Source of the DNA: Atriophallophorus winterbourni
Lineage: Eukaryota; Platyhelminthes; Trematoda; Plagiorchiida; Microphallidae
Direction: 5' to 3'
Assembly: GCA_013407085.1 (NCBI GenBank)
Contig: JACCGJ010013906.1
Location: forward strand, 1 to 64,000
DNA length: 64,000 nucleotides
Under the pieces are notes generated by a model. The model saw only the letters and a program-made list of their open reading frames with translations, did not search any database and had not been told where the DNA came from. Below, in pieces: positions 1 through 64,000 of this stretch (position 1 is its first letter; the number at the start of each line of letters is the position of its first letter). Position numbers and translations under genes: made by a program.

Positions 1-1078
1 TAGCTTTGAAGGGCTAGGACCTTGCCCTTTATAGTTGGCAGATCGCTGTATCCTAAATACATTCACAAGTATGGTATTTTTAATACCAATTGTTTCGGCT
101 AGATATTTCCACTGTTTGTGGTCGTGCTAAGACTTTTCTTGAGAAGGTACGTCAGCAGCATCTTCCGGAACACCAAGAATTACAATACTTCTTGGATTAC
201 GTTCTTCACGAGATTTCTGCGACGACTTTCGCTCCCACCATGTAGCTCTGCATGGATACGACATTTAGTCTCTGGAACACCTCTAAGAATGTAAGCATTT
301 AAGATTACGTTTTCCACGTCCTCCGCAGGTTGCAGCGTTATTCTTAAAAGGCGAGGATCATCCGTCTGAGGAGAATTCAGGTGGCGATTTAATCGAACTA
401 TTGATGAGGGAGTAACCGCGGCCAATCTCATCTGACTGCAGAGTTTAAACCAATCAGCTAAGTCATGTTTTTGCTTAGCTTCAAACAGCGTTTCCTGCTA
501 CTCTGTCACGTTTGTACATATAACGCTAAGGTTTACACCCGCGGACTTTATTTTATAATTTGAGTCAGTCATTGTAGTAGTGGATTTTTTGAGTCCTTTC
601 TCGGTTCCGTTAAGTCGAGGAGTCACTGATCCTAACGAACGCTCCCCCTGTTTTAGTCGCCATCTGCGCGGTTATCTGGGCAAATGTTGGCCTGCTCGAG
701 TATGATGTATTATCTACCGGCTCTTCGGCAGTAACCTCTAAGCCGGGTAACTACGGTGCCTTCATGACGTTTATTATCAGTTCATTCAATTTTTGTATAC
801 TGGATTCCATTCTATTCAGACGGGTCTCAATATCATATTAAGGGGTTTTCGCCGCCGAGGCTGACGGTGTTGATTTGGCCTTGCAAAGCAGACAAACATA
901 ACAGACACCAGGACAATCATCTCCATTAATAATCGATACTAAATACGAAGTCAGCGATTTGTCACATTTCGCATGCACTTTCAACAAACAGGCGTAACAC
1001 GTGACAGACCTCGCCTTAGGACTTTCGGCAAACCGTGCACATGCATCCCGGTGCGCTTTGTATCCTTTTCGGGGTCAT
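1..1078 (-). pseudogene. CR1-like LINE ORF1 remnant (PHD-type zinc finger), runs off window edge
   Basis: Read on the minus strand from an ATG at 1078-1076, the first ~60 codons encode a cysteine/histidine finger: a CMCTVC pair, then CYACLLKVHAKC, then CYVCLLC. It matches the N-terminus of the better preserved ORF1 at 18900 in spacing and in residues such as SPxxRxVxCY and the IINxxxxPGxCY stretch. A second open piece at 431-180 matches the C-terminal part of ORF1. Stops and frame changes separate the pieces, so it is dead. ORF1 proteins of this type are presumed to bind nucleic acid for CR1-like retrotransposons. ORF2 would lie left of position 1. Recognition as a LINE ORF1 is firm; clade naming is by similarity to CR1-type layout. 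Confidence 0.75.
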
Positions 1079-1102
1079 CCGGTCAGGGTTGTGTGCAGTA
1101 CT

Positions 1103-1209
1103 ATCACTGTGTGCAGGACTATCACCCTTGGTCTGACGAAGCTTCTGTGTCAGAAGTGAAACGTTACCCAAAAACTACTCTAACCGATTCCACTCAAATT
1201 TATTTGCAT
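1103..1209 (+). mobile_element. K-family short repeat (copy K1) with hammerhead-like core and 13-bp TSD
   Basis: A 107-bp insertion in the leader of the CR1-like ORF1, flanked by the direct repeat TGTGTGCAGTACT at 1090-1102 and 1210-1222. Inside are TTGGT (1128-1132), CTGACGA (1133-1139), a stem-loop GCTTCTG/CAGAAG (1141-1156), GAAA (1158-1161), and ACGTT followed by ACCCA. These are the parts of a minimal hammerhead with a palindromic ACGT stem III. The 3' part (CTAACCGATTC, then a T-rich end finishing in TTTGCAT) is shared with other K copies. Confidence 0.8.
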
Positions 1210-1222
1210 TGTGTGCAGTACT

Positions 1223-2504
1223 GTTCAGTTGTGTGTGCACAGGCAGTGGTTCTGTCGAGCGATCGATGATGAATATGGTGAGCGCGACAAAAAGCGTTGT
1301 TCACTAATAAGAGCAAAGTCAGTATTGATTCCGGCGATGCGCTTCGGTAGTTGCTCTCACGACGTTGAATATATAACCAGTCGGACGGCGAGAATAAGAA
1401 TCCGTCCGATGCTTTAATCCCTGTGGGACTTGAATGTGCGTCTTAACCAGAGTGCACGCGTAGACTCAATATGGGAAAAACACGATAAATCGAACAATGT
1501 GCTCGTATTCATCGAATACGCTAAGAGAGTGGTTATCAGAAGCTGACTCGAGAGGAGTCCAACAAGGTATAATATGTCCACGTACGTGTAAGTGTAAGAA
1601 CAGTATATCCTGATTAACAGGAGTTCAAAATAATGCGACCGCACAGCACGAAGAACCCGATTGGGTCTATGAATAACAGTATTTTGAAATGTCATTTGAT
1701 AATTAATCACATAACTATATTCACAAAAGCCTCACACCTCCTCAGCGTGAAATTTGCCTGATGAGCTTTCACAAACCTCCTACGTTCCAAGTTATGCAGG
1801 TTCTAGATATGACCTGCTTGAAGCAATTGGTGAGCAAAGCAGAATCTCGGATGAGATATTGTTTTCGCTGAAATTGCGGGTTTGCTTTCCGATTCGTTTA
1901 CCATGTTTGTTGATCCTAGTACACAATTATTTAGATGTTTGCTCAAGGTGACGAGAACCCTTCCATTTTATCTGTAGCTACAGATAGTCACACAACCTAA
2001 AAATGTTCTACCTTTAGGATGCATTAATAACTAGTGGAGCAATCTACCTCTAATATAAATCACTTTTATACATGCCTTATTCAAAACGTTACACATTCCT
2101 TTCGATGTAAACTTGATGTATGCTATATAGACCACAGCTCACCCAACTTGTTTCCTCTTTGGTTGTGAATGATTTACTCTATTTACTTTCTGGTAATTGA
2201 AATGTTTTGAGTATCAAATTCAGGACCTACTTTAGGTAGAGCTCTTCAATTATTAACAGTAACGCTACTGATGCGCTTAACATGTCAGAACAGCAATTTC
2301 GCTAAGGTCTGAGAAACATTTTCATAATTGTTGCTTGAAAACGGATTAGTGTCTTAAAGTCCACGCTAAACTACCTTATCGTAATTTGTGTTTTCAACCA
2401 GACGTTCAAATAACTCAAATGATATTTGTAGACCTAAATTCACTTGTAACCTGGATTTTCATATCCAAGGTAATGAGGTATTAATGAAACGCATGTAATT
2501 AATT
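1223..2504. other. No gene recognised; CR1 leader remnant and unknown DNA
   Basis: The first ~60 bases, read on the minus strand, resemble the untranslated leader of the CR1-like element at 18.7-18.9 kb. A perfect 8-bp inverted repeat, TCGGACGG at 1381-1388 and CCGTCCGA at 1402-1409, has a 13-base loop. Short open frames at 1414-1710 and 1754-1951 show no recognisable motif. Confidence 0.4.
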
Positions 2505-5006
2505 GAGTTAAGATTCAAGATTCAAGAATCTATGGTTACAAAAAGCACATAGCTTCACAATTACCATATCATAGTAAATATGCGTTCAATAAGAGGTATA
2601 AAAAATCAATTATACGATGTCACTGGAGTCAAGTAATATGCTTACCCTGAGTCAATACACAGGCATCGTCAAATCGTTAAGTAACAAATAATTGTCCAAG
2701 GTACGAGTGAATGTTTGGATACAGGGAGAGGTGATAATTGCTTCGGGAAGGGCATTCCACAGGAAACAGACACGTACCGAATAGAAATATCGGCGACAAT
2801 TAGTACGGGAATGGGGAATTTGTAGTGCCGCTGAGTGGCTACGTGTAATTCCTGATTCCCGGTATTTGAACAAATGTTTGAGTGGATGATCTGGAGTATT
2901 CAATATCTTGTAAGTAATTATAACGTCACTTCGAAGTCTACGTTGAAGAGGAGTGGGGAGCTTTAGCTTTTTCAACCTTTCCTCGTATGTAAGGTTTCGA
3001 TAACCACGCACGAGTTTAGTTGCACGATGATATATCCTGTCAAGCAAGAATATATCTTTTTTCATCCACGGAGTCCATGCTTGCGATGCGTGTTCCATTG
3101 TGGGAATTAAGTAGGTCTTCATGATTCTTGGCAACGTTACAGGCGTAAAGGTTCGGAAGATCCGTCGAAGCATACCTAGAAGCTTTGAAGCACGCTTGTA
3201 AATGACCTCACAATGCACGCTGTTCTTTAGGCTGCCACATATCCAGACTCCAAGATCCTTCTCCGATTCGGTCCAGCTCAAAATCGTCTGCCCAAAGTGA
3301 TATTCGTACTGAAAGGGCTTACCGATTTGCAGTAACTTGCACTTTTGAAAATTGAACGGCAGTTTATTTCTAACTGACCATTCGTGTAGTGCATCTAAAT
3401 CACTTTGCAGTTTTACGCAGTCTGCAGTTGATTTTATTCGCATCCAAAGTTTAACATCATCCGCAAAAAGAACTACCTTGCATGAGAGCGTCTCAGGTAA
3501 ATCATTGATGTAAACTAAGAAAAGCACTGGACCGAGAACGGAACCTTGCGGTACACCACTGGAGGTATTAATGGCTCGTGATTGTACCCCGTTAACTCGA
3601 ACGGTTGCCTTGCGCTCATTGAGGTAGCTTTCGAACCACACGAGTAGCTGCCCGTCAATACCAATCTGTTTCAGCTTCCGTAGCAACAGGAAGTGATCAA
3701 CTCTGTCGAAAGCTTTCGACATATCCAGATAGCACGCGTGCACACTGTCTCCTGCGTCAACCGTTTGGGTCCAATCGTTTAATACCGTCAGCAAGTTTGT
3801 CAAGCAGGAGCGAGCTTTACGAAACCCATGCTGGGCGACAGATAGTATATTTTGTGATTCCAAGTGATGAACTATATTTTCCGTCACTATGCGCTCCATC
3901 ACTTTGGATATCACGGGGAGTAGGGTGACAGGACGGTAGTTCGCGGGATCTGAACGGCTACCACCCTTATAAATTGGTGAAATTACTCCTGTCTTCCACT
4001 CTGTTGGCACCACTCCTTCGGTTAGGGAATGTTGGAACAATTGGCATAGTGGTTCACACAGCTGCTGGTCACAGGATTTTAGTAGTGCTGGTGTTATTCC
4101 ATCGGCTCCAGGAGATTTCCTAGGGTTCAGTCGACACAAGTGTCTTCGTATAATCGCTGAATTAATCTCAATATTATTCAGTTGTTGAGATACAATCGAT
4201 GTCAGTAAATTCTCATTCGCCCTAACCGTTATCGGGCTAAACACATTTTCATAAAATTGAGCGAGAGTATCAGCCGTTTCCTTTGCTGTGACTGTTAATC
4301 CATTCTCAGAAATAACAGGAAACACCCCTGGTTTCACACTGGACCGAGCATTGACAATCCGATAGAGAAGTTTAGGGTTTTCTTCCATTTTCAAAGACAG
4401 AGAGCGATGGTAATATTGCTTGTCCTCTTTGACGAGAGCATTCACTTTGTTACGAATTTTAGAAAATTGCTGCGAAGAGGCATCAGTTCTGGTCTTCCGG
4501 TGTTCAGTCCAAGCACAGTTTCGTTTCCCGAGCCATTTTTTTGTGCGACTGCGAAGCTTAAATCGGAAATCACTTGCCCGTCGTTCATCAACATGATCTA
4601 TGTTTGACTGAAGTATTTTCGTGAGCTCACTGCATTGTGTTTCGGTGTTGTGCTGATCAAGTTCTTGCCAATTTACTAGCCCAAGCGATCCACGTAGACC
4701 AGCGTAGTCGCTCTTTCTGAATTGTTTGGAGGACGCACAAACTCGTCTAGCACTGCAAACAAACTCAAAGGCTAGCACCAGATGATCACTCCGACCGAGG
4801 GGCGCAATGTAGTCAACACCCTCAACTGCTGTTTTCTCTGAAGTAAAGATTAGATCCAAAATTGATGGCAACTCTGATCCTCTTCTATGAGTAAAGTCAA
4901 ACACATGATTATGCAGTGGAATCATGTCGATCATGACGAGTAATGCATCATAGTTGTGGATGACCTCCTTCAGTCGATGTGGACCATGAATGAACAGCAT
5001 AGACAC
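2505..5006 (-). mobile_element. CR1-like LINE, 5'-truncated, subfamily A
   Basis: The element runs on the minus strand from about 5006 to its 3' end near 2505. The 3' tail has the short tandem repeat TTGAATCT/TTGAATCT (plus strand: AAGATTCAAGATTCAAGA at 2511-2528), typical of CR1/L2-group tails. The same 3' end recurs on the plus strand at 23160-23490 and 41720-42092. Its 5' end abuts the Penelope-like element's pLTR at about 5006/5007. Confidence 0.8.
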
Positions 5007-5087
5007 ATGTTGTTCAGATGGTGTTCGCCGAGTTTCTGTAGTTGTTGTTGGACGTTTCGTCATCGAGCTATATGACATCATCAGCAC
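2652..5087 (-). CDS. CR1-like ORF2: C-terminal endonuclease part plus intact reverse transcriptase
   Basis: An uninterrupted 811-codon frame. The first ~27 residues are read out of the neighbouring Penelope pLTR and are not native. LINE homology starts around HGPHRLKEV with the C-terminal half of an APE endonuclease (DLIFT near residue 80, GRSDHLVL). RT blocks follow in order: RKSPGADGITPALLKSC, ANYRPVTLLPVISKVMERIV, CYLDMSKAFDRVDH, GVPQGSVLGPVLF, and the catalytic FADD (~residue 541, bases near 3457-3468). A C-terminal domain with LLDRIYHRATKLV and FLWNALP completes it. The N-terminal endonuclease catalytic half is absent, so autonomous activity is unlikely although the RT frame is intact. 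Function is target-primed reverse transcription by family knowledge. Confidence 0.85.
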   Translation of the reverse strand: MLMMSYSSMTKRPTTTTETRRTPSEQHVSMLFIHGPHRLKEVIHNYDALLVMIDMIPLHNHVFDFTHRRGSELPSILDLIFTSEKTAVEGVDYIAPLGRSDHLVLAFEFVCSARRVCASSKQFRKSDYAGLRGSLGLVNWQELDQHNTETQCSELTKILQSNIDHVDERRASDFRFKLRSRTKKWLGKRNCAWTEHRKTRTDASSQQFSKIRNKVNALVKEDKQYYHRSLSLKMEENPKLLYRIVNARSSVKPGVFPVISENGLTVTAKETADTLAQFYENVFSPITVRANENLLTSIVSQQLNNIEINSAIIRRHLCRLNPRKSPGADGITPALLKSCDQQLCEPLCQLFQHSLTEGVVPTEWKTGVISPIYKGGSRSDPANYRPVTLLPVISKVMERIVTENIVHHLESQNILSVAQHGFRKARSCLTNLLTVLNDWTQTVDAGDSVHACYLDMSKAFDRVDHFLLLRKLKQIGIDGQLLVWFESYLNERKATVRVNGVQSRAINTSSGVPQGSVLGPVLFLVYINDLPETLSCKVVLFADDVKLWMRIKSTADCVKLQSDLDALHEWSVRNKLPFNFQKCKLLQIGKPFQYEYHFGQTILSWTESEKDLGVWICGSLKNSVHCEVIYKRASKLLGMLRRIFRTFTPVTLPRIMKTYLIPTMEHASQAWTPWMKKDIFLLDRIYHRATKLVRGYRNLTYEERLKKLKLPTPLQRRLRSDVIITYKILNTPDHPLKHLFKYRESGITRSHSAALQIPHSRTNCRRYFYSVRVCFLWNALPEAIITSPCIQTFTRTLDNYLLLNDLTMPVY

Positions 5088-5397
5088 AACTCCTTTCGAA
5101 GTGACTTATGATTGGTATTCATTGGTTTATATAAGGTCCGTCTGTCCGTTCGCCATCACTCCCGTTGGTTGGTGGATTTCGTTTGTTGCAAACTTATCCA
5201 TCGGTTTTTATTGCTCCATAGGTTGTAGCCAATTGTAGGTTCTGGTTAATAGATGTGGTTATCGAGTGCCACGCTTCTATGAATTCTAGCGCTTGTCGGT
5301 TGTTTTCTTTAGCTAAAATCTTCACTTTGTCCTAATCGAATCGGTGCCCGAATTGATCAACATGTATTGAAATCAATGACCTTGGGTCGTGCCTTCG
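5007..5397 (-). repeat. Penelope downstream pLTR
   Basis: About 391 bp, the direct partner of 7206-7587. It contains the end of the GIY-YIG reading frame (about 5397-5250) and a hammerhead-like motif at 5042-5092. Confidence 0.85.
5042..5092 (-). ncRNA. Hammerhead ribozyme motif in downstream Penelope pLTR
   Basis: On the minus strand: CTGATGA (5084-5078), stem II GTCAT/ATGAC closing an 8-base loop, GAAA (5058-5055), then CGTC, giving a palindromic ACGT mini stem III and the canonical GUC cleavage triplet ending at 5051. Bases on either side (GUUGUG before the core, CAACAAC after) can form stem I with one bulged A. Minimal hammerheads with very short stem III are known in Penelope-like elements (Cervera and De la Pena). 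Activity here is inference. Confidence 0.78.
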
Positions 5398-7206
5398 TAC
5401 AGCTAACCGCTGTTTATGTAGTCTTGTATTTAGCTTGCGACCGGTTTGTTTGATGTAGTTCTTCTTTCAATCTCTGTACGTTATGTTGTAGACGATATTC
5501 TATTGTTTTTTTGCAACTTTGTCTTTTATTTGGTTGAAGCGGTTGCGTGATGTTGACACGGGTTTGTGCGCGACCTCTATTCCAGATGGCCCAAGGACCT
5601 GAGCTACCATGTACAATATATTCTGCACATACGGAAGAGCGCGTCTTACTCTGTTTTTATAATCGTTTCTTTGTTGGGTACGGTTGAACTTGTCGTGTAC
5701 CACGAAGCTTTTTTGTACTATTCTTCTGGAACACTTTGAACAGGTATTCTTCTTCTTGTCTTCTTAGTTCCGACTTCCTGCTATGTGTTGCTGCTCCTTT
5801 GAATAGGGTTCTAACTCAGCTGCGTTTGCTTTGGCAATTAGGCTGGAAAAAGTGATCCTATTGGTGTTCCTCGAAACTGCTCGTAGATTTTACTATTCAA
5901 ATTGAAGTGTGTCTGAAGACACAGCTCGATCAATTCCATCAAACTCTTTCGTGTTAATCGATTTCCGTTGTGTTCAGTTCCCTTTTCGTGGAGCAACGCT
6001 GATACGATTTGCTTTGCGAGTGTTTGATCGATTGATTGGAATGACGCCGTTACGTCGAAAGAAACCATTATTTCATCTTGATAGAACTTCACATTCTTAC
6101 ATTTCTGGAAAAATTCTTCTGCAGGGTCGGCAGCGTGTTCCGAGTCTATCGTCAGGTATAACACTCTTCTTCGCAATTCTTTCGATAACTTGTAATTCAG
6201 TCCTCCTGGTAAAGAAACTAATTGAATATTCTCTGTTTATTTTGGGTAATATGTAGAATTTCGGTATAGTTGAGTCTTCTGGCATCATTCTTGTTTGTTC
6301 CATTCCATTCAGTTGTCGCAAAAACTTCAATTTCTTCAAAGTTGCGTTGATTTTGCTTTCATGTCGTTTAGTCAGGTCTTTGTACATTTGTGTGCATGTT
6401 GTTCTATCCTGCAGTAGCTGTTCAGCCTTCTCTATATAATCTGCCTTGTTCATTACCACAGTCATTCTTCCTTTGTCGGTGGGAAGGATAACTATGTTTC
6501 GGTCTTGTTTCAATCTGTTCAAATCTTTGGTTTCCTGTTTATTGAGTGTGTTATGTTCCAAATTCTTGGTGGGCGCGAGTACAATTTGTTGGCTAACTTC
6601 TTTTTGTGTGTCTTCTGTCGAAATGTGAGATTTCAGTATTGACTTCAAATTAGGTAGGAATTCTGTATGATAGGCGTTTTTCAAATTGAAGTTAAGGCCA
6701 CGTGTGAGAAATCGTTGTTCATTCTCTGTCAGAGGTCTGTCGGACAGATTCTTGCCAAAGGTTCGCCAATGGGGGGGATTATTCGGAGTTTGTTTTCTAT
6801 GTCGCGCCGTTTGTTTAGCTTGGTTTTTCGGGGCGCTATCGCGATGGCGTCGGTTAGCTGTTGTGTTAGTTCAGGTTCAAATAACATATTCACATATTCG
6901 CTTTTCGATTCCGATAACGTTGGAATACTTCTTGAGTCGTTTGTGTGCGTCATCAATCATGCCTTGTAGCCACTGCCGATTTTGTCGTTCCATTAGTTGC
7001 CGCGAACGAAAATTGTTAATCCGTGGTCGTCGTTGTAAAGATTTTGGAGTTAGGTTCCTGCGTTGGCACTCATGCAAGAAAAAAATAATTGTTCATAAGC
7101 TGCACCTGTTCTTCCGCTGAAGCTTTTCCAGCGTCTGGCTTTCCTAAATGTTGGTTGCCCAAACTGTTCAGCAATAGAGGATAATATGCGTAGCTCAGGA
7201 TGCGGA
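5230..7206 (-). pseudogene. Penelope-like polyprotein (RT plus GIY-YIG), broken
   Basis: Minus-strand pieces in order: an N-terminal region (7077-6729); the conserved block with LPTDKGRMTVVM and PKFYILPKI (6684-6240); the RT palm with VSFDVTASF and GTPIGS (6176-5838); then a linker with VLGPSGIEVAHKPVSTSR (5703-5500); and a GIY-YIG nuclease start with NIVYNITY and YIKQTGRKLNTRLHKQR (about 5510-5400). Several frameshifts break it. The catalytic YxDD region expected between GTPIGS and the linker is missing, apparently an internal deletion near 5720-5840. It is therefore dead. In intact relatives the protein copies RNA and cleaves target DNA. Confidence 0.85.
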
Positions 7207-7587
7207 TGTTGTTAAAATGGTGTTCGCCAAGCTTGTGTAGATGGTGTTGAACGTTTCGCAATCAAGCTAGATGAAATCATCAGCAAAACTCCTTTCGAAG
7301 TGACCTATGATTGGTATTCATTGGTTTTTATAAGATCCATCTGTCCGTTCACCATCACTCCCGTTGGTTGGTGGAATTCATGTGTTGCATTCTTCTCCAT
7401 CGGGTATTCATTACTCCGAAGGTTGTAGCCAATTGTAGGTGCTAGTTAATTGATGTCGTTGTTGGGTGCCACGCTTCGAGGAATTCTCGCGCTCGTCAGT
7501 TGTATTCTTTGGCTAAAATCTTCGCGCTGTCCCAATCGAATTAGGGTACGAATTGATCAACATGTATTGAAATCAATGACCTTGGGT
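7206..7587 (-). repeat. Penelope upstream pLTR
   Basis: About 382 bp, directly repeated with 5007-5397 and diverged by scattered substitutions. It includes a copy of the GIY-YIG C-terminal coding segment and a second hammerhead motif. Confidence 0.85.
7244..7292 (-). ncRNA. Hammerhead-like motif in upstream Penelope pLTR
   Basis: Minus strand: CTGATGA (7283-7277), a diverged stem II region, GAAA (7257-7254), then CGTTC in place of CGTC. The core boxes are intact but stem II pairs less well than in the other pLTR, so this copy is probably weaker. Confidence 0.6.
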
Positions 7588-8990
7588 GGGCACATAATTG
7601 TTTCATGTTGCACAGCTTTTCGAATGAATTATCATTTCGATTTAGGATGAAAATAATCTTCCGCAACGCTAGCAGAGATAAGCAGTACCTAGTCGAGCAG
7701 CGTCAGTTTCACGGTGGATGCTTGATATGCGTTCATTAGTCGAAGGCTGAATTGTTTCTTTCCAGCATGCAAACAACGTTTCACACAATGCTTCCGGGAA
7801 TAGCAGTCAATTGCAAGTTCTTCCCAACTCGTGGGGTCAATGCGAAGACATTTCATATCTCTATGGCAAAGGTCGTTTTACCACATGTGCGGTCTGCTTA
7901 ATGGTCGACTCGCTGAATTTAACTCACCATCGGATAGATCCTTTGGAATAGGATTATTTTCTTTCTTTAATCGTGACCAAAGAGACACTTGCGGCACTGC
8001 AGTGGCAGAGTGAACATGCCGTGGAAGGCACTTAATCATTATTCACTTTATTCGTCACACGATATGTTTAAATGTCTCACATCCTACAGTGTGTAAATAA
8101 TACGCGCGCGTAGTATACTATCATCTTTGTCTTTAAAGTCAAAACGCGGTTGCCCTGGACACGAGAGATCAATCGGGACAGAATGACTGCTGCACTGCTT
8201 ATTCGCTCAACAATCTCCGTATCTAGCGGGAGGTTATCCGCAATGGTTGAACCAAGATTTGCGCAATGATTCAGTGGTTTAATCTGACATCTTTCAACAG
8301 CCCTAGAATCCCTTTAGACTGGAATTTGGTCGTCCTAATGCTTATTGTTAGCGCAAAAGTTTTGTATGATGACGGCAAACATTCTGTTACCGGGTGCTCT
8401 TGGAGTGAGCAATAATGATGAACAGCAGCTTAAGGATTGAGATATCCCGTACCTTTGAACGTGCTTTCAAGCGGTTCGGGTAGAAAGGCTTGCGTAGGTA
8501 AATACATTCTGTTTTCGATATAAACGCCTGTATCTCCAGCAAAGCAGAGAAAATCCTGAACAGATTGCAAGCTAGAACATACCATTGTTTACACTTTTGC
8601 AAATCTCAATTTCTTATGAAATGCAACTATTCAAATGAATTAAATTTTTCATGCCAGTGTGAACCAAAATAAAAAGGTTTGAGCAGTCGCGGGTGTATGC
8701 TATTAGATTACGTATTTCGAAAAGACCCGCTGACGTGATCGCATGACTTTGTTAAAACAAGTGAAACATGTTATTCTTCCTGATAAGACGTAAAGTAAAC
8801 CGTCGGGAACGGTCAACATACCATGTCAGCGTCAACTTGAGATTTGAATTAAGATCTAGCAGCTAAAACTTGTAGCCCGATCTATAAGACTACAACAAAC
8901 AGTTTTCCTACAACATTGAAAAAAGAGATTTCTCTGTAACTGTTGCACTTGTTATAATGCCAATATATCTCAAGTTCCACTGATTCATGT
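7588..8990 (-). mobile_element. RTE-like LINE fragment, degenerate
   Basis: Same layout as the RTE-like element at 23.6-25.7 kb: zinc-finger-like C-terminus near 7600-7690, the 3' ORF region around 7740-8400, and the RT region with matches near 8860-8970 (AACTTGTAGCCCGATCTATA). Large deletions and many stops. The Penelope-like element abuts its 3' end. Confidence 0.7.
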
Positions 8991-10430
8991 TTGAAGGTAT
9001 ATATTCAAAATGCTTTAAGTAATATGTGCTTGGACTGGAGAAATTGTGAACCAATTTTTCAAACGTTTTAGGAGCTGCCCGTTAAACAAGATAATTTCCA
9101 TATTTAGACAAATCGCTACGCCGCTGATGATTTATTATGGACACAAGTTTGTACAATTTTGCAGTTCCTACGGCGTTGTGAAAATTTCTCGCAAATCACA
9201 GAGCGCTGGTAGTGTTTATATTCGTGAAAATACGGTCATGTCAAAAGTTTCCGCAATCTCATCTTAAACCATTTTCACGGCAAAGAAATTTAAATTGTTC
9301 GGAACAAAAGAATTCGTGTTTTAACAAGCGGTTGCAACAGGCAGGCAATTTCTTTAGTCAATGACATCGAAAATGGTCTTCAAGCCGACATTCACTTTCT
9401 GAATCTTCAAAAGCCAATAGAACCTGGGGTTCAGGACAGATTTGCGGTAAACTAAGCGTCATGATCCTTGACCAATGTGTTTCGTTATTTCTCATTTCAC
9501 CTCGAAACTACTCACTCAGGTTTGAAATCTATTGTGTTGCCAGTAAGGTGCAACCTTTTGAACGAATCACGGTTGCCTCGTTTTGTTATGTCAAAATGAT
9601 TATTATTCAACCTTTTCACAGTTTAAGAAGTGCGCTTTTTATCAACCTAAGGTTAATTATTTTAAGTATTCTTTTTTTATTATACTAGCAATATAGTTTC
9701 CAAACGCATTTGCCTAATTATATCATTGCCAGTGCAAGGTAGATTATAAACATCGGATAACTTTCTCTATTTTCCATAATGTCGTACTTGGTGAGAACCA
9801 CAAGCACATATCCCACAACCTTTCTACGACCTGCGAGAGCGGACTACGTCATCATTTGGTAAAATTCAAAAATTGTCGAGCACTTTCACTAGCACTAATA
9901 TTTATCGTTTCAACTTAATGAAAAAATTACCTCACGTTTTTGGTCTTTCTTCAATGTTCTCGGTCATTGCGATCAATTTATCGGCTTGTGTTCCACAATG
10001 CTACAAATATCCCAAGCAGATAACACCTTTTACAATTCTGAAGTTAAATGAATTCTTGGGATCGCTCTTTTACCATGTTTATATTGATTTTTGAATCAGT
10101 TGATCCATGAAAACTTCGATGTGTTTTCTGCAGCCTTTCTAGAATAAGAAGAATTATCTCAAGGTTTGACCACCAGGTTCTTTGATAACATTCTATTTTG
10201 CTGTGGTTTTTGGATTATTGTTGTTTTGGAAAATTCCAAACATTTTGCACTCGTTTGTGCTTCGCACCAATTTGAAAACATGGTTCACGTAATAATCAGC
10301 AAAGTTATTTAATATATTATAGAGCGGTCGAACATCGTTATATATGAAACTTGAATTAGGTTATGTAAAGTGTGAAACCTTATAAGGGAAATCGTTCACG
10401 TTGATGAGGTTGATTCTAGGATTCAAGGAT
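8991..10430. other. No feature recognised
   Basis: AT-rich sequence with short open frames (9046-9267, 9461-9688, 9873-10094) that lack recognisable motifs. I see no gene or repeat I can name. Confidence 0.4.
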
Positions 10431-10740
10431 TCAAGTATTTATGATTAAACTTTTAATGCTTCACAACACTACATTATTCAAGATTCAATCAAGATTCAAG
10501 ATTTATGGTTGAAAAAGCAATTAACTTTACAATAACCACAGGGTGGAAATATAGGTACAAATGTATATATATATAAGTATAAATAAAATCAAAATCAATG
10601 GGACAATGATGGCTTATTAATAGTTTGGGGAAAAATTCGGATTATCTCTCATATAATCGTCAAGTTTTGATTTGAATATAGATAAGCTGTTTGAGCTTAC
10701 CAAATCGGAAGGTAGGAAATTCCAAGCAAAGCACACACGT
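10431..10740 (-). mobile_element. CR1-like LINE 3'-end fragment
   Basis: On the minus strand, 10740-10600 encodes the CR1 C-terminus (FAWNFLP type). The 3' tail, seen on the plus strand as ATTCAAGATTCAATCAAGAT (from about 10482), carries the octamer-like repeat of this clade. It lies head to head with the plus-strand element that starts at about 10741. Confidence 0.7.
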
Positions 10741-12445
10741 ACTAAATGAACGATCAAAGATCAAACCAGGTGTATTCTCTGTACTAACACCTCATGGATT
10801 GACCCACACTGCCCAAGATACCGCCGACGCTTTAGCAACGTTTTACTCATTTGTCTTCAATCCCAAGCGTTGTATACCATATCAACTTTCATCAAGTTCA
10901 CCACATTTCGAATTATTAAGTGAAATGACTATCAACGAATACATGGTTGGGCGGGAACTTTGTCGACTAAACGAAAAGAAGTCCCCTGGCGCAGACAAAA
11001 TTACCCCCGCCGTACTTCGCAGGTGTCGCGTTGCTTTGACTGCTCCTCTCACTCGCATATTCAATCTCAGCTTAAATGAAGGAAAAATACCACCGCAATG
11101 GAAAGCAGGGATGATAACTCCTATTTATAAAGGCGGTAGCCGTTCAGACACAGCAAACTATAGACCGGTAACGTTACTTCCGGTGATCTCCAAATTAATG
11201 GAACGCATTGTGACTGCGCGCATGAGAGAACATTTTGAAAACCAAAATATTTTGACTGCAGCACAACACGGTTTTCGAAGAGGTCGTTGCTGTTTATCTA
11301 ACCTTCTTACCACGTTCGAGGATTGGACCAAGGCACTCGACGAAGGTGAGGCTGTACATGCTTGCTACATCGATATTTCCAAAGCTTTCGACAGAGTCAA
11401 CCATGACATCTTAATTAAAAAGCTCGAATCCTATGGAATAACGGGAATATTGCTGAATTGGATAAGGGACTATCTTACTGATAGACACGTCCAAGTTCGC
11501 GTTGGCAGCACCTTATCTAGAAAAATAGACGTCACGAGTGGAGTTCCGCAAGGCTCGGTGCTTGGACCTCTTCTATTCTTGGTGTATATGAACGATATAG
11601 TAGAGGATATTGGATGCAACTTGATACTATTTGCCGATGATATTAAAATATGGAAACGTGTCAGGTCTGTTAATGACTGTATGGCATTACAACGGGATCT
11701 AAGCATCTTATTTCGTTGGTCCCAGTTAAATGAGTTACCATTTAACCCTGCGAAATGTAAAATGCTGCAGCTTGGGAAATCTCTGCACCACACGTATCAG
11801 CTTGGCACGCAAGATCTCGTCTGGACCACAGCAGAAAAAGATCTGGGTATCTGGGTTTCGTTTAACCTGAAGCCGGGACAGCATTGCCGGATGGTGTACA
11901 ATAAAGCTTGCCGTATCTTGAGTCTTCTCAAAAGAATATTCCGGATTTTTACGCCCGAAACCCTACCCCGGGTAATTAACACGTATATACGTCCTGTTAT
12001 GGAATATTCCATCCAAGCCTGGGCACCATGGCTGAGGAAGGATATCGAACTACTCGACAGGATTTATCATCGTGCTACAAAGTTGGTCTCCCGGTACAGA
12101 AATTTGCCTTTCACAGAGCGAATGTTAAAACTGAACCTACAAGATTTTACCCAACGGCGGATACGTAGTGACCTTATGTTGACCTTCAAAATCCTGCATT
12201 CTGTAAACCATCCCCTTAAACACTTGCTAAAGCCCAATGACCTTACTAGAACACGAACACATTCAAAGGCTTTAAGCATTCCGCATTCTCGATTGGATAT
12301 ACGTCGTAATTTCTTCTCCGTAAGAATTTGTTTCACTTGGAACTATTTGCCTGAAGAAATCACACGATCAGAATCTGTTGAGGTTTTCGCTTCCAAACTC
12401 GATGAGTTTATGACGAACCATGCGGTATGCGAAAGTCCCTATTGA
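10691..12445 (+). CDS. CR1-like reverse transcriptase ORF, 5'-truncated element, subfamily B
   Basis: A continuous 584-codon frame. The first ~17 residues come from the antisense CR1 fragment; homology starts near LNERSKIKPGVF (~10741). RT blocks: KKSPGADKITPAVL, GGSRSDTANYRPVTLL, CYIDISKAFDRVNH, GVPQGSVLGPLLF, and catalytic FADD at about residue 314 (bases 11630-11641). The CR1 C-terminal domain with LLDRIYHRATKLV is complete to the stop. The endonuclease half is missing, so the copy arrived 5'-truncated. An unbroken RT frame suggests a fairly recent insertion. It converges tail to tail with the minus-strand copy ending at 12501. Confidence 0.85.
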   Translation: MSLPNRKVGNSKQSTHVLNERSKIKPGVFSVLTPHGLTHTAQDTADALATFYSFVFNPKRCIPYQLSSSSPHFELLSEMTINEYMVGRELCRLNEKKSPGADKITPAVLRRCRVALTAPLTRIFNLSLNEGKIPPQWKAGMITPIYKGGSRSDTANYRPVTLLPVISKLMERIVTARMREHFENQNILTAAQHGFRRGRCCLSNLLTTFEDWTKALDEGEAVHACYIDISKAFDRVNHDILIKKLESYGITGILLNWIRDYLTDRHVQVRVGSTLSRKIDVTSGVPQGSVLGPLLFLVYMNDIVEDIGCNLILFADDIKIWKRVRSVNDCMALQRDLSILFRWSQLNELPFNPAKCKMLQLGKSLHHTYQLGTQDLVWTTAEKDLGIWVSFNLKPGQHCRMVYNKACRILSLLKRIFRIFTPETLPRVINTYIRPVMEYSIQAWAPWLRKDIELLDRIYHRATKLVSRYRNLPFTERMLKLNLQDFTQRRIRSDLMLTFKILHSVNHPLKHLLKPNDLTRTRTHSKALSIPHSRLDIRRNFFSVRICFTWNYLPEEITRSESVEVFASKLDEFMTNHAVCESPY

Positions 12446-12500
12446 TTTTTGAGATATTTTATATTTTTTATATATATTTTTATATGTTCCGTATACCTTG

Positions 12501-14555
12501 TCATCCTATGGTTACTGTTAAGCTTAATGATTTTCTACCATACAATTTTCTGAGTTTCTGAGTTCTGAGTACGGAATAAAAATACCTGCGGCAGTTCCGT
12601 TTGGAATGTGGTATTTCCAACTTGCAACCATGGCCACGGCTGTTGCTGGAAGTTCGAAGGTGGAATAATATATCCAGGGGGTGGGAAACAGTAGTTAGTA
12701 TTTTGTATGCGAGGATGAGATCACCTCGCATTCTCCTTTGTGCAAGTGTATTCATTTCCAGTTGTCTGAGTCGCCTGGCGAATGACATATTTTCGAGACC
12801 AATGACAAGCTTAGAAGCTCTCCGGTATATGCGATCCAGGAGTAAGATGTCTTTTTGGAGCCATGGTGTCCAGGCTTGTGCGGCATAATCTAGAACCGGG
12901 TGTATATATGTATTCATCATGAGAGGAAAACACCCCGGGGAAAAACGTCCAAATATCCGCCGTAGCATGCCGAGCAGCCGAGACGCGCTTTTGTAAACGG
13001 TTTCGCATTGTAGACCATTTTTCAAACTGCCGCAAATCCAGACACCTAGGTCCTTTTCTTTTTCAGTGTAGTCCAGGTTAATGTCGCCGAGCTTGTATGG
13101 ATAGGAAAAGCCAAGGTCACGACCAATCTGAATCATCTTCGACTTTTGCATATTCAATGACAGTTTATTTTCAGATGACCAGTTGAACAAAGCACTCAAA
13201 TCGTTTTGCAGCAAGATACAATCGTCAGCATTTCTGATTTGCCTCCATACTTTTATATCGTCAGCAAACAAAACCATCTTACTATCATTTGGTAGTGGTA
13301 TATCGTTCATATAGACTAGAAACAGTATTGGTCCAAGCACTGAGCCTTGTGGAACTCCGCTAGTGACATCGATGTTCTTCGATAATAGGCCGTCCACACG
13401 AACTCGGATGTGTCTGTTGCTGAGGTAATCTCTTAGCAATTCGTATAGTCTTCCAACAACACCGTGTTTCTTTAGCTTGTTCAAGAGTAAATTGTGATCA
13501 ACTCTGTCGAACGCTTTAGAAATGTCCAGGTAGCACGCATGAATACAGCCCCCCGCATCTACAATCCTCGTCCAATCGTCAAAGCTTGTCAGCAAATTTG
13601 TTAGACAAGAGCGATTTCTGCGGAATCCATGTTGAGCAACTGCCAAAAGTTGATTCGTTTCCAGATATCGCACAATTTCTGCGGTTATTATTCGCTCAAA
13701 AACGTTTGATGCCGAAGACAGCAAGGTCACTGGCCTGTAATTTTTAACATCAGAACGGCAACCACCTTTGTAAATAGGTATTATTTGTCCCAGTTTCCAG
13801 TCTTGTGGCACTACGCCAGCTTGGAGCAAATTATTAAACATGCAACATAGAGGTTCAGATAGCTGTGCATGGCAGGTTTTGAGCAGCTTTGGAGTTATCT
13901 CGTCTGGTCCTGGAGATTTCTTTACGTTTAATTTTCGTAAGTACTGCGCTACCACCATCGGAGTAATCAATACTTCACTCAAGGTCGGTCGGTCAAGTCG
14001 AACGATTGGTTCCTGATCAGGCTCCATGGATTTCGGCGCAAAAACTCCGGCATAAAAGTCTGCTAACAGGTCAGCGGTCTGATTTATGGATTCTGTGAAG
14101 CCGGACGAAGTTTTCAGGGCAAAGACTCCTGGTTTAATATTTGTTCTATCGTTTACAAGTCTATACAAGAGCTTCGGATTCTGGTGCATCTGAGTAATCA
14201 ATTGCGATTGGAACGCTTGTTTATCATCTCGAATTAAGCTGATAACTTTGTTTCTCAGTCGTGTAAATTGTGCCCAAGAATCAGCTGTGTTGGTAGCCTT
14301 GTGAAACTCCCACGCTACTGCCCTTTGTTTCATCCACTTTTTAGTCCTGCTTCGTAGTAAAAATTTATTTCGTTGAGACGTTTTCTTCAAAGCAAACATT
14401 GAATGTTCCTCCAATATAGATTTGAGGTGCTGTAAGAGAGATCGCCAATGACTATCCGGATCGGAGTATTCCAGTTGAATGAAAATGTGAAAAATATAAT
14501 AGTTTAAAAGGAATAGAGGTTGAAATAAGAAGGATAGCATGAATGAGTTCACCAA
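12501..14555 (-). CDS. CR1-like reverse transcriptase ORF, 5'-truncated element, subfamily C
   Basis: A 684-codon frame on the minus strand. LINE homology begins near residue 28 (~14480) and runs through LRSRTKKW, KKSPGPDEITPKLLKTC, NYRPVTLLSSASNVFERII, CYLDISKAFDRVDH, GVPQGSVLGPILF and FADD (~residue 429, bases near 13256-13270) to LLDRIYRRASKLV. At the C-terminus the frame shifts around 12600 and the FLWNALP-type end is lost. There is no endonuclease domain. Clearly a different subfamily from the ORFs at 2652 and 10691. Confidence 0.83.
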   Translation of the reverse strand: MVNSFMLSFLFQPLFLLNYYIFHIFIQLEYSDPDSHWRSLLQHLKSILEEHSMFALKKTSQRNKFLLRSRTKKWMKQRAVAWEFHKATNTADSWAQFTRLRNKVISLIRDDKQAFQSQLITQMHQNPKLLYRLVNDRTNIKPGVFALKTSSGFTESINQTADLLADFYAGVFAPKSMEPDQEPIVRLDRPTLSEVLITPMVVAQYLRKLNVKKSPGPDEITPKLLKTCHAQLSEPLCCMFNNLLQAGVVPQDWKLGQIIPIYKGGCRSDVKNYRPVTLLSSASNVFERIITAEIVRYLETNQLLAVAQHGFRRNRSCLTNLLTSFDDWTRIVDAGGCIHACYLDISKAFDRVDHNLLLNKLKKHGVVGRLYELLRDYLSNRHIRVRVDGLLSKNIDVTSGVPQGSVLGPILFLVYMNDIPLPNDSKMVLFADDIKVWRQIRNADDCILLQNDLSALFNWSSENKLSLNMQKSKMIQIGRDLGFSYPYKLGDINLDYTEKEKDLGVWICGSLKNGLQCETVYKSASRLLGMLRRIFGRFSPGCFPLMMNTYIHPVLDYAAQAWTPWLQKDILLLDRIYRRASKLVIGLENMSFARRLRQLEMNTLAQRRMRGDLILAYKILTTVSHPLDILFHLRTSSNSRGHGCKLEIPHSKRNCRRYFYSVLRTQKLRKLYGRKSLSLTVTIG

Positions 14556-16840
14556 ACATGATGGGGTGAAATGTCTCTAAAATATGGCGTATGGTTCCGC
14601 AGTGGGTAAGGATTAACGTACATAATCTCTAATGCACAGAGACTTCTGTGAATGTGAGAGATTGGCCAGAGTCATTAATTTTGATAATGCCTACTCACTG
14701 CATGAGGTCCTCATGGCTTGCAAGTAGTTCTCAACTACGCGGAGCGAATACCTCAAATTTTATTCAAATCTGTAAACTTCAAAATTTCCATCGTTCCTTA
14801 ACTTTTCCTCTATTTGGTTGTTCACTTGAAAGTTATTTTCGGCTGACCGTGTTATTTTTGTCATTGAATCCAAACCCTCACATTTTCACGTGATAGTTTT
14901 AAAAATTATTGTTGTGTGGCTGAATTAATAATATTGCAGAAGATTACTGTACACAAATAAAGCCATTTTGTATTACTTATTCGTCTTCGGCCAGGCGAAT
15001 TCAATTTCAACGTCAACAATATTTTACTGTCACCTTTGATCTGACGAATCTCCAGTTTGCAAAGAAGAACGTTACCAAAAATCTTCTCTAACCAATTAAT
15101 CGTGCTGACTGACTCTGTGGAAACATATTATTCATCTGGATATCCAGGACTCCATCCATATGATATCGATGACTAGCTACGCTGCCGCAGACGATTTCAT
15201 TTAAGTTCAATCACACGAACATTGAAAAGGTTTCTCAAGGTTCACCTGGGTTCTATCTTGCTTGTCCCAACAAGCTTGTTTCTCTCGTTGCATATCAGAG
15301 ATTCGTAAAATCCAATTAACATTTTAATTTATCAAGATTATTCGGATTATTGTTTGGTAGATTGCGGCGAAGTTAGGAGAAGCTCTCGGCTAACAAGCAC
15401 AGTGTCAAGCATAAGTCGGATGAGTATGTAACGAGCGCAAAGTATCGCGTCAATTCACGGGCAATTCAGTCATCTAGTATTAAAATTGAATTATTAAACC
15501 GAGTAGCAGGATCACTAACATTTCCAGGAAACCGACTATTGAGAACATATTAGACTGAATTCCCGGATATCTCGGGTAAGACACCTTAAACGATCAGTTA
15601 GAAAATTTTAGAAACTTTAAATCTGGCGAGATGAATCCGTTAACAGCTTAGGAGCGATTTTAACACCTGAATATGCACGCAGAACTATAAAGAGCACACC
15701 TAAGTTTTCCATCAAGAAGATCACGCCGTAAATTCCAAATATCTGTTTCAATAAATTACTTTCTTCATTATACTACTTCAAATGTTTATCATAATTTCAT
15801 TTGTCGATTATTTAACATCTTTCACTAAATGATTACAATGTTATACAGCATATATTGTGTGGTCTATATAACGGGTTTCCCGTTATTTATCAATCTTATT
15901 GGTATTTATGATATACAAAATATATCCACACCATTTCTGCATAATTCTAATCATTTTACAATCATTTATACGTGGTTTTAACCTATTACGCAGCAACTAA
16001 TTTCAACGAAATTTGCAAGTCTAAATTTTAGCCATTTTTTAGTACCTGATTTGCGTGAACTAATGAGATGAAAATATTCGACGGGTTAGATCAACCCCAC
16101 CCCGTTTAATTCACAAATCGCAAAGAAAACTGAAAATATTTGGGGCTTAAATAAAACCGATGCACTGGGTCTGACCCCTTTGTAGTTGAAAAATAATTTG
16201 TTGGGTGAAATAAATTAATTGCTATGAGCATTTTAGCTTCGTTTGCTGTTATCACTAAAAAATTGCGTTGGATGTTTTGAGCAATATTTTCAATATTCCT
16301 CGCAGTATTTAAACATTGATATTTTTTCCTTCCTAAATGAAGGATTTCTGATTTTGACATGAGAAAAGATTAATAAGGTTCATCGAGTTCTTGCTTGAAC
16401 AATAATAAGAAAACATAGGAACGACTTGTATGAAAAAAAATTAAATTTGGACAGGAGTGACAGATGGAAGTAAATATTTTTCGACATTTGTGTTCACTGG
16501 TATTCTCGTTAACATTTCCGTCCAAGTTAATCTCCAACACGTAAAAAACAAAACTGTCTGCGCCAATTAAACAACGTACCGAATAAATAATTTTACTGGT
16601 ACTTATTTCACATCCAAGCGAAATAATCTGCACAAAATTTCGAGTATTAATCCTATCGTTAGTGAGCTTTTCAAATGTCGTTAATCTAGAAGCAGACTTT
16701 TATCGTGTGACAGAGTGGGTGATATTCCGTGGTCAATAATAAGATGAGATTTTACATTGTTTTGGATTCATTTTCAGGCAGCGAAGCTCATAGTAGAGAC
16801 TTTTTATCTGGTTAGTTTGGGAAGACGCTTTGAAGGCGAT
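14556..16840. other. No gene recognised; one degenerate K-family repeat
   Basis: AT-rich unique-looking DNA. The only element I can name is a K-family relic at about 15046-15125. Open frames at 14648-14893, 16106-16360 and 16370-16633 show no motif. Confidence 0.4.
15046..15125 (+). repeat. K-family repeat, degenerate (copy K2)
   Basis: Contains ATCTGACGAA, then a damaged stem II, then ACGTTACCAAAAA and CTCTAACCAATTAAT, which line up with the K consensus. Confidence 0.6.
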
Positions 16841-17639
16841 ATGATATGGCTCACTGGACATGGAGCTATATCGACGCAAATGATTTTCAAATACTGTTTT
16901 TAAGATTGACAGCGACAAACGCTATCAAAGGATATGCAATTCCTAAAGTTCAGCTAAAGGAGTCCTACGAACCCCTGCTTGAAGCGTGTGGTTGGCATGG
17001 ACTGTATCGCCAAATATCTAAACCTTGTGGAATAAATTCCTTCCGCCTAGCGACAGAAAAACAGTTCATATTCAGGAACGATCAATCTATTTCGAACAAT
17101 CAAATTGAAAATGTTTGGAAAATCAAACGACAGAGATCTTCACACATCCGCGATGGACATTATCCGTTAAACATCAGTGCTGTCTGGAACAATCATTGAC
17201 ATTTCCTAGCAATGCCAGTGTTTTTGTTTAATATCAGATCACGTACAGATTATCTGAAAGCAACTTGTAAATACTGTTTGAACGTCAAATTTCGCTGCAG
17301 AAATGACCTTGAAAATGTTTTTGCAAATGTACATACTGCAATCTGATTGTACAAACCTTTTTTTTAAATTATTGATCATGATTAGCAGGCCTTGGATTTC
17401 CAATAATAAATTTTATTTATTTATTTATTTATTCATTTAACTAAGTGACAACCGGGACAATAATGATGTTTAGTACCCAACACGTTACATTAAATTATTG
17501 CTTACTAGACAGATTTATTGGCCGGCAAAAAAATCTTCAAGTATTGCTGATACTCAAACTGACATGGGTATGGATAGGATCTTGGTTTTCTAAATTTCTT
17601 TAAAATGTACAACCTCTGCGGTATTAAAATCTTTATATA
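16841..17639. other. Unassigned region with an open frame and a short microsatellite
   Basis: A 117-codon plus-strand frame (16846-17199) has no motif I recognise. A (TTTA)n run lies at about 17411-17440. Confidence 0.35.
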
Positions 17640-18017
17640 TTGCACCATAGCAGATTTATAGCCTGTAGCCATATTCTGGATATTTTGGTGTTATTTGGTA
17701 GTTTCTCCAATACAAAAATCGCTATGCTGTGGACAATTGATGTGGATTCGCGACTAGAGTCTCACCAGCTTTCGAAATATATGCTGAAACCCAACATTCG
17801 GCACAACACAAGTGAAGTAAATGCCGAAGAGACCGCCCCCGATAACCGCGAACCCATTATAATTCGGGTTTCCGAAACATTGCGTGAGAACTTTTTCAGG
17901 GACAACATCCGCAAAAACCTGAAAAGATGGACAATTTCTGCCGTTATCGAACAATACGCAATTCGTCAAGGTGGTCAAACGAGAACAAAGTATTTGAGCT
18001 TGAAATTAACCGGTTAG
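17640..18017 (+). CDS. Unrecognised 125-codon open frame
   Basis: An open frame with markedly richer codon composition than its surroundings from about 17745 (LESHQLSKYMLKPNIRH onward). The opposite strand is also open here (17978-17754). AATAAA occurs about 90 bases downstream near 18105, so it could be a terminal exon or a retrocopy. I recognise no family and see no convincing splice acceptor. The first ~35 codons are AT-rich and may not be coding. Treat as hypothetical. Confidence 0.25.
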   Translation: MHHSRFIACSHILDILVLFGSFSNTKIAMLWTIDVDSRLESHQLSKYMLKPNIRHNTSEVNAEETAPDNREPIIIRVSETLRENFFRDNIRKNLKRWTISAVIEQYAIRQGGQTRTKYLSLKLTG

Positions 18018-18899
18018 CAGGGTATCGATCGAGATATGAGATCACAGTTACGCCCGGTAAAACATATTGATGACAGTTTTGTAAATAACCGAAATAGTCG
18101 AATGAATAATAAAACATTTTATTAATTAGCATTTTATTTTGTTGTGAATTTCGTGTTGTGAAAGTGGTTAGCATTTGACAGGTTGATCTCGGAGATGGAT
18201 TAGGATGCAAACTGCAAATGTATTTGAAACGTATTGGTTATATGCATAGTGTTGGATGTAGCGTTCTGAAAACTTATTCACTTTGTCACTGTGTTAGTGA
18301 AAAGATTTTCTTCCCTCTAGATTTTTACCTGATTGTTGAACTGCTCAGTAGACAACCAAAACCGGTTCTTGCCCGTTATATTTTTTAAAAGTTACCATTT
18401 GTTCTATGGTTTTATGCAAATCTATATGCATTTTAGAAGTTCAAAATGGAATGGAATTGAATTAAATGAAACTTACAATCACCTCAAGCAGACAGAATCA
18501 GAGCGAACGTACCAAAACATGTGTCCAGTAGATTTTTTTTACTATTAAGTGAATTGCTTAGACATTTTTCAACTTAAAGTGTGATGTCAAACGATTAGAT
18601 GACTGGGATAACATCAGCTATCTGCAAGAGTGCAAACTACCGTCCTGTAAACTTAATTCCTGCTTCCAATCCAGAATAACGCAACAACTCGGATACCATA
18701 AGGAATATCTCTGACAGTTATTTCAACACTGTCGGATCAAATCTCACAGAACAGCCTTTGCGTGAAAGTATACGCCATTTTACTGTCCGTTGGATTGCAC
18801 TGCATCGCATCCACTCGTTCTTGCACTCCACCGAGAGACACCGATCGATAATCGAGCGCTTCGCCCAGTGTATCGACTCGATCTCGCGAAATTGTAACA

Positions 18900-20246
18900 A
18901 TGACCGACAACGTGACCTTAAACGGACCTGACGACGAGGCTTGTAAAAAGTGCAAACTTTGTCAAAAGTTGGTAAGTCCCAGATCGCGTCAAGTCAAATG
19001 TTACTTGTGTTCAATTGCTATTCATGCGAACTGTGAAAAGTATTTATCACCCGAATCTGTGACTCTAATTAATAATGAAAAATTACCAGGCATTTGCTAT
19101 ATATGTAATCCATGCAGATTGAAAGTAAATCGAGATTTATCAAGATCCGAAAACTCTGATTCAATTATGGAAAGACGCAAGTTCGCTGTAGAGTCGAACC
19201 TTAGACGGCTTGAAAACACGTTAGAGTCTTTCCAAACATTTGCGTGTCAGAAAGCGCTGAAACAAGTTCTAAACGCAGTCCCTAACCACATTAACCGCAA
19301 GTTTTACAGGGAAGCGCTAGCTACTACAGAAACGCTGATTTCTCCACAAATCGACCAAAGTCCCTTCCAACAGCTCGGTACGACCGATGAGTCTGTCTGT
19401 AGTCAAGTGAATGATAGTGCTGAATTATCGAAGGATGTGCATAAGCTTAGACCGAAGAGTTTGAACACTAAAACCCACCAAAAGACAAACATTGATGATC
19501 TAACGGTAATTTGTAGTAATCTCGTTGAATCAACTTCGCCAGCGCTAAAGCAACGCGAAGCAGATGACAGGAATCAATGGAAGAATCAATGCAGAAGCTA
19601 AGACATCACTGCCTCACCTGCGTCGCTGACGCGATTGTTTAGACCCCCGAACTCACCTCGTGTGAACACACCCAGGCTACTGCGTGTAGTGCTCATGTCC
19701 GTCCATGATGTTGAAAATATGTTGCTCGCCTCATCCCTATTAGTTGTAAACAAATTGACTGTGTGAATATTTCCGGACATTCCTTGGGAAGAACAGCAAA
19801 TTCGTCGTAATAATCCGGAACTAGCAAAAGGGGCTACGAATCGCAGAGCTGTTATAGTTCATGGTGTACCCATTTCGAACGAAGTAGAACCCAGCAAACG
19901 TCTGCAACACGATTGCAGTGAATGGAGATTTTTACAAGAGATCCTAGGTTTAAAGGGCATAATAACGACACCTGTTATGCGCCTCATACCGAAGAAAGAA
20001 ACGCATCAGCCTCCTCCTCTCAAAGTATCATTCCGTACAGATGAGATAAAGGACAGAATACTAGAGGCGTGGTATCGATGTCGAAAGTTTGCACCTCCTG
20101 AAATTCGTATTCGGGCTGTATACGACATAAAACGAACGAACAATATTGTTCCCGAAAAGACTTTGCTACCAAGTCAATCAAATGCACCTGAGTCAAAAAA
20201 CGTGGAGCAGCCGACCAATTCTTGGTCGGCGAATCCACTACTATGA
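18900..20246 (+). pseudogene. CR1-like ORF1 with PHD-type zinc finger
   Basis: ATG at 18900. Residues ~12-70 form a cysteine/histidine finger: CKKCKLC, CYLCSIAIHANC, CYICNPC, preceded by SPRSRQVK. A middle region with possible coiled-coil character follows. The frame stops at 19601; the ORF1 C-terminal domain resumes before 19977 (VPISNEVEPSKRLQHD, MRLIPKKETHQ, KDRILEAWYRCRKF) and ends with TGA at 20244-20246. That stop overlaps the ORF2 start by four bases (ATGA at 20243-20246). Presumed nucleic-acid chaperone of a CR1-like element. Confidence 0.8.
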
Positions 20247-23010
20247 GCTCTTCATCGTCAACAAAAATCAAATATTTATCATGCTGTTACACCAATGCTC
20301 AGAACTTTCTGGACAAGTTCACTGAACTGTATTCACGTGCGACCGTGGCGTCTTGGGATTTGATTGCAGTGACAGAAACATGGTTGTGTAATTCTGTACA
20401 CGACTCTGAACTTAAAATCCCTCATATAATGATTTACAGAGAAGATCGAGCAACAGAAGGTGGCGGTGTCCTCCTCTACTTTCATGAAAGCATCAACTGC
20501 ACTATACTTCTCTTCCCCGAGTTAGATGTCCCACATACATTGTTTTGCTCTTTTGACTTACATGATAAACGTAAGTGCCTCTTAGCATTGATTTATCGAC
20601 CTTCTCCTTCATCATCTGCCGCTGACACTGTTCTTTCTAATGCAATACGTTTTGCATTGAAGATCACATATTCACATTCGCTCCTCCTCGGTGATTTTAA
20701 TGTACCGACCCTTGCAACACACATTACAGGTGACGATTCATTCAAAAGCTTTCTTCGAGAAATAATGACTTGCACCCCTCTTTACAGCCATGTGCAACAA
20801 CCAACCCGATTTCGATCTGAACAAACCCTAGACTAGACCTCATAATTACAAACGAAGAACTCATGATAGAATCTGTTTCCTATACAGCTCTACTCGAATT
20901 GAGTGATCATGTTGTCATGACATTTGATTATACTTATCAATACGAACAGGCAGGAAATACTCAACGAACGTATACAACTGTGAACTATGACTTGCTTTGA
21001 GCTCTTACTACTGAAAATCGATGGGATTTCCTTGAACTCAAATCAGCTAAGGAAATATGGGAAACGTTTTACAGCTAACTTCGTATTATCATTGAATAAT
21101 CATCGAAGGTGAAAATAATATCCAGCAAACGGCGTCCGAAAATCCTCTCAGAAGCAGTACTCGGAAATGGATGTGTAAGCGTGACAAGGCATGGTTCAAA
21201 TACTTGGACGACCCGTCTGGGATAACTTGGTGCTACTACACGTTATTGCGAAATAAGTGTGTCTGCCTCATTCGAAAAGAGAGAAAAGATTACCAAATCA
21301 GTTTTGTCGAAAAATTCATTATAAATCCCAAAGCATTGTATAAACACGTCAACGACCTCCGAAATGTTAAAATGGGAATACCGCCAGTGGTCTCTGGTAC
21401 TGGAATTGTGACGTCATTTAAAGATTGCGCTAACGTTTTCCGACAACAATTCGCATCAGTTATCTCACAAGTGTCGACCCATAGACAGCCCTTCAACTCT
21501 GACAGCTGCAGCCTGCCAATTCTTCACGGGGTGGAGTCCCCCCCAACGTTGTTCAATCAAAATTAATGACGATGAAGAGAACAGGCTCACCCGGTATAGA
21601 CAATATACACGCAAACATTTTGCACAATCAATCTTCCGAGTTGGCAATACCAACATCTGACGTATTCACGATGATGTTCGAGCAGAGCTTTGTACCATAA
21701 ACTTGGAAAACTGCCCTGATTAGTCCCATTTACAAGGGTGGCAAAAGAAATAATCCTCTAAACTATCGCCCGATAGCGTTATTACCAGTGCTATCAAAAG
21801 TAATGGAGTCCATAATAGCTGATGCCTTTGAGATTACTAATTTAATCTCCGAGGCACAGCATAGATTCAGGAAAAAACGATCCTGCCTGACAAACTTGCT
21901 ATTAGCAAAAGAATCTTGGTCTGAGCTACTGGATGCCGGCAACTCCATGGACGTAATTTATATCAATTTCTCAAAAGCCTTCGATCGTGTGAATCACGAA
22001 ATACTTTCGTCGAAACTACTCACCTACGGAGTACAGGGTAAACTCCATGCATAGATTAAAGAATGGTTGATATCTCGTGAGATGTACGTGAGAGTCAAAA
22101 ACGAACTATCCGAGTCGATTAAAGTTGCCCGTGGTGTCCCACAAGGATCAGTCCTCGGACCGCTTTCGTTTTTAATTTATATAAACGGTTTGCCTACTGT
22201 ATTACAGTCCTCCGTGCTTATTTTAGCTGATGACGCAAAGCTTTGGCGCAAGATAAACTCCACTGACAACACGCAGAACCTGCAACGGGATCTCGATATG
22301 ATTCACACTTGAACCATAAACAACAAAATGCCCCTGAATGCTTCGAAATGCAGCCTATTGTCTCTCAACAGCAAGTCGAGCAAAGAATATTATATTGGTC
22401 GCACTGTTGTTAAACCCGCTTCCACTGAAAAAGATTTAGGTGTGATTATCCAATCAGAGCTAGGAAATTCAATGCAATGTCGACTGGCTGCCTGCAAAGC
22501 TGAAAACAACTTGGGTCTCCTTAGAAGAGTCCTAGGTTGGTTTGACCCCAATATTGCCTGCAAATTGATTTCAGCGTACATCCGTCCTCATGTTGAATAT
22601 GCTATACCGGCATGTGATCCTTGGTTGAAAAAAGATATTCTGCTATTAGGAACTCCACAGCGCAGAGCGACAAAACTCGTCATGGGACTATCAAATTATC
22701 CATACGAAACGCGACTTAAATTATTGAATTTGCATTCAGCTGAATACAGAGGGAAACGAGGAGCACTAATATTCATTTGGACAGTGCTTAATCAAACAAA
22801 TAATCATTGCGGTCATTTGTTTCATCTTTCCCACAACACACATATGCTAGGTCACCAATCGAAACTTTACCAACAGCATAGCAGGTTGAACTGCCGCAAA
22901 TATAAATTTTCCGTTCGCAATGTGCAACTGTGAAACAGCTTACCTACTCATGTGGTACAATCTGGAACTGCTGAAGTTTTCAAGAAATCGCTAGATATCC
23001 ACATGGGAAA
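20243..23010 (+). pseudogene. CR1-like ORF2 (APE endonuclease plus RT), broken
   Basis: Start ATG at 20243 overlaps the ORF1 stop. The APE-type endonuclease is visible: TNAQNFLDK, VTETWL, REDR, YRPSPS, GDFNVPTL (to 20836), then a stop. RT pieces follow in changing frames: IYINFSKAFDRVNH (21955-22000), GVPQGSVLGPLSF (~22133), LADDAKLW (a diverged catalytic box, ~22225), and a C-terminal region with LLGTPQRRATKLV and QHSRLNCRKYKFSV. At least five interrupting stops or shifts. Confidence 0.82.
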
Positions 23011-23159
23011 GTGTTTTTTATGTTTGACAATAACCTAACAATATTTTAATATTTTTTAGCATCCGACCCGATGTACATTTTTGTGGGTCTTGTAAAGCAT
23101 AGCTTTGAACCTGCATATAATCTATGAATAAATCTATGAATCTATGAATATGAATAGAG

Positions 23160-23490
23160 CGCATGGTGACGAAAACATAGTTAATCACGGGAATCGCCAT
23201 TCCCCATTCCCGTATTCGCTGTTGCCGATATTTTGATTCTCTACTTGTCTGTTTCATTTGGAATGCCCTTCCCGAATCGATTGTTACCGCTCCCAGAGTC
23301 GAATCATTCATTCATAATGTGTTGCATTACGTATTGCCAAAAATTGTTATTAACTAATGGTAAGTTTTTAACTATAATGTACGTGACAATACGTGATTAT
23401 GGGATATTTCACTTTCATGAACGAATATGTACTATGCTATGGTAATTGTAAAGTAATGTGCCTTTTGTTACCATATATTCTTGAATCTTA
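23160..23490 (+). mobile_element. CR1-like subfamily A, 3'-end fragment
   Basis: Matches the 3' end of the 2505-5006 element in reverse orientation (CCATTCCCGTATTCGC, then TTTGGAATGCCCTTCCCGAA) and ends in TTCTTGAATCTTAAAACTTG. It lies immediately after the tail of the preceding full-length element. Confidence 0.7.
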
Positions 23491-23820
23491 AAACTTGAAA
23501 AAAAATAATTGAGGCGATTAAGTCACGGTATTATTATGAAAAAGTGGTAATGTAATCAGTTTGCATAATGTTTTTTGGCCTCCATCGGTCAATGTCCACC
23601 ATGGATGTGCATCACAAAAGCATGAATTTCATGTTTTGCAGCTTTTTGAATGACTAAACAGTCAAATTCGGGAGGAACAATCTCTCCCGCAGCGCTTGCA
23701 AAGATAGTCGGAACTCTGTTGTATTGCATCAGTTGCAGGACGGTGGCGTGATCTGCGTTCAGCAGCAAAGAGCTGTATCTGCTCCTCCCCGGCTTGCAGA
23801 CGATGCTTTACAGAACGCCT

Positions 23821-24651
23821 TCAAAGTGAGTGGTCAAGAGCAAGTTCTTCCCAACTTGCGGGGTCAATGTCAAGAGCTTTCATATCTCTGTTGCAAACAT
23901 CTTTGTACCGCAAGTGCGGTCTGCTCAATGGTCGACTTCCTAATTGCAACTCACCGTAGAGTAGATCTTTCGGAATACGACCATTTTCCATTCTATAGAC
24001 ATGACCAAGCCAGCGCAGGCGGCGCTGTCGCAATAGAGTGAACATGCTCTCTAGACCAGCTTTTGAAAGCACTTCAGCATTAGTCACTCTGTCCATCCAC
24101 GATATGTTCAAGATACGACAGATGCTTCGTAGATGAAAATCATTCAGCTTCCGTTCGTGTCTTGCGTGGGTGGTCCAGGTTTCACTGCAGTATAGTAGAG
24201 CATTTAGTACGCACGCGCTGTATACCATCGTCTTTGTCTTTACAGTCAGCTTGTGGTTACCCCAAACACGAGAGTTCAATCGGGACAAAATGACAGCTGC
24301 TCTGCCAATCCGCTTACCAATCTCCGTGTCTAGCGAGAGGTTATCCGCAATGGTTGATCCGAGATATGTGAACTGCTGTACTGGTTCAAGCTGACAGTTT
24401 CCAACAGTGATGATTGGTGGCGAAACTGTTACTTGAACAAGGACTTTTGTCTCGCACGTGCTGATTGTCAGACAAAAGTCTTTGCATGCCGACGAAAAAC
24501 AGTCCATTAGCGACTGTAGGTTCTCTTGGGAGTGAGCAATAAAGGCTGCATCGTCGGCAAACAACAGGTCACGGATTATCACATCCCGTACTTTGGTTTG
24601 TGCTCTCAACCGGTTCAGGTTGAAAAGCTTACCATCACTTCGCGTGCGCAT
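23821..24651 (-). pseudogene. RTE-like ORF2, C-terminal half
   Basis: 276 codons with the catalytic RT box DLLFADDAAF near residue 30, then QFTYLGSTI, CSETWT and the RTE-typical RRLRWLGHVYRM. Beyond the stop at 23821 other frames continue the protein and show a zinc-finger-like tail, YLCKRCGRDCSSR (about 23700-23650). Function in an intact element: reverse transcription. Confidence 0.82.
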
Positions 24652-24919
24652 GTAAATGCCTTCTGTTCTCGTCCTAAAAGCGTGCTTCAGAAGCAGAGCA
24701 AAGAGCCGAACAGCAAGAACACACCCTTGTTTGACGCCTCGGCGAATTTAAATGCTTCTGAACTGCAACCCTTAAAATGGACTCAGCCTTTCATGCCTGT
24801 GTGGAACGAAATAACGAGTCTGAGCAGCCTTGGGGGGCAGCCTATCAGATCAAGCATTTTGAAAAGACCCTCCCTGCTGACGTAGTCGATGCCTTAGTTA
24901 AATCAATAAAAACAGCGTA

Positions 24920-25720
24920 TTATGACATACGCTGTTCCCGACACTTTTCTTGAAGTTGTCTCAGGGAGAAGATCATGTCAACGGTTGATCTTTCCTTGCG
25001 GAATCCACATTGAGATTCGGAGTAAATTCTATCAGCTAAAACTTGCAGCCGGATCTGTAAGACTTTAGCAAACAATTTGCCTACAACATTCAGAAGGGAG
25101 ATTCCTCTGTAATTGTTGCAGTCGCCTCTGTCACCCTTATTCTTAAATAGCGTGATGATCTTTGTGTCTCGCATCTCTTGTGGGACACCCCCCTCCTGCC
25201 AGCACTGAAGAAGCAAATGGTGAAGAGGTTGTAATAATGCTGCTCTACCGCATTTGATGAGCTCAGGTGGAATTCCGTCGTTACCAGGGGCCTTCCCATT
25301 CGCTAAGCGGTCGATTGCTCTATTGAGCTCATCAAGAGTAAGAGGGGTATCTAGATATTCAATGGTCGGCAACCGTTCGATATTTTCAAGTGCATGCGGT
25401 AGAACCGTACTGTCCCTAGAGTAGAGAGAGGAGAAGTGCACTACCCATCTTTCCATCTTTTGAGTTTTGTCGACAATCGGCTTACCAGATAAAGACTTAA
25501 TGGGAGCCGTTTTAAGTTTGTTTGGGCCAATGGCTCTCTTGATCCCATCATACATACCGTGAAAATTTCCGGTTTCCGCAGCTTTTTGGATATTGAGGCT
25601 AACTTCAGTCCAATAGTCGTTTGCACACCGCCTTGCAGTCTGTTGGACCTTATTTTTAGCTGCTCTTAGAAGACGCAAGTTTTCATCTGTTGGCATACCT
25701 TTGAACCTCATAGTTTGCAT
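24920..25720 (-). pseudogene. RTE-like ORF2, N-terminal RT half
   Basis: 266 codons: a pre-RT helical region, then LANGKAPGNDGIPPELIKCG, NYRGISLLNVVGKLFAKVLQ, and SQCGFRKERSTVDMIFSLRQLQ at the C-terminus. The next expected block, the KAFD motif, is out of frame beyond 24920. The element is 5'-truncated; no endonuclease is seen. Confidence 0.82.
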
Positions 25721-28700
25721 AAAAGCAATTTAATAAAAACATATCTTCACTGTAAGTGAAGATCATTAATATTTATCCACACGATTTATCTTTGGGGTGT
25801 ATCGAGGATTTCAAATACCTACAAGTCAATGCTATACGCATGGTTTAAAATGAGGGCCTATTTCGACAGAATAATTAAAAATAACGCTTATTTCTCAATA
25901 CATTTTTGAAATTCTTCTTTTCTGATTTTTGTTGTGTTTGTGAACATATTCATAATATCACACGGCTTACAGTTACATCACTCAAATTTTACCATGAGAA
26001 CTACCATTTTTCTCTAATATAAACTAATGATGTAAACGTATCGTGACATCTCAAGTTTGACCATACGTGTTGTGAAGTTATTGCTCAAGAGAACTCAGTT
26101 TGCATGCGCTTTATATAGTGTCATCTCCAAGCTCGAGAATGGGTAGATACTGCTCTTGCCTATTGAACATATATCACAGCTTCAACTTGTAACTGTCTCC
26201 GATTGGCATAGTAATGTCTATCGATTTGAACGCTGAGGGAGAAATTGATTCTCCCAAATCGGACTGTTTAGTAAATTAAAACGCTGCAGAGCATTAAACC
26301 GTCATGCGCTTTCGATGTACATTCATGGATGACATCGATCGACGAAGGCCAACAAAACTTTTCTTGTGCAAATAAGTGTATGTGATCGAAAAACTCATTT
26401 GCATGCATTTCCATGACACACACCCACCACGACCAGTTTCGTGCTGTTGGCACACATCAGGTACGGACAGTAGGATCCGGATCCGTAAAAGTTAGTTGGA
26501 CTTTTTAATTGGATCAAGACATAATTATACCCAAAACTTGCATGCCAATGAAAGTCAAATATATTTGGAATTGCCTAAAAGTTACGTTTTTCTTCCTTCA
26601 ATTTACAATAGTATCTGTGCCGTTAGTAATGCTCGAGTAGACACAAAACCTCATGTTCATTGAGACTTGTCACAGTAGTAGTGTGGTTAATATGTTCAAT
26701 ATAATGCTGTTTTAATTAGTTCAGAATGATACCCTAACTCTCTGTAAGAAAATCATGCTCAACTCAGGTTCAGGAAACCCATTCATATTATCCTGATTTC
26801 CTCAGATACCAAAAAAACTTTTTATGCAATATTCATTCTTTTAAAAACAGAATGTAGAAGTATTCCGAAATCCACTCATTTGTGAGACACCCATCCAAAA
26901 AAATCAATACCCAAGTAACTAAACAAAGCGTACTGCACGAAAGATATATTCAAAAACGATAATGATTTTACCTGCCGTTGGAAAACTATAAATAATAACA
27001 CAAATCACGATTCCCTTGCGAATGTGCTAACACAATTTTCATCCAAGAAATTCTAGCATAAATATTTGATTGTCTCAAAAGGTCCATATGGTGCAAACCG
27101 ATCGCCAAGCGAAAGTTTATCAATTTTCGGAAAACAACAGGATAATTGCTTGGAGAACGCTTGCGCTGAAATTCATAAATCAAAGATGTTGATGAATTGG
27201 ACGTTTGTCAGTCTGGCATATACGGAATATCGCTAAAAACGAATGTGCTAAACGTATTAAATTTAAAAGTCCCAGGACTACTAATTTGTGTTTGCATTTT
27301 ATCATGAAAATTTCTATTTTGCTATCCGCGTTCTCGAACTAATCGAATGAATTTGGCAGATATTTAAATAATTGCTAGATTAATTACTAAAGTTTGTGCA
27401 CTACCGGTCGCGTCCCGAGTCATGAGGCCTTGTAATATTCATTTTTCAGTCTCACATGACGCTGATAATTAAGTACGTGAAAGTTTACACTTTGTAAATC
27501 AATGTTTGCAATGATCTGTTAAAAAATAGTTACTTTAACATCATCTCAATTTTCCGCCATTTGATCTTGAAGTTTCGCAAGTTACGGCTGACAGAGTTTA
27601 TGTAGTCGAGTGTCTAATATTTCTGTTAAAAATCACCGTTAGATTGCGGGAGTTTCAAATAAGTTTGACCTTCGCTGAGTTAACGTTCGAAGAGATACTT
27701 ATTACTGTATAATTTTGACAGCGTTCGGTAATTGAAATTTGTTACATTTGACATACACACTTGATTATTACATCTTGAATCGCAAAACATTATCAAAAAA
27801 ATTGGGGTAAAATATTCTGTTCACTCTGACATGCTTTTCAATGTTCGTGCGAACCATTTCTCCACTTTTTGAAGCGCTCCTACAAAATACTTGCACAAGA
27901 AGCAGGCCGATAATAATGGGCCTTCAAAATTGTCATTATTGTGGAAAGTGTGGGAAAGCAATCTACAGTTATTTATTAAAATGCCGAAGTTTGTAAAATT
28001 GATACCGATCTTGGGTGAAAAATCTGTCGTCAACTGGTGTTTCCATAATTTTTCATAAATGCAATAATCATGTTCTAAAAATTGAGCATTTTCAACCGAA
28101 CCGATAGACAATCGTTCAAAACTGTAAAATTAAGCTAAACATGTATTCCTAATTACGTATTGTATGAACATCATGATTGGCGTCGGGTATAATTTATCGG
28201 ATGTATTATCCACCCTGTACGCATAGAGGTTCCGTTCATGTATGAATTGTAAAGACAACAGTGTTACTGTTGATCACAACGTCGGAGAAAGAAAACTTAA
28301 ACATTCACTAGTCTCTAACATTCATTTGCAAATTTTAGATTGAAGAGTAAATTTACATTGCATAGCATGCCAATATTGATCGAAATATTCCAAAAAGTAT
28401 GCCGAATCCTCAACTCCCATAGAAAATTCTATAGTGTTTTACAGCACATATCATTAGTTCCATAAAATTGAAATTAAAATTTTATCTGTCATCGATTGTG
28501 TTTCCTAAACGTTCTTCTATAGATAGATTCTTATTAAAGAATTTCGGTCAAATTTATTTTGTTACATCCTAGCGTATATTTTTTGCAGATATAACCGAAA
28601 AAGTTATTTTGACACTATCTATTCGCCATTTTAAATTCACCAGGTTGCTTAACCTGCTATCCAATATTCGATGTGTTATAAATTGCGGATAGTACACTAA

Positions 28701-28734
28701 AACATCTCACTTACTAGCTTTCAATACCATAACC
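25721..28734. other. Intergenic, with RTE 3' end and one hammerhead repeat
   Basis: Holds an RTE 3'-terminal relic on the plus strand (about 26216-26355, ending ATCGATCGACGAAGGCCAAC) and a hammerhead-type repeat (26400-26490). The rest is AT-rich with no recognisable gene. TTTATT at 28553-28558 gives AATAAA on the minus strand, about 180 bases after the QRICH2-like stop codon, and is a plausible polyadenylation signal. Confidence 0.5.
26400..26490 (-). repeat. F/D-family hammerhead repeat, copy A
   Basis: Minus strand: CTGATGT (26460-26454; one change from CTGATGA), stem II GTGC/GCAC, GAAA (26440-26437), CTGGTC with a GUC-type triplet ending at 26431, then GTGG, which can pair with CCGTAC-side bases as stem I. 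Followed by the family hallmark ATGGAAATGCATGCAAA. Confidence 0.7.
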
Positions 28735-28901
28735 CTAATGTTCTCTGAAGGAATGTTCAACCGATGGAGGTTCAGAGCCAGAGTCCTCTACGACTTCACG
28801 GGCTGTTTGTGGTTCCGAAACCGTCAGACTAGTTTCCAAGCTTTTGAATTCTGTAGACTTTATTTCAGGTGAAGGCGGATGCTGTGATATGGATGGATCG
28901 T
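28735..28901 (-). CDS. QRICH2-like gene, exon 8 (last)
   Basis: The acceptor TTTTTCAG precedes 28901; the first two bases complete a GAC codon with the previous exon. It encodes a Ser/Pro/Glu-rich tail (DPSISQHPPSPEIK, TVSEPQTAREVVEDSGSEPP) and stops with TAG at 28737-28735. The tail has no recognised domain. Confidence 0.75.
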
Positions 28902-29164
28902 CTGAAAAACAGATAGGAACTTTCTTCCAAAAGTAGCTCTGATAGAAATCTTAATAAGCACCAAAATTTTATGTATGTATATTATTTTTATTAGAATATC
29001 AATGCGCAAACTGACGATGCGTTCATTCCATTGTGAGTAAGATTTAAAACTACACCCGGGGCAAACAAGTTGCGTCATCGTTGGATAATGTTGGTACGAC
29101 CAAACTGTTTTTAATCACGTGAGTGCAAACTATCATGCAGACTAGGTTTGAACAAATGACTATG

Positions 29165-29245
29165 AACAAAAAATGCTCATTTGCATGTTTTTCCAAAACA
29201 CAAGCTAAACGATGGGTTTTGTGCTGTCTGCACTCATCTTCCACT
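29165..29245 (-). repeat. F/D-family hammerhead repeat, copy B1 (degenerate)
   Basis: Minus strand: AGATGAGTGC, then loop and GCAC, then AAAACCC. The first core box and GAAA are each changed. It is head to head with the plus-strand copy B2. Confidence 0.6.
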
Positions 29246-29355
29246 GTTTCGGGCGCATGCGGATCCTGATCCTACTGCCCCTACCTTATAAGTGCCAACA
29301 GCGCGAAACCGGTCGTGGTGTGTGTGTGTGATGGAAATGTATGCAAATGAGCTTT
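29246..29355 (+). repeat. F/D-family hammerhead repeat, copy B2
   Basis: Plus strand: flank GCGCATGCGGATCCTG, first core box mutated to CTTATAA, stem II GTGC/GCGC, GAAA, palindromic ACCGGT and C17 (GUC triplet, 29312-29314), then GTGG pairing with CTAC. Ends with ATGGAAATGTATGCAAATG. Confidence 0.68.
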
Positions 29356-29544
29356 TTTAACCCGTGGCAAAAGATTTGATAGTTGCAAGGACAACTATTT
29401 TGAAGAAAATGTGAACAAATTCAACTTCCAAACTGTAAGTCAGTTGAGGATTTGAAACTGATTAACTCATGAACTGTAATTTTAAAATATTTAACATTTC
29501 ACATAAGACTTCGAAGCAGGATAATAAGTTGAATGTTTGAACAG

Positions 29545-29660
29545 CAACAGATGTTGCTCATTTGCACGTATTTCCATCACACACATCCAACGAACGGTTC
29601 CGTGCTGTTTACATTCATCAGGTAGGGACAGTAAGATCAGGATCTAGTTCGATTAGTCTT
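29545..29660 (-). repeat. F/D-family hammerhead repeat, copy C
   Basis: Minus strand: CTGATGA intact, stem II ATGT/GCAC damaged, GGAA replacing GAAA, then ACCGTTC. Flanks match the D subfamily (GATCCTGATCTTACTGTCCC). Confidence 0.6.
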
Positions 29661-30740
29661 TCAAACCATCAGTTTATCAGACAGGTATGGCAAACCCTAC
29701 TTAATTCGAGTATTGCTCGCTAACGTCAAAATGTGTACGATGTTACGCGGAATAAATTTGTGCTGCGATGTTACGATTTTTATTTTGGAAATTGTAAAAT
29801 ATCTGCACTCTCAATTCAGAATCCTTACAGATAACAATAAGCAATTCAGTCCATTTCCACGGTAGACAGGACTAATCTCAAAGCTTAATTGTATAAACGA
29901 GATCTCGGTGCGAAATTTTATTCGCAAAGCTTAATAAGGTGTAGATTTAGATACAGATTTCTTGAGTCTTGTAACTCGTTTCTAGCCAACAGTTTACGTT
30001 GAGATCGATACGGAAAAATTCTACACCAAAAAATCGAATATACTCGCCCTACGCGTCATCATCACCAAAATTATAACCATTACAAATAGATTATTGTCAG
30101 ATTTACTTGAGTATGAAAAGGAGGTTGAGCAGCAAACTTAGTTACAGCTGGCAACGTCTCTTAAAGTCAGTTATTCTGTACATTCATTTATAAAAATGTA
30201 ACTTCTCCACCCGAAGCCAATATTTTATTCCCTATTCATGAACATATAAATTCTAATCTCTATTGTTCCTCAAGTGGTTTGATACATGGATAAGCAATCG
30301 ATGGCTGTTTAAGAGTTGAAGATGCGACTGACAATGTGATAACTGATGTTGTGAGCTCATCGTCATATTTCTAACTTTAATTTCTAATTTCACTAACATG
30401 TCTCTTTATTCCTGGGTAACTTGACAATATTTCAGCCAACGTAGAATCTTTAGATTGTAATACAGCCTGAATCATACTTTTTTTCTGAATTATGCGAAAA
30501 AATTAATTTTAATTGCTGCAAATTCGAGTACATGAATAAAGCCATTTTCTTATTCTCGCAGATGATAGCGAGTTAATATAATGAGTTGAAACGTAATCCT
30601 TATTGACCACGATAAGGAAATTAATTTTCTGCCGGTCTACCTTTTTGGTAGATGTATTTGATCATAAAAGCAGTTCAGTATGGTTCATTGAAATCTAAGT
30701 CACTTGAGTCATTTTTGATAAACATAAGAATTGTACTCAC

Positions 30741-30933
30741 CTGTGGCTTCAGAAACATTTGGAATTCTTGACACGGAATACCCATTTCCAGTTGGATGTA
30801 CACCCTCGCTGGATTGTGTGTGCGGTTTAACCACATGTACTTGTCTCCCCGATTTGGACAGGGCCTGAGGAGTTGAGTTTCTGATATTTCGCGAAGCTGT
30901 GGTAGGATGTAATCCTATGTAGGCAGGATTATC
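30741..30933 (-). CDS. QRICH2-like gene, exon 7
   Basis: Starts in phase 0 after CCCATAG and ends one base into a codon before GTGAGTAC. 64 codons plus one base: DNPAYIGLHPTTASRN, then a Ser/Gln-rich stretch ending RIPNVSEAT. The phase matches exon 8 exactly. No domain recognised. Confidence 0.75.
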
Positions 30934-31654
30934 CTATGGGAATCAGATGAGAGAAATGTTTACACATGGAAATGTTTGTGTAGAAATTATTGACCGAATA
31001 ATATAATTGACTGAAATGCATATATTTTGCATTGAAATGATCGATAAGGCGATATGACCTTTTTTAGTTATTTGGTATTCCTAAACACTCCTAACGGAAA
31101 TTGAAAATGATTTAATAAAATACGCATGCAATAAAACCTTTAATTTAAATCCAGTTTTTTTCGTTCTGCAAGTAACAAATTAATTTAAAAATAGAATATG
31201 CGTTATGGACAGATTGTCAGTAGTTGCACACTGTTCACGAAGCGCTACACTAAAAGGTAAATAAGATTTCGAATGGTTTATTCGAGTCCACCTTCAGTTT
31301 TACAAAATTCACAATCAGAATATCTACTCCGATACATGTTTAATTCATCAAATGTTTGCTGAGTAAATAAAGCTCTTATCAAACCACATAAACTATTAAA
31401 ATTTTGCTAAGGCGAGCAAAGGGTCACAAAAATACAAATTTAAATTTAAATCTCGTTTCTCTACTTTGCGTACGAGAGAGGGACTTGATGCACTCTGCTC
31501 TTAAGTAAACAGAAGATAGCGATCGGATTCCCAACAAAATGTACTAATCGTTCAAAGGAAACTTTGAAGAAATTGTTATGATATTGTTTAATACCGCGTT
31601 CCACGTAAACGCTGAAGTCATTTAAGTGCGTTTTACTTATGAATTAGCGATTCC

Positions 31655-31655
<1 letters not shown>

Positions 31656-31682
<27 letters not shown>
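31656..31682. repeat. (TA)n microsatellite
   Basis: Alternating TA for about 27 bases. Confidence 0.95.
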
Positions 31683-31686
<4 letters not shown>

Positions 31687-31829
31687 TACAAGAATTTCAA
31701 ACGTCACAGTGGGAGTCAAATATTGATTGCGGAACAATGTTCTGTTTTTCCGTTCCTTCAATAAACTTCGGTTATCAACATTGAGCACGGATAAATACCA
31801 CAGACAAACAAAGATTCCATGCTCCACAG

Positions 31830-33240
31830 CACGTCGGGAAAAAACATTTTATTCTGCTTCCTGATGGACAATCGCTTCCGCAGCACTCAGAGGGATAAAA
31901 AGTACTCAGTCAATTGATAGCAGTTGTACGCTGACTACATCTTTGACGTTCAGCCGATGGAAGTAATATGCAGAATATGCTTTACAAAATCCTCTCAAAG
32001 TGAGCGGCCTAGATCAAGTTCTTTCCTGCTCTTAGGGTCGATTTTGCGAACATTCATACCTCATCTGCCAAATAATCGACTTCTGATTTTAACCCAACAT
32101 AGAATCGATCTTTTGAAATAAAACCAATTTCTATTTTGTACAGATGCACCAGCCAGCGTAGGCGCCGCTGTCGTACTACGGTGAGCATGCTCTGCAGAGA
32201 AGCTTTAAATACTTTACACTACTCGTTAATTTTTACATCCAGGTTATGTTTAAAACGTGAAGGTTATTATACAAATCCGAATTATTCAGCATTCGTTCCT
32301 TTCCTGCGCAAGTGATCCAGACTTAACTGCCATAAACTTAATCATTTAGTGCGCAAGAGCTGTAACGGAACATCTTTATATTCGCGTTAAGCTGACCTTT
32401 GCCTCGAGTTCAAACGGGGCAATTGGGTAGAAGTTTTGTTAATTCGTTTATCAGTGACGGATTGTCAGATGGAATAATTTCTTGAAATAAATTGGTGGTT
32501 CATACAAACAGTTTGAAACAAATGGGAGGCGAAAACATCCTCTGACATAAGACTTTGAATTTTTGATGCTGATTGTCAACCAATATTCCTGGCTTGTTGA
32601 CGAAATGTTTTACATTAGCGACTGCAGCGGTTCCTGGATGTGAAAATGAATGCTGGAGTGTTAGAAAATTGCAGGTCACGGATTAACACATACAGTAGGT
32701 GAGCTTAGGCTCCTAAACGGTTCAGTTCGAAAAATATGCAATCACTTCGTGTGAATACCTTCTGTTATCGTCTTACAAGTGAACATCATCAGTGGAGTGA
32801 AGAAAATGTCTTAAAGCGCGAGAGCAATAACAAATCCTTGTTTGACACGTCAAAGGTTTCTATACTGCTACCTTTAAAATGGAGTGTGCGCCTATACCAA
32901 ATTTTAAATTAATATCGAGGTTGAGCAGCTGAAAATTATGACCAAGAATTTTGAGGAGACCTTCCTTGCTGACATATACGAATATTTTCGTCAAATCAAT
33001 GAAAAATAGCGTATAATGGGAAACAGTGTTCCCGATACTGTTCTGGAAGTTGCCCGGGAGAATATGATGTTTGTGTTCATTCTTCAATATTCGAATATAA
33101 TTTCCGAGTTTTGCAAAGCTGGAGTTATTTCTGATAATTTACGGTATCGATGTATTATTCGATTTTTCAGGATTTATTTAACCAAGATTACAACAGTGCT
33201 GTGTAAAATTACAGTGCATAGAATGCTCAAAGCATATACC
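31830..33240 (-). mobile_element. RTE-like LINE relic
   Basis: Colinear with the RTE-like element at 23.6-25.7 kb at several anchor points, for example GCCAGCGTAGGCGCCGCTGTC near 32153 (the RRLRWLGH region) and the GTTGCCCGGGAGAATATGAT stretch at 33049. Heavily mutated. Confidence 0.65.
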
Positions 33241-33658
33241 AAGGTGAGTACCTCCGTCTATTCCGAAAACAATGTTACCTTTCTTCAAATCTGCCTTACC
33301 ACCATTCTTTTATTGATTGGAATTTATTTACGCTACAAATTTATTGGGTGTTTGCTGAACTTATTTTTCCAAACATGCACAAACATTGTATGTAATTATA
33401 GTGTTAACAACGGTAAGATTTGAAAATACGCTGCTCCCCTGGCTCTCATTTTATCAAGTTTATCCTCAGTGAGACTACAGGCGCTCCAACGTTTGTTATT
33501 TATATTCGGTTTCGTGGGCACAAAAGTTTACAGTAATTATGATTTGAGTCCACAAGTTATTCGGTCTTGGTTGCATTTGAAATTCAGTTTCTCGAATGCA
33601 TTACTTACTCGCATGTGCTACCAATTGATTTAGATAAAATCACATCAGAACAACCTAC

Positions 33659-33779
33659 CCTCATGTTTTTCGCAATTGGGGGCAATTTATCCTGGTCATT
33701 GCCATCGTCTGAATCATCTGAAAATATGCTGTCGAGCTTTCCTCGTCCTTGGCGATTTTCCCCCATTGTGGTGTTGTTA
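33659..33779 (-). CDS. QRICH2-like gene, exon 6
   Basis: The acceptor TCCATAACAG precedes 33779; one base completes the codon from exon 5, then 40 codons: NNTTMGENRQGRGKLDS, an acidic FSDDSDDGNDQD patch, and KLPPIAKNMR, ending in phase 0 before GTAGGT. The acidic patch is atypical of intronic sequence and supports coding. Confidence 0.68.
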
Positions 33780-35028
33780 CTGTTATGGAGAAATGATTTA
33801 TTATCAACAGAGTATACGAAGTATATTGATTACTAAATTATTTGCAACTACTTAATACAAAAGTGAAAAAATATATAGGACTATATTATATGAAACTGAG
33901 ATCCCCTCTCTTACTTACGCACCACATTCGTTTTCTAGCTTGAGGTAGATTGAGAAACATTGAGTTTAATAGCTAACTAACTAACCACTGTCCACCAATT
34001 AACCACTGTTTCAAAGTTTACTGAACCTAAGATTACTGTTTCCACCTGGTGATGGCAAACAGCCAGAAATCCAGTTCTGAATGGAGTGGGAGTTGTGAGC
34101 ACCATAGTATAATCGTCACTTATAGCTGCCTTGAGCGCGTGGTCAAGAATCCATTTTAATTCAGTATTTGAACGAGTAATGAAATATGAGGAAAATCTAA
34201 CGTGTGGTAACACACCTACAATTGTATGCGAAAAGAGCACGTCAAACGCTGTATTCGGAATGAATTATTAAATAAAAATGCGTTCCAAAAATCCTCCCCA
34301 GTCCATTCACAGAGCTGCCGGTTGAGCGTGTGCTACAAATAATCGCTTCAAAGTTTTTAGGGATATATAACTAAGATCATCTCAAGTAATACAATACCAG
34401 GTGTAGCTTATTACCTCCATTTACGTAGTTTTTATGTGATTTGTTTTCAGTTGAAACTATCAATATGATTGCTCTTCTAATAGTGCGGTTGAAAAATATA
34501 CCTCAGTGCTTAGAGCAATTGGTTAAAAGCTTTTTAAAATCATTTGTACAATAACTGATGCTAGCTAATACCCTGGATTATTTTCCAGAGCAATACTCTT
34601 CAAAATACAATTATCCAAAAATTACTAAATTCGTGAAACATATTTTTGATACGTCACCCAGCTGAAATTGATCGTTTCAACTATTCGATTTCCACTTTCA
34701 ACTTACAGACAAATTAGCGGTGGAAGCACAGCATACTTTGTAATGTTGATTCAAATCTCAAGTATACCATCGAAAACTGCAACAGTCAGATTAGCCTTCT
34801 ACCCTTTTTGAATACGATTCATGCACAGAGTGCTTAAAAAATTAGCGAAAACACCTACTTGTACCAAAGTAAATTACACATGATGTAACAAAGTGATTAT
34901 TTTCCCATGCAACGAAATAGTCATGAACTCGCAATTTCATTGATTAACCATTCATCTCACGGATCAGGTCGAGGCATGCTTATGAGTGGAGGGTAGAGGG
35001 TCAATAACAATTCGTATCATAAAGGTAC
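33780..35028 (-). other. Intron 5 of QRICH2-like gene
   Basis: Contains a decayed F/D-family repeat (33990-34190). Nothing else recognised. Confidence 0.55.
33990..34190 (+). repeat. F/D-family hammerhead repeat, copy I (degenerate)
   Basis: Plus strand: TTTCCACCTGGTGATGGC, loop CAAACA, GCC, GAAA, then diverged stem III; the downstream arm (GGTCAAGAATCCATTTTAAT) aligns with the 42-kb unit. The core box is CTGGTGA, so probably inactive. Confidence 0.6.
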
Positions 35029-35169
35029 GTTTTGGAGAGTATACAGGGATATTGCACTGACTTTTGAGTTGACCGCAAGTGAGGATTCTGTTGATAAGAC
35101 AACGATCCGGCTGGGTTGTGTCCGGCTAGTCGTGGACTTCCGTTTGTATCGTATCCGTGAAGCGATGAC
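35029..35169 (-). CDS. QRICH2-like gene, exon 5
   Basis: The acceptor GAATATCAG precedes 35169. One base plus 46 codons plus two bases: SSLHGYDTNGSPRLAGHN, then PAGSLSYQQNPHLRSTQK. The donor GTACCT at 35028 is weak; it was chosen because it keeps phase with exon 6. The 3' edge is the least certain border in this gene. Confidence 0.65.
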
Positions 35170-37318
35170 CTGATATTCAAATAGTCATCATAATTATTAT
35201 AATCAATGTTATTGTAGTAGATTAATTTACCACCATTTTTAAAGTTTGAAGGTTAAATCGGTTGTTATGTAAGGCTGGAAACGACCACTTATTATTATTA
35301 TTACTTTGAGAATTTAGGCATTAGATATGGTTTGTTATATAGATATTATAAGCCAAGCGCTAATAAATCCAAGTCTTATTTCAGAAACAACATTTAATTG
35401 AATATATAGATAATTGATTCTTGGATATCGGACTTGAACCTTCATAGTACAATTTCTGGATTCGATTCCAAACTAACTCGCAATACTTATTCAAATTGAT
35501 GACGAGTTCTAAGCGAGAGCATTTTCGAAGCAGTGGGTATTTGGTCCATATGTGTGTGTGCGCTTTCTCACGTGAGCTACATTGGCTCTGACTATGCTTC
35601 TGTTAAATAATAATCGTTTATGATTTATAACTTATTACGCATCGTTTTTGCGAAGCAAAACAATGTGCTCCTTTTTGATTTGAGAGTTGTTTACAAATTG
35701 ATGATTTTGTTTTAGTGCATATGTTTACGACAATAGAAAATGCGGCCAAAACTCACGGGTCATAAAGTTTTCGAATTGAGCTCAGTGCATAGGTCGTGTA
35801 AGGACGGAGGGATTTATTCATGGGAAAGTTACGAAAATCGACCAATGGGTTTGGCCTGAAAGGTTGTTGCATTATGAAAAGTGTTTAAATCAAAATCAAA
35901 CGAAAGACTTTTCAACAGATATTGACCAATGTAACATGTGACTCTACAAAGAATAGCACGATATAGCCGAGCATATTTCAGAAGCGTTGGGTTTAATATC
36001 ATACGTGATAAGTGGTAGATCAACCAGAAGTTGTTACGCAACTCGGAATCCATTCATATTGTCCAAAACACTAATAACACCTTCTTTGAATCTAGTTAAA
36101 ATTCTTACATTTTCTCGGGCTCAATTAGTTTCAGAAACACAATAGGGCATATATGAAAACAGCTCTTTTCCTTCCAAGAATTCGCCAAGTGAGGAATTGT
36201 TAAATGACGAACGATAATTTTGAATAAGCATGAGCACAATTGTTAAAAATCAAAGCTTGTATAACTCAAGTGGTTAGTCAACTTTTATTGCTAATAACAC
36301 GGTGATTACCAGTTTGGTTATAATCTGCATTACCCTGTATTTCGATAAACAAAAATGTGGGTTGGGTACTGGCTACGTCGTTGAATCGAGTCCAAACGTT
36401 TAGCGCCATGCATGGTGAGTAAAATCCAGGAGCTTAGAGCGGTTGGCGCCGGTAAAACTAGAAAAAACCATGGAGCTTGTCAGTCCGAAATGCGAGATTC
36501 ATCAAGTGCTCTCAAGGACCCAATTAGTTCACATTAGTCTGTCACCTGGAATGTTGCTTCGGGTTGTTGTTGCGAAACTAAGTGATAAGGAAAGCGAAAC
36601 TTATCTAACGGAGTTTCAACGCAATGTATTTATGTGAACGTCAGTCATATTCATTCTCAGAACGGTCATTTGGGTCTTTGTAGCTGTTCACGAGTTCTAA
36701 ATCCGCTGGGGTTTCCAATTAGGTGAAATATGATTAAATTGATTCATTACTATATTCACGTATAACACATGTGCTGAAATCAATTGGGAAACTATCTAAA
36801 ACGGACAGTACACAGCGTGACCTAAACTGTATCTGGTTTTCCATATTGTTAATCCGTAGGATCTGTAAATTTGATATTTTCGGCTGATACATACAGGTTC
36901 GGCATTTGCGCTTGACTGCGTCGTTTTTTTAAACAGTTGTCATAATTTGCAGCAAGAATGTTTTTTTATTGCGGCAATTGCAGACACCTGTCAAATGTCG
37001 ACCATTTTCATGAATTTTTGAAGAATAAAACATTCACAATACTTCGACTGGGAGCTATATTACAACAGAGTGGCACTGGATTAAATCAGAAATCTAGCAG
37101 TCAAACTTCTGCAATCGTTATAACCCTCTACACAATTTTTAATTTTGAAAAAAATTTCAACCCGATTGACCAATATGTCTTTCAATAAATATATGCTCTC
37201 ATTTAGTCTACCGAGAAAACAAAACGGAATTCAAGATGCAAATGGCAACGAAAAAATGTCCCAATATGAACCTCCTATCATTACGTTTACCATATCAACC
37301 GTGATAAATGCAACTCAC
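35170..37318 (-). other. Intron 4 of QRICH2-like gene
   Basis: AT-rich; no repeats or genes recognised. Confidence 0.5.
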
Positions 37319-37554
37319 TCTTGCCCGGGAGGAAGATTAACAGGCCGGTCGCAAGAAATGCAATGGAAATGCATGAGCCCTCGCCGAAGCCCAGCAGCCT
37401 CGTCGTTTTGAGCCTTTCGCAGGGCGGCGATACGTGCTCCAAGTTGTTTCAAGCGTTTCTTGATCCAAAGCTGCATTTCTTCCAGCTCATCTTGATTGAC
37501 TTTATGTTCCAACTGCTCCGCAAGCTGGTTTATCAGATTATTCAATTCTTCGTT
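37319..37554 (-). CDS. QRICH2-like gene, exon 4 (DUF4795 signature)
   Basis: The acceptor ACTTACAG precedes 37554; the donor GTGAGT begins at 37318. 78 codons plus two bases: coiled-coil NEELNNLINQLAEQLEHK and DELEEMQLWIKKRLKQL, then DEAAGLRRGL and HFHCISCDRPVNLPPG. The last segment is the diagnostic end of the DUF4795 domain found in QRICH2 and C16orf96, with its paired cysteines. This is the best conserved exon and the basis of the family call. Confidence 0.88.
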
Positions 37555-38067
37555 CTGTAAGTAACATTACAAATAAGTTGATTGAATGCGTTAGAAGCTT
37601 CAATTTCAAAAAAATCACTCTCGTTGTAGGGTAACATTTGCTTTTCGAATTTTCCCAGAGGGTCAATTGGAAACATTTCTCTGTGTTGGAATGTTTCACT
37701 AAAATCCCAAGTGTGTATAACAGCAAATGCGAAAATTTTACATAGAGTCCAATAAGGTGAATATTTTAACATTCACAATTCCCACAGGATACAATATTAG
37801 GTGTATGAGAGAAAAAAATAAAAATTAGCAGCAAACGGATTTTTGCAATAGATATTCGACTTTCTTCCTGCTCAATCAAAACACAATCTCAACATTCATT
37901 TTAGTAGGAAAATGATTACATTTGCCATTAGCAAGTCATGTTATTGTGCAAAATTCTAAATAGGTTTCATACATATAGGTCTGCCTTTTGAATTTTCCTA
38001 TTAGCGGTAGGGTTCATACTGAGCTGCTTATATTAAGAAATGAGGTTAATTATTCACAAATTTTAAG

Positions 38068-38132
38068 CTACTGTTATAAGTGGTTCGTACAGCGAACATA
38101 GATGTTCAAACACAGAATCACATTGAGCATAA
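38068..38132 (-). repeat. F-unit 3'-arm fragment
   Basis: GGTTCGTACAGCGAAC and GATGTTCAAACACAGAATCA are the reverse complement of the arm that follows the hammerhead core in the 42-kb copy. Confidence 0.6.
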
Positions 38133-38567
38133 ATTTGTCCTGTCATACCTTCTGATTTGTTTCCTTACCAGTTTGTCTGAGCTGGACGGTTCAGATATCA
38201 TTGGACACTTCTTAATTTGCTCGTCCGGAATACACCTGTTTCAACTTAGAACAAGGTGAATCCTTGAAAATAAAATTATTCAAGTTTTAACCCAAATTTA
38301 CCTACACGTGCATATCCCTGGCGATTAAGAATATCGTTCCTGTTCGAATAGTGTTGAAAAGATAACATTATTTTGAATCGAATGATAGTTTTTCCAATTC
38401 TATCAGATCGAAACTCGTTGAACAGCGTCACTTTGATTTAAACTCGATGGCTTTTACCGCGTGGATCGCGCCATTCCGATCCTACGCATTCACTCCACCG
38501 GTAGCAATCGATCGATAAACAACTGTACCGCCAAGTGCACTGACTCATCACTCGTTGGATTGTAACA

Positions 38568-39840
38568 ATGACACGAAGGATGACCTCGATGCCGCAGACA
38601 AAGAAGGCAGCACGTGATGCGTGTCAAATGTGTAACAAAGGGGTGAGTGCCAGATCTCATGGAGTTAAATGTTTTGGTTGCTTGGGTAAAGCACATACCA
38701 ACTGTGATAAAGCCCTATCACAGGAAGTGGTATCGTTTATTAACAACGTTGATTTCCCCGGCGTTTGCTAAGTATGCAGTGCATGTCGAAGTAAACAGCC
38801 TCCCCATGAGGCAAAGCAGGAATCTCGAATAGAGGTTATGGAAAATTGTTATCGAAAACTCGAGGAAACAATTAAAACACTTTCGGTAAATACAATTGTC
38901 AACGCAATTCTACCCGAAATAGATGTTGCTCAAGGCGGCAAAAAGGATGAGAAAAATACGCCAAAAGCGCACCCTTACTGAGTGTTGTGACTGAATATCC
39001 GGGTGCAACAAAGATGGACCGATTGAACACCGCTTCCCGTTGTCATCCTCAAATAAAATGGCGAAAACTTTAGCCAAGACTCCCCAACGTCTAGTTGCAT
39101 CACAATCTAACAACCCAACATTTGCCCATATGGTGACTAAATCAGGTAAGTGTTTGACGGGAGCACTGACGCCTGAACTTCACACGAAACAAGAAGTTCT
39201 GAGCAAAACCGTCTCATATCATAAGGTAACAATATACTCTATAAAGCACGGAAAGACTAAGCGTAATCTGCACCAATATTACTGAGTCAGAAATCACACT
39301 CTTTCATGCAAGGCAAAAACATGACCTTGAGAAATGGTTAGATATTTGCAATCGAATTGGCTTAGATGGTATACACCCGGCGTCAGTAACTCGGCTCGCT
39401 CGTCGCCCGAGGTCCCCAAAAAAAGATAAACAACGTTTGCTTCAGATCACTTTAGCCAACGAAAGGGACATGGAAAATGTCCTACTTAATTTGTATTTGC
39501 GGCGAGCACAAAGTGACTAACACCACAGTGAATATGCTGACGTGTATTGGTGGGAAAGACAACGAACAACGAATGGTCGGTTGAAGCAGCATCAAGGAGT
39601 ATTATTGTTGTCGACGTTTTTGAAACTACAGGAGGTACAGTGGTGTATGGAAGAAAAAGCACGATCGTAAACAGTGGTCATTTATTGCCGAGACTATCGG
39701 CTCCTCAAATTCTGCAGTCGTTGACACATACCGAATACCTTGCTCGCCGAACTATCAAGGAAAATGCTTTAATCCAATTGAGATTACGTTTTTGTCAAGT
39801 GGTAATGCATATGCTGTCCGATCCGAACTAAAATTTACCG
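38568..39840 (+). pseudogene. CR1-like ORF1 remnant
   Basis: ATG at 38568; finger residues CQMCNKGVSARSHGVKC and CFGCLGKAHTNCDK at residues ~22-48, then a stop at 38771. Further fragments in other frames run to about 39840. Homologous to 18900-20246. Confidence 0.75.
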
Positions 39841-40463
39841 GAAGAGATTACCTGATAACGTTAGATTGTGCAATCCCAGAATCGTTTATGCTGTGAAATT
39901 GCAGCGTTGCATTACAAAATCATCCGAGACTGACACAAAGTCGCCAGCGAAAATATTTCAACGTCCGACCAATAACTACTGTTACTGACTCGTTGTTACG
40001 TGCTAAAAGCTCAATAAAGTGTCTCTATATGAATGCCCAAAGTTTGTTTAATAAATTGGCTGAACTCACCGAGCTGTGCCAACGATACTCGCTGGACCTC
40101 GTCGATGTGACTGAAAACTAGTTTCAATCTTGTATGAAAAAAGCGAACTGTCGATCCAAAACTAGTACGGAACGATCGCTAACGAAAAGCTGGTGGTGTG
40201 AATCTATACTGTCACGAACGTCTTCAGTGCATGAAGATTCACGATCACAACCTCTAATCAGAAGATACCCTCTGATGTAGCCCTACACAAGAGTCACAGG
40301 ACGACTGCATTATTGGCATAATATATCGCCCCTCTGTCTTCGACGGATGCTCCAAACGACAGGTTATTAGAGGCTCTACACTATGCCGGGGAGATGCGAA
40401 GCTCCCAATTACTGGTCATGAGGGAATTCAAACTTCCTCATCTTTTTAACGGATCAGATCATC

Positions 40464-40715
40464 AAAGTAATGTGTTGCTCACATCCCCATCCCTTACACA
40501 CCACTACCGGTTTCTGGCTGTTTGCCGTCGTCAGGTGGAGACAGTAAGATCAGGTTTCTGGTGTGTAAGGGATGGGGATGTGAGCAACACATTACTTTGG
40601 TCATCCATAAGCGCCTCGAGTGCTTGACCCAGAATCACTTTGTGATTCTGTCTAAACATCGTGGTTAGTTGTACGAACCCTATATAACAGTTGGCATACA
40701 AGTATAACCTTGTTA
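40464..40715 (+). mobile_element. F-family hammerhead repeat insertion (copy E) with 12-bp TSD
   Basis: A 252-bp insertion flanked by GATCAGATCATC at 40452-40463 and 40716-40727, splitting the CR1-like endonuclease frame. The left part is an inverted hammerhead core (minus: CTGACGA at 40534-40528, GGC/GCC stem II, GAAA 40514-40511, ACCGGT then A, then GTGG at 40504-40501). The right part (from about 40553) is a plus-strand unit starting CTGGTGTGTAAGGGATGG, which makes a ~50-bp inverted repeat with the left arm. Confidence 0.85.
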
Positions 40716-41538
40716 GATCAGATCATCCTCTACACACACCTGATCATAAATTCCGTGAGCTGATCGACATGATTCCACTGCATAACCATGTGTCCGACTT
40801 TACTCACAGAAGAGGATCAGGGTTACCGTCTGTTTGGGATTTAATCCTTACTTCCGAGACAAAAGCAGTTGAGGGTGTTAACTACATTTCCCCCCTCGGT
40901 CGGAGGGACAATTTTGTGTTAGGCTTTGAATATATATGCAGCGCTAGATGAATATGTGAGTCCGCAAAGCTATTCAGAAGGACCGACTACGTGAGTTTAC
41001 GTGACACGCTTGATCTACACGTGATCTAGATGCTCTCCACGAATAGTCGGTACGGAATAAGTTGCCATTCAATTTCCAAAAATACAAGGTGTTGCAAATT
41101 GGTAAGCCATTCCAGTACCAATATCACTTTGGGCAGACGATTTTGGGCTGGACCGAGTCATAAAGGGATCTAGGAGTTTGGGTTTCCAGCAACCATGATG
41201 AACAGCCTGCATTGTGAGGTAATCTACAAGTGTGCTTCCAAGCTTCTAGGTATGTTGCGACGGATTTTCAGAACCTTCTCGCCTGGAACGTTGTTCATTA
41301 TCATGAAAGCCTGCTTAATTCCAGCCATGGAGCATGTATCACATCTTGGTCTCCGTGGTTAAAAAAGGATATATTATTGCTTGATAAAAATACCACCGTG
41401 CAACCAAACTCGTAAGTGGTTTCCGGAAACTAACATACGAGGAACGATTGCAAAATCTGAGACTCCCTACTCCCATTCAAAGAAGTCTTCGAAGTGATGT
41501 GATACTAACATACAAAATATTAAATATTTCACATCATC

Positions 41539-41717
41539 ATGCAAAGAAATTTGAGTGCAATCGGTTAGAGTAGTATTTGGATAACGTTTCACGTCTAACA
41601 CAAAAGATTCGTCAGACCAAGGGTGATAGTCAGGACTGGGAACATGATTAAGTAGTAGTCAACCCACCACCACTTATTTGACCTTACCGCTAAACATATT
41701 AAAAATCGATTGCTGAC
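41539..41717 (-). mobile_element. K-family repeat insertion (copy K3) with 11-bp TSD
   Basis: A 179-bp insertion flanked by TTCACATCATC at 41528-41538 and 41718-41728. Minus strand: CTTGGT, CTGACGA, a stem-loop, GAAACGTTA, then CTCTAACCGATTG and an end in TTTGCATGA. The host CR1-like C-terminus continues on the far side (HHPLKHLFEYRESQ). Confidence 0.83.
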
Positions 41718-42092
41718 TTCACATCATCCTTTAAAACATTTATTCGAATACCGTGAGTCACAACATACCCAATCAGCAAAACTGCAAATTCCCCAATCCC
41801 GTATCAGCTGTCGCGAATATTTTTATTGTGTAGTGTTTGTTTCCTTTGGAATGCCTTCACAAAACTCTTGTCATCGCTCCCAGCGTCGAAGCATTCATTC
41901 GAAATTTGGATACTTATTTATCGCATAAGGATTTAACGACACCTGCTTATTGACTCATGGTAAGTATTCAACTGGACTATACTTGACAATAAATGTTTTT
42001 TTATACCTTTTTCCTGAACGAATATTTACTACGATATGGTAATTGTGAAGCTATGTGCTTCTTATTACCATAAATTCTTGCATCTTGAACCT

Positions 42093-42418
42093 TGAGTGCT
42101 TGACCAATAATCACTTTTTGATTCTGTATTTGAACACGGTGGTTCGTTGTACGAACCCTATGTAACAGCGGCATTTAAGTATAACTTTGTTAACCACTAA
42201 TACACTGTTTCAAGGCTCATTGAACCTAATCTTACTGTCTCCACCTGATGACGGCAAACAGCCAGAAACCGGTACTGGTGTGTAAGGGATGGGGATGTGA
42301 GCAACACATTACTTTGGTCATCCATAGGCGCCATGTGTGCTTGACCAAGAATCACTTTGTGATTCTGTGTTTGAACATCGTGATTCGTTGTACGAACCCT
42401 ATGTAACAGTGGCTTGTA
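42093..42418 (+). repeat. F-family hammerhead unit, 241-bp partial tandem (copy F)
   Basis: GTGCTTGACCAA...CTATGTAACAG begins at 42096 and again at 42337, a period of 241 bp over about 1.35 units. The core lies between: CTCCAC (42239-42244), CTGATGA (42245-42251), GGC/GCC stem II, GAAA (42265-42268), palindromic ACCGGT, A17 at 42274. It sits directly after the CR1-like 3' tail. Confidence 0.82.
42239..42282 (+). ncRNA. Hammerhead ribozyme-like motif, F unit
   Basis: Core boxes CTGATGA and GAAA are intact. Stem II is short (GGC/GCC) with loop AAACA and a C/A mismatch at its base. Stem III is the self-complementary ACCGGT, as in dimerising minimal hammerheads; the cleavage triplet would be GUA. 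Stem I pairs imperfectly (one mismatch next to the site) in this copy, but perfectly in copy G. Confidence 0.68.
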
Positions 42419-43130
42419 GTTCTGTGTTCGTCGAATTGTTAACCTTTCTGCATGCTCAGAACAAGTACGTTTTCTATCCCCAATACCTTTGTTATGTACG
42501 CGAAATTGCTGAATCAGGTGCTCATTCGATTCGAACTTTTAATGAACAGAATCTATGAAACTTCATACGCAAACTTTTACATGCCAAAGAAGTTTCAGAT
42601 TGTGAGAGTTCAAATACCCGAAAGCTGAACAAATCATTTGCATCCATTAAGATTATGAATAACTATATTCCAAGTGAAGCTAGAGACCAATTATTCATTT
42701 GCTCCACACTTTCGCAATCAGTCGTAATACAGGACACGATTCCGTGGTTCATAACTTCATTTTAAGAAAAACATTATGATGCATGTTTCAGCATGCGTAA
42801 TTAAGTCACAACCTTTCAGCGTGATTACTCGTGGTTCAGTTTAGAAAATGTGAATATTAATGCTCATGTAGAATTCCAACACCTAACACTTTCAACCTAA
42901 GTTTGTTAAGTGTTCCAGAAAAAAATCATTTCAGCTACTAAACGGTTAACCCAATACGACTACACAGAGAAGTCTATTTAAACGGAGCATTATACCTCCT
43001 AAACAGCAGTTGATCAAAAAGACTGCGGATTTAACGGGGAAAAGATTCCGCATAATTTTCATCGAATCGATGATACACTAAATTTTTTCAAGGCCTTTTG
43101 TTTTATTAACAAGCAATTGTATCCACCTAC
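42419..43130. other. Unassigned intronic DNA
   Basis: AT-rich, no recognised feature. Confidence 0.4.
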
Positions 43131-43241
43131 CGACAACGTGACCTTCTCCACAACACTGGAGATCATTTTCTGCAACAGTTCATTGGATTCTTCGAATTCC
43201 GCACGTCGAATTACATCGAACAATTCGTTCTTGCTTGCTTT
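43131..43241 (-). CDS. QRICH2-like gene, exon 3
   Basis: The acceptor TCGGAACAG precedes 43241; the donor GTAGGT begins at 43130. Exactly 37 codons: KASKNELFDVIRRAEFEE, then SNELLQKMISSVVEKVTLS. It resembles the ADKSALxxKVSRTQF segment of DUF4795. Phase 0 on both sides. Confidence 0.82.
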
Positions 43242-43726
43242 CTGTTCCGAAATAAATCACAAAGAAATGTAAACTTGTGTTGAAATCGTCTAATCAATAT
43301 AATGTTTCAATGATCCACCTTGTTCCGTTTTTAATAGGACATTACAAGGGATTTTTAAGCGATTGGTGGAATAAGTTACAGCGAACAATGTTTCTAACGA
43401 TTAAACAACATTTAAAAACGGTAACCAACATGGTAAACAGGCCGGAATGGAAAACAGATGCCGAACAGGTGCCTTAGATGATTGGTTTTGAATTAAAATT
43501 TAATTTAATTATGTAAATCTGGATAGCATGTTGTAAATTGCACGAAATTTAAATGCTTGTTATTCAACTTTGGCTGTAGAGTTATCAACGCTCTATGTTA
43601 TAATAACAATATTTTTATGCAATATGTTAGATAAGATTTCAGCCAACATTTCGTTTTGGACACCGAAGATTCGTTAGACAAAGAGCCACATACGGATATA
43701 CTGTTCAGGAACAATGTAAACTTAAC

Positions 43727-43990
43727 GGTGTGTAAATGCGGATGATTTGTGCACATCACTGCATTAGTCATTCACGAGCGACATGCGCGCTTGACCCGGT
43801 GTGAGCATCGTGGTTTGGTGCAAGAATCCTATTTTGCACTGACTTTTAATTATAACCGTGTTTATTACATTTCTACTGTTTCAACGCTACTTAATCCAAA
43901 TCGTACTATCTCCACCTGATGACCGCAAACAGCTAGAAACTGATTGATAGGTGTAAGTGCGGTGGAGTGGGAGTGGGCGTTATTGATACA
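43727..43990 (+). repeat. F-family hammerhead repeat, copy H (monomer plus)
   Basis: Starts GGTGTGTAAATGCGG at 43727 and meets the equivalent position again at 43950, a period of 223 bp. The core CTGATGA (43916-43922), GAAA (43936-43939) and loop are present; stem II and stem III are mutated. The copy begins at almost the predicted cleavage position of the unit. Confidence 0.7.
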
Positions 43991-44189
43991 CTTTTGCAGA
44001 TGTATGCCACATTGTTAACCGACCTTGACCTTAGTAATTTATATCGGATCGACGTGTATACACGCAGTGTTAGGAAAATTGATCACTGATTATTTTCGCC
44101 CACATGATGAAGATTTCTTAAACATGAGGTCAAGCATATATTGTGGATCCATGATAGCTTAGTCATGTTCATGTCTTGCTCAACACAAT

Positions 44190-44265
44190 TGATCTGACGA
44201 AGCTTTCGTGGCGGTATTGAAGCGTTACTCAAATCTGTTTCAAGGGGATTGTTTACAAATTTATT
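44190..44265 (+). repeat. K-family repeat, degenerate (copy K4)
   Basis: TTGATCTGACGAAGCTTTCG, a changed stem II partner, then AGCGTTACTCAAA. Aligns to the K consensus. Confidence 0.6.
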
Positions 44266-45549
44266 TCCATTCGTATGACTGCGGCATCGATTACAAACAT
44301 TTTTGAATCAAGTGTTTTATATCATCACGGAAATCCTCCAAATGAATGAATAGTGGAAATTGTTAAGGATGTCGAAGATAAAAATACAAATCAAAATCGA
44401 TTATTGCTATGAAGTGTCAGAGAGGACCTCGTGAGAATAAGGTTTGTTTTAGTTGATCTTAAACCAAATAGTAACGTATAAGCAGAGCGTTTCATGTGTC
44501 TACTAAGACTCACGGAACCCGATTTTCAGCGTTTGCTTCAGCAAAATATATTTCTTCATGCATGAGGTTTAAATACGTGTAAATATGAGAGATTATACAT
44601 AAAAAAATTTAAACTTGAATTTGAATGGAGATATTTCTATTATATATCGTTGCTCCAATTCCCAGCCCTGAATTTAATAAACGTATTGAGCGCTTCGTCA
44701 ACAATCACTTTATGCTGTTCCAAGATCAGATTTATGACATTTGCACTCATTATTCAACAATCGTATTCACAATATGCGCGCTTCGAAACAGTGTATAAAT
44801 GGCGACAAATGAGCACAAATTAGAAGCTAATTTTAGGAACTATTGATACATCCATTGATATCAATCCCATGAACGGAATATACACATGTCCATTAGGCGA
44901 AATATATGATACATGAGTGATATATTCGTAACTGCACACCTTCCGACCAACAAACTAAACAAGAAAAATCTCGCTCTAAATATTTTATAATTTACACAGG
45001 ATGTTCCCATTAGATTTGAAATCAGCGGATGTCATTAACGGAGACTGCCAACATCGTCATCATCACCATCATTGACGGAATTACACCAGTAACAAGTACG
45101 AAGTGTTTAACTGTGAAACAACCATGACGTAGTAAAAATTCTAAAAATATATTGGGGGAGGTTCGGGCCTAAATGCTATTGAACCTTTAAAAGATTAGAC
45201 ACATACACCAAGATGAGGTGCTTACACATTGAATCAAACGTGCTCTGAAGCATGTGTTGTGAACGAGTAGAGCAACATCAGCATGACAGCCACAGCGAAA
45301 TCTTTTCTTCTGGACCCCAACATGGGATACGGATAGCATTAACCGCAGCTAGTTTAAAAGTCAAAGCCTTCATCTGATTCAGCCAAGTCGAAATCTGACC
45401 ACATTTACAACGAAGTCATTCCGAGTTAGGAGTTGCTAACAAAACCGGGTTACGGAAACGATTATATACCATTCGCAATACGATTAATAACCAGCTAAGT
45501 CTATGCAAGTTAATTTGTTATTCTATAACTAAATCGCTACCAAAGATTC

Positions 45550-46985
45550 TATTACGGATAGTTACGTTGCGTATTCGATATGGCCAAGTAACTCCAGCCA
45601 TATGCGGAGAAAGCGATTGCCAGATGCTCGCAGACGTCTTAGTTTTCCTTTCAGAGTCCATGATTCACATTACATAAAACGCCGTTTACTGTAGCTGTAG
45701 CGACAAACCAGTTTGACGCCACAGAGGACTCAAGTTGGTAAAAGCTACCGTAGCTTTGGAAACGTGAGCTGAGATCTGCTTATTTAAACAATCCTTGCTG
45801 GTAATACAACTACTCAAATAGGTGAAACAGTCTATTGAGTCTTAGAGCTGTTTCAATTGGATCAATATCCACACAGGATCCGCATACCGAAGGATGGTAT
45901 GATTGTACATAGACGATGTTAAGTAGCCTGAGCATCCGCATTGGAATCGAAGAGTAAAACTACATCGTCGGCATAAGCTAGATTAAGACTTTTTTCTGTT
46001 GCGACTTATCTGAATACAAGGTGTTGGTAGGCCTGCAATCGTAAATTTAAACAAAAATGAACAAATTGGACACCTTTGTCTGACATCTCTAACCGTGGAA
46101 AAGTTGGCTAACAGGCGTTCGTACGCCCTAACGCGCTTAGAACTCTAATAATAAAGCACCCGAAATGTGTTAACGTATTTTTATGGGACGCTTTTGAGTA
46201 ATAGGGTATTAAATAATGCGTTTCTAACCACCGAATCAAAAGAACCCTTAAAATCAAGAAAGATCGCAACAGTGGGCTACCTTTGAGCATGGCGATGTTT
46301 TAGGGCTAACTGCAGAGTGATTATATGATCGACAAAACTTCTACCGGAACAAAATCCTGTTTGCTCTCAACGAATCTGTGATGCTCTGTGTAATGTGCGG
46401 CACAAGATACTGAAGCAAGAAGCCGTGTAATGACAGGCGTAAAGCTTACTCATCTGTGATTGAAGCTTGGAGTACGCACACGTTTTTGAAAATAGGTATG
46501 ATTATAATTTCTCCCGAACACGGAGTAAGGGGATCAGTCTCCAATACCTGACGAAAAACGTCAACTGGATTACTTAATAGAATATCGCAAACAGCAAAGT
46601 ATTTGAAAATATTCGAGACCGACCGGGAGTCCATAATCATGAAAATAAAGTTTGCAATGAATCGGTAATAGTGAGTTTTTGGTAACGTTTCGCTTCTGAA
46701 CACAGAAGCTTCGTCGGACCAAGGGTGTCGGTACGAACTTACTATAACCGATTCATTGTAAACTTTATTTTCAAGAATATCGCAACCGTTCTTGAACAGA
46801 GCCCCGGGCCAGTCTATTGGGATCACCTCCCCTGAATCTTTTCATCGACACAATACCGAGCTTGATTTCTGCGTCGCTCGGAGGCGTTAAATCAACTGAC
46901 CAGGGTTCGCAACACGAAATAGAAGGCAATTGACCATCCGCTGCTGGCCAGCTAATAGTCATCTGTTGTTGTTGTTGGCCGCCCT
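45550..46985 (-). pseudogene. Third LINE clade: degenerate RT (YADD type)
   Basis: Minus-strand RT landmarks: LTPPSDAEIKLGIVSMKR (about 46900-46850), EIIIIPIFK (about 46520-46490), GF-GRSFVDHI-like residues (46390-46310), VFLDFKG near 46260, and YADDVVLL (45986-45949). Frames are broken throughout. The conserved spacing and YADDVVLL distinguish it from the CR1-like FADD and RTE-like LLFADD families here. It ends near an RTE-type 3' edge (GGCCGCCCTCGTTCGATGTC, about 46978-46997). Confidence 0.65.
46640..46775 (-). repeat. K-family repeat in hairpin form (copy K5)
   Basis: Minus-strand core: CTTGGT, CCGACGA (one change from CTGACGA), perfect 7-bp stem GCTTCTG/CAGAAGC with loop TGTT, GAAA, ACGTT, ACCAA. 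Its 3' arm (46640-46675) is repeated in inverted orientation at 46738-46774, about 33 of 36 bases matching, so the whole segment is a long hairpin. Inserted in the LINE relic. Confidence 0.75.
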
Positions 46986-48277
46986 CGTTCGATGTCGACC
47001 ATGGATGTACATCACAATCCGCATACCGAAGGATGGTATGATACTACATATTCGATCTATTCATCAGCAAATTATATCTTGTTTGCACTAATTTAATCCG
47101 ATTAGAAAATTGACACTTTATGATAGGCTAATTACCGAAACTCACAACACGAATTGTAATTCAAGTGAGTATCGTATCATTGTTGTTTTCTTCTAATAAG
47201 CTTGCTAAAGTGGTAGACATTTTCACAAAAATCACGACATTTAACCCTCAACAGATTGTGGTTTCTCTAGCTTACTCGGATCAGAAGTGAACGAAACTGT
47301 GCACATGACGAAAAACATCCATTCAAGTTCACAAACTCGAAACATTTGGAAACATTCTGCACGTCAATTCGAGAAGATTGTTGTCATATAAATGTTTGTT
47401 TTGTCAATATGATAGTCGATCCCTGTGATGAGTGATGATTTAATCTGTCAGACATTCAAAAGCATCTCCTACCCATACATCCTATAGTTAATTCCGAAGA
47501 GTTAAATCCATAAAGTTGTTGAGGAATATGTTTCCGGGTTATGGAAACCATTAATGTTTGTCTTCATGCTATAAATCATAGGATAAGAATGAGTCATATA
47601 AACTCACAATCGGAAAGGGTGCCGTTGATCTGACATTATATCATATTCTCTAGGCCACAAACACTAACAGTTGTGCAGCTAAAACTTCACTCAAAATTAG
47701 TCGTATTCCGAAATATAATTTTGTCCTAAACAAATGCAACCAGGTTCTGACAATGAAAGTTTGGCTCCAATAATTTGGAGAATGTAATTTTAGTTGTAGT
47801 GACCATATTTTTCCACAATAAACAATCTCTAGTGTTATCTTGCACGCAATATTATTATGTTGTAAAATTCTTGTATATCATAAAGAAACAACGGCCAGTC
47901 TACATTCGTCACCACACCAGCCCAAGGCTCGAAATTCGCTGCAGATTATTTCCTAAATCCTCGAATAGGCAAGCTAACTTACACCGAATTAATTTTAACC
48001 AATCAAATCTCGTTCAGAATAACCTTGGTCATGTTTCACAATGTCCTGAAATTTTTCTAATATATTGTCCAGTGGTCGATTGAGTGACGCGTCCTCCGAG
48101 CGGAAATAATTAACACCCATTAGGGACAGTTGGTCCCTTAATGCTCAATCGAATTTGCTTGACCCCAAACCAAATTCAATGTGCCGAGACATTGCGGTGT
48201 ATTTAATTGAATTTTACCAAACGGAATTGTTCATTTGTTACAACACGTATTCGGCAACCGCACCGAAGTTGATTATC

Positions 48278-48940
48278 ATGACAAATTGTGTGAGGCGTGG
48301 GAGAAGACCTACCGAGCAATCACAGACGAACAGATCATTGATTTTTAAAAAGGGTATCCAACAACTTCTGGCAACTAGTACTGTCCATGGCCTGAATCAT
48401 CTATCGTCGGTAACCTCAAAATATCAAGTCATCCTTTGGCTAGCACTATTCTTCTCTGGCATCGCTGGCTTCATCACTAACATTTCTTTCATCATCGGAC
48501 GATATGTTAGTAAACCTATTTTGACCAGTCAGTTTGTTGAGCACGAACCTTTTGTCTGGCCTGATATTACACTGTGCAATGCAATGGCACCTTATGTGGT
48601 GCATCTTGAAGAACGCGAGAAAAAGTGGAGAGCCCTGCGTGACGAAGCAACTGAAGTTGCACAAAAAATTGATTCAAATTTGTTTGAAATAATTGACCTT
48701 GCGGATGCAGCAGAGGTGACTATACAATCTCTTATGTATTCCACCCTTGATCCACATGCGTTTGGCGTCGGGCACACTGAGGAAATGATCAATTTCATGG
48801 GAATTGATGTCGGCCATCACGGAATTCGACTCACGGTGGAAATCGACGGGAATTTGACGAGTGTGGAAGTTCCCGTCAGAAAAATCACCGAAACGATATT
48901 TTTGCAAAAGCGATACAATGTGCCTTGTTACATGTTAAAA
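48278..48940 (+). CDS. DEG/ENaC sodium channel, exon 1
   Basis: Encodes residues 1-221. The cytoplasmic N-terminus has the HG gating motif (STVHGL, H37-G38), TM1 spans about 51-75, and WPDITLCN (94-101) matches the conserved post-TM1 FPxVTLCN block. The rest is the start of the ectodomain, ending at VPCYML, equivalent to the CYTFN block. The donor GTGAGT follows K221 in phase 0. Start ATG 48278 was chosen because the usual short basic N-terminus then precedes HG; an in-frame ATG lies at 48155. By family, a trimeric amiloride-type cation channel subunit in the plasma membrane; ligand unknown. Confidence 0.85.
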
Positions 48941-50329
48941 GTGAGTGTTCATTTTGGTAATTTGCGTCGGCTAACGCGTTGTGACGTTAGCTTTAGATAT
49001 TGATTCATAATTGACATAAACTGGTATAAATAAATGAAGTGTATTCGCTAGCAATAATGCGTTTCTTGTTTGAATTTAGTTTGTAAATATCGCGAGCCAA
49101 AAATATATCAATTCGCGTACGTATAAATCAAATGTCCGGTGTTTAATCCAAGTAGATTTAATGTCATTGTGCAGCGCTTTGTCAAATTTTTGACAAACAT
49201 TTATCTCGGGTCAGACTGCAATAATCGGAGAATTATCTATGTTACCATAAACCATGTGCTGTCGTTTGGATGGCAGAAACTAGCATTAAGTGATCAAATG
49301 TATGAAGTGAAAAAGTAATGGTCTTTGGAATGCGCGCCAAAATTGCATATGATACCTATTATAAACAATGCCAACATTTTAAGCGATTGAAAGTTCAAGA
49401 TTATGGAACACTCACATGGTCACGAATTTAACCAGTAAACCTTATAAAGACAAACAGTCAGAAACCGTTAGATGTGGGTCATTTCAGGGGAACTGTGCAC
49501 TCAAAAAACTCGTGAAATTCAAAATGTATCGACAAGTGTTGAAAGGCCTCCAATAGATTTGAACTACTGCAAGATGGCTTCAAGCTTTAAATTTTTCCAC
49601 ACATAATCTAGGCGAAATGATCTCGTAATTTTTTTTGTTTTGTCACTAGTGATATGAGAGAAGCATACAAACTATGATCACTTCTAGATACTAAGATAAA
49701 CTAGTGTGACACGAAAGTCTATTGTGACGTTTTCAACGTATCAATCGTGAGTCCACCATCTGAATAGAATGTAATATTATTGGTAAAATATGCAGCAGTG
49801 ATTTATAAATCTGGTTTACAGAGTTTTTTTTACACTATTGCGAAATTACCGCCTATGCTGGCTGGGGCACGTCTACATAACATTTATTTCATGAAATCTG
49901 TCGCTCAGAAGATTATTGTGCCCAACCGACGACATGGAAGGGCCTGGAAAACAACAAAATCAATCTGTTCAAAAATTTTGAGCTCCTCTCATGTAGCAAT
50001 AATAGATTTTTAGTTAGCGAGATTGTTTGCGCAAACGAACATCACCACTGTTCCTGCTATTAACGCAACAACTTTGCAGAATTTTCCTATCTTCACGAAA
50101 GCCCATCCATTTAAATTTGGCACAATCGGATGATGTTCAGTACGATTCAAATTATAACCCATCATTCTTCACATGTCGGCAATCGACGTATTGTTATATC
50201 GCGTGATTTACTTGCTCATTTGTACGTTTCCAAGTGAACTGAACCAGCCCTGGCTGGTAAACTTGCACGTCTATTACAAATGCAATCCAGTTCTTCACAG
50301 CAATTAAGTCAAGTTCACAGAACCTGAAT

Positions 50330-51100
50330 TATAGCGGTACATACACCTTGTTTATAGCTTCTTCTCCGTGACGATGAAAAAGTTTGTGGACAAGTTCGCA
50401 ACTTCGTTGTGTTGCTGGAATCTTACATCGTGGTTTGAGGCACAGTTTTGTGGTAGATGTTTTAAGCTTTCCGGACGACCGCATATTCCATAGCAACCAA
50501 CACCATCCGATAACGGTCCTCGTCTTGCTCTGCGCGTTTTCGTATTCACAAGACCACATTGCATGTGTAAAATCCGTATGAAACGTCGGGGAATAAATGT
50601 TGGTTATCGTGGCTCCAGTAGTTCGACTGTGGGCATTGCATCGGATATCTGAGCAAGGAACCATCCACTGACATATACAATTCTTGTTTCCAAGCCGCAC
50701 AAACATACTCTCTAAATACTGCTATCCGATGCACGCGCTAGTTTGACAGAAGATTTCGCACATTCAGATGAGGAATCCCAGCGCATATGCTAATATAGAA
50801 AAAATGTTGTGCGAAATTCCTAGGGCACCAACTGCAATTGGTCCGTGGAACTATGCAATGGGTGTGTCCGGTTGGAGACGCAGCCATTTTCGTACTTATT
50901 GTGTAGTAATACTCTCAAACGCTTGCAACGTTTTCTTTTGGATCAGTCCTAAAGACATGTAATGGAAAATCTTCGATATGGCAATTCGGCGAAACATGCT
51001 CATACTTTGTGGTGTCATTAGTGGCTTTTGTGGCTCTTGAACGTTGAATTTCAAGGCCCGGTGTTTAACGACTTCTGCAAGCTAGGTAATAGCGGATACT
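50330..51100 (-). pseudogene. Possible LINE relic
   Basis: A 125-codon minus-strand frame (50706-50329) and neighbouring pieces have richer codon composition than the surroundings and resemble the post-RT region of a LINE, but I can name no definite motif. Confidence 0.3.
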
Positions 51101-51599
51101 GCATGCACCTGCAAACGTAGATCACATCATCATCTTGCAACTGGTGCGATTGTCCTCGTATTGTCTGTCTCTCTGAACGCTACAGTAGAGAATTTTCCTC
51201 ACAAATGACAATGTTTAGTCATCTGAAACCGTGTACAGCATGAAACAATCATGCGATTTTGACGCACATCCATGATTGAGAGGGACCGAGCAAAGCCAAC
51301 AGCAAAACATTATTAGTAAATTGAAACAATTTTGTATAAATGTAGTGTACATAGTGGGATTTTATAAGCAATTGAGATGCATTGGTTGAAAACAAACTTA
51401 TCAAATTTCCCGGCCATAAGGACGCTTCTCAAATATAATATTACATATAAACGCACGATCTGTGCATGTGCATACTATACGGTAAAAATGCAACAATGCC
51501 ATATCAAGTGTTCGGTTTCTTGTGATGTGGGTGTTTGGTGCTCTGCTCAAGGAGCTCAATATTTATTAAAGAAAAGCAGCCGATAATATTCAATACCTG

Positions 51600-52420
51600 A
51601 CTGCAGTCCAAGATTCAAGATTTATAGCGGAAAAGCAAATTGCAGTAGCTTATAACTACATTTATTACTGGGGCAAACACAAAAAATTTCTAACTTCCCC
51701 TAGAATATCAATTCACTAGTCGAGAAACCATTTCTGATGGTTAATTGTTCTAGAAAATGCATACACGAAGTGAATGAATTTTCCGACGACATTTCAGATT
51801 GGAATTTGGTATTTAAATGGTGAGATGATAATTATGTGTCGGGAGACTTAGTGTAATTAAATGAAGTTGTCTGATTGGGTGAGACACCGTACAGATTATT
51901 CTATAGGAGAGAATTAGGTCAGCTCGGATATGCCTGCACTAAAGAGTACTCAACCTATGTAACCTTGTTGGCTGTCTTCTGATAAATCCTATCTAGTGTC
52001 GTGATGATGAATTGTTGCAAACTTGGCAAATTGTATTGTTACCACTTGGGGAATGCATGTATTCAGTATCTTCCTCTAGGAGTGCGGCAGGAAACGACAG
52101 AAATTTCGTCTAGTAAGCCGAGTATGCTGCACGCGCGTTGACAAGCAGCTTCCCAATTTGAAATCTTTTTTTAAAATTTCCACATACCCAGATACCAATA
52201 CATTGGTCAGCTTTATTCTTCTCAAACGTACGCTGAAAAATCCGTACTAGAAATTGATGGGCCTTCCAACATTTAACATCTTTCACTTGTAGAAATTAGT
52301 GCAGCTCCGTTTGAATTAACCACTGATGCAATAATATAGCTCGTTTCATCTCAAACCGCAGAATACAAAAATTAACAACCACATAAAATTGAACGCATAT
52401 TATTTATTGCCGCCGCGACA
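51600..52420 (-). mobile_element. CR1-like LINE, 3'-end fragment
   Basis: Plus-strand reading starts with the reverse of the tail, CCAAGATTCAAGATTTATAG (51608-51627), and continues through the C-terminal region (the LLDRIYRRATKLV equivalent near 51985-52020). Truncated and full of stops. Confidence 0.7.
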
Positions 52421-52826
52421 ACTTGGGATAGACGACACTATGCATCTTGCTATGAGTTGAATACTATGCAATATTGATTTGAGGCATTGTTTGATAAAAA
52501 CCGGATGTTTCCTTTGTATTGCCTATCAGGCCGTTGGATATGAAAAGTCCGGTTTTTATCTCCGGTTTCATCATCACAAAGATGAACAGATGATAAGATG
52601 TCACCAATTGTAATGTTTGTCAGGCAGTTGAGGTTGTTTTCACTATTTCCGTGCCGATTTCACACCCGTGTGAGGTGAGAACATTTTGATAAGTATATTG
52701 TCACAAAAGGCCGGACCACAGACTAGTCTTTTTGCGGTTTTTACAACCGCGATATAGCAGTTTCCGGCTGGTAACGATGCTGCTTCGAAACCAATTTTGC
52801 CCAAACCATTGAATGAATTAATAACC

Positions 52827-53020
52827 GTTCATACAACGAACCACGATGTTCAAACTCAGAATCACATAGTGATTCGTGGTCAAGCACTGTTTACCACTAA
52901 TCCACTATTTCAAGGCTCACTGAACCTTATATTACTGTCTCCACCTGATGACGGCAAACAACCAGAAACCGGTAGTGGAGTTTAATTTCGGGGGATGTGA
53001 GCAACACATCACTTTGGTGA
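52827..53020 (+). repeat. F-family hammerhead repeat, copy G, inverted-arm form
   Basis: The left arm (52827-52888) is the reverse complement of the F unit's 3' arm. The right arm (52889-53020) is the plus-strand core: CTCCAC (52939-52944), CTGATGA (52945-52951), GGC with loop AAACA, then ACC in place of GCC, GAAA (52965-52968), ACCGGT, A17 at 52974, GTGGAG (52975-52980). Stem I is a perfect 6-bp CTCCAC/GTGGAG pairing. Confidence 0.78.
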
Positions 53021-53596
53021 ATAATCTTATTCAGACATGAAGGTATTCTATCGTTGTTTGAACCGGGATAATTTTTCAGTGTTTGGAATGGAATTCCGTT
53101 TTGGGTTTGGAATACACAATTTTAACTGAAATGTCATTGTCAAATTTTACGAGAAACATTATAGTTGCTCACGTGTTATTAATTGAAATTGATGGGTCGA
53201 TAGAGATGTTGTCCGAGTCAATGAATGATTTATAACTAATCATTTTTAGACAATTTCGATCAAAATCTTTGAACAAAACGTGTCCAAAAGTATAATAGTT
53301 GTTTTTCACTCTAAACAATTTGGTTTTGAAAACATATATCTCTTTTACGTAATGAATGTTAGTCCATTTATCTTGTTAAAGGTATTTAATTGTCGAAACT
53401 CATGCAAATATGTGGTTTAAATGATTCAATTATTTTCCGAGGTTTCTGATGAGATTATTTTGAAAGAGTGATTTCACGATTATTAGTAATGTGTTACGCA
53501 AGCATTTTGAGTTGTCATAATCATTTAAGAAATTAGTACAACGTTGTTAGTAAATTTCTTTTACAATCGATCACTCTTTTGGGTTTTTCTGCTCAG

Positions 53597-54721
53597 ATCT
53601 CTAGAATAATCGACAAAACGTTATACAACCGTTTGGAGAATATCGCGATGGGAATCAACTTCAACTTTGACAGTTACCTCCTCGTCAATTCATCCTACTC
53701 TTCCCCGATGATCGATTTATTTGTCAGTTCACCAGACGAAATTCCACATCAGGATCCTTTGGAAATTCTTCCCGGGTACAATCACCGTGTCGAAATCTCC
53801 ATGACACGGTTGAAACGAGAAGAATCAAAAATTCCGTGTCGCACAGATCGATTCAATGTGCAGTTGTACAACGCGGACCTTACTGCATATCACAACGTTA
53901 CAGGCAGTGCCTCGTTATGCAGGCAGGTTGTCTCGCAGCATTTATATTTGAAGAGTTGTCATTGCTATTGCCCCTTCTTGCCGTATCCTGTGTTTGTGAA
54001 CCAACCGTTGCGTCTTTGCTTCAATATGTCCGTTTATCATCCCGAGGAAATTAACAACAATGCCAAATGCATGGCCAAAGTGTACGAGGAGTTCAAACTA
54101 GTGGAGAAATTCACCGAAATACCCGAAGCGAATGCTTGTAGTAGATTCGACTCACTGCCAGTTTGCGAGGATATCGAATATAGATTTTCCGATGTACGGC
54201 GTACGGCGATGGTAGAATTGTGGAGTGAGAATTTCAATGACGCTCGTGCGGAGTTCCTACGCAGCGTGTACCAATCTCTCAACGAGAACAGCTTCAAAAG
54301 CCACAAAGCCAATGCCAACGTATCTGTCAAAGGAATGCTCAAGTATTTGCGAAACAATTTCGCCACACTCACACTGCACAGGAAAAACAAGTTTGGCGCG
54401 CTAGTCAAACAGGAACTGGAATACCCCATTTCGGAACTCCTTTCCGACGTCGGAGGTTTAATGGGATTGTGGATAGGCATATCGGTCATTGGATTATTTG
54501 AAATATTGGAGCTTGTTTATTACATCATGCATGCGGGTTTGGGCATGATGTTGCGCGATAAAAAATGCCAAACAAGGGATCGCAATTCCGACGAAGAGCA
54601 GCGGAATTATAAGAGCAACAATGTCGAACAGCCAGAGAGCTACTTTGAAGTATCTCCACAGCGACAAAGCATTTATCACAGCACCATGGATGATAGACAC
54701 ATTTCTATTGTATCGGTCTAG
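53597..54721 (+). CDS. DEG/ENaC sodium channel, exon 2 (last)
   Basis: The acceptor TTTTTCTGCTCAG ends at 53596; phase 0. Encodes residues 222-595. The cysteine-rich ectodomain includes CRQVV and LKSCHCYCPFLPYP. TM2 is preceded by LSDVGGLMG and contains GLWIGIS (about 511-517), the conserved selectivity-filter G-x-S segment, then LFEILELVYY. The cytoplasmic tail is ~60 residues and polar. Total length fits the family (500-650). The gene lies inside an intron of the QRICH2-like gene on the opposite strand. AATAAA at 55418-55423 could be a distal polyadenylation signal. Confidence 0.88.
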   Translation: MSRIIDKTLYNRLENIAMGINFNFDSYLLVNSSYSSPMIDLFVSSPDEIPHQDPLEILPGYNHRVEISMTRLKREESKIPCRTDRFNVQLYNADLTAYHNVTGSASLCRQVVSQHLYLKSCHCYCPFLPYPVFVNQPLRLCFNMSVYHPEEINNNAKCMAKVYEEFKLVEKFTEIPEANACSRFDSLPVCEDIEYRFSDVRRTAMVELWSENFNDARAEFLRSVYQSLNENSFKSHKANANVSVKGMLKYLRNNFATLTLHRKNKFGALVKQELEYPISELLSDVGGLMGLWIGISVIGLFEILELVYYIMHAGLGMMLRDKKCQTRDRNSDEEQRNYKSNNVEQPESYFEVSPQRQSIYHSTMDDRHISIVSV

Positions 54722-56639
54722 TAGGCTAACGGATTGAGAAATGCACAACAATCAAATTCCGTACAACGGAACTGTTCTCACAAAATCTCTCATGTATTGT
54801 ACACACAAAAGATTTATTTCGTTAAATAGTTCTAGCATGTGTGTGGAACTTAAATGATTGATGCGAGGGAGGAAGTGAATATCGTGTAATCAACATTGGA
54901 TTTGTTCCGTTTTGTTGACTTATTTACTTGTCTGCGTGAATAACCATCTAAAGTTGAGGTTCCCAAACTTTTAAATGTCTCGCACCACTAAATATATTTG
55001 ATACACTATCGCAACCCTCATTTAAAGACACAAGAGAAATTATCACTGCATGAACACAAAATACGCTGAAAAATTGATGCTGAATCGGTATAAAAAAGTC
55101 AATACTTAATACAAACATGGAATAGCATCTTGCAACTCATGGAATGGTATTTCGCACCACTGGTTGGGAAACCCTGATCTAAAGCATGGATGTGTCAAAC
55201 TCTGTTCTCGGGAAAAAAACCGTAATTGCATTTATTTCCATCGCACACATCTTGCGTGATGTTCGAAAATATTAGTGCTATCGATAGCTGGAGTAGTATG
55301 TGAGCATTTCCACTATGCATGTTCAGATTATCATACGTCAATATGGTGCGAAGAGCCAATTCGTACATATTATAGATGTATAAAAGTGGTGGAGGAAGTT
55401 ATTATCTGATAATTGTAAATAAAAGAGATGAATAGCGTTTTCGCATTATCTCTCCAGAAATATTTGAAAAAGTGGGATGTATATACTCTGATTTGCCTAT
55501 CCAAACCAATTTTAACTGAAAGATTTGACGGTGATGAACAACGGTAGAAAGCCAGGCATGGAATCGAACTACTTTTCACTCCGATTTCTTTTTCAAGGCT
55601 CATCGTAACTTGTAACATCGATTTAAACTGGTGAGGAGAAACACGCAAAACGATTTACAAATCGTTGTGTGAATTTGTGAAATAAGGAATCAATACTCAT
55701 GGGTGTCAACGTGTTAAACTTACTAATAATTTCAGTTAGTATTATTACTTAATCGGTAAAATTATCAGATCGATAGCACTGGTCTCAATGTTTTAAACGT
55801 AAAAATGGGTCAATAATCTGTCACCATGGAAGTGGTTGAGCAGGAATCAGTGTTCTAAATATTTGAGATTAATCAACTCCCATACTAAAGGATATTTTAA
55901 CGTAAAGACAATCGGTGAATTGATATGGATCAGAATTTCTGTCTCCAATTGCGAAACGGGATTATCCTTCGTGGGAGTGTTTAAAATACAGAATGTTCAC
56001 GTGGAAAGTGTTGCGAAGATGCATGAAAATCCATTACACCATTACGCGTATTTTGTTGTTCAAACGTGATATAATTAATGGCACCATGTATGAACGACTT
56101 GAGAGGATGTGTACACTATATTTTTTCATTAATCACTATCAGAGACTCTGTGCATAGCTTCAGCTCTGCCATACGCAAAAAGGAATCAATCCGTTTGTTG
56201 ATGTATTTCTATATTTTCTACAATGTTACTCTTCCTAGCATTTCACAATCATAAAAAATCCGATTTGGGCAAACGATCTTTTTTGGAGCGCTCTTAGCAA
56301 TAGACATTACTCGGCCGATCAGTGGCAGTTGCATGTGTTACCGTAATCCAAGCTCAACAGCCGAAGTCCATCTGTATTTTTCCAGCTTTAATATACCGAT
56401 TCACACAGTGCCTTAAATGTTAGTGACCAAGAACAAGACACGATTTGCCATCTCATCTTTGCAAAGAACTTCGTGTTACAAGTGTGACCTTCTAACAAGT
56501 GCATAATCTGACTTCAAACCTCCTTAGAGTAGATCTGGAATACGGCCGTTTCTAGTTATGCACGCATTGCATTTTTATGGTTGTTAAATAAAAACGCTAT
56601 GTAGATAATGGCATACAAGCACTACTTGTTTACCATTCC

Positions 56640-56760
56640 TCCACTTTTTCAAGCGCATGCGGATCCTGCTCTTACTGTCCCTACCTGATGAGTGCAAACA
56701 GCACGAAACCGGTATTGGTGTGTGTGATGGAAATGCATGCAAATGTATATTTTGGCTATG
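56640..56760 (+). repeat. D-subfamily hammerhead repeat, copy D
   Basis: Flank GCGCATGCGGATCCTG, CTGATGA (56685-56691), perfect stem II GTGC-AAACA-GCAC (56692-56704), GAAA (56705-56708), palindromic ACCGGT and A17 (56714), ending ATGGAAATGCATGCAAATG. The best stem II of all copies. Confidence 0.78.
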
Positions 56761-57565
56761 TAGACCTGTTTTAAATACACTTTTGCATTTGATAATTTGT
56801 CAATCAACGATATGATGCAGATATAAAGGATTCTCAGCAAATATTAAGCAATAAGCTTCCGTCCAGGTTTCGCTCATGTACAATGAGGAATTTCTTGCGC
56901 ACTCGCTGTATTTGATGTATGATGTATGATCACTTTGGTCTCAGCGTTGAGCATACGTTTGACTCGGACAAGGTTGCGTTTGCTACGCCACCAAAATGTG
57001 TCAACTAAGAAATTTTGCTGAACCATTTATTTGCGGGCTTCTCTGGAAATCACTTTGCTGGAAATATTCCTGTCATTCTTTACAATGCAATAAGGTCATG
57101 TATATTACATGGTCAGAATCAACGAATAAAGTTTGATCGTTTTAGCTGCAACCGGTCCACCCAAGTAGAGACATTTAGCAATAATATACAAACTTCGTGC
57201 AAGCTAGTGACTGATTATTGAAGTATAAAATATATTTCGCAAAATATTGAAAGATTCAGCGATTTTGATTTCAATTAATGAATTGACGGTAAAATGATAT
57301 AAAGTAAATGGATCATTAGTCAAAATTGAGTGAAAAATTCCAGGGCTATCTGAACCTTGCTTGAGCAAGCATAGTTAAACATAACAACCACTAAAGTTTG
57401 TCAACCATGTGGCAATCTATCATCGAATATGCAATGTTCACATATAATTTGAGGCTAGCATCGTTGACTGCAACGGGCAAATAGAGCAGGTGTTCAAATG
57501 TGCATTTGTTACCGTTTGTAGAAAAGTGTTTTGCTTAATTTCATTCACCATGATTGAAAACTCAC

Positions 57566-57640
57566 CTCCATCAATTCCGTGTCAACATAGATCTTGTCTG
57601 CTTTCCTTTGATCGAGGTCCTCCGTTGTGTGACGTAAATC
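57566..57640 (-). CDS. QRICH2-like gene, exon 2 (of those seen)
   Basis: The acceptor CACATTGCAG precedes 57640; the donor GTGAGT begins at 57565. Exactly 25 codons: DLRHTTEDLDQRKADK, then IYVDTELME. It corresponds to the HIEDL...EKADKEMVE segment of DUF4795. Phase 0 on both sides. Confidence 0.82.
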
Positions 57641-58108
57641 CTGCAATGTGCGAATAAGTTTACATTATTTTAAAGCTTTCAGGCCACACAATGTTTAAAA
57701 ATCATGTTGCGTGTATGCCCTAAGTCCTAACACAGCGGCTCGTTTATAAGGAATCATGAGTTATTTTACAAATCAAATACACCTATTGCTACAAAAGGAA
57801 AGGAAAGGAAACAAGACAATTGAATAACATGCTTTTGAATTATCTCGTATGTTACAAAGTGAAGCAATTGCTCGAATACAAGTGGATTTTCAGTGGAAGC
57901 TGAGCACAATGGTGCAAAGTAAAATTACACCAAGCAGCAATTTTGCGAAATATAATGAATATAAAAAATTAAATCACATGAAATTTGAAGCTCCGACAAT
58001 AGTTGTGGTGAATCAGTCATAAATAGTTGGTCTATATTGAATTCAATTGAGGATGGTGGGTGAGATCGGGCCATTGCTTATCGGCAGATGCCGTAGTTTA
58101 ATAAATAC

Positions 58109-58109
58109 G

Positions 58110-58145
<36 letters not shown>
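58109..58145. repeat. (TA)n microsatellite
   Basis: Continuous alternating TA over about 37 bases, immediately before the 3' edge of an RTE-like relic. Confidence 0.95.
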
Positions 58146-58147
<2 letters not shown>

Positions 58148-59120
58148 CATGAATTTTCATGTTCTACGTCTTTTCGAATGACTAAACAGTCCGATTCTGG
58201 AGGTACAATCTCTTCCGCAGCGCTTGCAACGATAGTCAGAACCCGGTGGAGTGATCTGCGTTCAACAGCCAAGAGCTGTGTCTGCTCCTCCCCAGCTTGC
58301 AGACGACGCTTTACGCAATGTCTCCAATGTGAGCGGTCAAGAGCAAGTTCTACACAACTCGCGGGGTCAATGCCAAGAGCTTTTTATATCTCTTTCGCAA
58401 ACGTCTTTGTAGATAAGGCTGATTGTACAAAACAGTGCACATAAACCAGCATTCCAAATACATCTCATATAAAGGCCGGAAAGTATTGATGACGTTATGT
58501 GGGCGATGTATTTGTTCTAGTTATTCGATGTCGAACAAGGACGGTTACTTGCACCACAGAGTTTCGAATAACTACACAGTACGCTTCAAGCGTAATATAA
58601 TCTCCCGCAGCGCGCACAGTGCTACGCAGTCCTCATTCCATCGGGATGAATAGCACGCTTACGACATGAGAACATTATCTGCCTATCCGCAGCGTTTAGA
58701 TGACACTTCAGACAATGCCTTCTGAGTGAGATTTCCAAATTCGTCGGATCAATGTCAACAGCTTTCATATCTCTTTTGCAAATGGTATTTTTTTACCGCA
58801 AGTGAGGTCTGCCACAATAGACTACTCCATGATTATAAATGGTTATTAAGTATAGCTTTTTCAATGAGAACTTTCTTTAATTTGTAAACATAACCAAGCC
58901 GCCGTAGGCAGCATTCTGCAACTGGTCGATCCACGATATGTTGATGTTACGGGAGATGATTCTTAAATGGAGATCATTCGGCTTCCGTTCGTGTTTTGCG
59001 AGGAATAGTCCAGGTTTCGCTGCCTAACAGTAAAGTGTTCAGTATGCACTCGCTCTATTTATGGTCAATGAAGTCCTTGATAGCAGCATTGGCTACAAGC
59101 TGATCTCATGCTCTGAATAA
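58146..59120 (-). mobile_element. Two RTE-like LINE 3' relics in tandem orientation
   Basis: 58146-58410 matches the 23.64-23.9 kb part of the RTE-like element (GAATGACTAAACAGTCCGAT). The match restarts at about 58500, covering the zinc-finger-like tail to the RRLRWLGH region (near 58900). Confidence 0.68.
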
Positions 59121-59214
59121 CGACATCTATTTGCAGACCTAGTTGAGAATATATGAAACAAGCATACAAATAGAATTTCTATGTAATATATTTATCTTTA
59201 TACACTACGTAGCA

Positions 59215-59290
59215 ATTAGTCTGACGGATCGTCTCTGACGAAAGAGAGAGTATAACAGAAATTTTCTCTAACCGATTCATTGTAAATCGT
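59215..59290 (+). repeat. K-family repeat, degenerate (copy K6)
   Basis: CTCTGACGAAAGAGAGAG followed by TTTTCTCTAACCGATTCATT. The 3' half is clear; the core is damaged. Confidence 0.6.
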
Positions 59291-59929
59291 TTTTTCATGA
59301 AAATCTTGCACAGCGTAACAGTTTAACAGAGGAACGTCAAACATGTTCCGAATATTCAATTACAGGATACGAGGAAGTCATCTGAAAAGTTTCAAGGCGT
59401 ACGTGAGTACGAAATTACTTTTGTGAGCGTGCGTACAGCTAATCAATCAATGTTTATTGATTTCTCGATTAGTTCCAAAATTTTGCCCTGATCAGACAAC
59501 GAATCAACGTTCAATCTGTTTTGAGTACAGAATAGGTGTGAATCGCAGCGAAAATGTTCGTTAACCACGTTCATAATTACTGGGAATGTGAGCAACAATT
59601 TACGTTCAGAATTTTTTTGTTGTAGAGATGTTTCAGCACCGCTTCATAAGGTCTAAAACTTGTAGATGTAAGACAAAAACCCTTACACCACCGCCATTTT
59701 TAGCTTTTGGTTTTGCTACATATTTTTATTCTATTACGCACAAAACATTTGAATAATACAACCGAAAGATATTGTGTACTACGTAAACTACAGCGAAAAC
59801 ATCCACGATAGACGATTATGTATAGAGGTTTGGTGCACAAGAAGACCTTAAAAAACGATCTGAAAAGACTGAATATGTCATATATATAAAGTATATAAAG
59901 ACTATATCTGAATGCTTTCCAACGACGAA

Positions 59930-60480
59930 GCATCCGTTGTATCTTGAACATATCCCGGATGGACAAATTGACTAATGCTGAAGTGCTTTCGGATGCTAGT
60001 CAACAGAGCATGTTCACCCTACTACGCAGCACCGCCTGCGGTGGCTGGGTCATGTCTACAAAATGGAAAATGGTCATATTCCAAAAGATCTAGCCTTTGT
60101 TAAGTTGCAATCGAAAATTCGAAAATTAGGCAAACCGCACTTGTGGTACAAAGATGTTGGTAAATGTAATATGAATGCTCTTCGTATTGACCACACGAGT
60201 TTGGAAGAACTTGATTTTGACCGTTCACATTAGAAGCATTGTTTAAATCGTTGTCTGCCAGTTGGAGAGAAGCGGATACAGCTCTTGATAGGGTCAAACA
60301 AGTTCTTGCTCATCCACAGCATGTCATTTGCCACACAATGTTGCAATCACAAATGAAACCTTGATTATGTGTGACAGTCTGTTGATATTGGAATATCTAA
60401 CGCACCCGCTTGTACGCTCAGAGCAAATCATCTGGCGTTGGCATCCTTGCTAGTTTCAAATAGGTTATTCCAACATTAGG
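59930..60480 (+). mobile_element. RTE-like LINE relic
   Basis: Plus-strand match to the RTE C-terminal region: SRMDKLTNAEVLS near 59950, the RRLRWLGHVYKM region (about 60020-60070), and TRKRY-type tail sequence to ~60420. Ends next to exon 60501-60623. Confidence 0.68.
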
Positions 60481-60500
60481 ACTCCGTTTATAAAATTTAC

Positions 60501-60623
60501 CTCGATATCATGCTTAATGTCGGTGACATCTGCTTTCGTTTGGTCGACCTTCAAACTCATTCGTTCCAACTGGATTCGTAAAGCCCCAAGACCGTCCATT
60601 AGATGTTTGATCATTTGCTTATT
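60501..60623 (-). CDS. QRICH2-like gene, first exon seen
   Basis: The acceptor CTCACATTTCAG precedes 60623; the donor GTAAAT begins at 60500. Exactly 41 codons: NKQMIKHLMDGLGALRIQ, then LERMSLKVDQTKADVTDIKHDIE, heptad-like, matching the early part of the DUF4795 coiled coil. It begins after an acceptor, so at least one exon lies upstream (higher coordinates or outside the window). Confidence 0.82.
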
Positions 60624-61049
60624 CTGAAATGTGAGCAGACCAAAAATTGATTAAGGGTGTACGTGACAATGTTTTATAAGCCCAAATGACTTTTCATCTG
60701 TCGGATTGAAATGTGGGATAAACGATGAAGATGTATTACAAAATAAATTTACAACTAAACCGTTGGGGCGGTTAATTTTTCAATATACACAATGCTAAAT
60801 TTTGTGGTAATAATTTGAGCATTGGCAAATGATATTATATTTTTAATATAAAACAACTTTAAATTTCTCAACGTGTTCACATTTACATCACAATCATTGT
60901 ATATCGATTCACGTGGATATGCTGTTACGTTTTCTGAGCATGCAATTCATTAAAGACTATCATTGTAGCATATAAGGCTAAACGATGAGAAATATATTTA
61001 TTATATGAAATTGTTTGTCGATTACCCTCAAAAGAAAGTGTGTAATGAA

Positions 61050-61130
61050 GCGGTTAGAGCAGCCTATTGGTAACATTTGACTTCTGAACAAGAAACGTCG
61101 TCACACTAACGGTGTAATTAGGAACAGAGA
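61050..61130 (-). repeat. K-family repeat (copy K8)
   Basis: Minus strand: GTGACGACGTTTCTTGTTC, AGAAGTCAAATGTTACCAAT, then CTCTAACCGCTTCATT. The order of blocks matches K. Confidence 0.6.
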
Positions 61131-61634
61131 TAAGGTTTAATTGGCAATTAACTAACTAATATTGAGCTGGCTTGAGATGGTCGACATCGACCGAAGGTGG
61201 CCAACAACAAATGAGCTGGTTTATAACTACACGAGAAATGGTAGGCGGTGAGCTTGTTACGATAGACAGACGAGATTACTACTAATTGACGCACCTCCAG
61301 ACCTATATGGTGTGTAATACCATGATTGTTTCGGTCGTGGCTGGTGTGATTGTCGTTCTCTGACAGATTAACTCGATTTCGTAATTCGTACGCACTTGTG
61401 GTTTTAAAAACCGCGCACGATTCTTAAGTTATTCATGATTTTTGAGATCCAACGCCATCTACAATGGGCCGCAGGTCATATGTATCTTCAGATATCCAAA
61501 AAATCTGGGTGTCTAAAAGGATTTCGTGTATAACCTAAACGACATTCATTCACCAAGTTCCTCCAAAATTCCGCGCAAGTATCTACATCTATCAAGTGAA
61601 ATCAAATTAAACTTGATCTATGTTCTTACTGACA

Positions 61635-61715
61635 CACTTTGTCATACGAAGCTCCGGTGTCAGAAGCGAAGCGTTAACGAAAAACTGCTCCAATCCATTC
61701 ATTAGAAACATGTTT
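61635..61715 (+). repeat. K-family repeat (copy K7)
   Basis: ATACGAAGCTCCGGTGTCAG, then AAGCGAAGCGTTAACGAAAA; stem II and GAAA partly changed. K consensus 3' part follows. Confidence 0.65.
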
Positions 61716-63904
61716 CGTATTAATATGATTCCCTGATTGGCCACAAACATTACCACTACACTTCCTATTCATGTTGAAATGTGATTATTGACCAATGGTA
61801 ATGAAAACTAATCAACAGGAAATATTTTCGATTAAATAACCAGAGATATTTTTGCAATTATGGAAATCAAGAGCATAACAGGTTTGAACTCTTGTAATAA
61901 TTATTTTATAGATATTTGAATTTTAAATATTGAGCATACAGTGAGTTGCATTTTATACAATAATATCTAAACCAATTATTATGTAATCAATGGAAAATGT
62001 TGTGCATACTACCGTGACAAAATATCGTATACATAGTTACTGTAATCGACGTAATATGTGAAGTTTTGATGATAGAGCATTGTTCGAAATCTATTCACAA
62101 TTGTTGAACGGTAGCTTGCTATATAGTGAGAATTTTGTATTCCAACGTTGATTTCGATCAGAAGACGAATCTAATGAACTTCGACTTTTTTATATTGTTA
62201 CACTTACAGTTAAACAAAATCATGTTCCCAGGAATCATGGATGTTTTAAAAAAGTATTCAAAATAAGTTTACTACTCAAGGTGTTTGAGTAATACAAAGA
62301 AAAAATTAGTTCGTTATCCGTTCCAATAGCATGGGTGACACCTTGAGGACAATAGGGTTCAACAGCGCAGTTCATGCTTCGCAATTAGGAAAAACGTTCA
62401 ATTAAAATGTTAAATGCAATCAAAATGTAATTATGTTGACCAGTACTCTCTTTTAAATTATGAAAATAGCACTGGTGATAATTTGTGATGAATGAAGCTG
62501 TGAATTTCGAGTATCGGTGAGGAAGACCTCAGAAACAGTTTGAAGAATTTCGAAATTCAGATTGATTTCAATAAAACAAAAGTAAAATACTAAAATTAAT
62601 ATTTAATACTGGATGTTGTTACGAAGAATGAAATGAAGTGTCATATTTTCACGAAATCATGAATCCGGTTATTTTGCCGCAAATATTCAAACACTTCAAA
62701 TTTGAACATATATATTTGTGCAGGAATAATTTAATCAAGTTACAATGCCCACATTATCATTATCAATCGCATCTTCATCTTCACGCTAGTGTTCATGCTA
62801 AGTATTATAACGAAAAAAGAGCGCTTGAGTTACAGTTTAACTTTGCACAAAAAACTCCACATGCAACCACACCGACCTCTTTTGTTTTCGCCTTGAAGTT
62901 TGCAATCGATATTCTGCGCATGGATCTCTGAAATTCCGGTATTTCCTGACGAAACATTAAGGTGGACTTTGAATAATGAGTCGAAATTATCGAAATCCGT
63001 GTGTGCTGTTCGGTTTTTACATTTTGTGCAAGCAACGTTCGCGTTTTATTCTTCGTGCTCAAATATCACCGTGAATTGTGTCATGAGTTTTATTGAGTAA
63101 ATGGCTTGCACCACCTTAGACGGAATGGAATTCTCACCAAGATAATCAATTTGTTATTGATAATATAATAATATATTAATTTCATAAATCGCAGTAATTT
63201 CAACAGAAATTTTAAATTATATATTTGCAATTATTTCGCTTCAGTATCCATACCCACTTCTCGCGTTGTAACCCGTTAAACACGAAATTAAATTATTTGC
63301 CTAGATCCGATAGGGCATTGGGATTGGACACACTTGATAATTTAGTTCAAAGGGACGCTTAAACATTTGAATACAAACAAAATGTTCGTTCTTTTGTAGT
63401 TACATTCTAATCAAACAAACTACAAATAAACTACTGCAACCGATGGATTTCCTCTGTGTATATTTTATTCCATGGAATTTCGTCATTTTAACAACTAGAG
63501 AGGCACAATGTAACGATTCGGTGGATTGGGAAAAATAATTCTTTTCAAACTTAGCGCTTATCAAGTACAATTCTCAAAACTAAAAAACGATCATGATATC
63601 AGTCAACCCTATTTGTCCGAATACAAAGAATGTTTTTGCAAACTATCTTTTACTATAATCATACATCATGTCAACCCGAAATTCTTACTGCACTTTTTCT
63701 CAAAATGATTTAAATGAATTTTCAGTCATCGTTTTGCAACTAAACAACTGATAAAATTTCTGAAACAATCTTTCACTGCACATGAATAACATTTCAAATT
63801 ATTTCAATTGTGAATGCCTATGTACCACATCAGCATTCAAGCAAATTGTAATCTGCCCTTTATTACTAGCCAGCTTATAATTGGTTCAGTGAATGCGATT
63901 TAAA

Positions 63905-63998
63905 CCTGAACTCTGTTCGTACTGATATCTTAGACAGACCAGACCTATGATTTAGATGCGAATCGTTGCCAAAAACAGTTCTAACTGATTCGTGAAAG
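63905..63998 (+). repeat. K-family repeat, degenerate (copy K9)
   Basis: GATGCGAATCGTTGCCAAAA and GTTCTAACTGATTCGTGAAA align with the 3' half of K. It runs up to the window edge. Confidence 0.5.
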
Positions 63999-64000
63999 AT

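Follow-up and report, generated by a model that had tools for sequence, protein, structure and literature searches.

The repeat at positions 42090-42418 of the window (the whole 64,000-nucleotide stretch of Atriophallophorus winterbourni DNA analysed here) is probably a degenerate, 1.37-unit member of a retrozyme family that is predicted to cleave as a dimer and that would spread through circular RNA copied by a Penelope-like enzyme. Tandem arrays of the unit in the genome, intact cores in 63 of 94 sampled genomic copies, covariation in stem II and a predicted dimer fold together point to a metazoan-type retrozyme. The original prediction had offered this class as an inference from the unit alone, and it is now supported by the genomic arrays, the short unit, the type I hammerhead and a double hammerhead predicted for 52 of 93 genomic cores.

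What is new here is the use of the insertion record as evidence on the carrier. The proposal that Penelope-like elements carry retrozymes was based on features common to both, type I hammerheads and tandem copies, and on their co-occurrence, which is the earlier case as set out in the available parts of the sources (PMC7229834; PMC7761336). In the present genome the insertion records of the passenger and of the candidate carrier can be compared, and they agree at the main site.

The repeat at 42090-42418 and its relatives in the window

A block of about 80 bp had been described as starting at 42096 and again at 42337. The repetition is real and somewhat longer, consisting of 88 nt at 42090-42177 and 42331-42418 with an identity of 87.5-88%, a start-to-start spacing of 241 and an onset 6 nt upstream of the starts first given. 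Between the two block copies sits the core string CTGATGA..GAAACCGGTA, and its reading as CTGATGA, a stem II with loop AAACA, GAA and the palindrome ACCGGT followed by A holds. Two irregularities had been missed, a C·C pair beside the cut, where most relatives have G-C, and a C·A at the base of stem II. Copy B, as we call this repeat, is laid out as follows.

42090..42330, plus strand: first unit (241 bp), direct repeat with spacing 241
42331..42418, plus strand: partial second unit, an 88-nt direct repeat, 87.5% identical
42238..42280, plus strand: type I hammerhead core with CCAC (42241-42244), CTGATGA (42245-42251), CGGC-AAACA-GCCA (42252-42264), GAA (42265-42267), ACCGGT (42268-42273) and A (42274); predicted cut 42274/42275; C·C at 1.1/2.1 and C·A at 10.1/11.1
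42268..42273, plus strand: self-complementary stem III ACCGGT, which pairs only between two copies (ACCGGT.A in 77 of the 94 sampled genomic cores)
42311..42318, plus strand: ACTTTGGT, unit positions 37-44, the main 3' end site of insertions (18 of 60 outer ends at unit positions 38-45) and predicted start of reverse transcription

Copy B is non-coding: the three ATG frames that overlap it have 45-57 codons, none longer, and Pfam matches nothing in a stop-to-stop frame of 113 codons that spans it. Its monomer has a GC content of 0.43, the criterion for metazoan retrozymes being below 50%. Tandem Repeats Finder, run on the window, does not list the 1.37-unit copy. Retrozyme circles are predicted to be highly self-paired in the available part of one report, where no shuffle control is given (PMC7229834). 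The circularised copy B monomer folds at -52.5, which is no better than shuffles (z 0.15), and strong folding of the circle was dropped as support.

Ten further copies or fragments in the window match the unit, making 11 with copy B. A core is recognisable in 10 of the 11, the exception being fragment J, and most copies have lesions in the core or stems.

40464..40715, unstranded: copy A, a head-to-head composite of an inverted arm (unit 190 round to about 42-48) and a direct arm (unit 1 to 159)
40452..40463, unstranded: left target-site duplication of copy A, GATCAGATCATC
40716..40727, unstranded: right target-site duplication of copy A, GATCAGATCATC
40499..40541, minus strand: hammerhead core within copy A, which alone among the window cores satisfies the strict descriptor; predicted to fold as a double hammerhead
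43727..43976, plus strand: copy C, old (about 70% identical), right end approximate
52827..53018, unstranded: copy D, a head-to-head composite with ends at unit 123 and 44
33989..34173, plus strand: copy E, unit match
56593..56755, plus strand: copy F, of a subfamily with Watson-Crick stem II GTGC/GCAC
29242..29346, plus strand: copy G, unit match, subfamily of F
29562..29644, minus strand: copy H, unit match, subfamily of F
26399..26483, minus strand: copy I, unit match, subfamily of F
38071..38120, minus strand: fragment J, unit match without a hammerhead
49434..49499, plus strand: fragment K, unit match to the hammerhead region only

Copy A is inserted, between its two GATCAGATCATC strings, in what reads like a LINE fragment. 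Copy F is bordered on either side by the 10-bp string GCTATGTAGA, whose left occurrence overlaps the unit start. The diverged subfamily F to I shows the Watson-Crick stem II GTGC/GCAC in F and I, and its cut triplets are GTC in G and I, TTC in H and GTA in F. Right after the cut, C replaces the usual G in copy B (42275) and at the direct-arm starts of copy A (40558) and of the genomic locus L053; this C is possibly an untemplated base at a run-off end.

Insertion ends and the candidate carrier

The source assembly (537,331,230 bases in 15,840 contigs) was searched with the full unit, giving 81 matches from the best 40 of 3040 first-look candidates scored, and with unit positions 1-62, giving 40 matches from the best 40 of 214 candidates scored. 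The resulting loci, L001-L059, are best-scoring copies and no random sample. The end analysis used 60 insertions, after removal of repeated flanks, of insertions below 100 nt and of ends touching a locus end; duplications and composites were assessed in 42 insertions with both flanks, those that touched a locus end, were below 100 nt or were flanked by repeats having been dropped.

The 3' (outer) ends are clustered. Eighteen of the 60 fall in an 8-nt window that opens at position 38, which places them about 42 nt past the predicted cut, against a maximum of 10 under uniform simulation (0 of 1000 as high as 18), and a second group lies at unit 155-165. For the inverted arms by themselves, the clustering of outer ends is weak (4 of 10 in 8 nt, a count reached in 24 of 1000 simulations). 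The 57 5' ends show no clustering, their best 8-nt window holding 6 (reached by 666 of 1000 simulations), and only 5 of the 57 lie at the cut site (240..4), which is no excess. Accordingly, 5' ends at the cut were rejected as a fossil of cleavage on this pooled count. Copies A, L053, L059, L038 and window copy C do start within a few nt of the cut; the pool lacks the direct arm of copy A because its locus had already come in through L001, and in it the alignment of copy C starts only at position 98. L038 was rejected as a single cut-to-cut monomer, since its sequence continues as the other subfamily.

Flanking repeats of at least 8 bp border 16 of the 42 insertions, compared with a mean of 0.72 and a maximum of 5 in 300 re-pairings, and the shared flank strings of 8 or more are 70% A+T. 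Head-to-head composites make up 11 of the 42, with the 3' ends pointing outward in all 11; five of these have one outer end at 38-48 and the other at 158-161.

Which enzyme might have set these ends? The window itself holds one candidate.

5007..7587, minus strand: a Penelope-like element, broken, in which the pseudo-LTR occurs twice; 44 nt separate its predicted cut from its 3' end

The pseudo-LTRs (7587-7206 and 5387-5007) are 85.9% identical, each with a hammerhead-like motif. We take the element to be Penelope-like from an N-terminal reverse transcriptase motif and from GIY-YIG remnants; Pfam gave its fragments in the window no name, and neither did a search with a protein fragment, which had 0 matches in a large protein database. 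The genome yielded 148 scored matches to that fragment, the copies including several open frames of 800-924 codons and some in tandem at steps of about 2531 bp. Thirteen of 15 fetched stretches were usable for locating 3' ends (of the other two, one had no match and one was masked). Measured from their own cuts, these ends lie at 43, 43, 43, 43, 46, 61, 61, 72, 77, 78, 80, 81 and 84 nt, that is, in classes of 43-46 nt (5), 61 nt (2) and 72-84 nt (6), with the proviso that L092/L096 and L084/L097, each pair alike in its flanks, may each represent a single insertion. Four further ends lie 44, 43, 82 and 83 nt after the cut. Apparent ends at 53-54 nt were dropped as the query's own end, and the rows from L082 as divergence inside an array. 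The two main classes (L083-L097, L003, L063, L080 and window 5007) fit the expected Penelope tail.

The main retrozyme end (38-45) is within a few nt of the Penelope-like 43-46 class, an agreement at one site that was noticed after the fact; on a circle of 241 nt, a peak would fall no more than 3 nt from +43 by chance with a probability of about 3%. The second end groups disagree (155-165 in the retrozyme versus 72-84 in the Penelope-like element). The agreement makes a Penelope-like enzyme the likely mobiliser; the comparison was made with the Penelope-like element, the other reverse transcriptases of the window being LINE-type. In the available part of a study of the Anolis Penelope-like protein, the one such protein tested in vitro, reverse transcription starts internally, downstream of the hammerhead cut and on both target strands, and the stretch bounded by the two start sites matches the 30-40-bp tail known from Penelope copies (PMC11167929). 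In the same study no reads end at the hammerhead cut, and hammerhead mutants still inserted, a point against the reading preferred here (PMC11167929). Rotifer Penelope copies are described with an inverted pseudo-LTR, a 31-bp tail and duplications of about 8-10 bp (PMC3846280), and duplications are a trait of the unit insertions too.

Could the same retrozyme family have been moved instead by a LINE (CR1-like) enzyme, through ordinary twin priming and with 3' ends chosen by microhomology? LINE-type reverse transcriptases are abundant in the window, target-site duplications also fit LINE insertion, and so do the shared strings that overlap the unit 3' end in L009, L015 and L027. The five composites that pair an end at 38-48 with one at 158-161, however, are not predicted by twin priming, and the nearness of the main end to a Penelope-like class likewise speaks against it, so that we regard a LINE mover as unlikely. 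Another reading does away with an independent retrozyme altogether and sees the copies as solo pseudo-LTRs of an unseen Penelope-like family. A hammerhead with a palindromic stem III, an end tens of nt past the cut and head-to-head copies are indeed Penelope traits in the sources as available (PMC7761336; PMC3846280; PMC11167929). What renders this improbable is that the units follow directly on one another every 240-245 bp, in arrays that reach at least 13, so closely that an open frame would not fit between them, and that the unit has no similarity to the Penelope-like loci L060-L079 at E up to 1 or to L080 at E up to 10, the only match being a single one of 32 nt in L082 (E 0.72). We keep to an independent retrozyme with a probable Penelope-like carrier. 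The unit has no frame for a reverse transcriptase or a GIY-YIG endonuclease; in its 3' end position and head-to-head copies it behaves like a Penelope-like element, and it is not a member.

Arrays, cores and the predicted dimer

Tandem arrays of the unit are present elsewhere in the source genome, as the original prediction implied, and range from 1.04 to at least 13.3 units (the longest, L025, runs into both locus ends, and its length is a lower bound). The spacing is mostly 240-245 bp, with 222-250 between neighbouring anchors. Within arrays, adjacent units are 92.8% identical (70 pairs) and non-adjacent ones 92.6% (211 pairs), and between arrays the identity is 89.9% (300 pairs). A permutation test, from which the arrays already counted (L030, L043 and L058) were left out, found identity decaying with distance (P<0.05) in 1 of 18 arrays and no neighbour effect in 17 of 18, as if the arrays had been laid down at once. 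L009 has 5.7 units with 99% identity between them and a 12-bp flanking repeat. This uniformity, together with the flanking duplications, matches the expectation for copying round a circle.

The sample of 94 cores comes from L001-L030 minus the duplicates L007, L008, L020 and L030, with L001, which holds copy B, kept. The descriptor asks for C3U4G5A6N7G8A9 and GAA, for four pairs in stem I and three of four in stem II, and for a stem III with UH; by it 63 of the 94 are intact, and the commonest 43-mer accounts for 38 of the 63. Stem I is CCAC/GTGG in 76 of the 94. Hammerheads normally have a G-C pair at the base of stem II. Here 88 of the 94 cores have a mismatch there, C·A in 65 cases and U·U in 23, and cleavage may be slower because of it; the other 6 are Watson-Crick (U-A in only 3). 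We found no published report of a natural hammerhead family that keeps C·A at this place, and other papers may hold one. Units with C·A and with U·U occur together in 8 of 23 loci, which is unexpected from a single circle and would need template switching or later exchange.

Such mixed arrays would fit satellite DNA with a relic, inactive hammerhead and with arrays grown by unequal exchange, and so would the core and stem lesions of most window copies. That account is hard to credit in view of the dispersed insertions with duplications (16 of 42), the absence of a neighbour effect in 17 of 18 arrays and the 63 intact cores of 94.

The strict descriptor, requiring four stem I pairs, finds one site in the window (copy A, 40534 on the minus strand, and not copy B) and none in 100 dinucleotide shuffles of the window; with three stem I pairs it finds two, against a shuffled mean of 0.01. 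Covariation was assessed on an ungapped alignment of ten window cores, pair counts being set against 500 column shuffles. Three of five measures lie above all 500 shuffles: paired cells (77.3% versus a mean of 68.9), covariation (0.246 versus 0.126) and cells changed on both sides (8 versus 3.0), each with 0 of 500 as high. The other two are pairs changed on both sides (5 versus 2.3, 4 of 500) and further pair types (9 versus 7.6, 109 of 500). All five values drop when the partner columns are slid by 1-3. Stem II covaries across the window cores, from GGC/GCC to TGC/GCA and GAC/GTC. A model built from the ten cores matches 116 times across 25 loci with E up to 0.01, the ten cores themselves matching by construction.

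The Rfam comparison that had been suggested for the window came out negative, with no hammerhead match there at the gathering score, and it was equally so at E up to 10 in 40300-44300 and in seven genomic array loci; Rfam support was accordingly given up. Rfam hammerhead models expect a stem III hairpin, which on our reading would account for these results. Matches to MIR2950 and mir-253 below the gathering score (40463-40599, both strands) were set aside as the inverted repeat of copy A. Exact pattern scans of a viral contig collection and of a genome contig collection gave 0 matches each.

The palindromic stem III had also led the original prediction to suggest a ribozyme working as a dimer. 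In unconstrained homodimer folding (L001, L007, L008, L020 and L030 left out), 52 of the 93 genomic cores, or 13 of the 50 distinct ones, are predicted to form a double hammerhead and 41 form none, compared with at least one hammerhead junction in 3 of 200 controls in which shuffling was confined to the stem I flanks of the commonest core. In the window, copy A folds in this way and copies B, D and F do not. The suggestion holds for the family, which is predicted to cleave its own RNA as a dimer, and fails for copy B, the very repeat for which it was made; the 41 genomic cores and window copies B, D and F weigh against the reading that we prefer. On these models, the family would offer a natural hammerhead whose stem III can form only as a dimer and whose stem II has a non-Watson-Crick pair at its base. 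The negative Rfam result would suit a chance hammerhead-like string within an unrelated repeat, an idea that hardly merits belief given that covariation already contradicts it, as do the strict descriptor (0 of 100 shuffles) and the dimer fold.

A possible route of spread and related systems

In light of these findings, how might a unit of this kind spread? Arrays would be transcribed by read-through. In the predicted fold, neighbouring cores would pair by the 6-bp palindrome ACCGGU and each would be cut after GUA, and a host ligase would close the monomers of about 241 nt into circles, as in metazoan retrozymes. A ribonucleoprotein, presumably Penelope-like, would nick an AT-rich target and start to copy from set positions inside the unit, chiefly about 42 nt and also about 158 nt after the cut. 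Both target strands would often be primed, giving the head-to-head composites that, like the 3' ends, are seen in the insertion record. Copying round the putative circle would then produce a whole array at once, with target-site duplications of about 8-13 bp. Beyond this genome, we would give roughly even chances to Penelope-like enzymes carrying animal retrozymes, with the hammerhead serving as a landmark, a start about 42 nt past the cut, priming on both strands and one-event arrays, the landmark having evolved without other shared sequence.

Metazoan non-LTR retrozymes are defined, in the available text, by short tandem units with type I hammerheads, and the family is like them in having tandem units within 150-450 bp, a type I hammerhead, a GC content below 50% and duplications of more than 4 bp, platyhelminths being among the named hosts (Cervera and de la Pena 2020, PMC7229834). 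Specifically, the unit has a paired type I core, 241-bp tandem repetition, GC 0.43 and duplications of more than 4 bp, and is non-coding. Most invertebrate retrozymes in that source self-cleave efficiently as monomers, whereas the fluke unit has a zero-loop palindromic stem III, and its recurrent mismatch at the base of stem II also sets it apart (PMC7229834). The available text of that source contains no analysis of insertion ends. The satellite retrozymes Amex1 and Amex2 of newt and axolotl likewise have a weak stem III and cleave better as dimers, and in Amex2 the base of stem II is mismatched as U·U, as it is in some fluke units; the amphibian units measure 330-350 bp, in contrast to a fluke unit of 241 bp with a loopless palindrome of 6 and mostly C·A (PMC7229834).

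The minimal hammerheads of Penelope elements also have a palindromic stem III and likely act as dimers, as far as the sources are available (PMC7761336; PMC3846280; PMC11167929). The Penelope-like elements resemble the unit in a 3' end about 43 nt past the cut (one class, in this genome) and in head-to-head copies; unlike them, the unit is non-coding, and its lack of sequence similarity to this genome's Penelope-like element weighs against the carrier proposed here. The schistosome Sm-alpha hammerhead, unlike that of the fluke unit studied here, has a full stem III and loop contacts. By description, Sm-alpha (and Sj-alpha) is otherwise similar in being a short fluke repeat with a type I hammerhead, going by the available parts of the reports (PMC6155905; PMC8490949).

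In the literature covered, we found no published report of the 241-bp unit or of insertion-end evidence for a retrozyme carrier, and other papers may hold either. None of the papers covered joins the hammerhead with twin priming, and a search combining hammerhead ribozyme with fluke genera returned no hammerhead paper among the matches listed.

Further repeats lie in the same window. A second hammerhead-like module, reading CTGACGA..GAAACGTTA in its best copies, has eight dispersed matches, and we take it to resemble the minimal hammerheads of Penelope-like elements.

1117-1209, 61628-61700, 15026-15097, 44184-44271 and 59216-59278, plus strand: second module matches
41539-41631, 46639-46727 and 61047-61114, minus strand: second module matches

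Long open frames at 2652-5105 (minus strand) and 10682-12445 (plus strand) match the reverse transcriptase domain RVT_1 (Pfam), and a further one at 12501-14576 (minus strand) reads like the LINE type of those RVT_1 frames, presumably CR1-like. The window is eukaryotic. Two frames of the ASC (degenerin) channel family (Pfam) occur on the plus strand at 48110-49003 and 53537-54721, the latter best matching fluke proteins (44% Paragonimus, 46% Clonorchis), and the two probably belong to one gene as exons. Between them are fragment K and retrozyme copy D.
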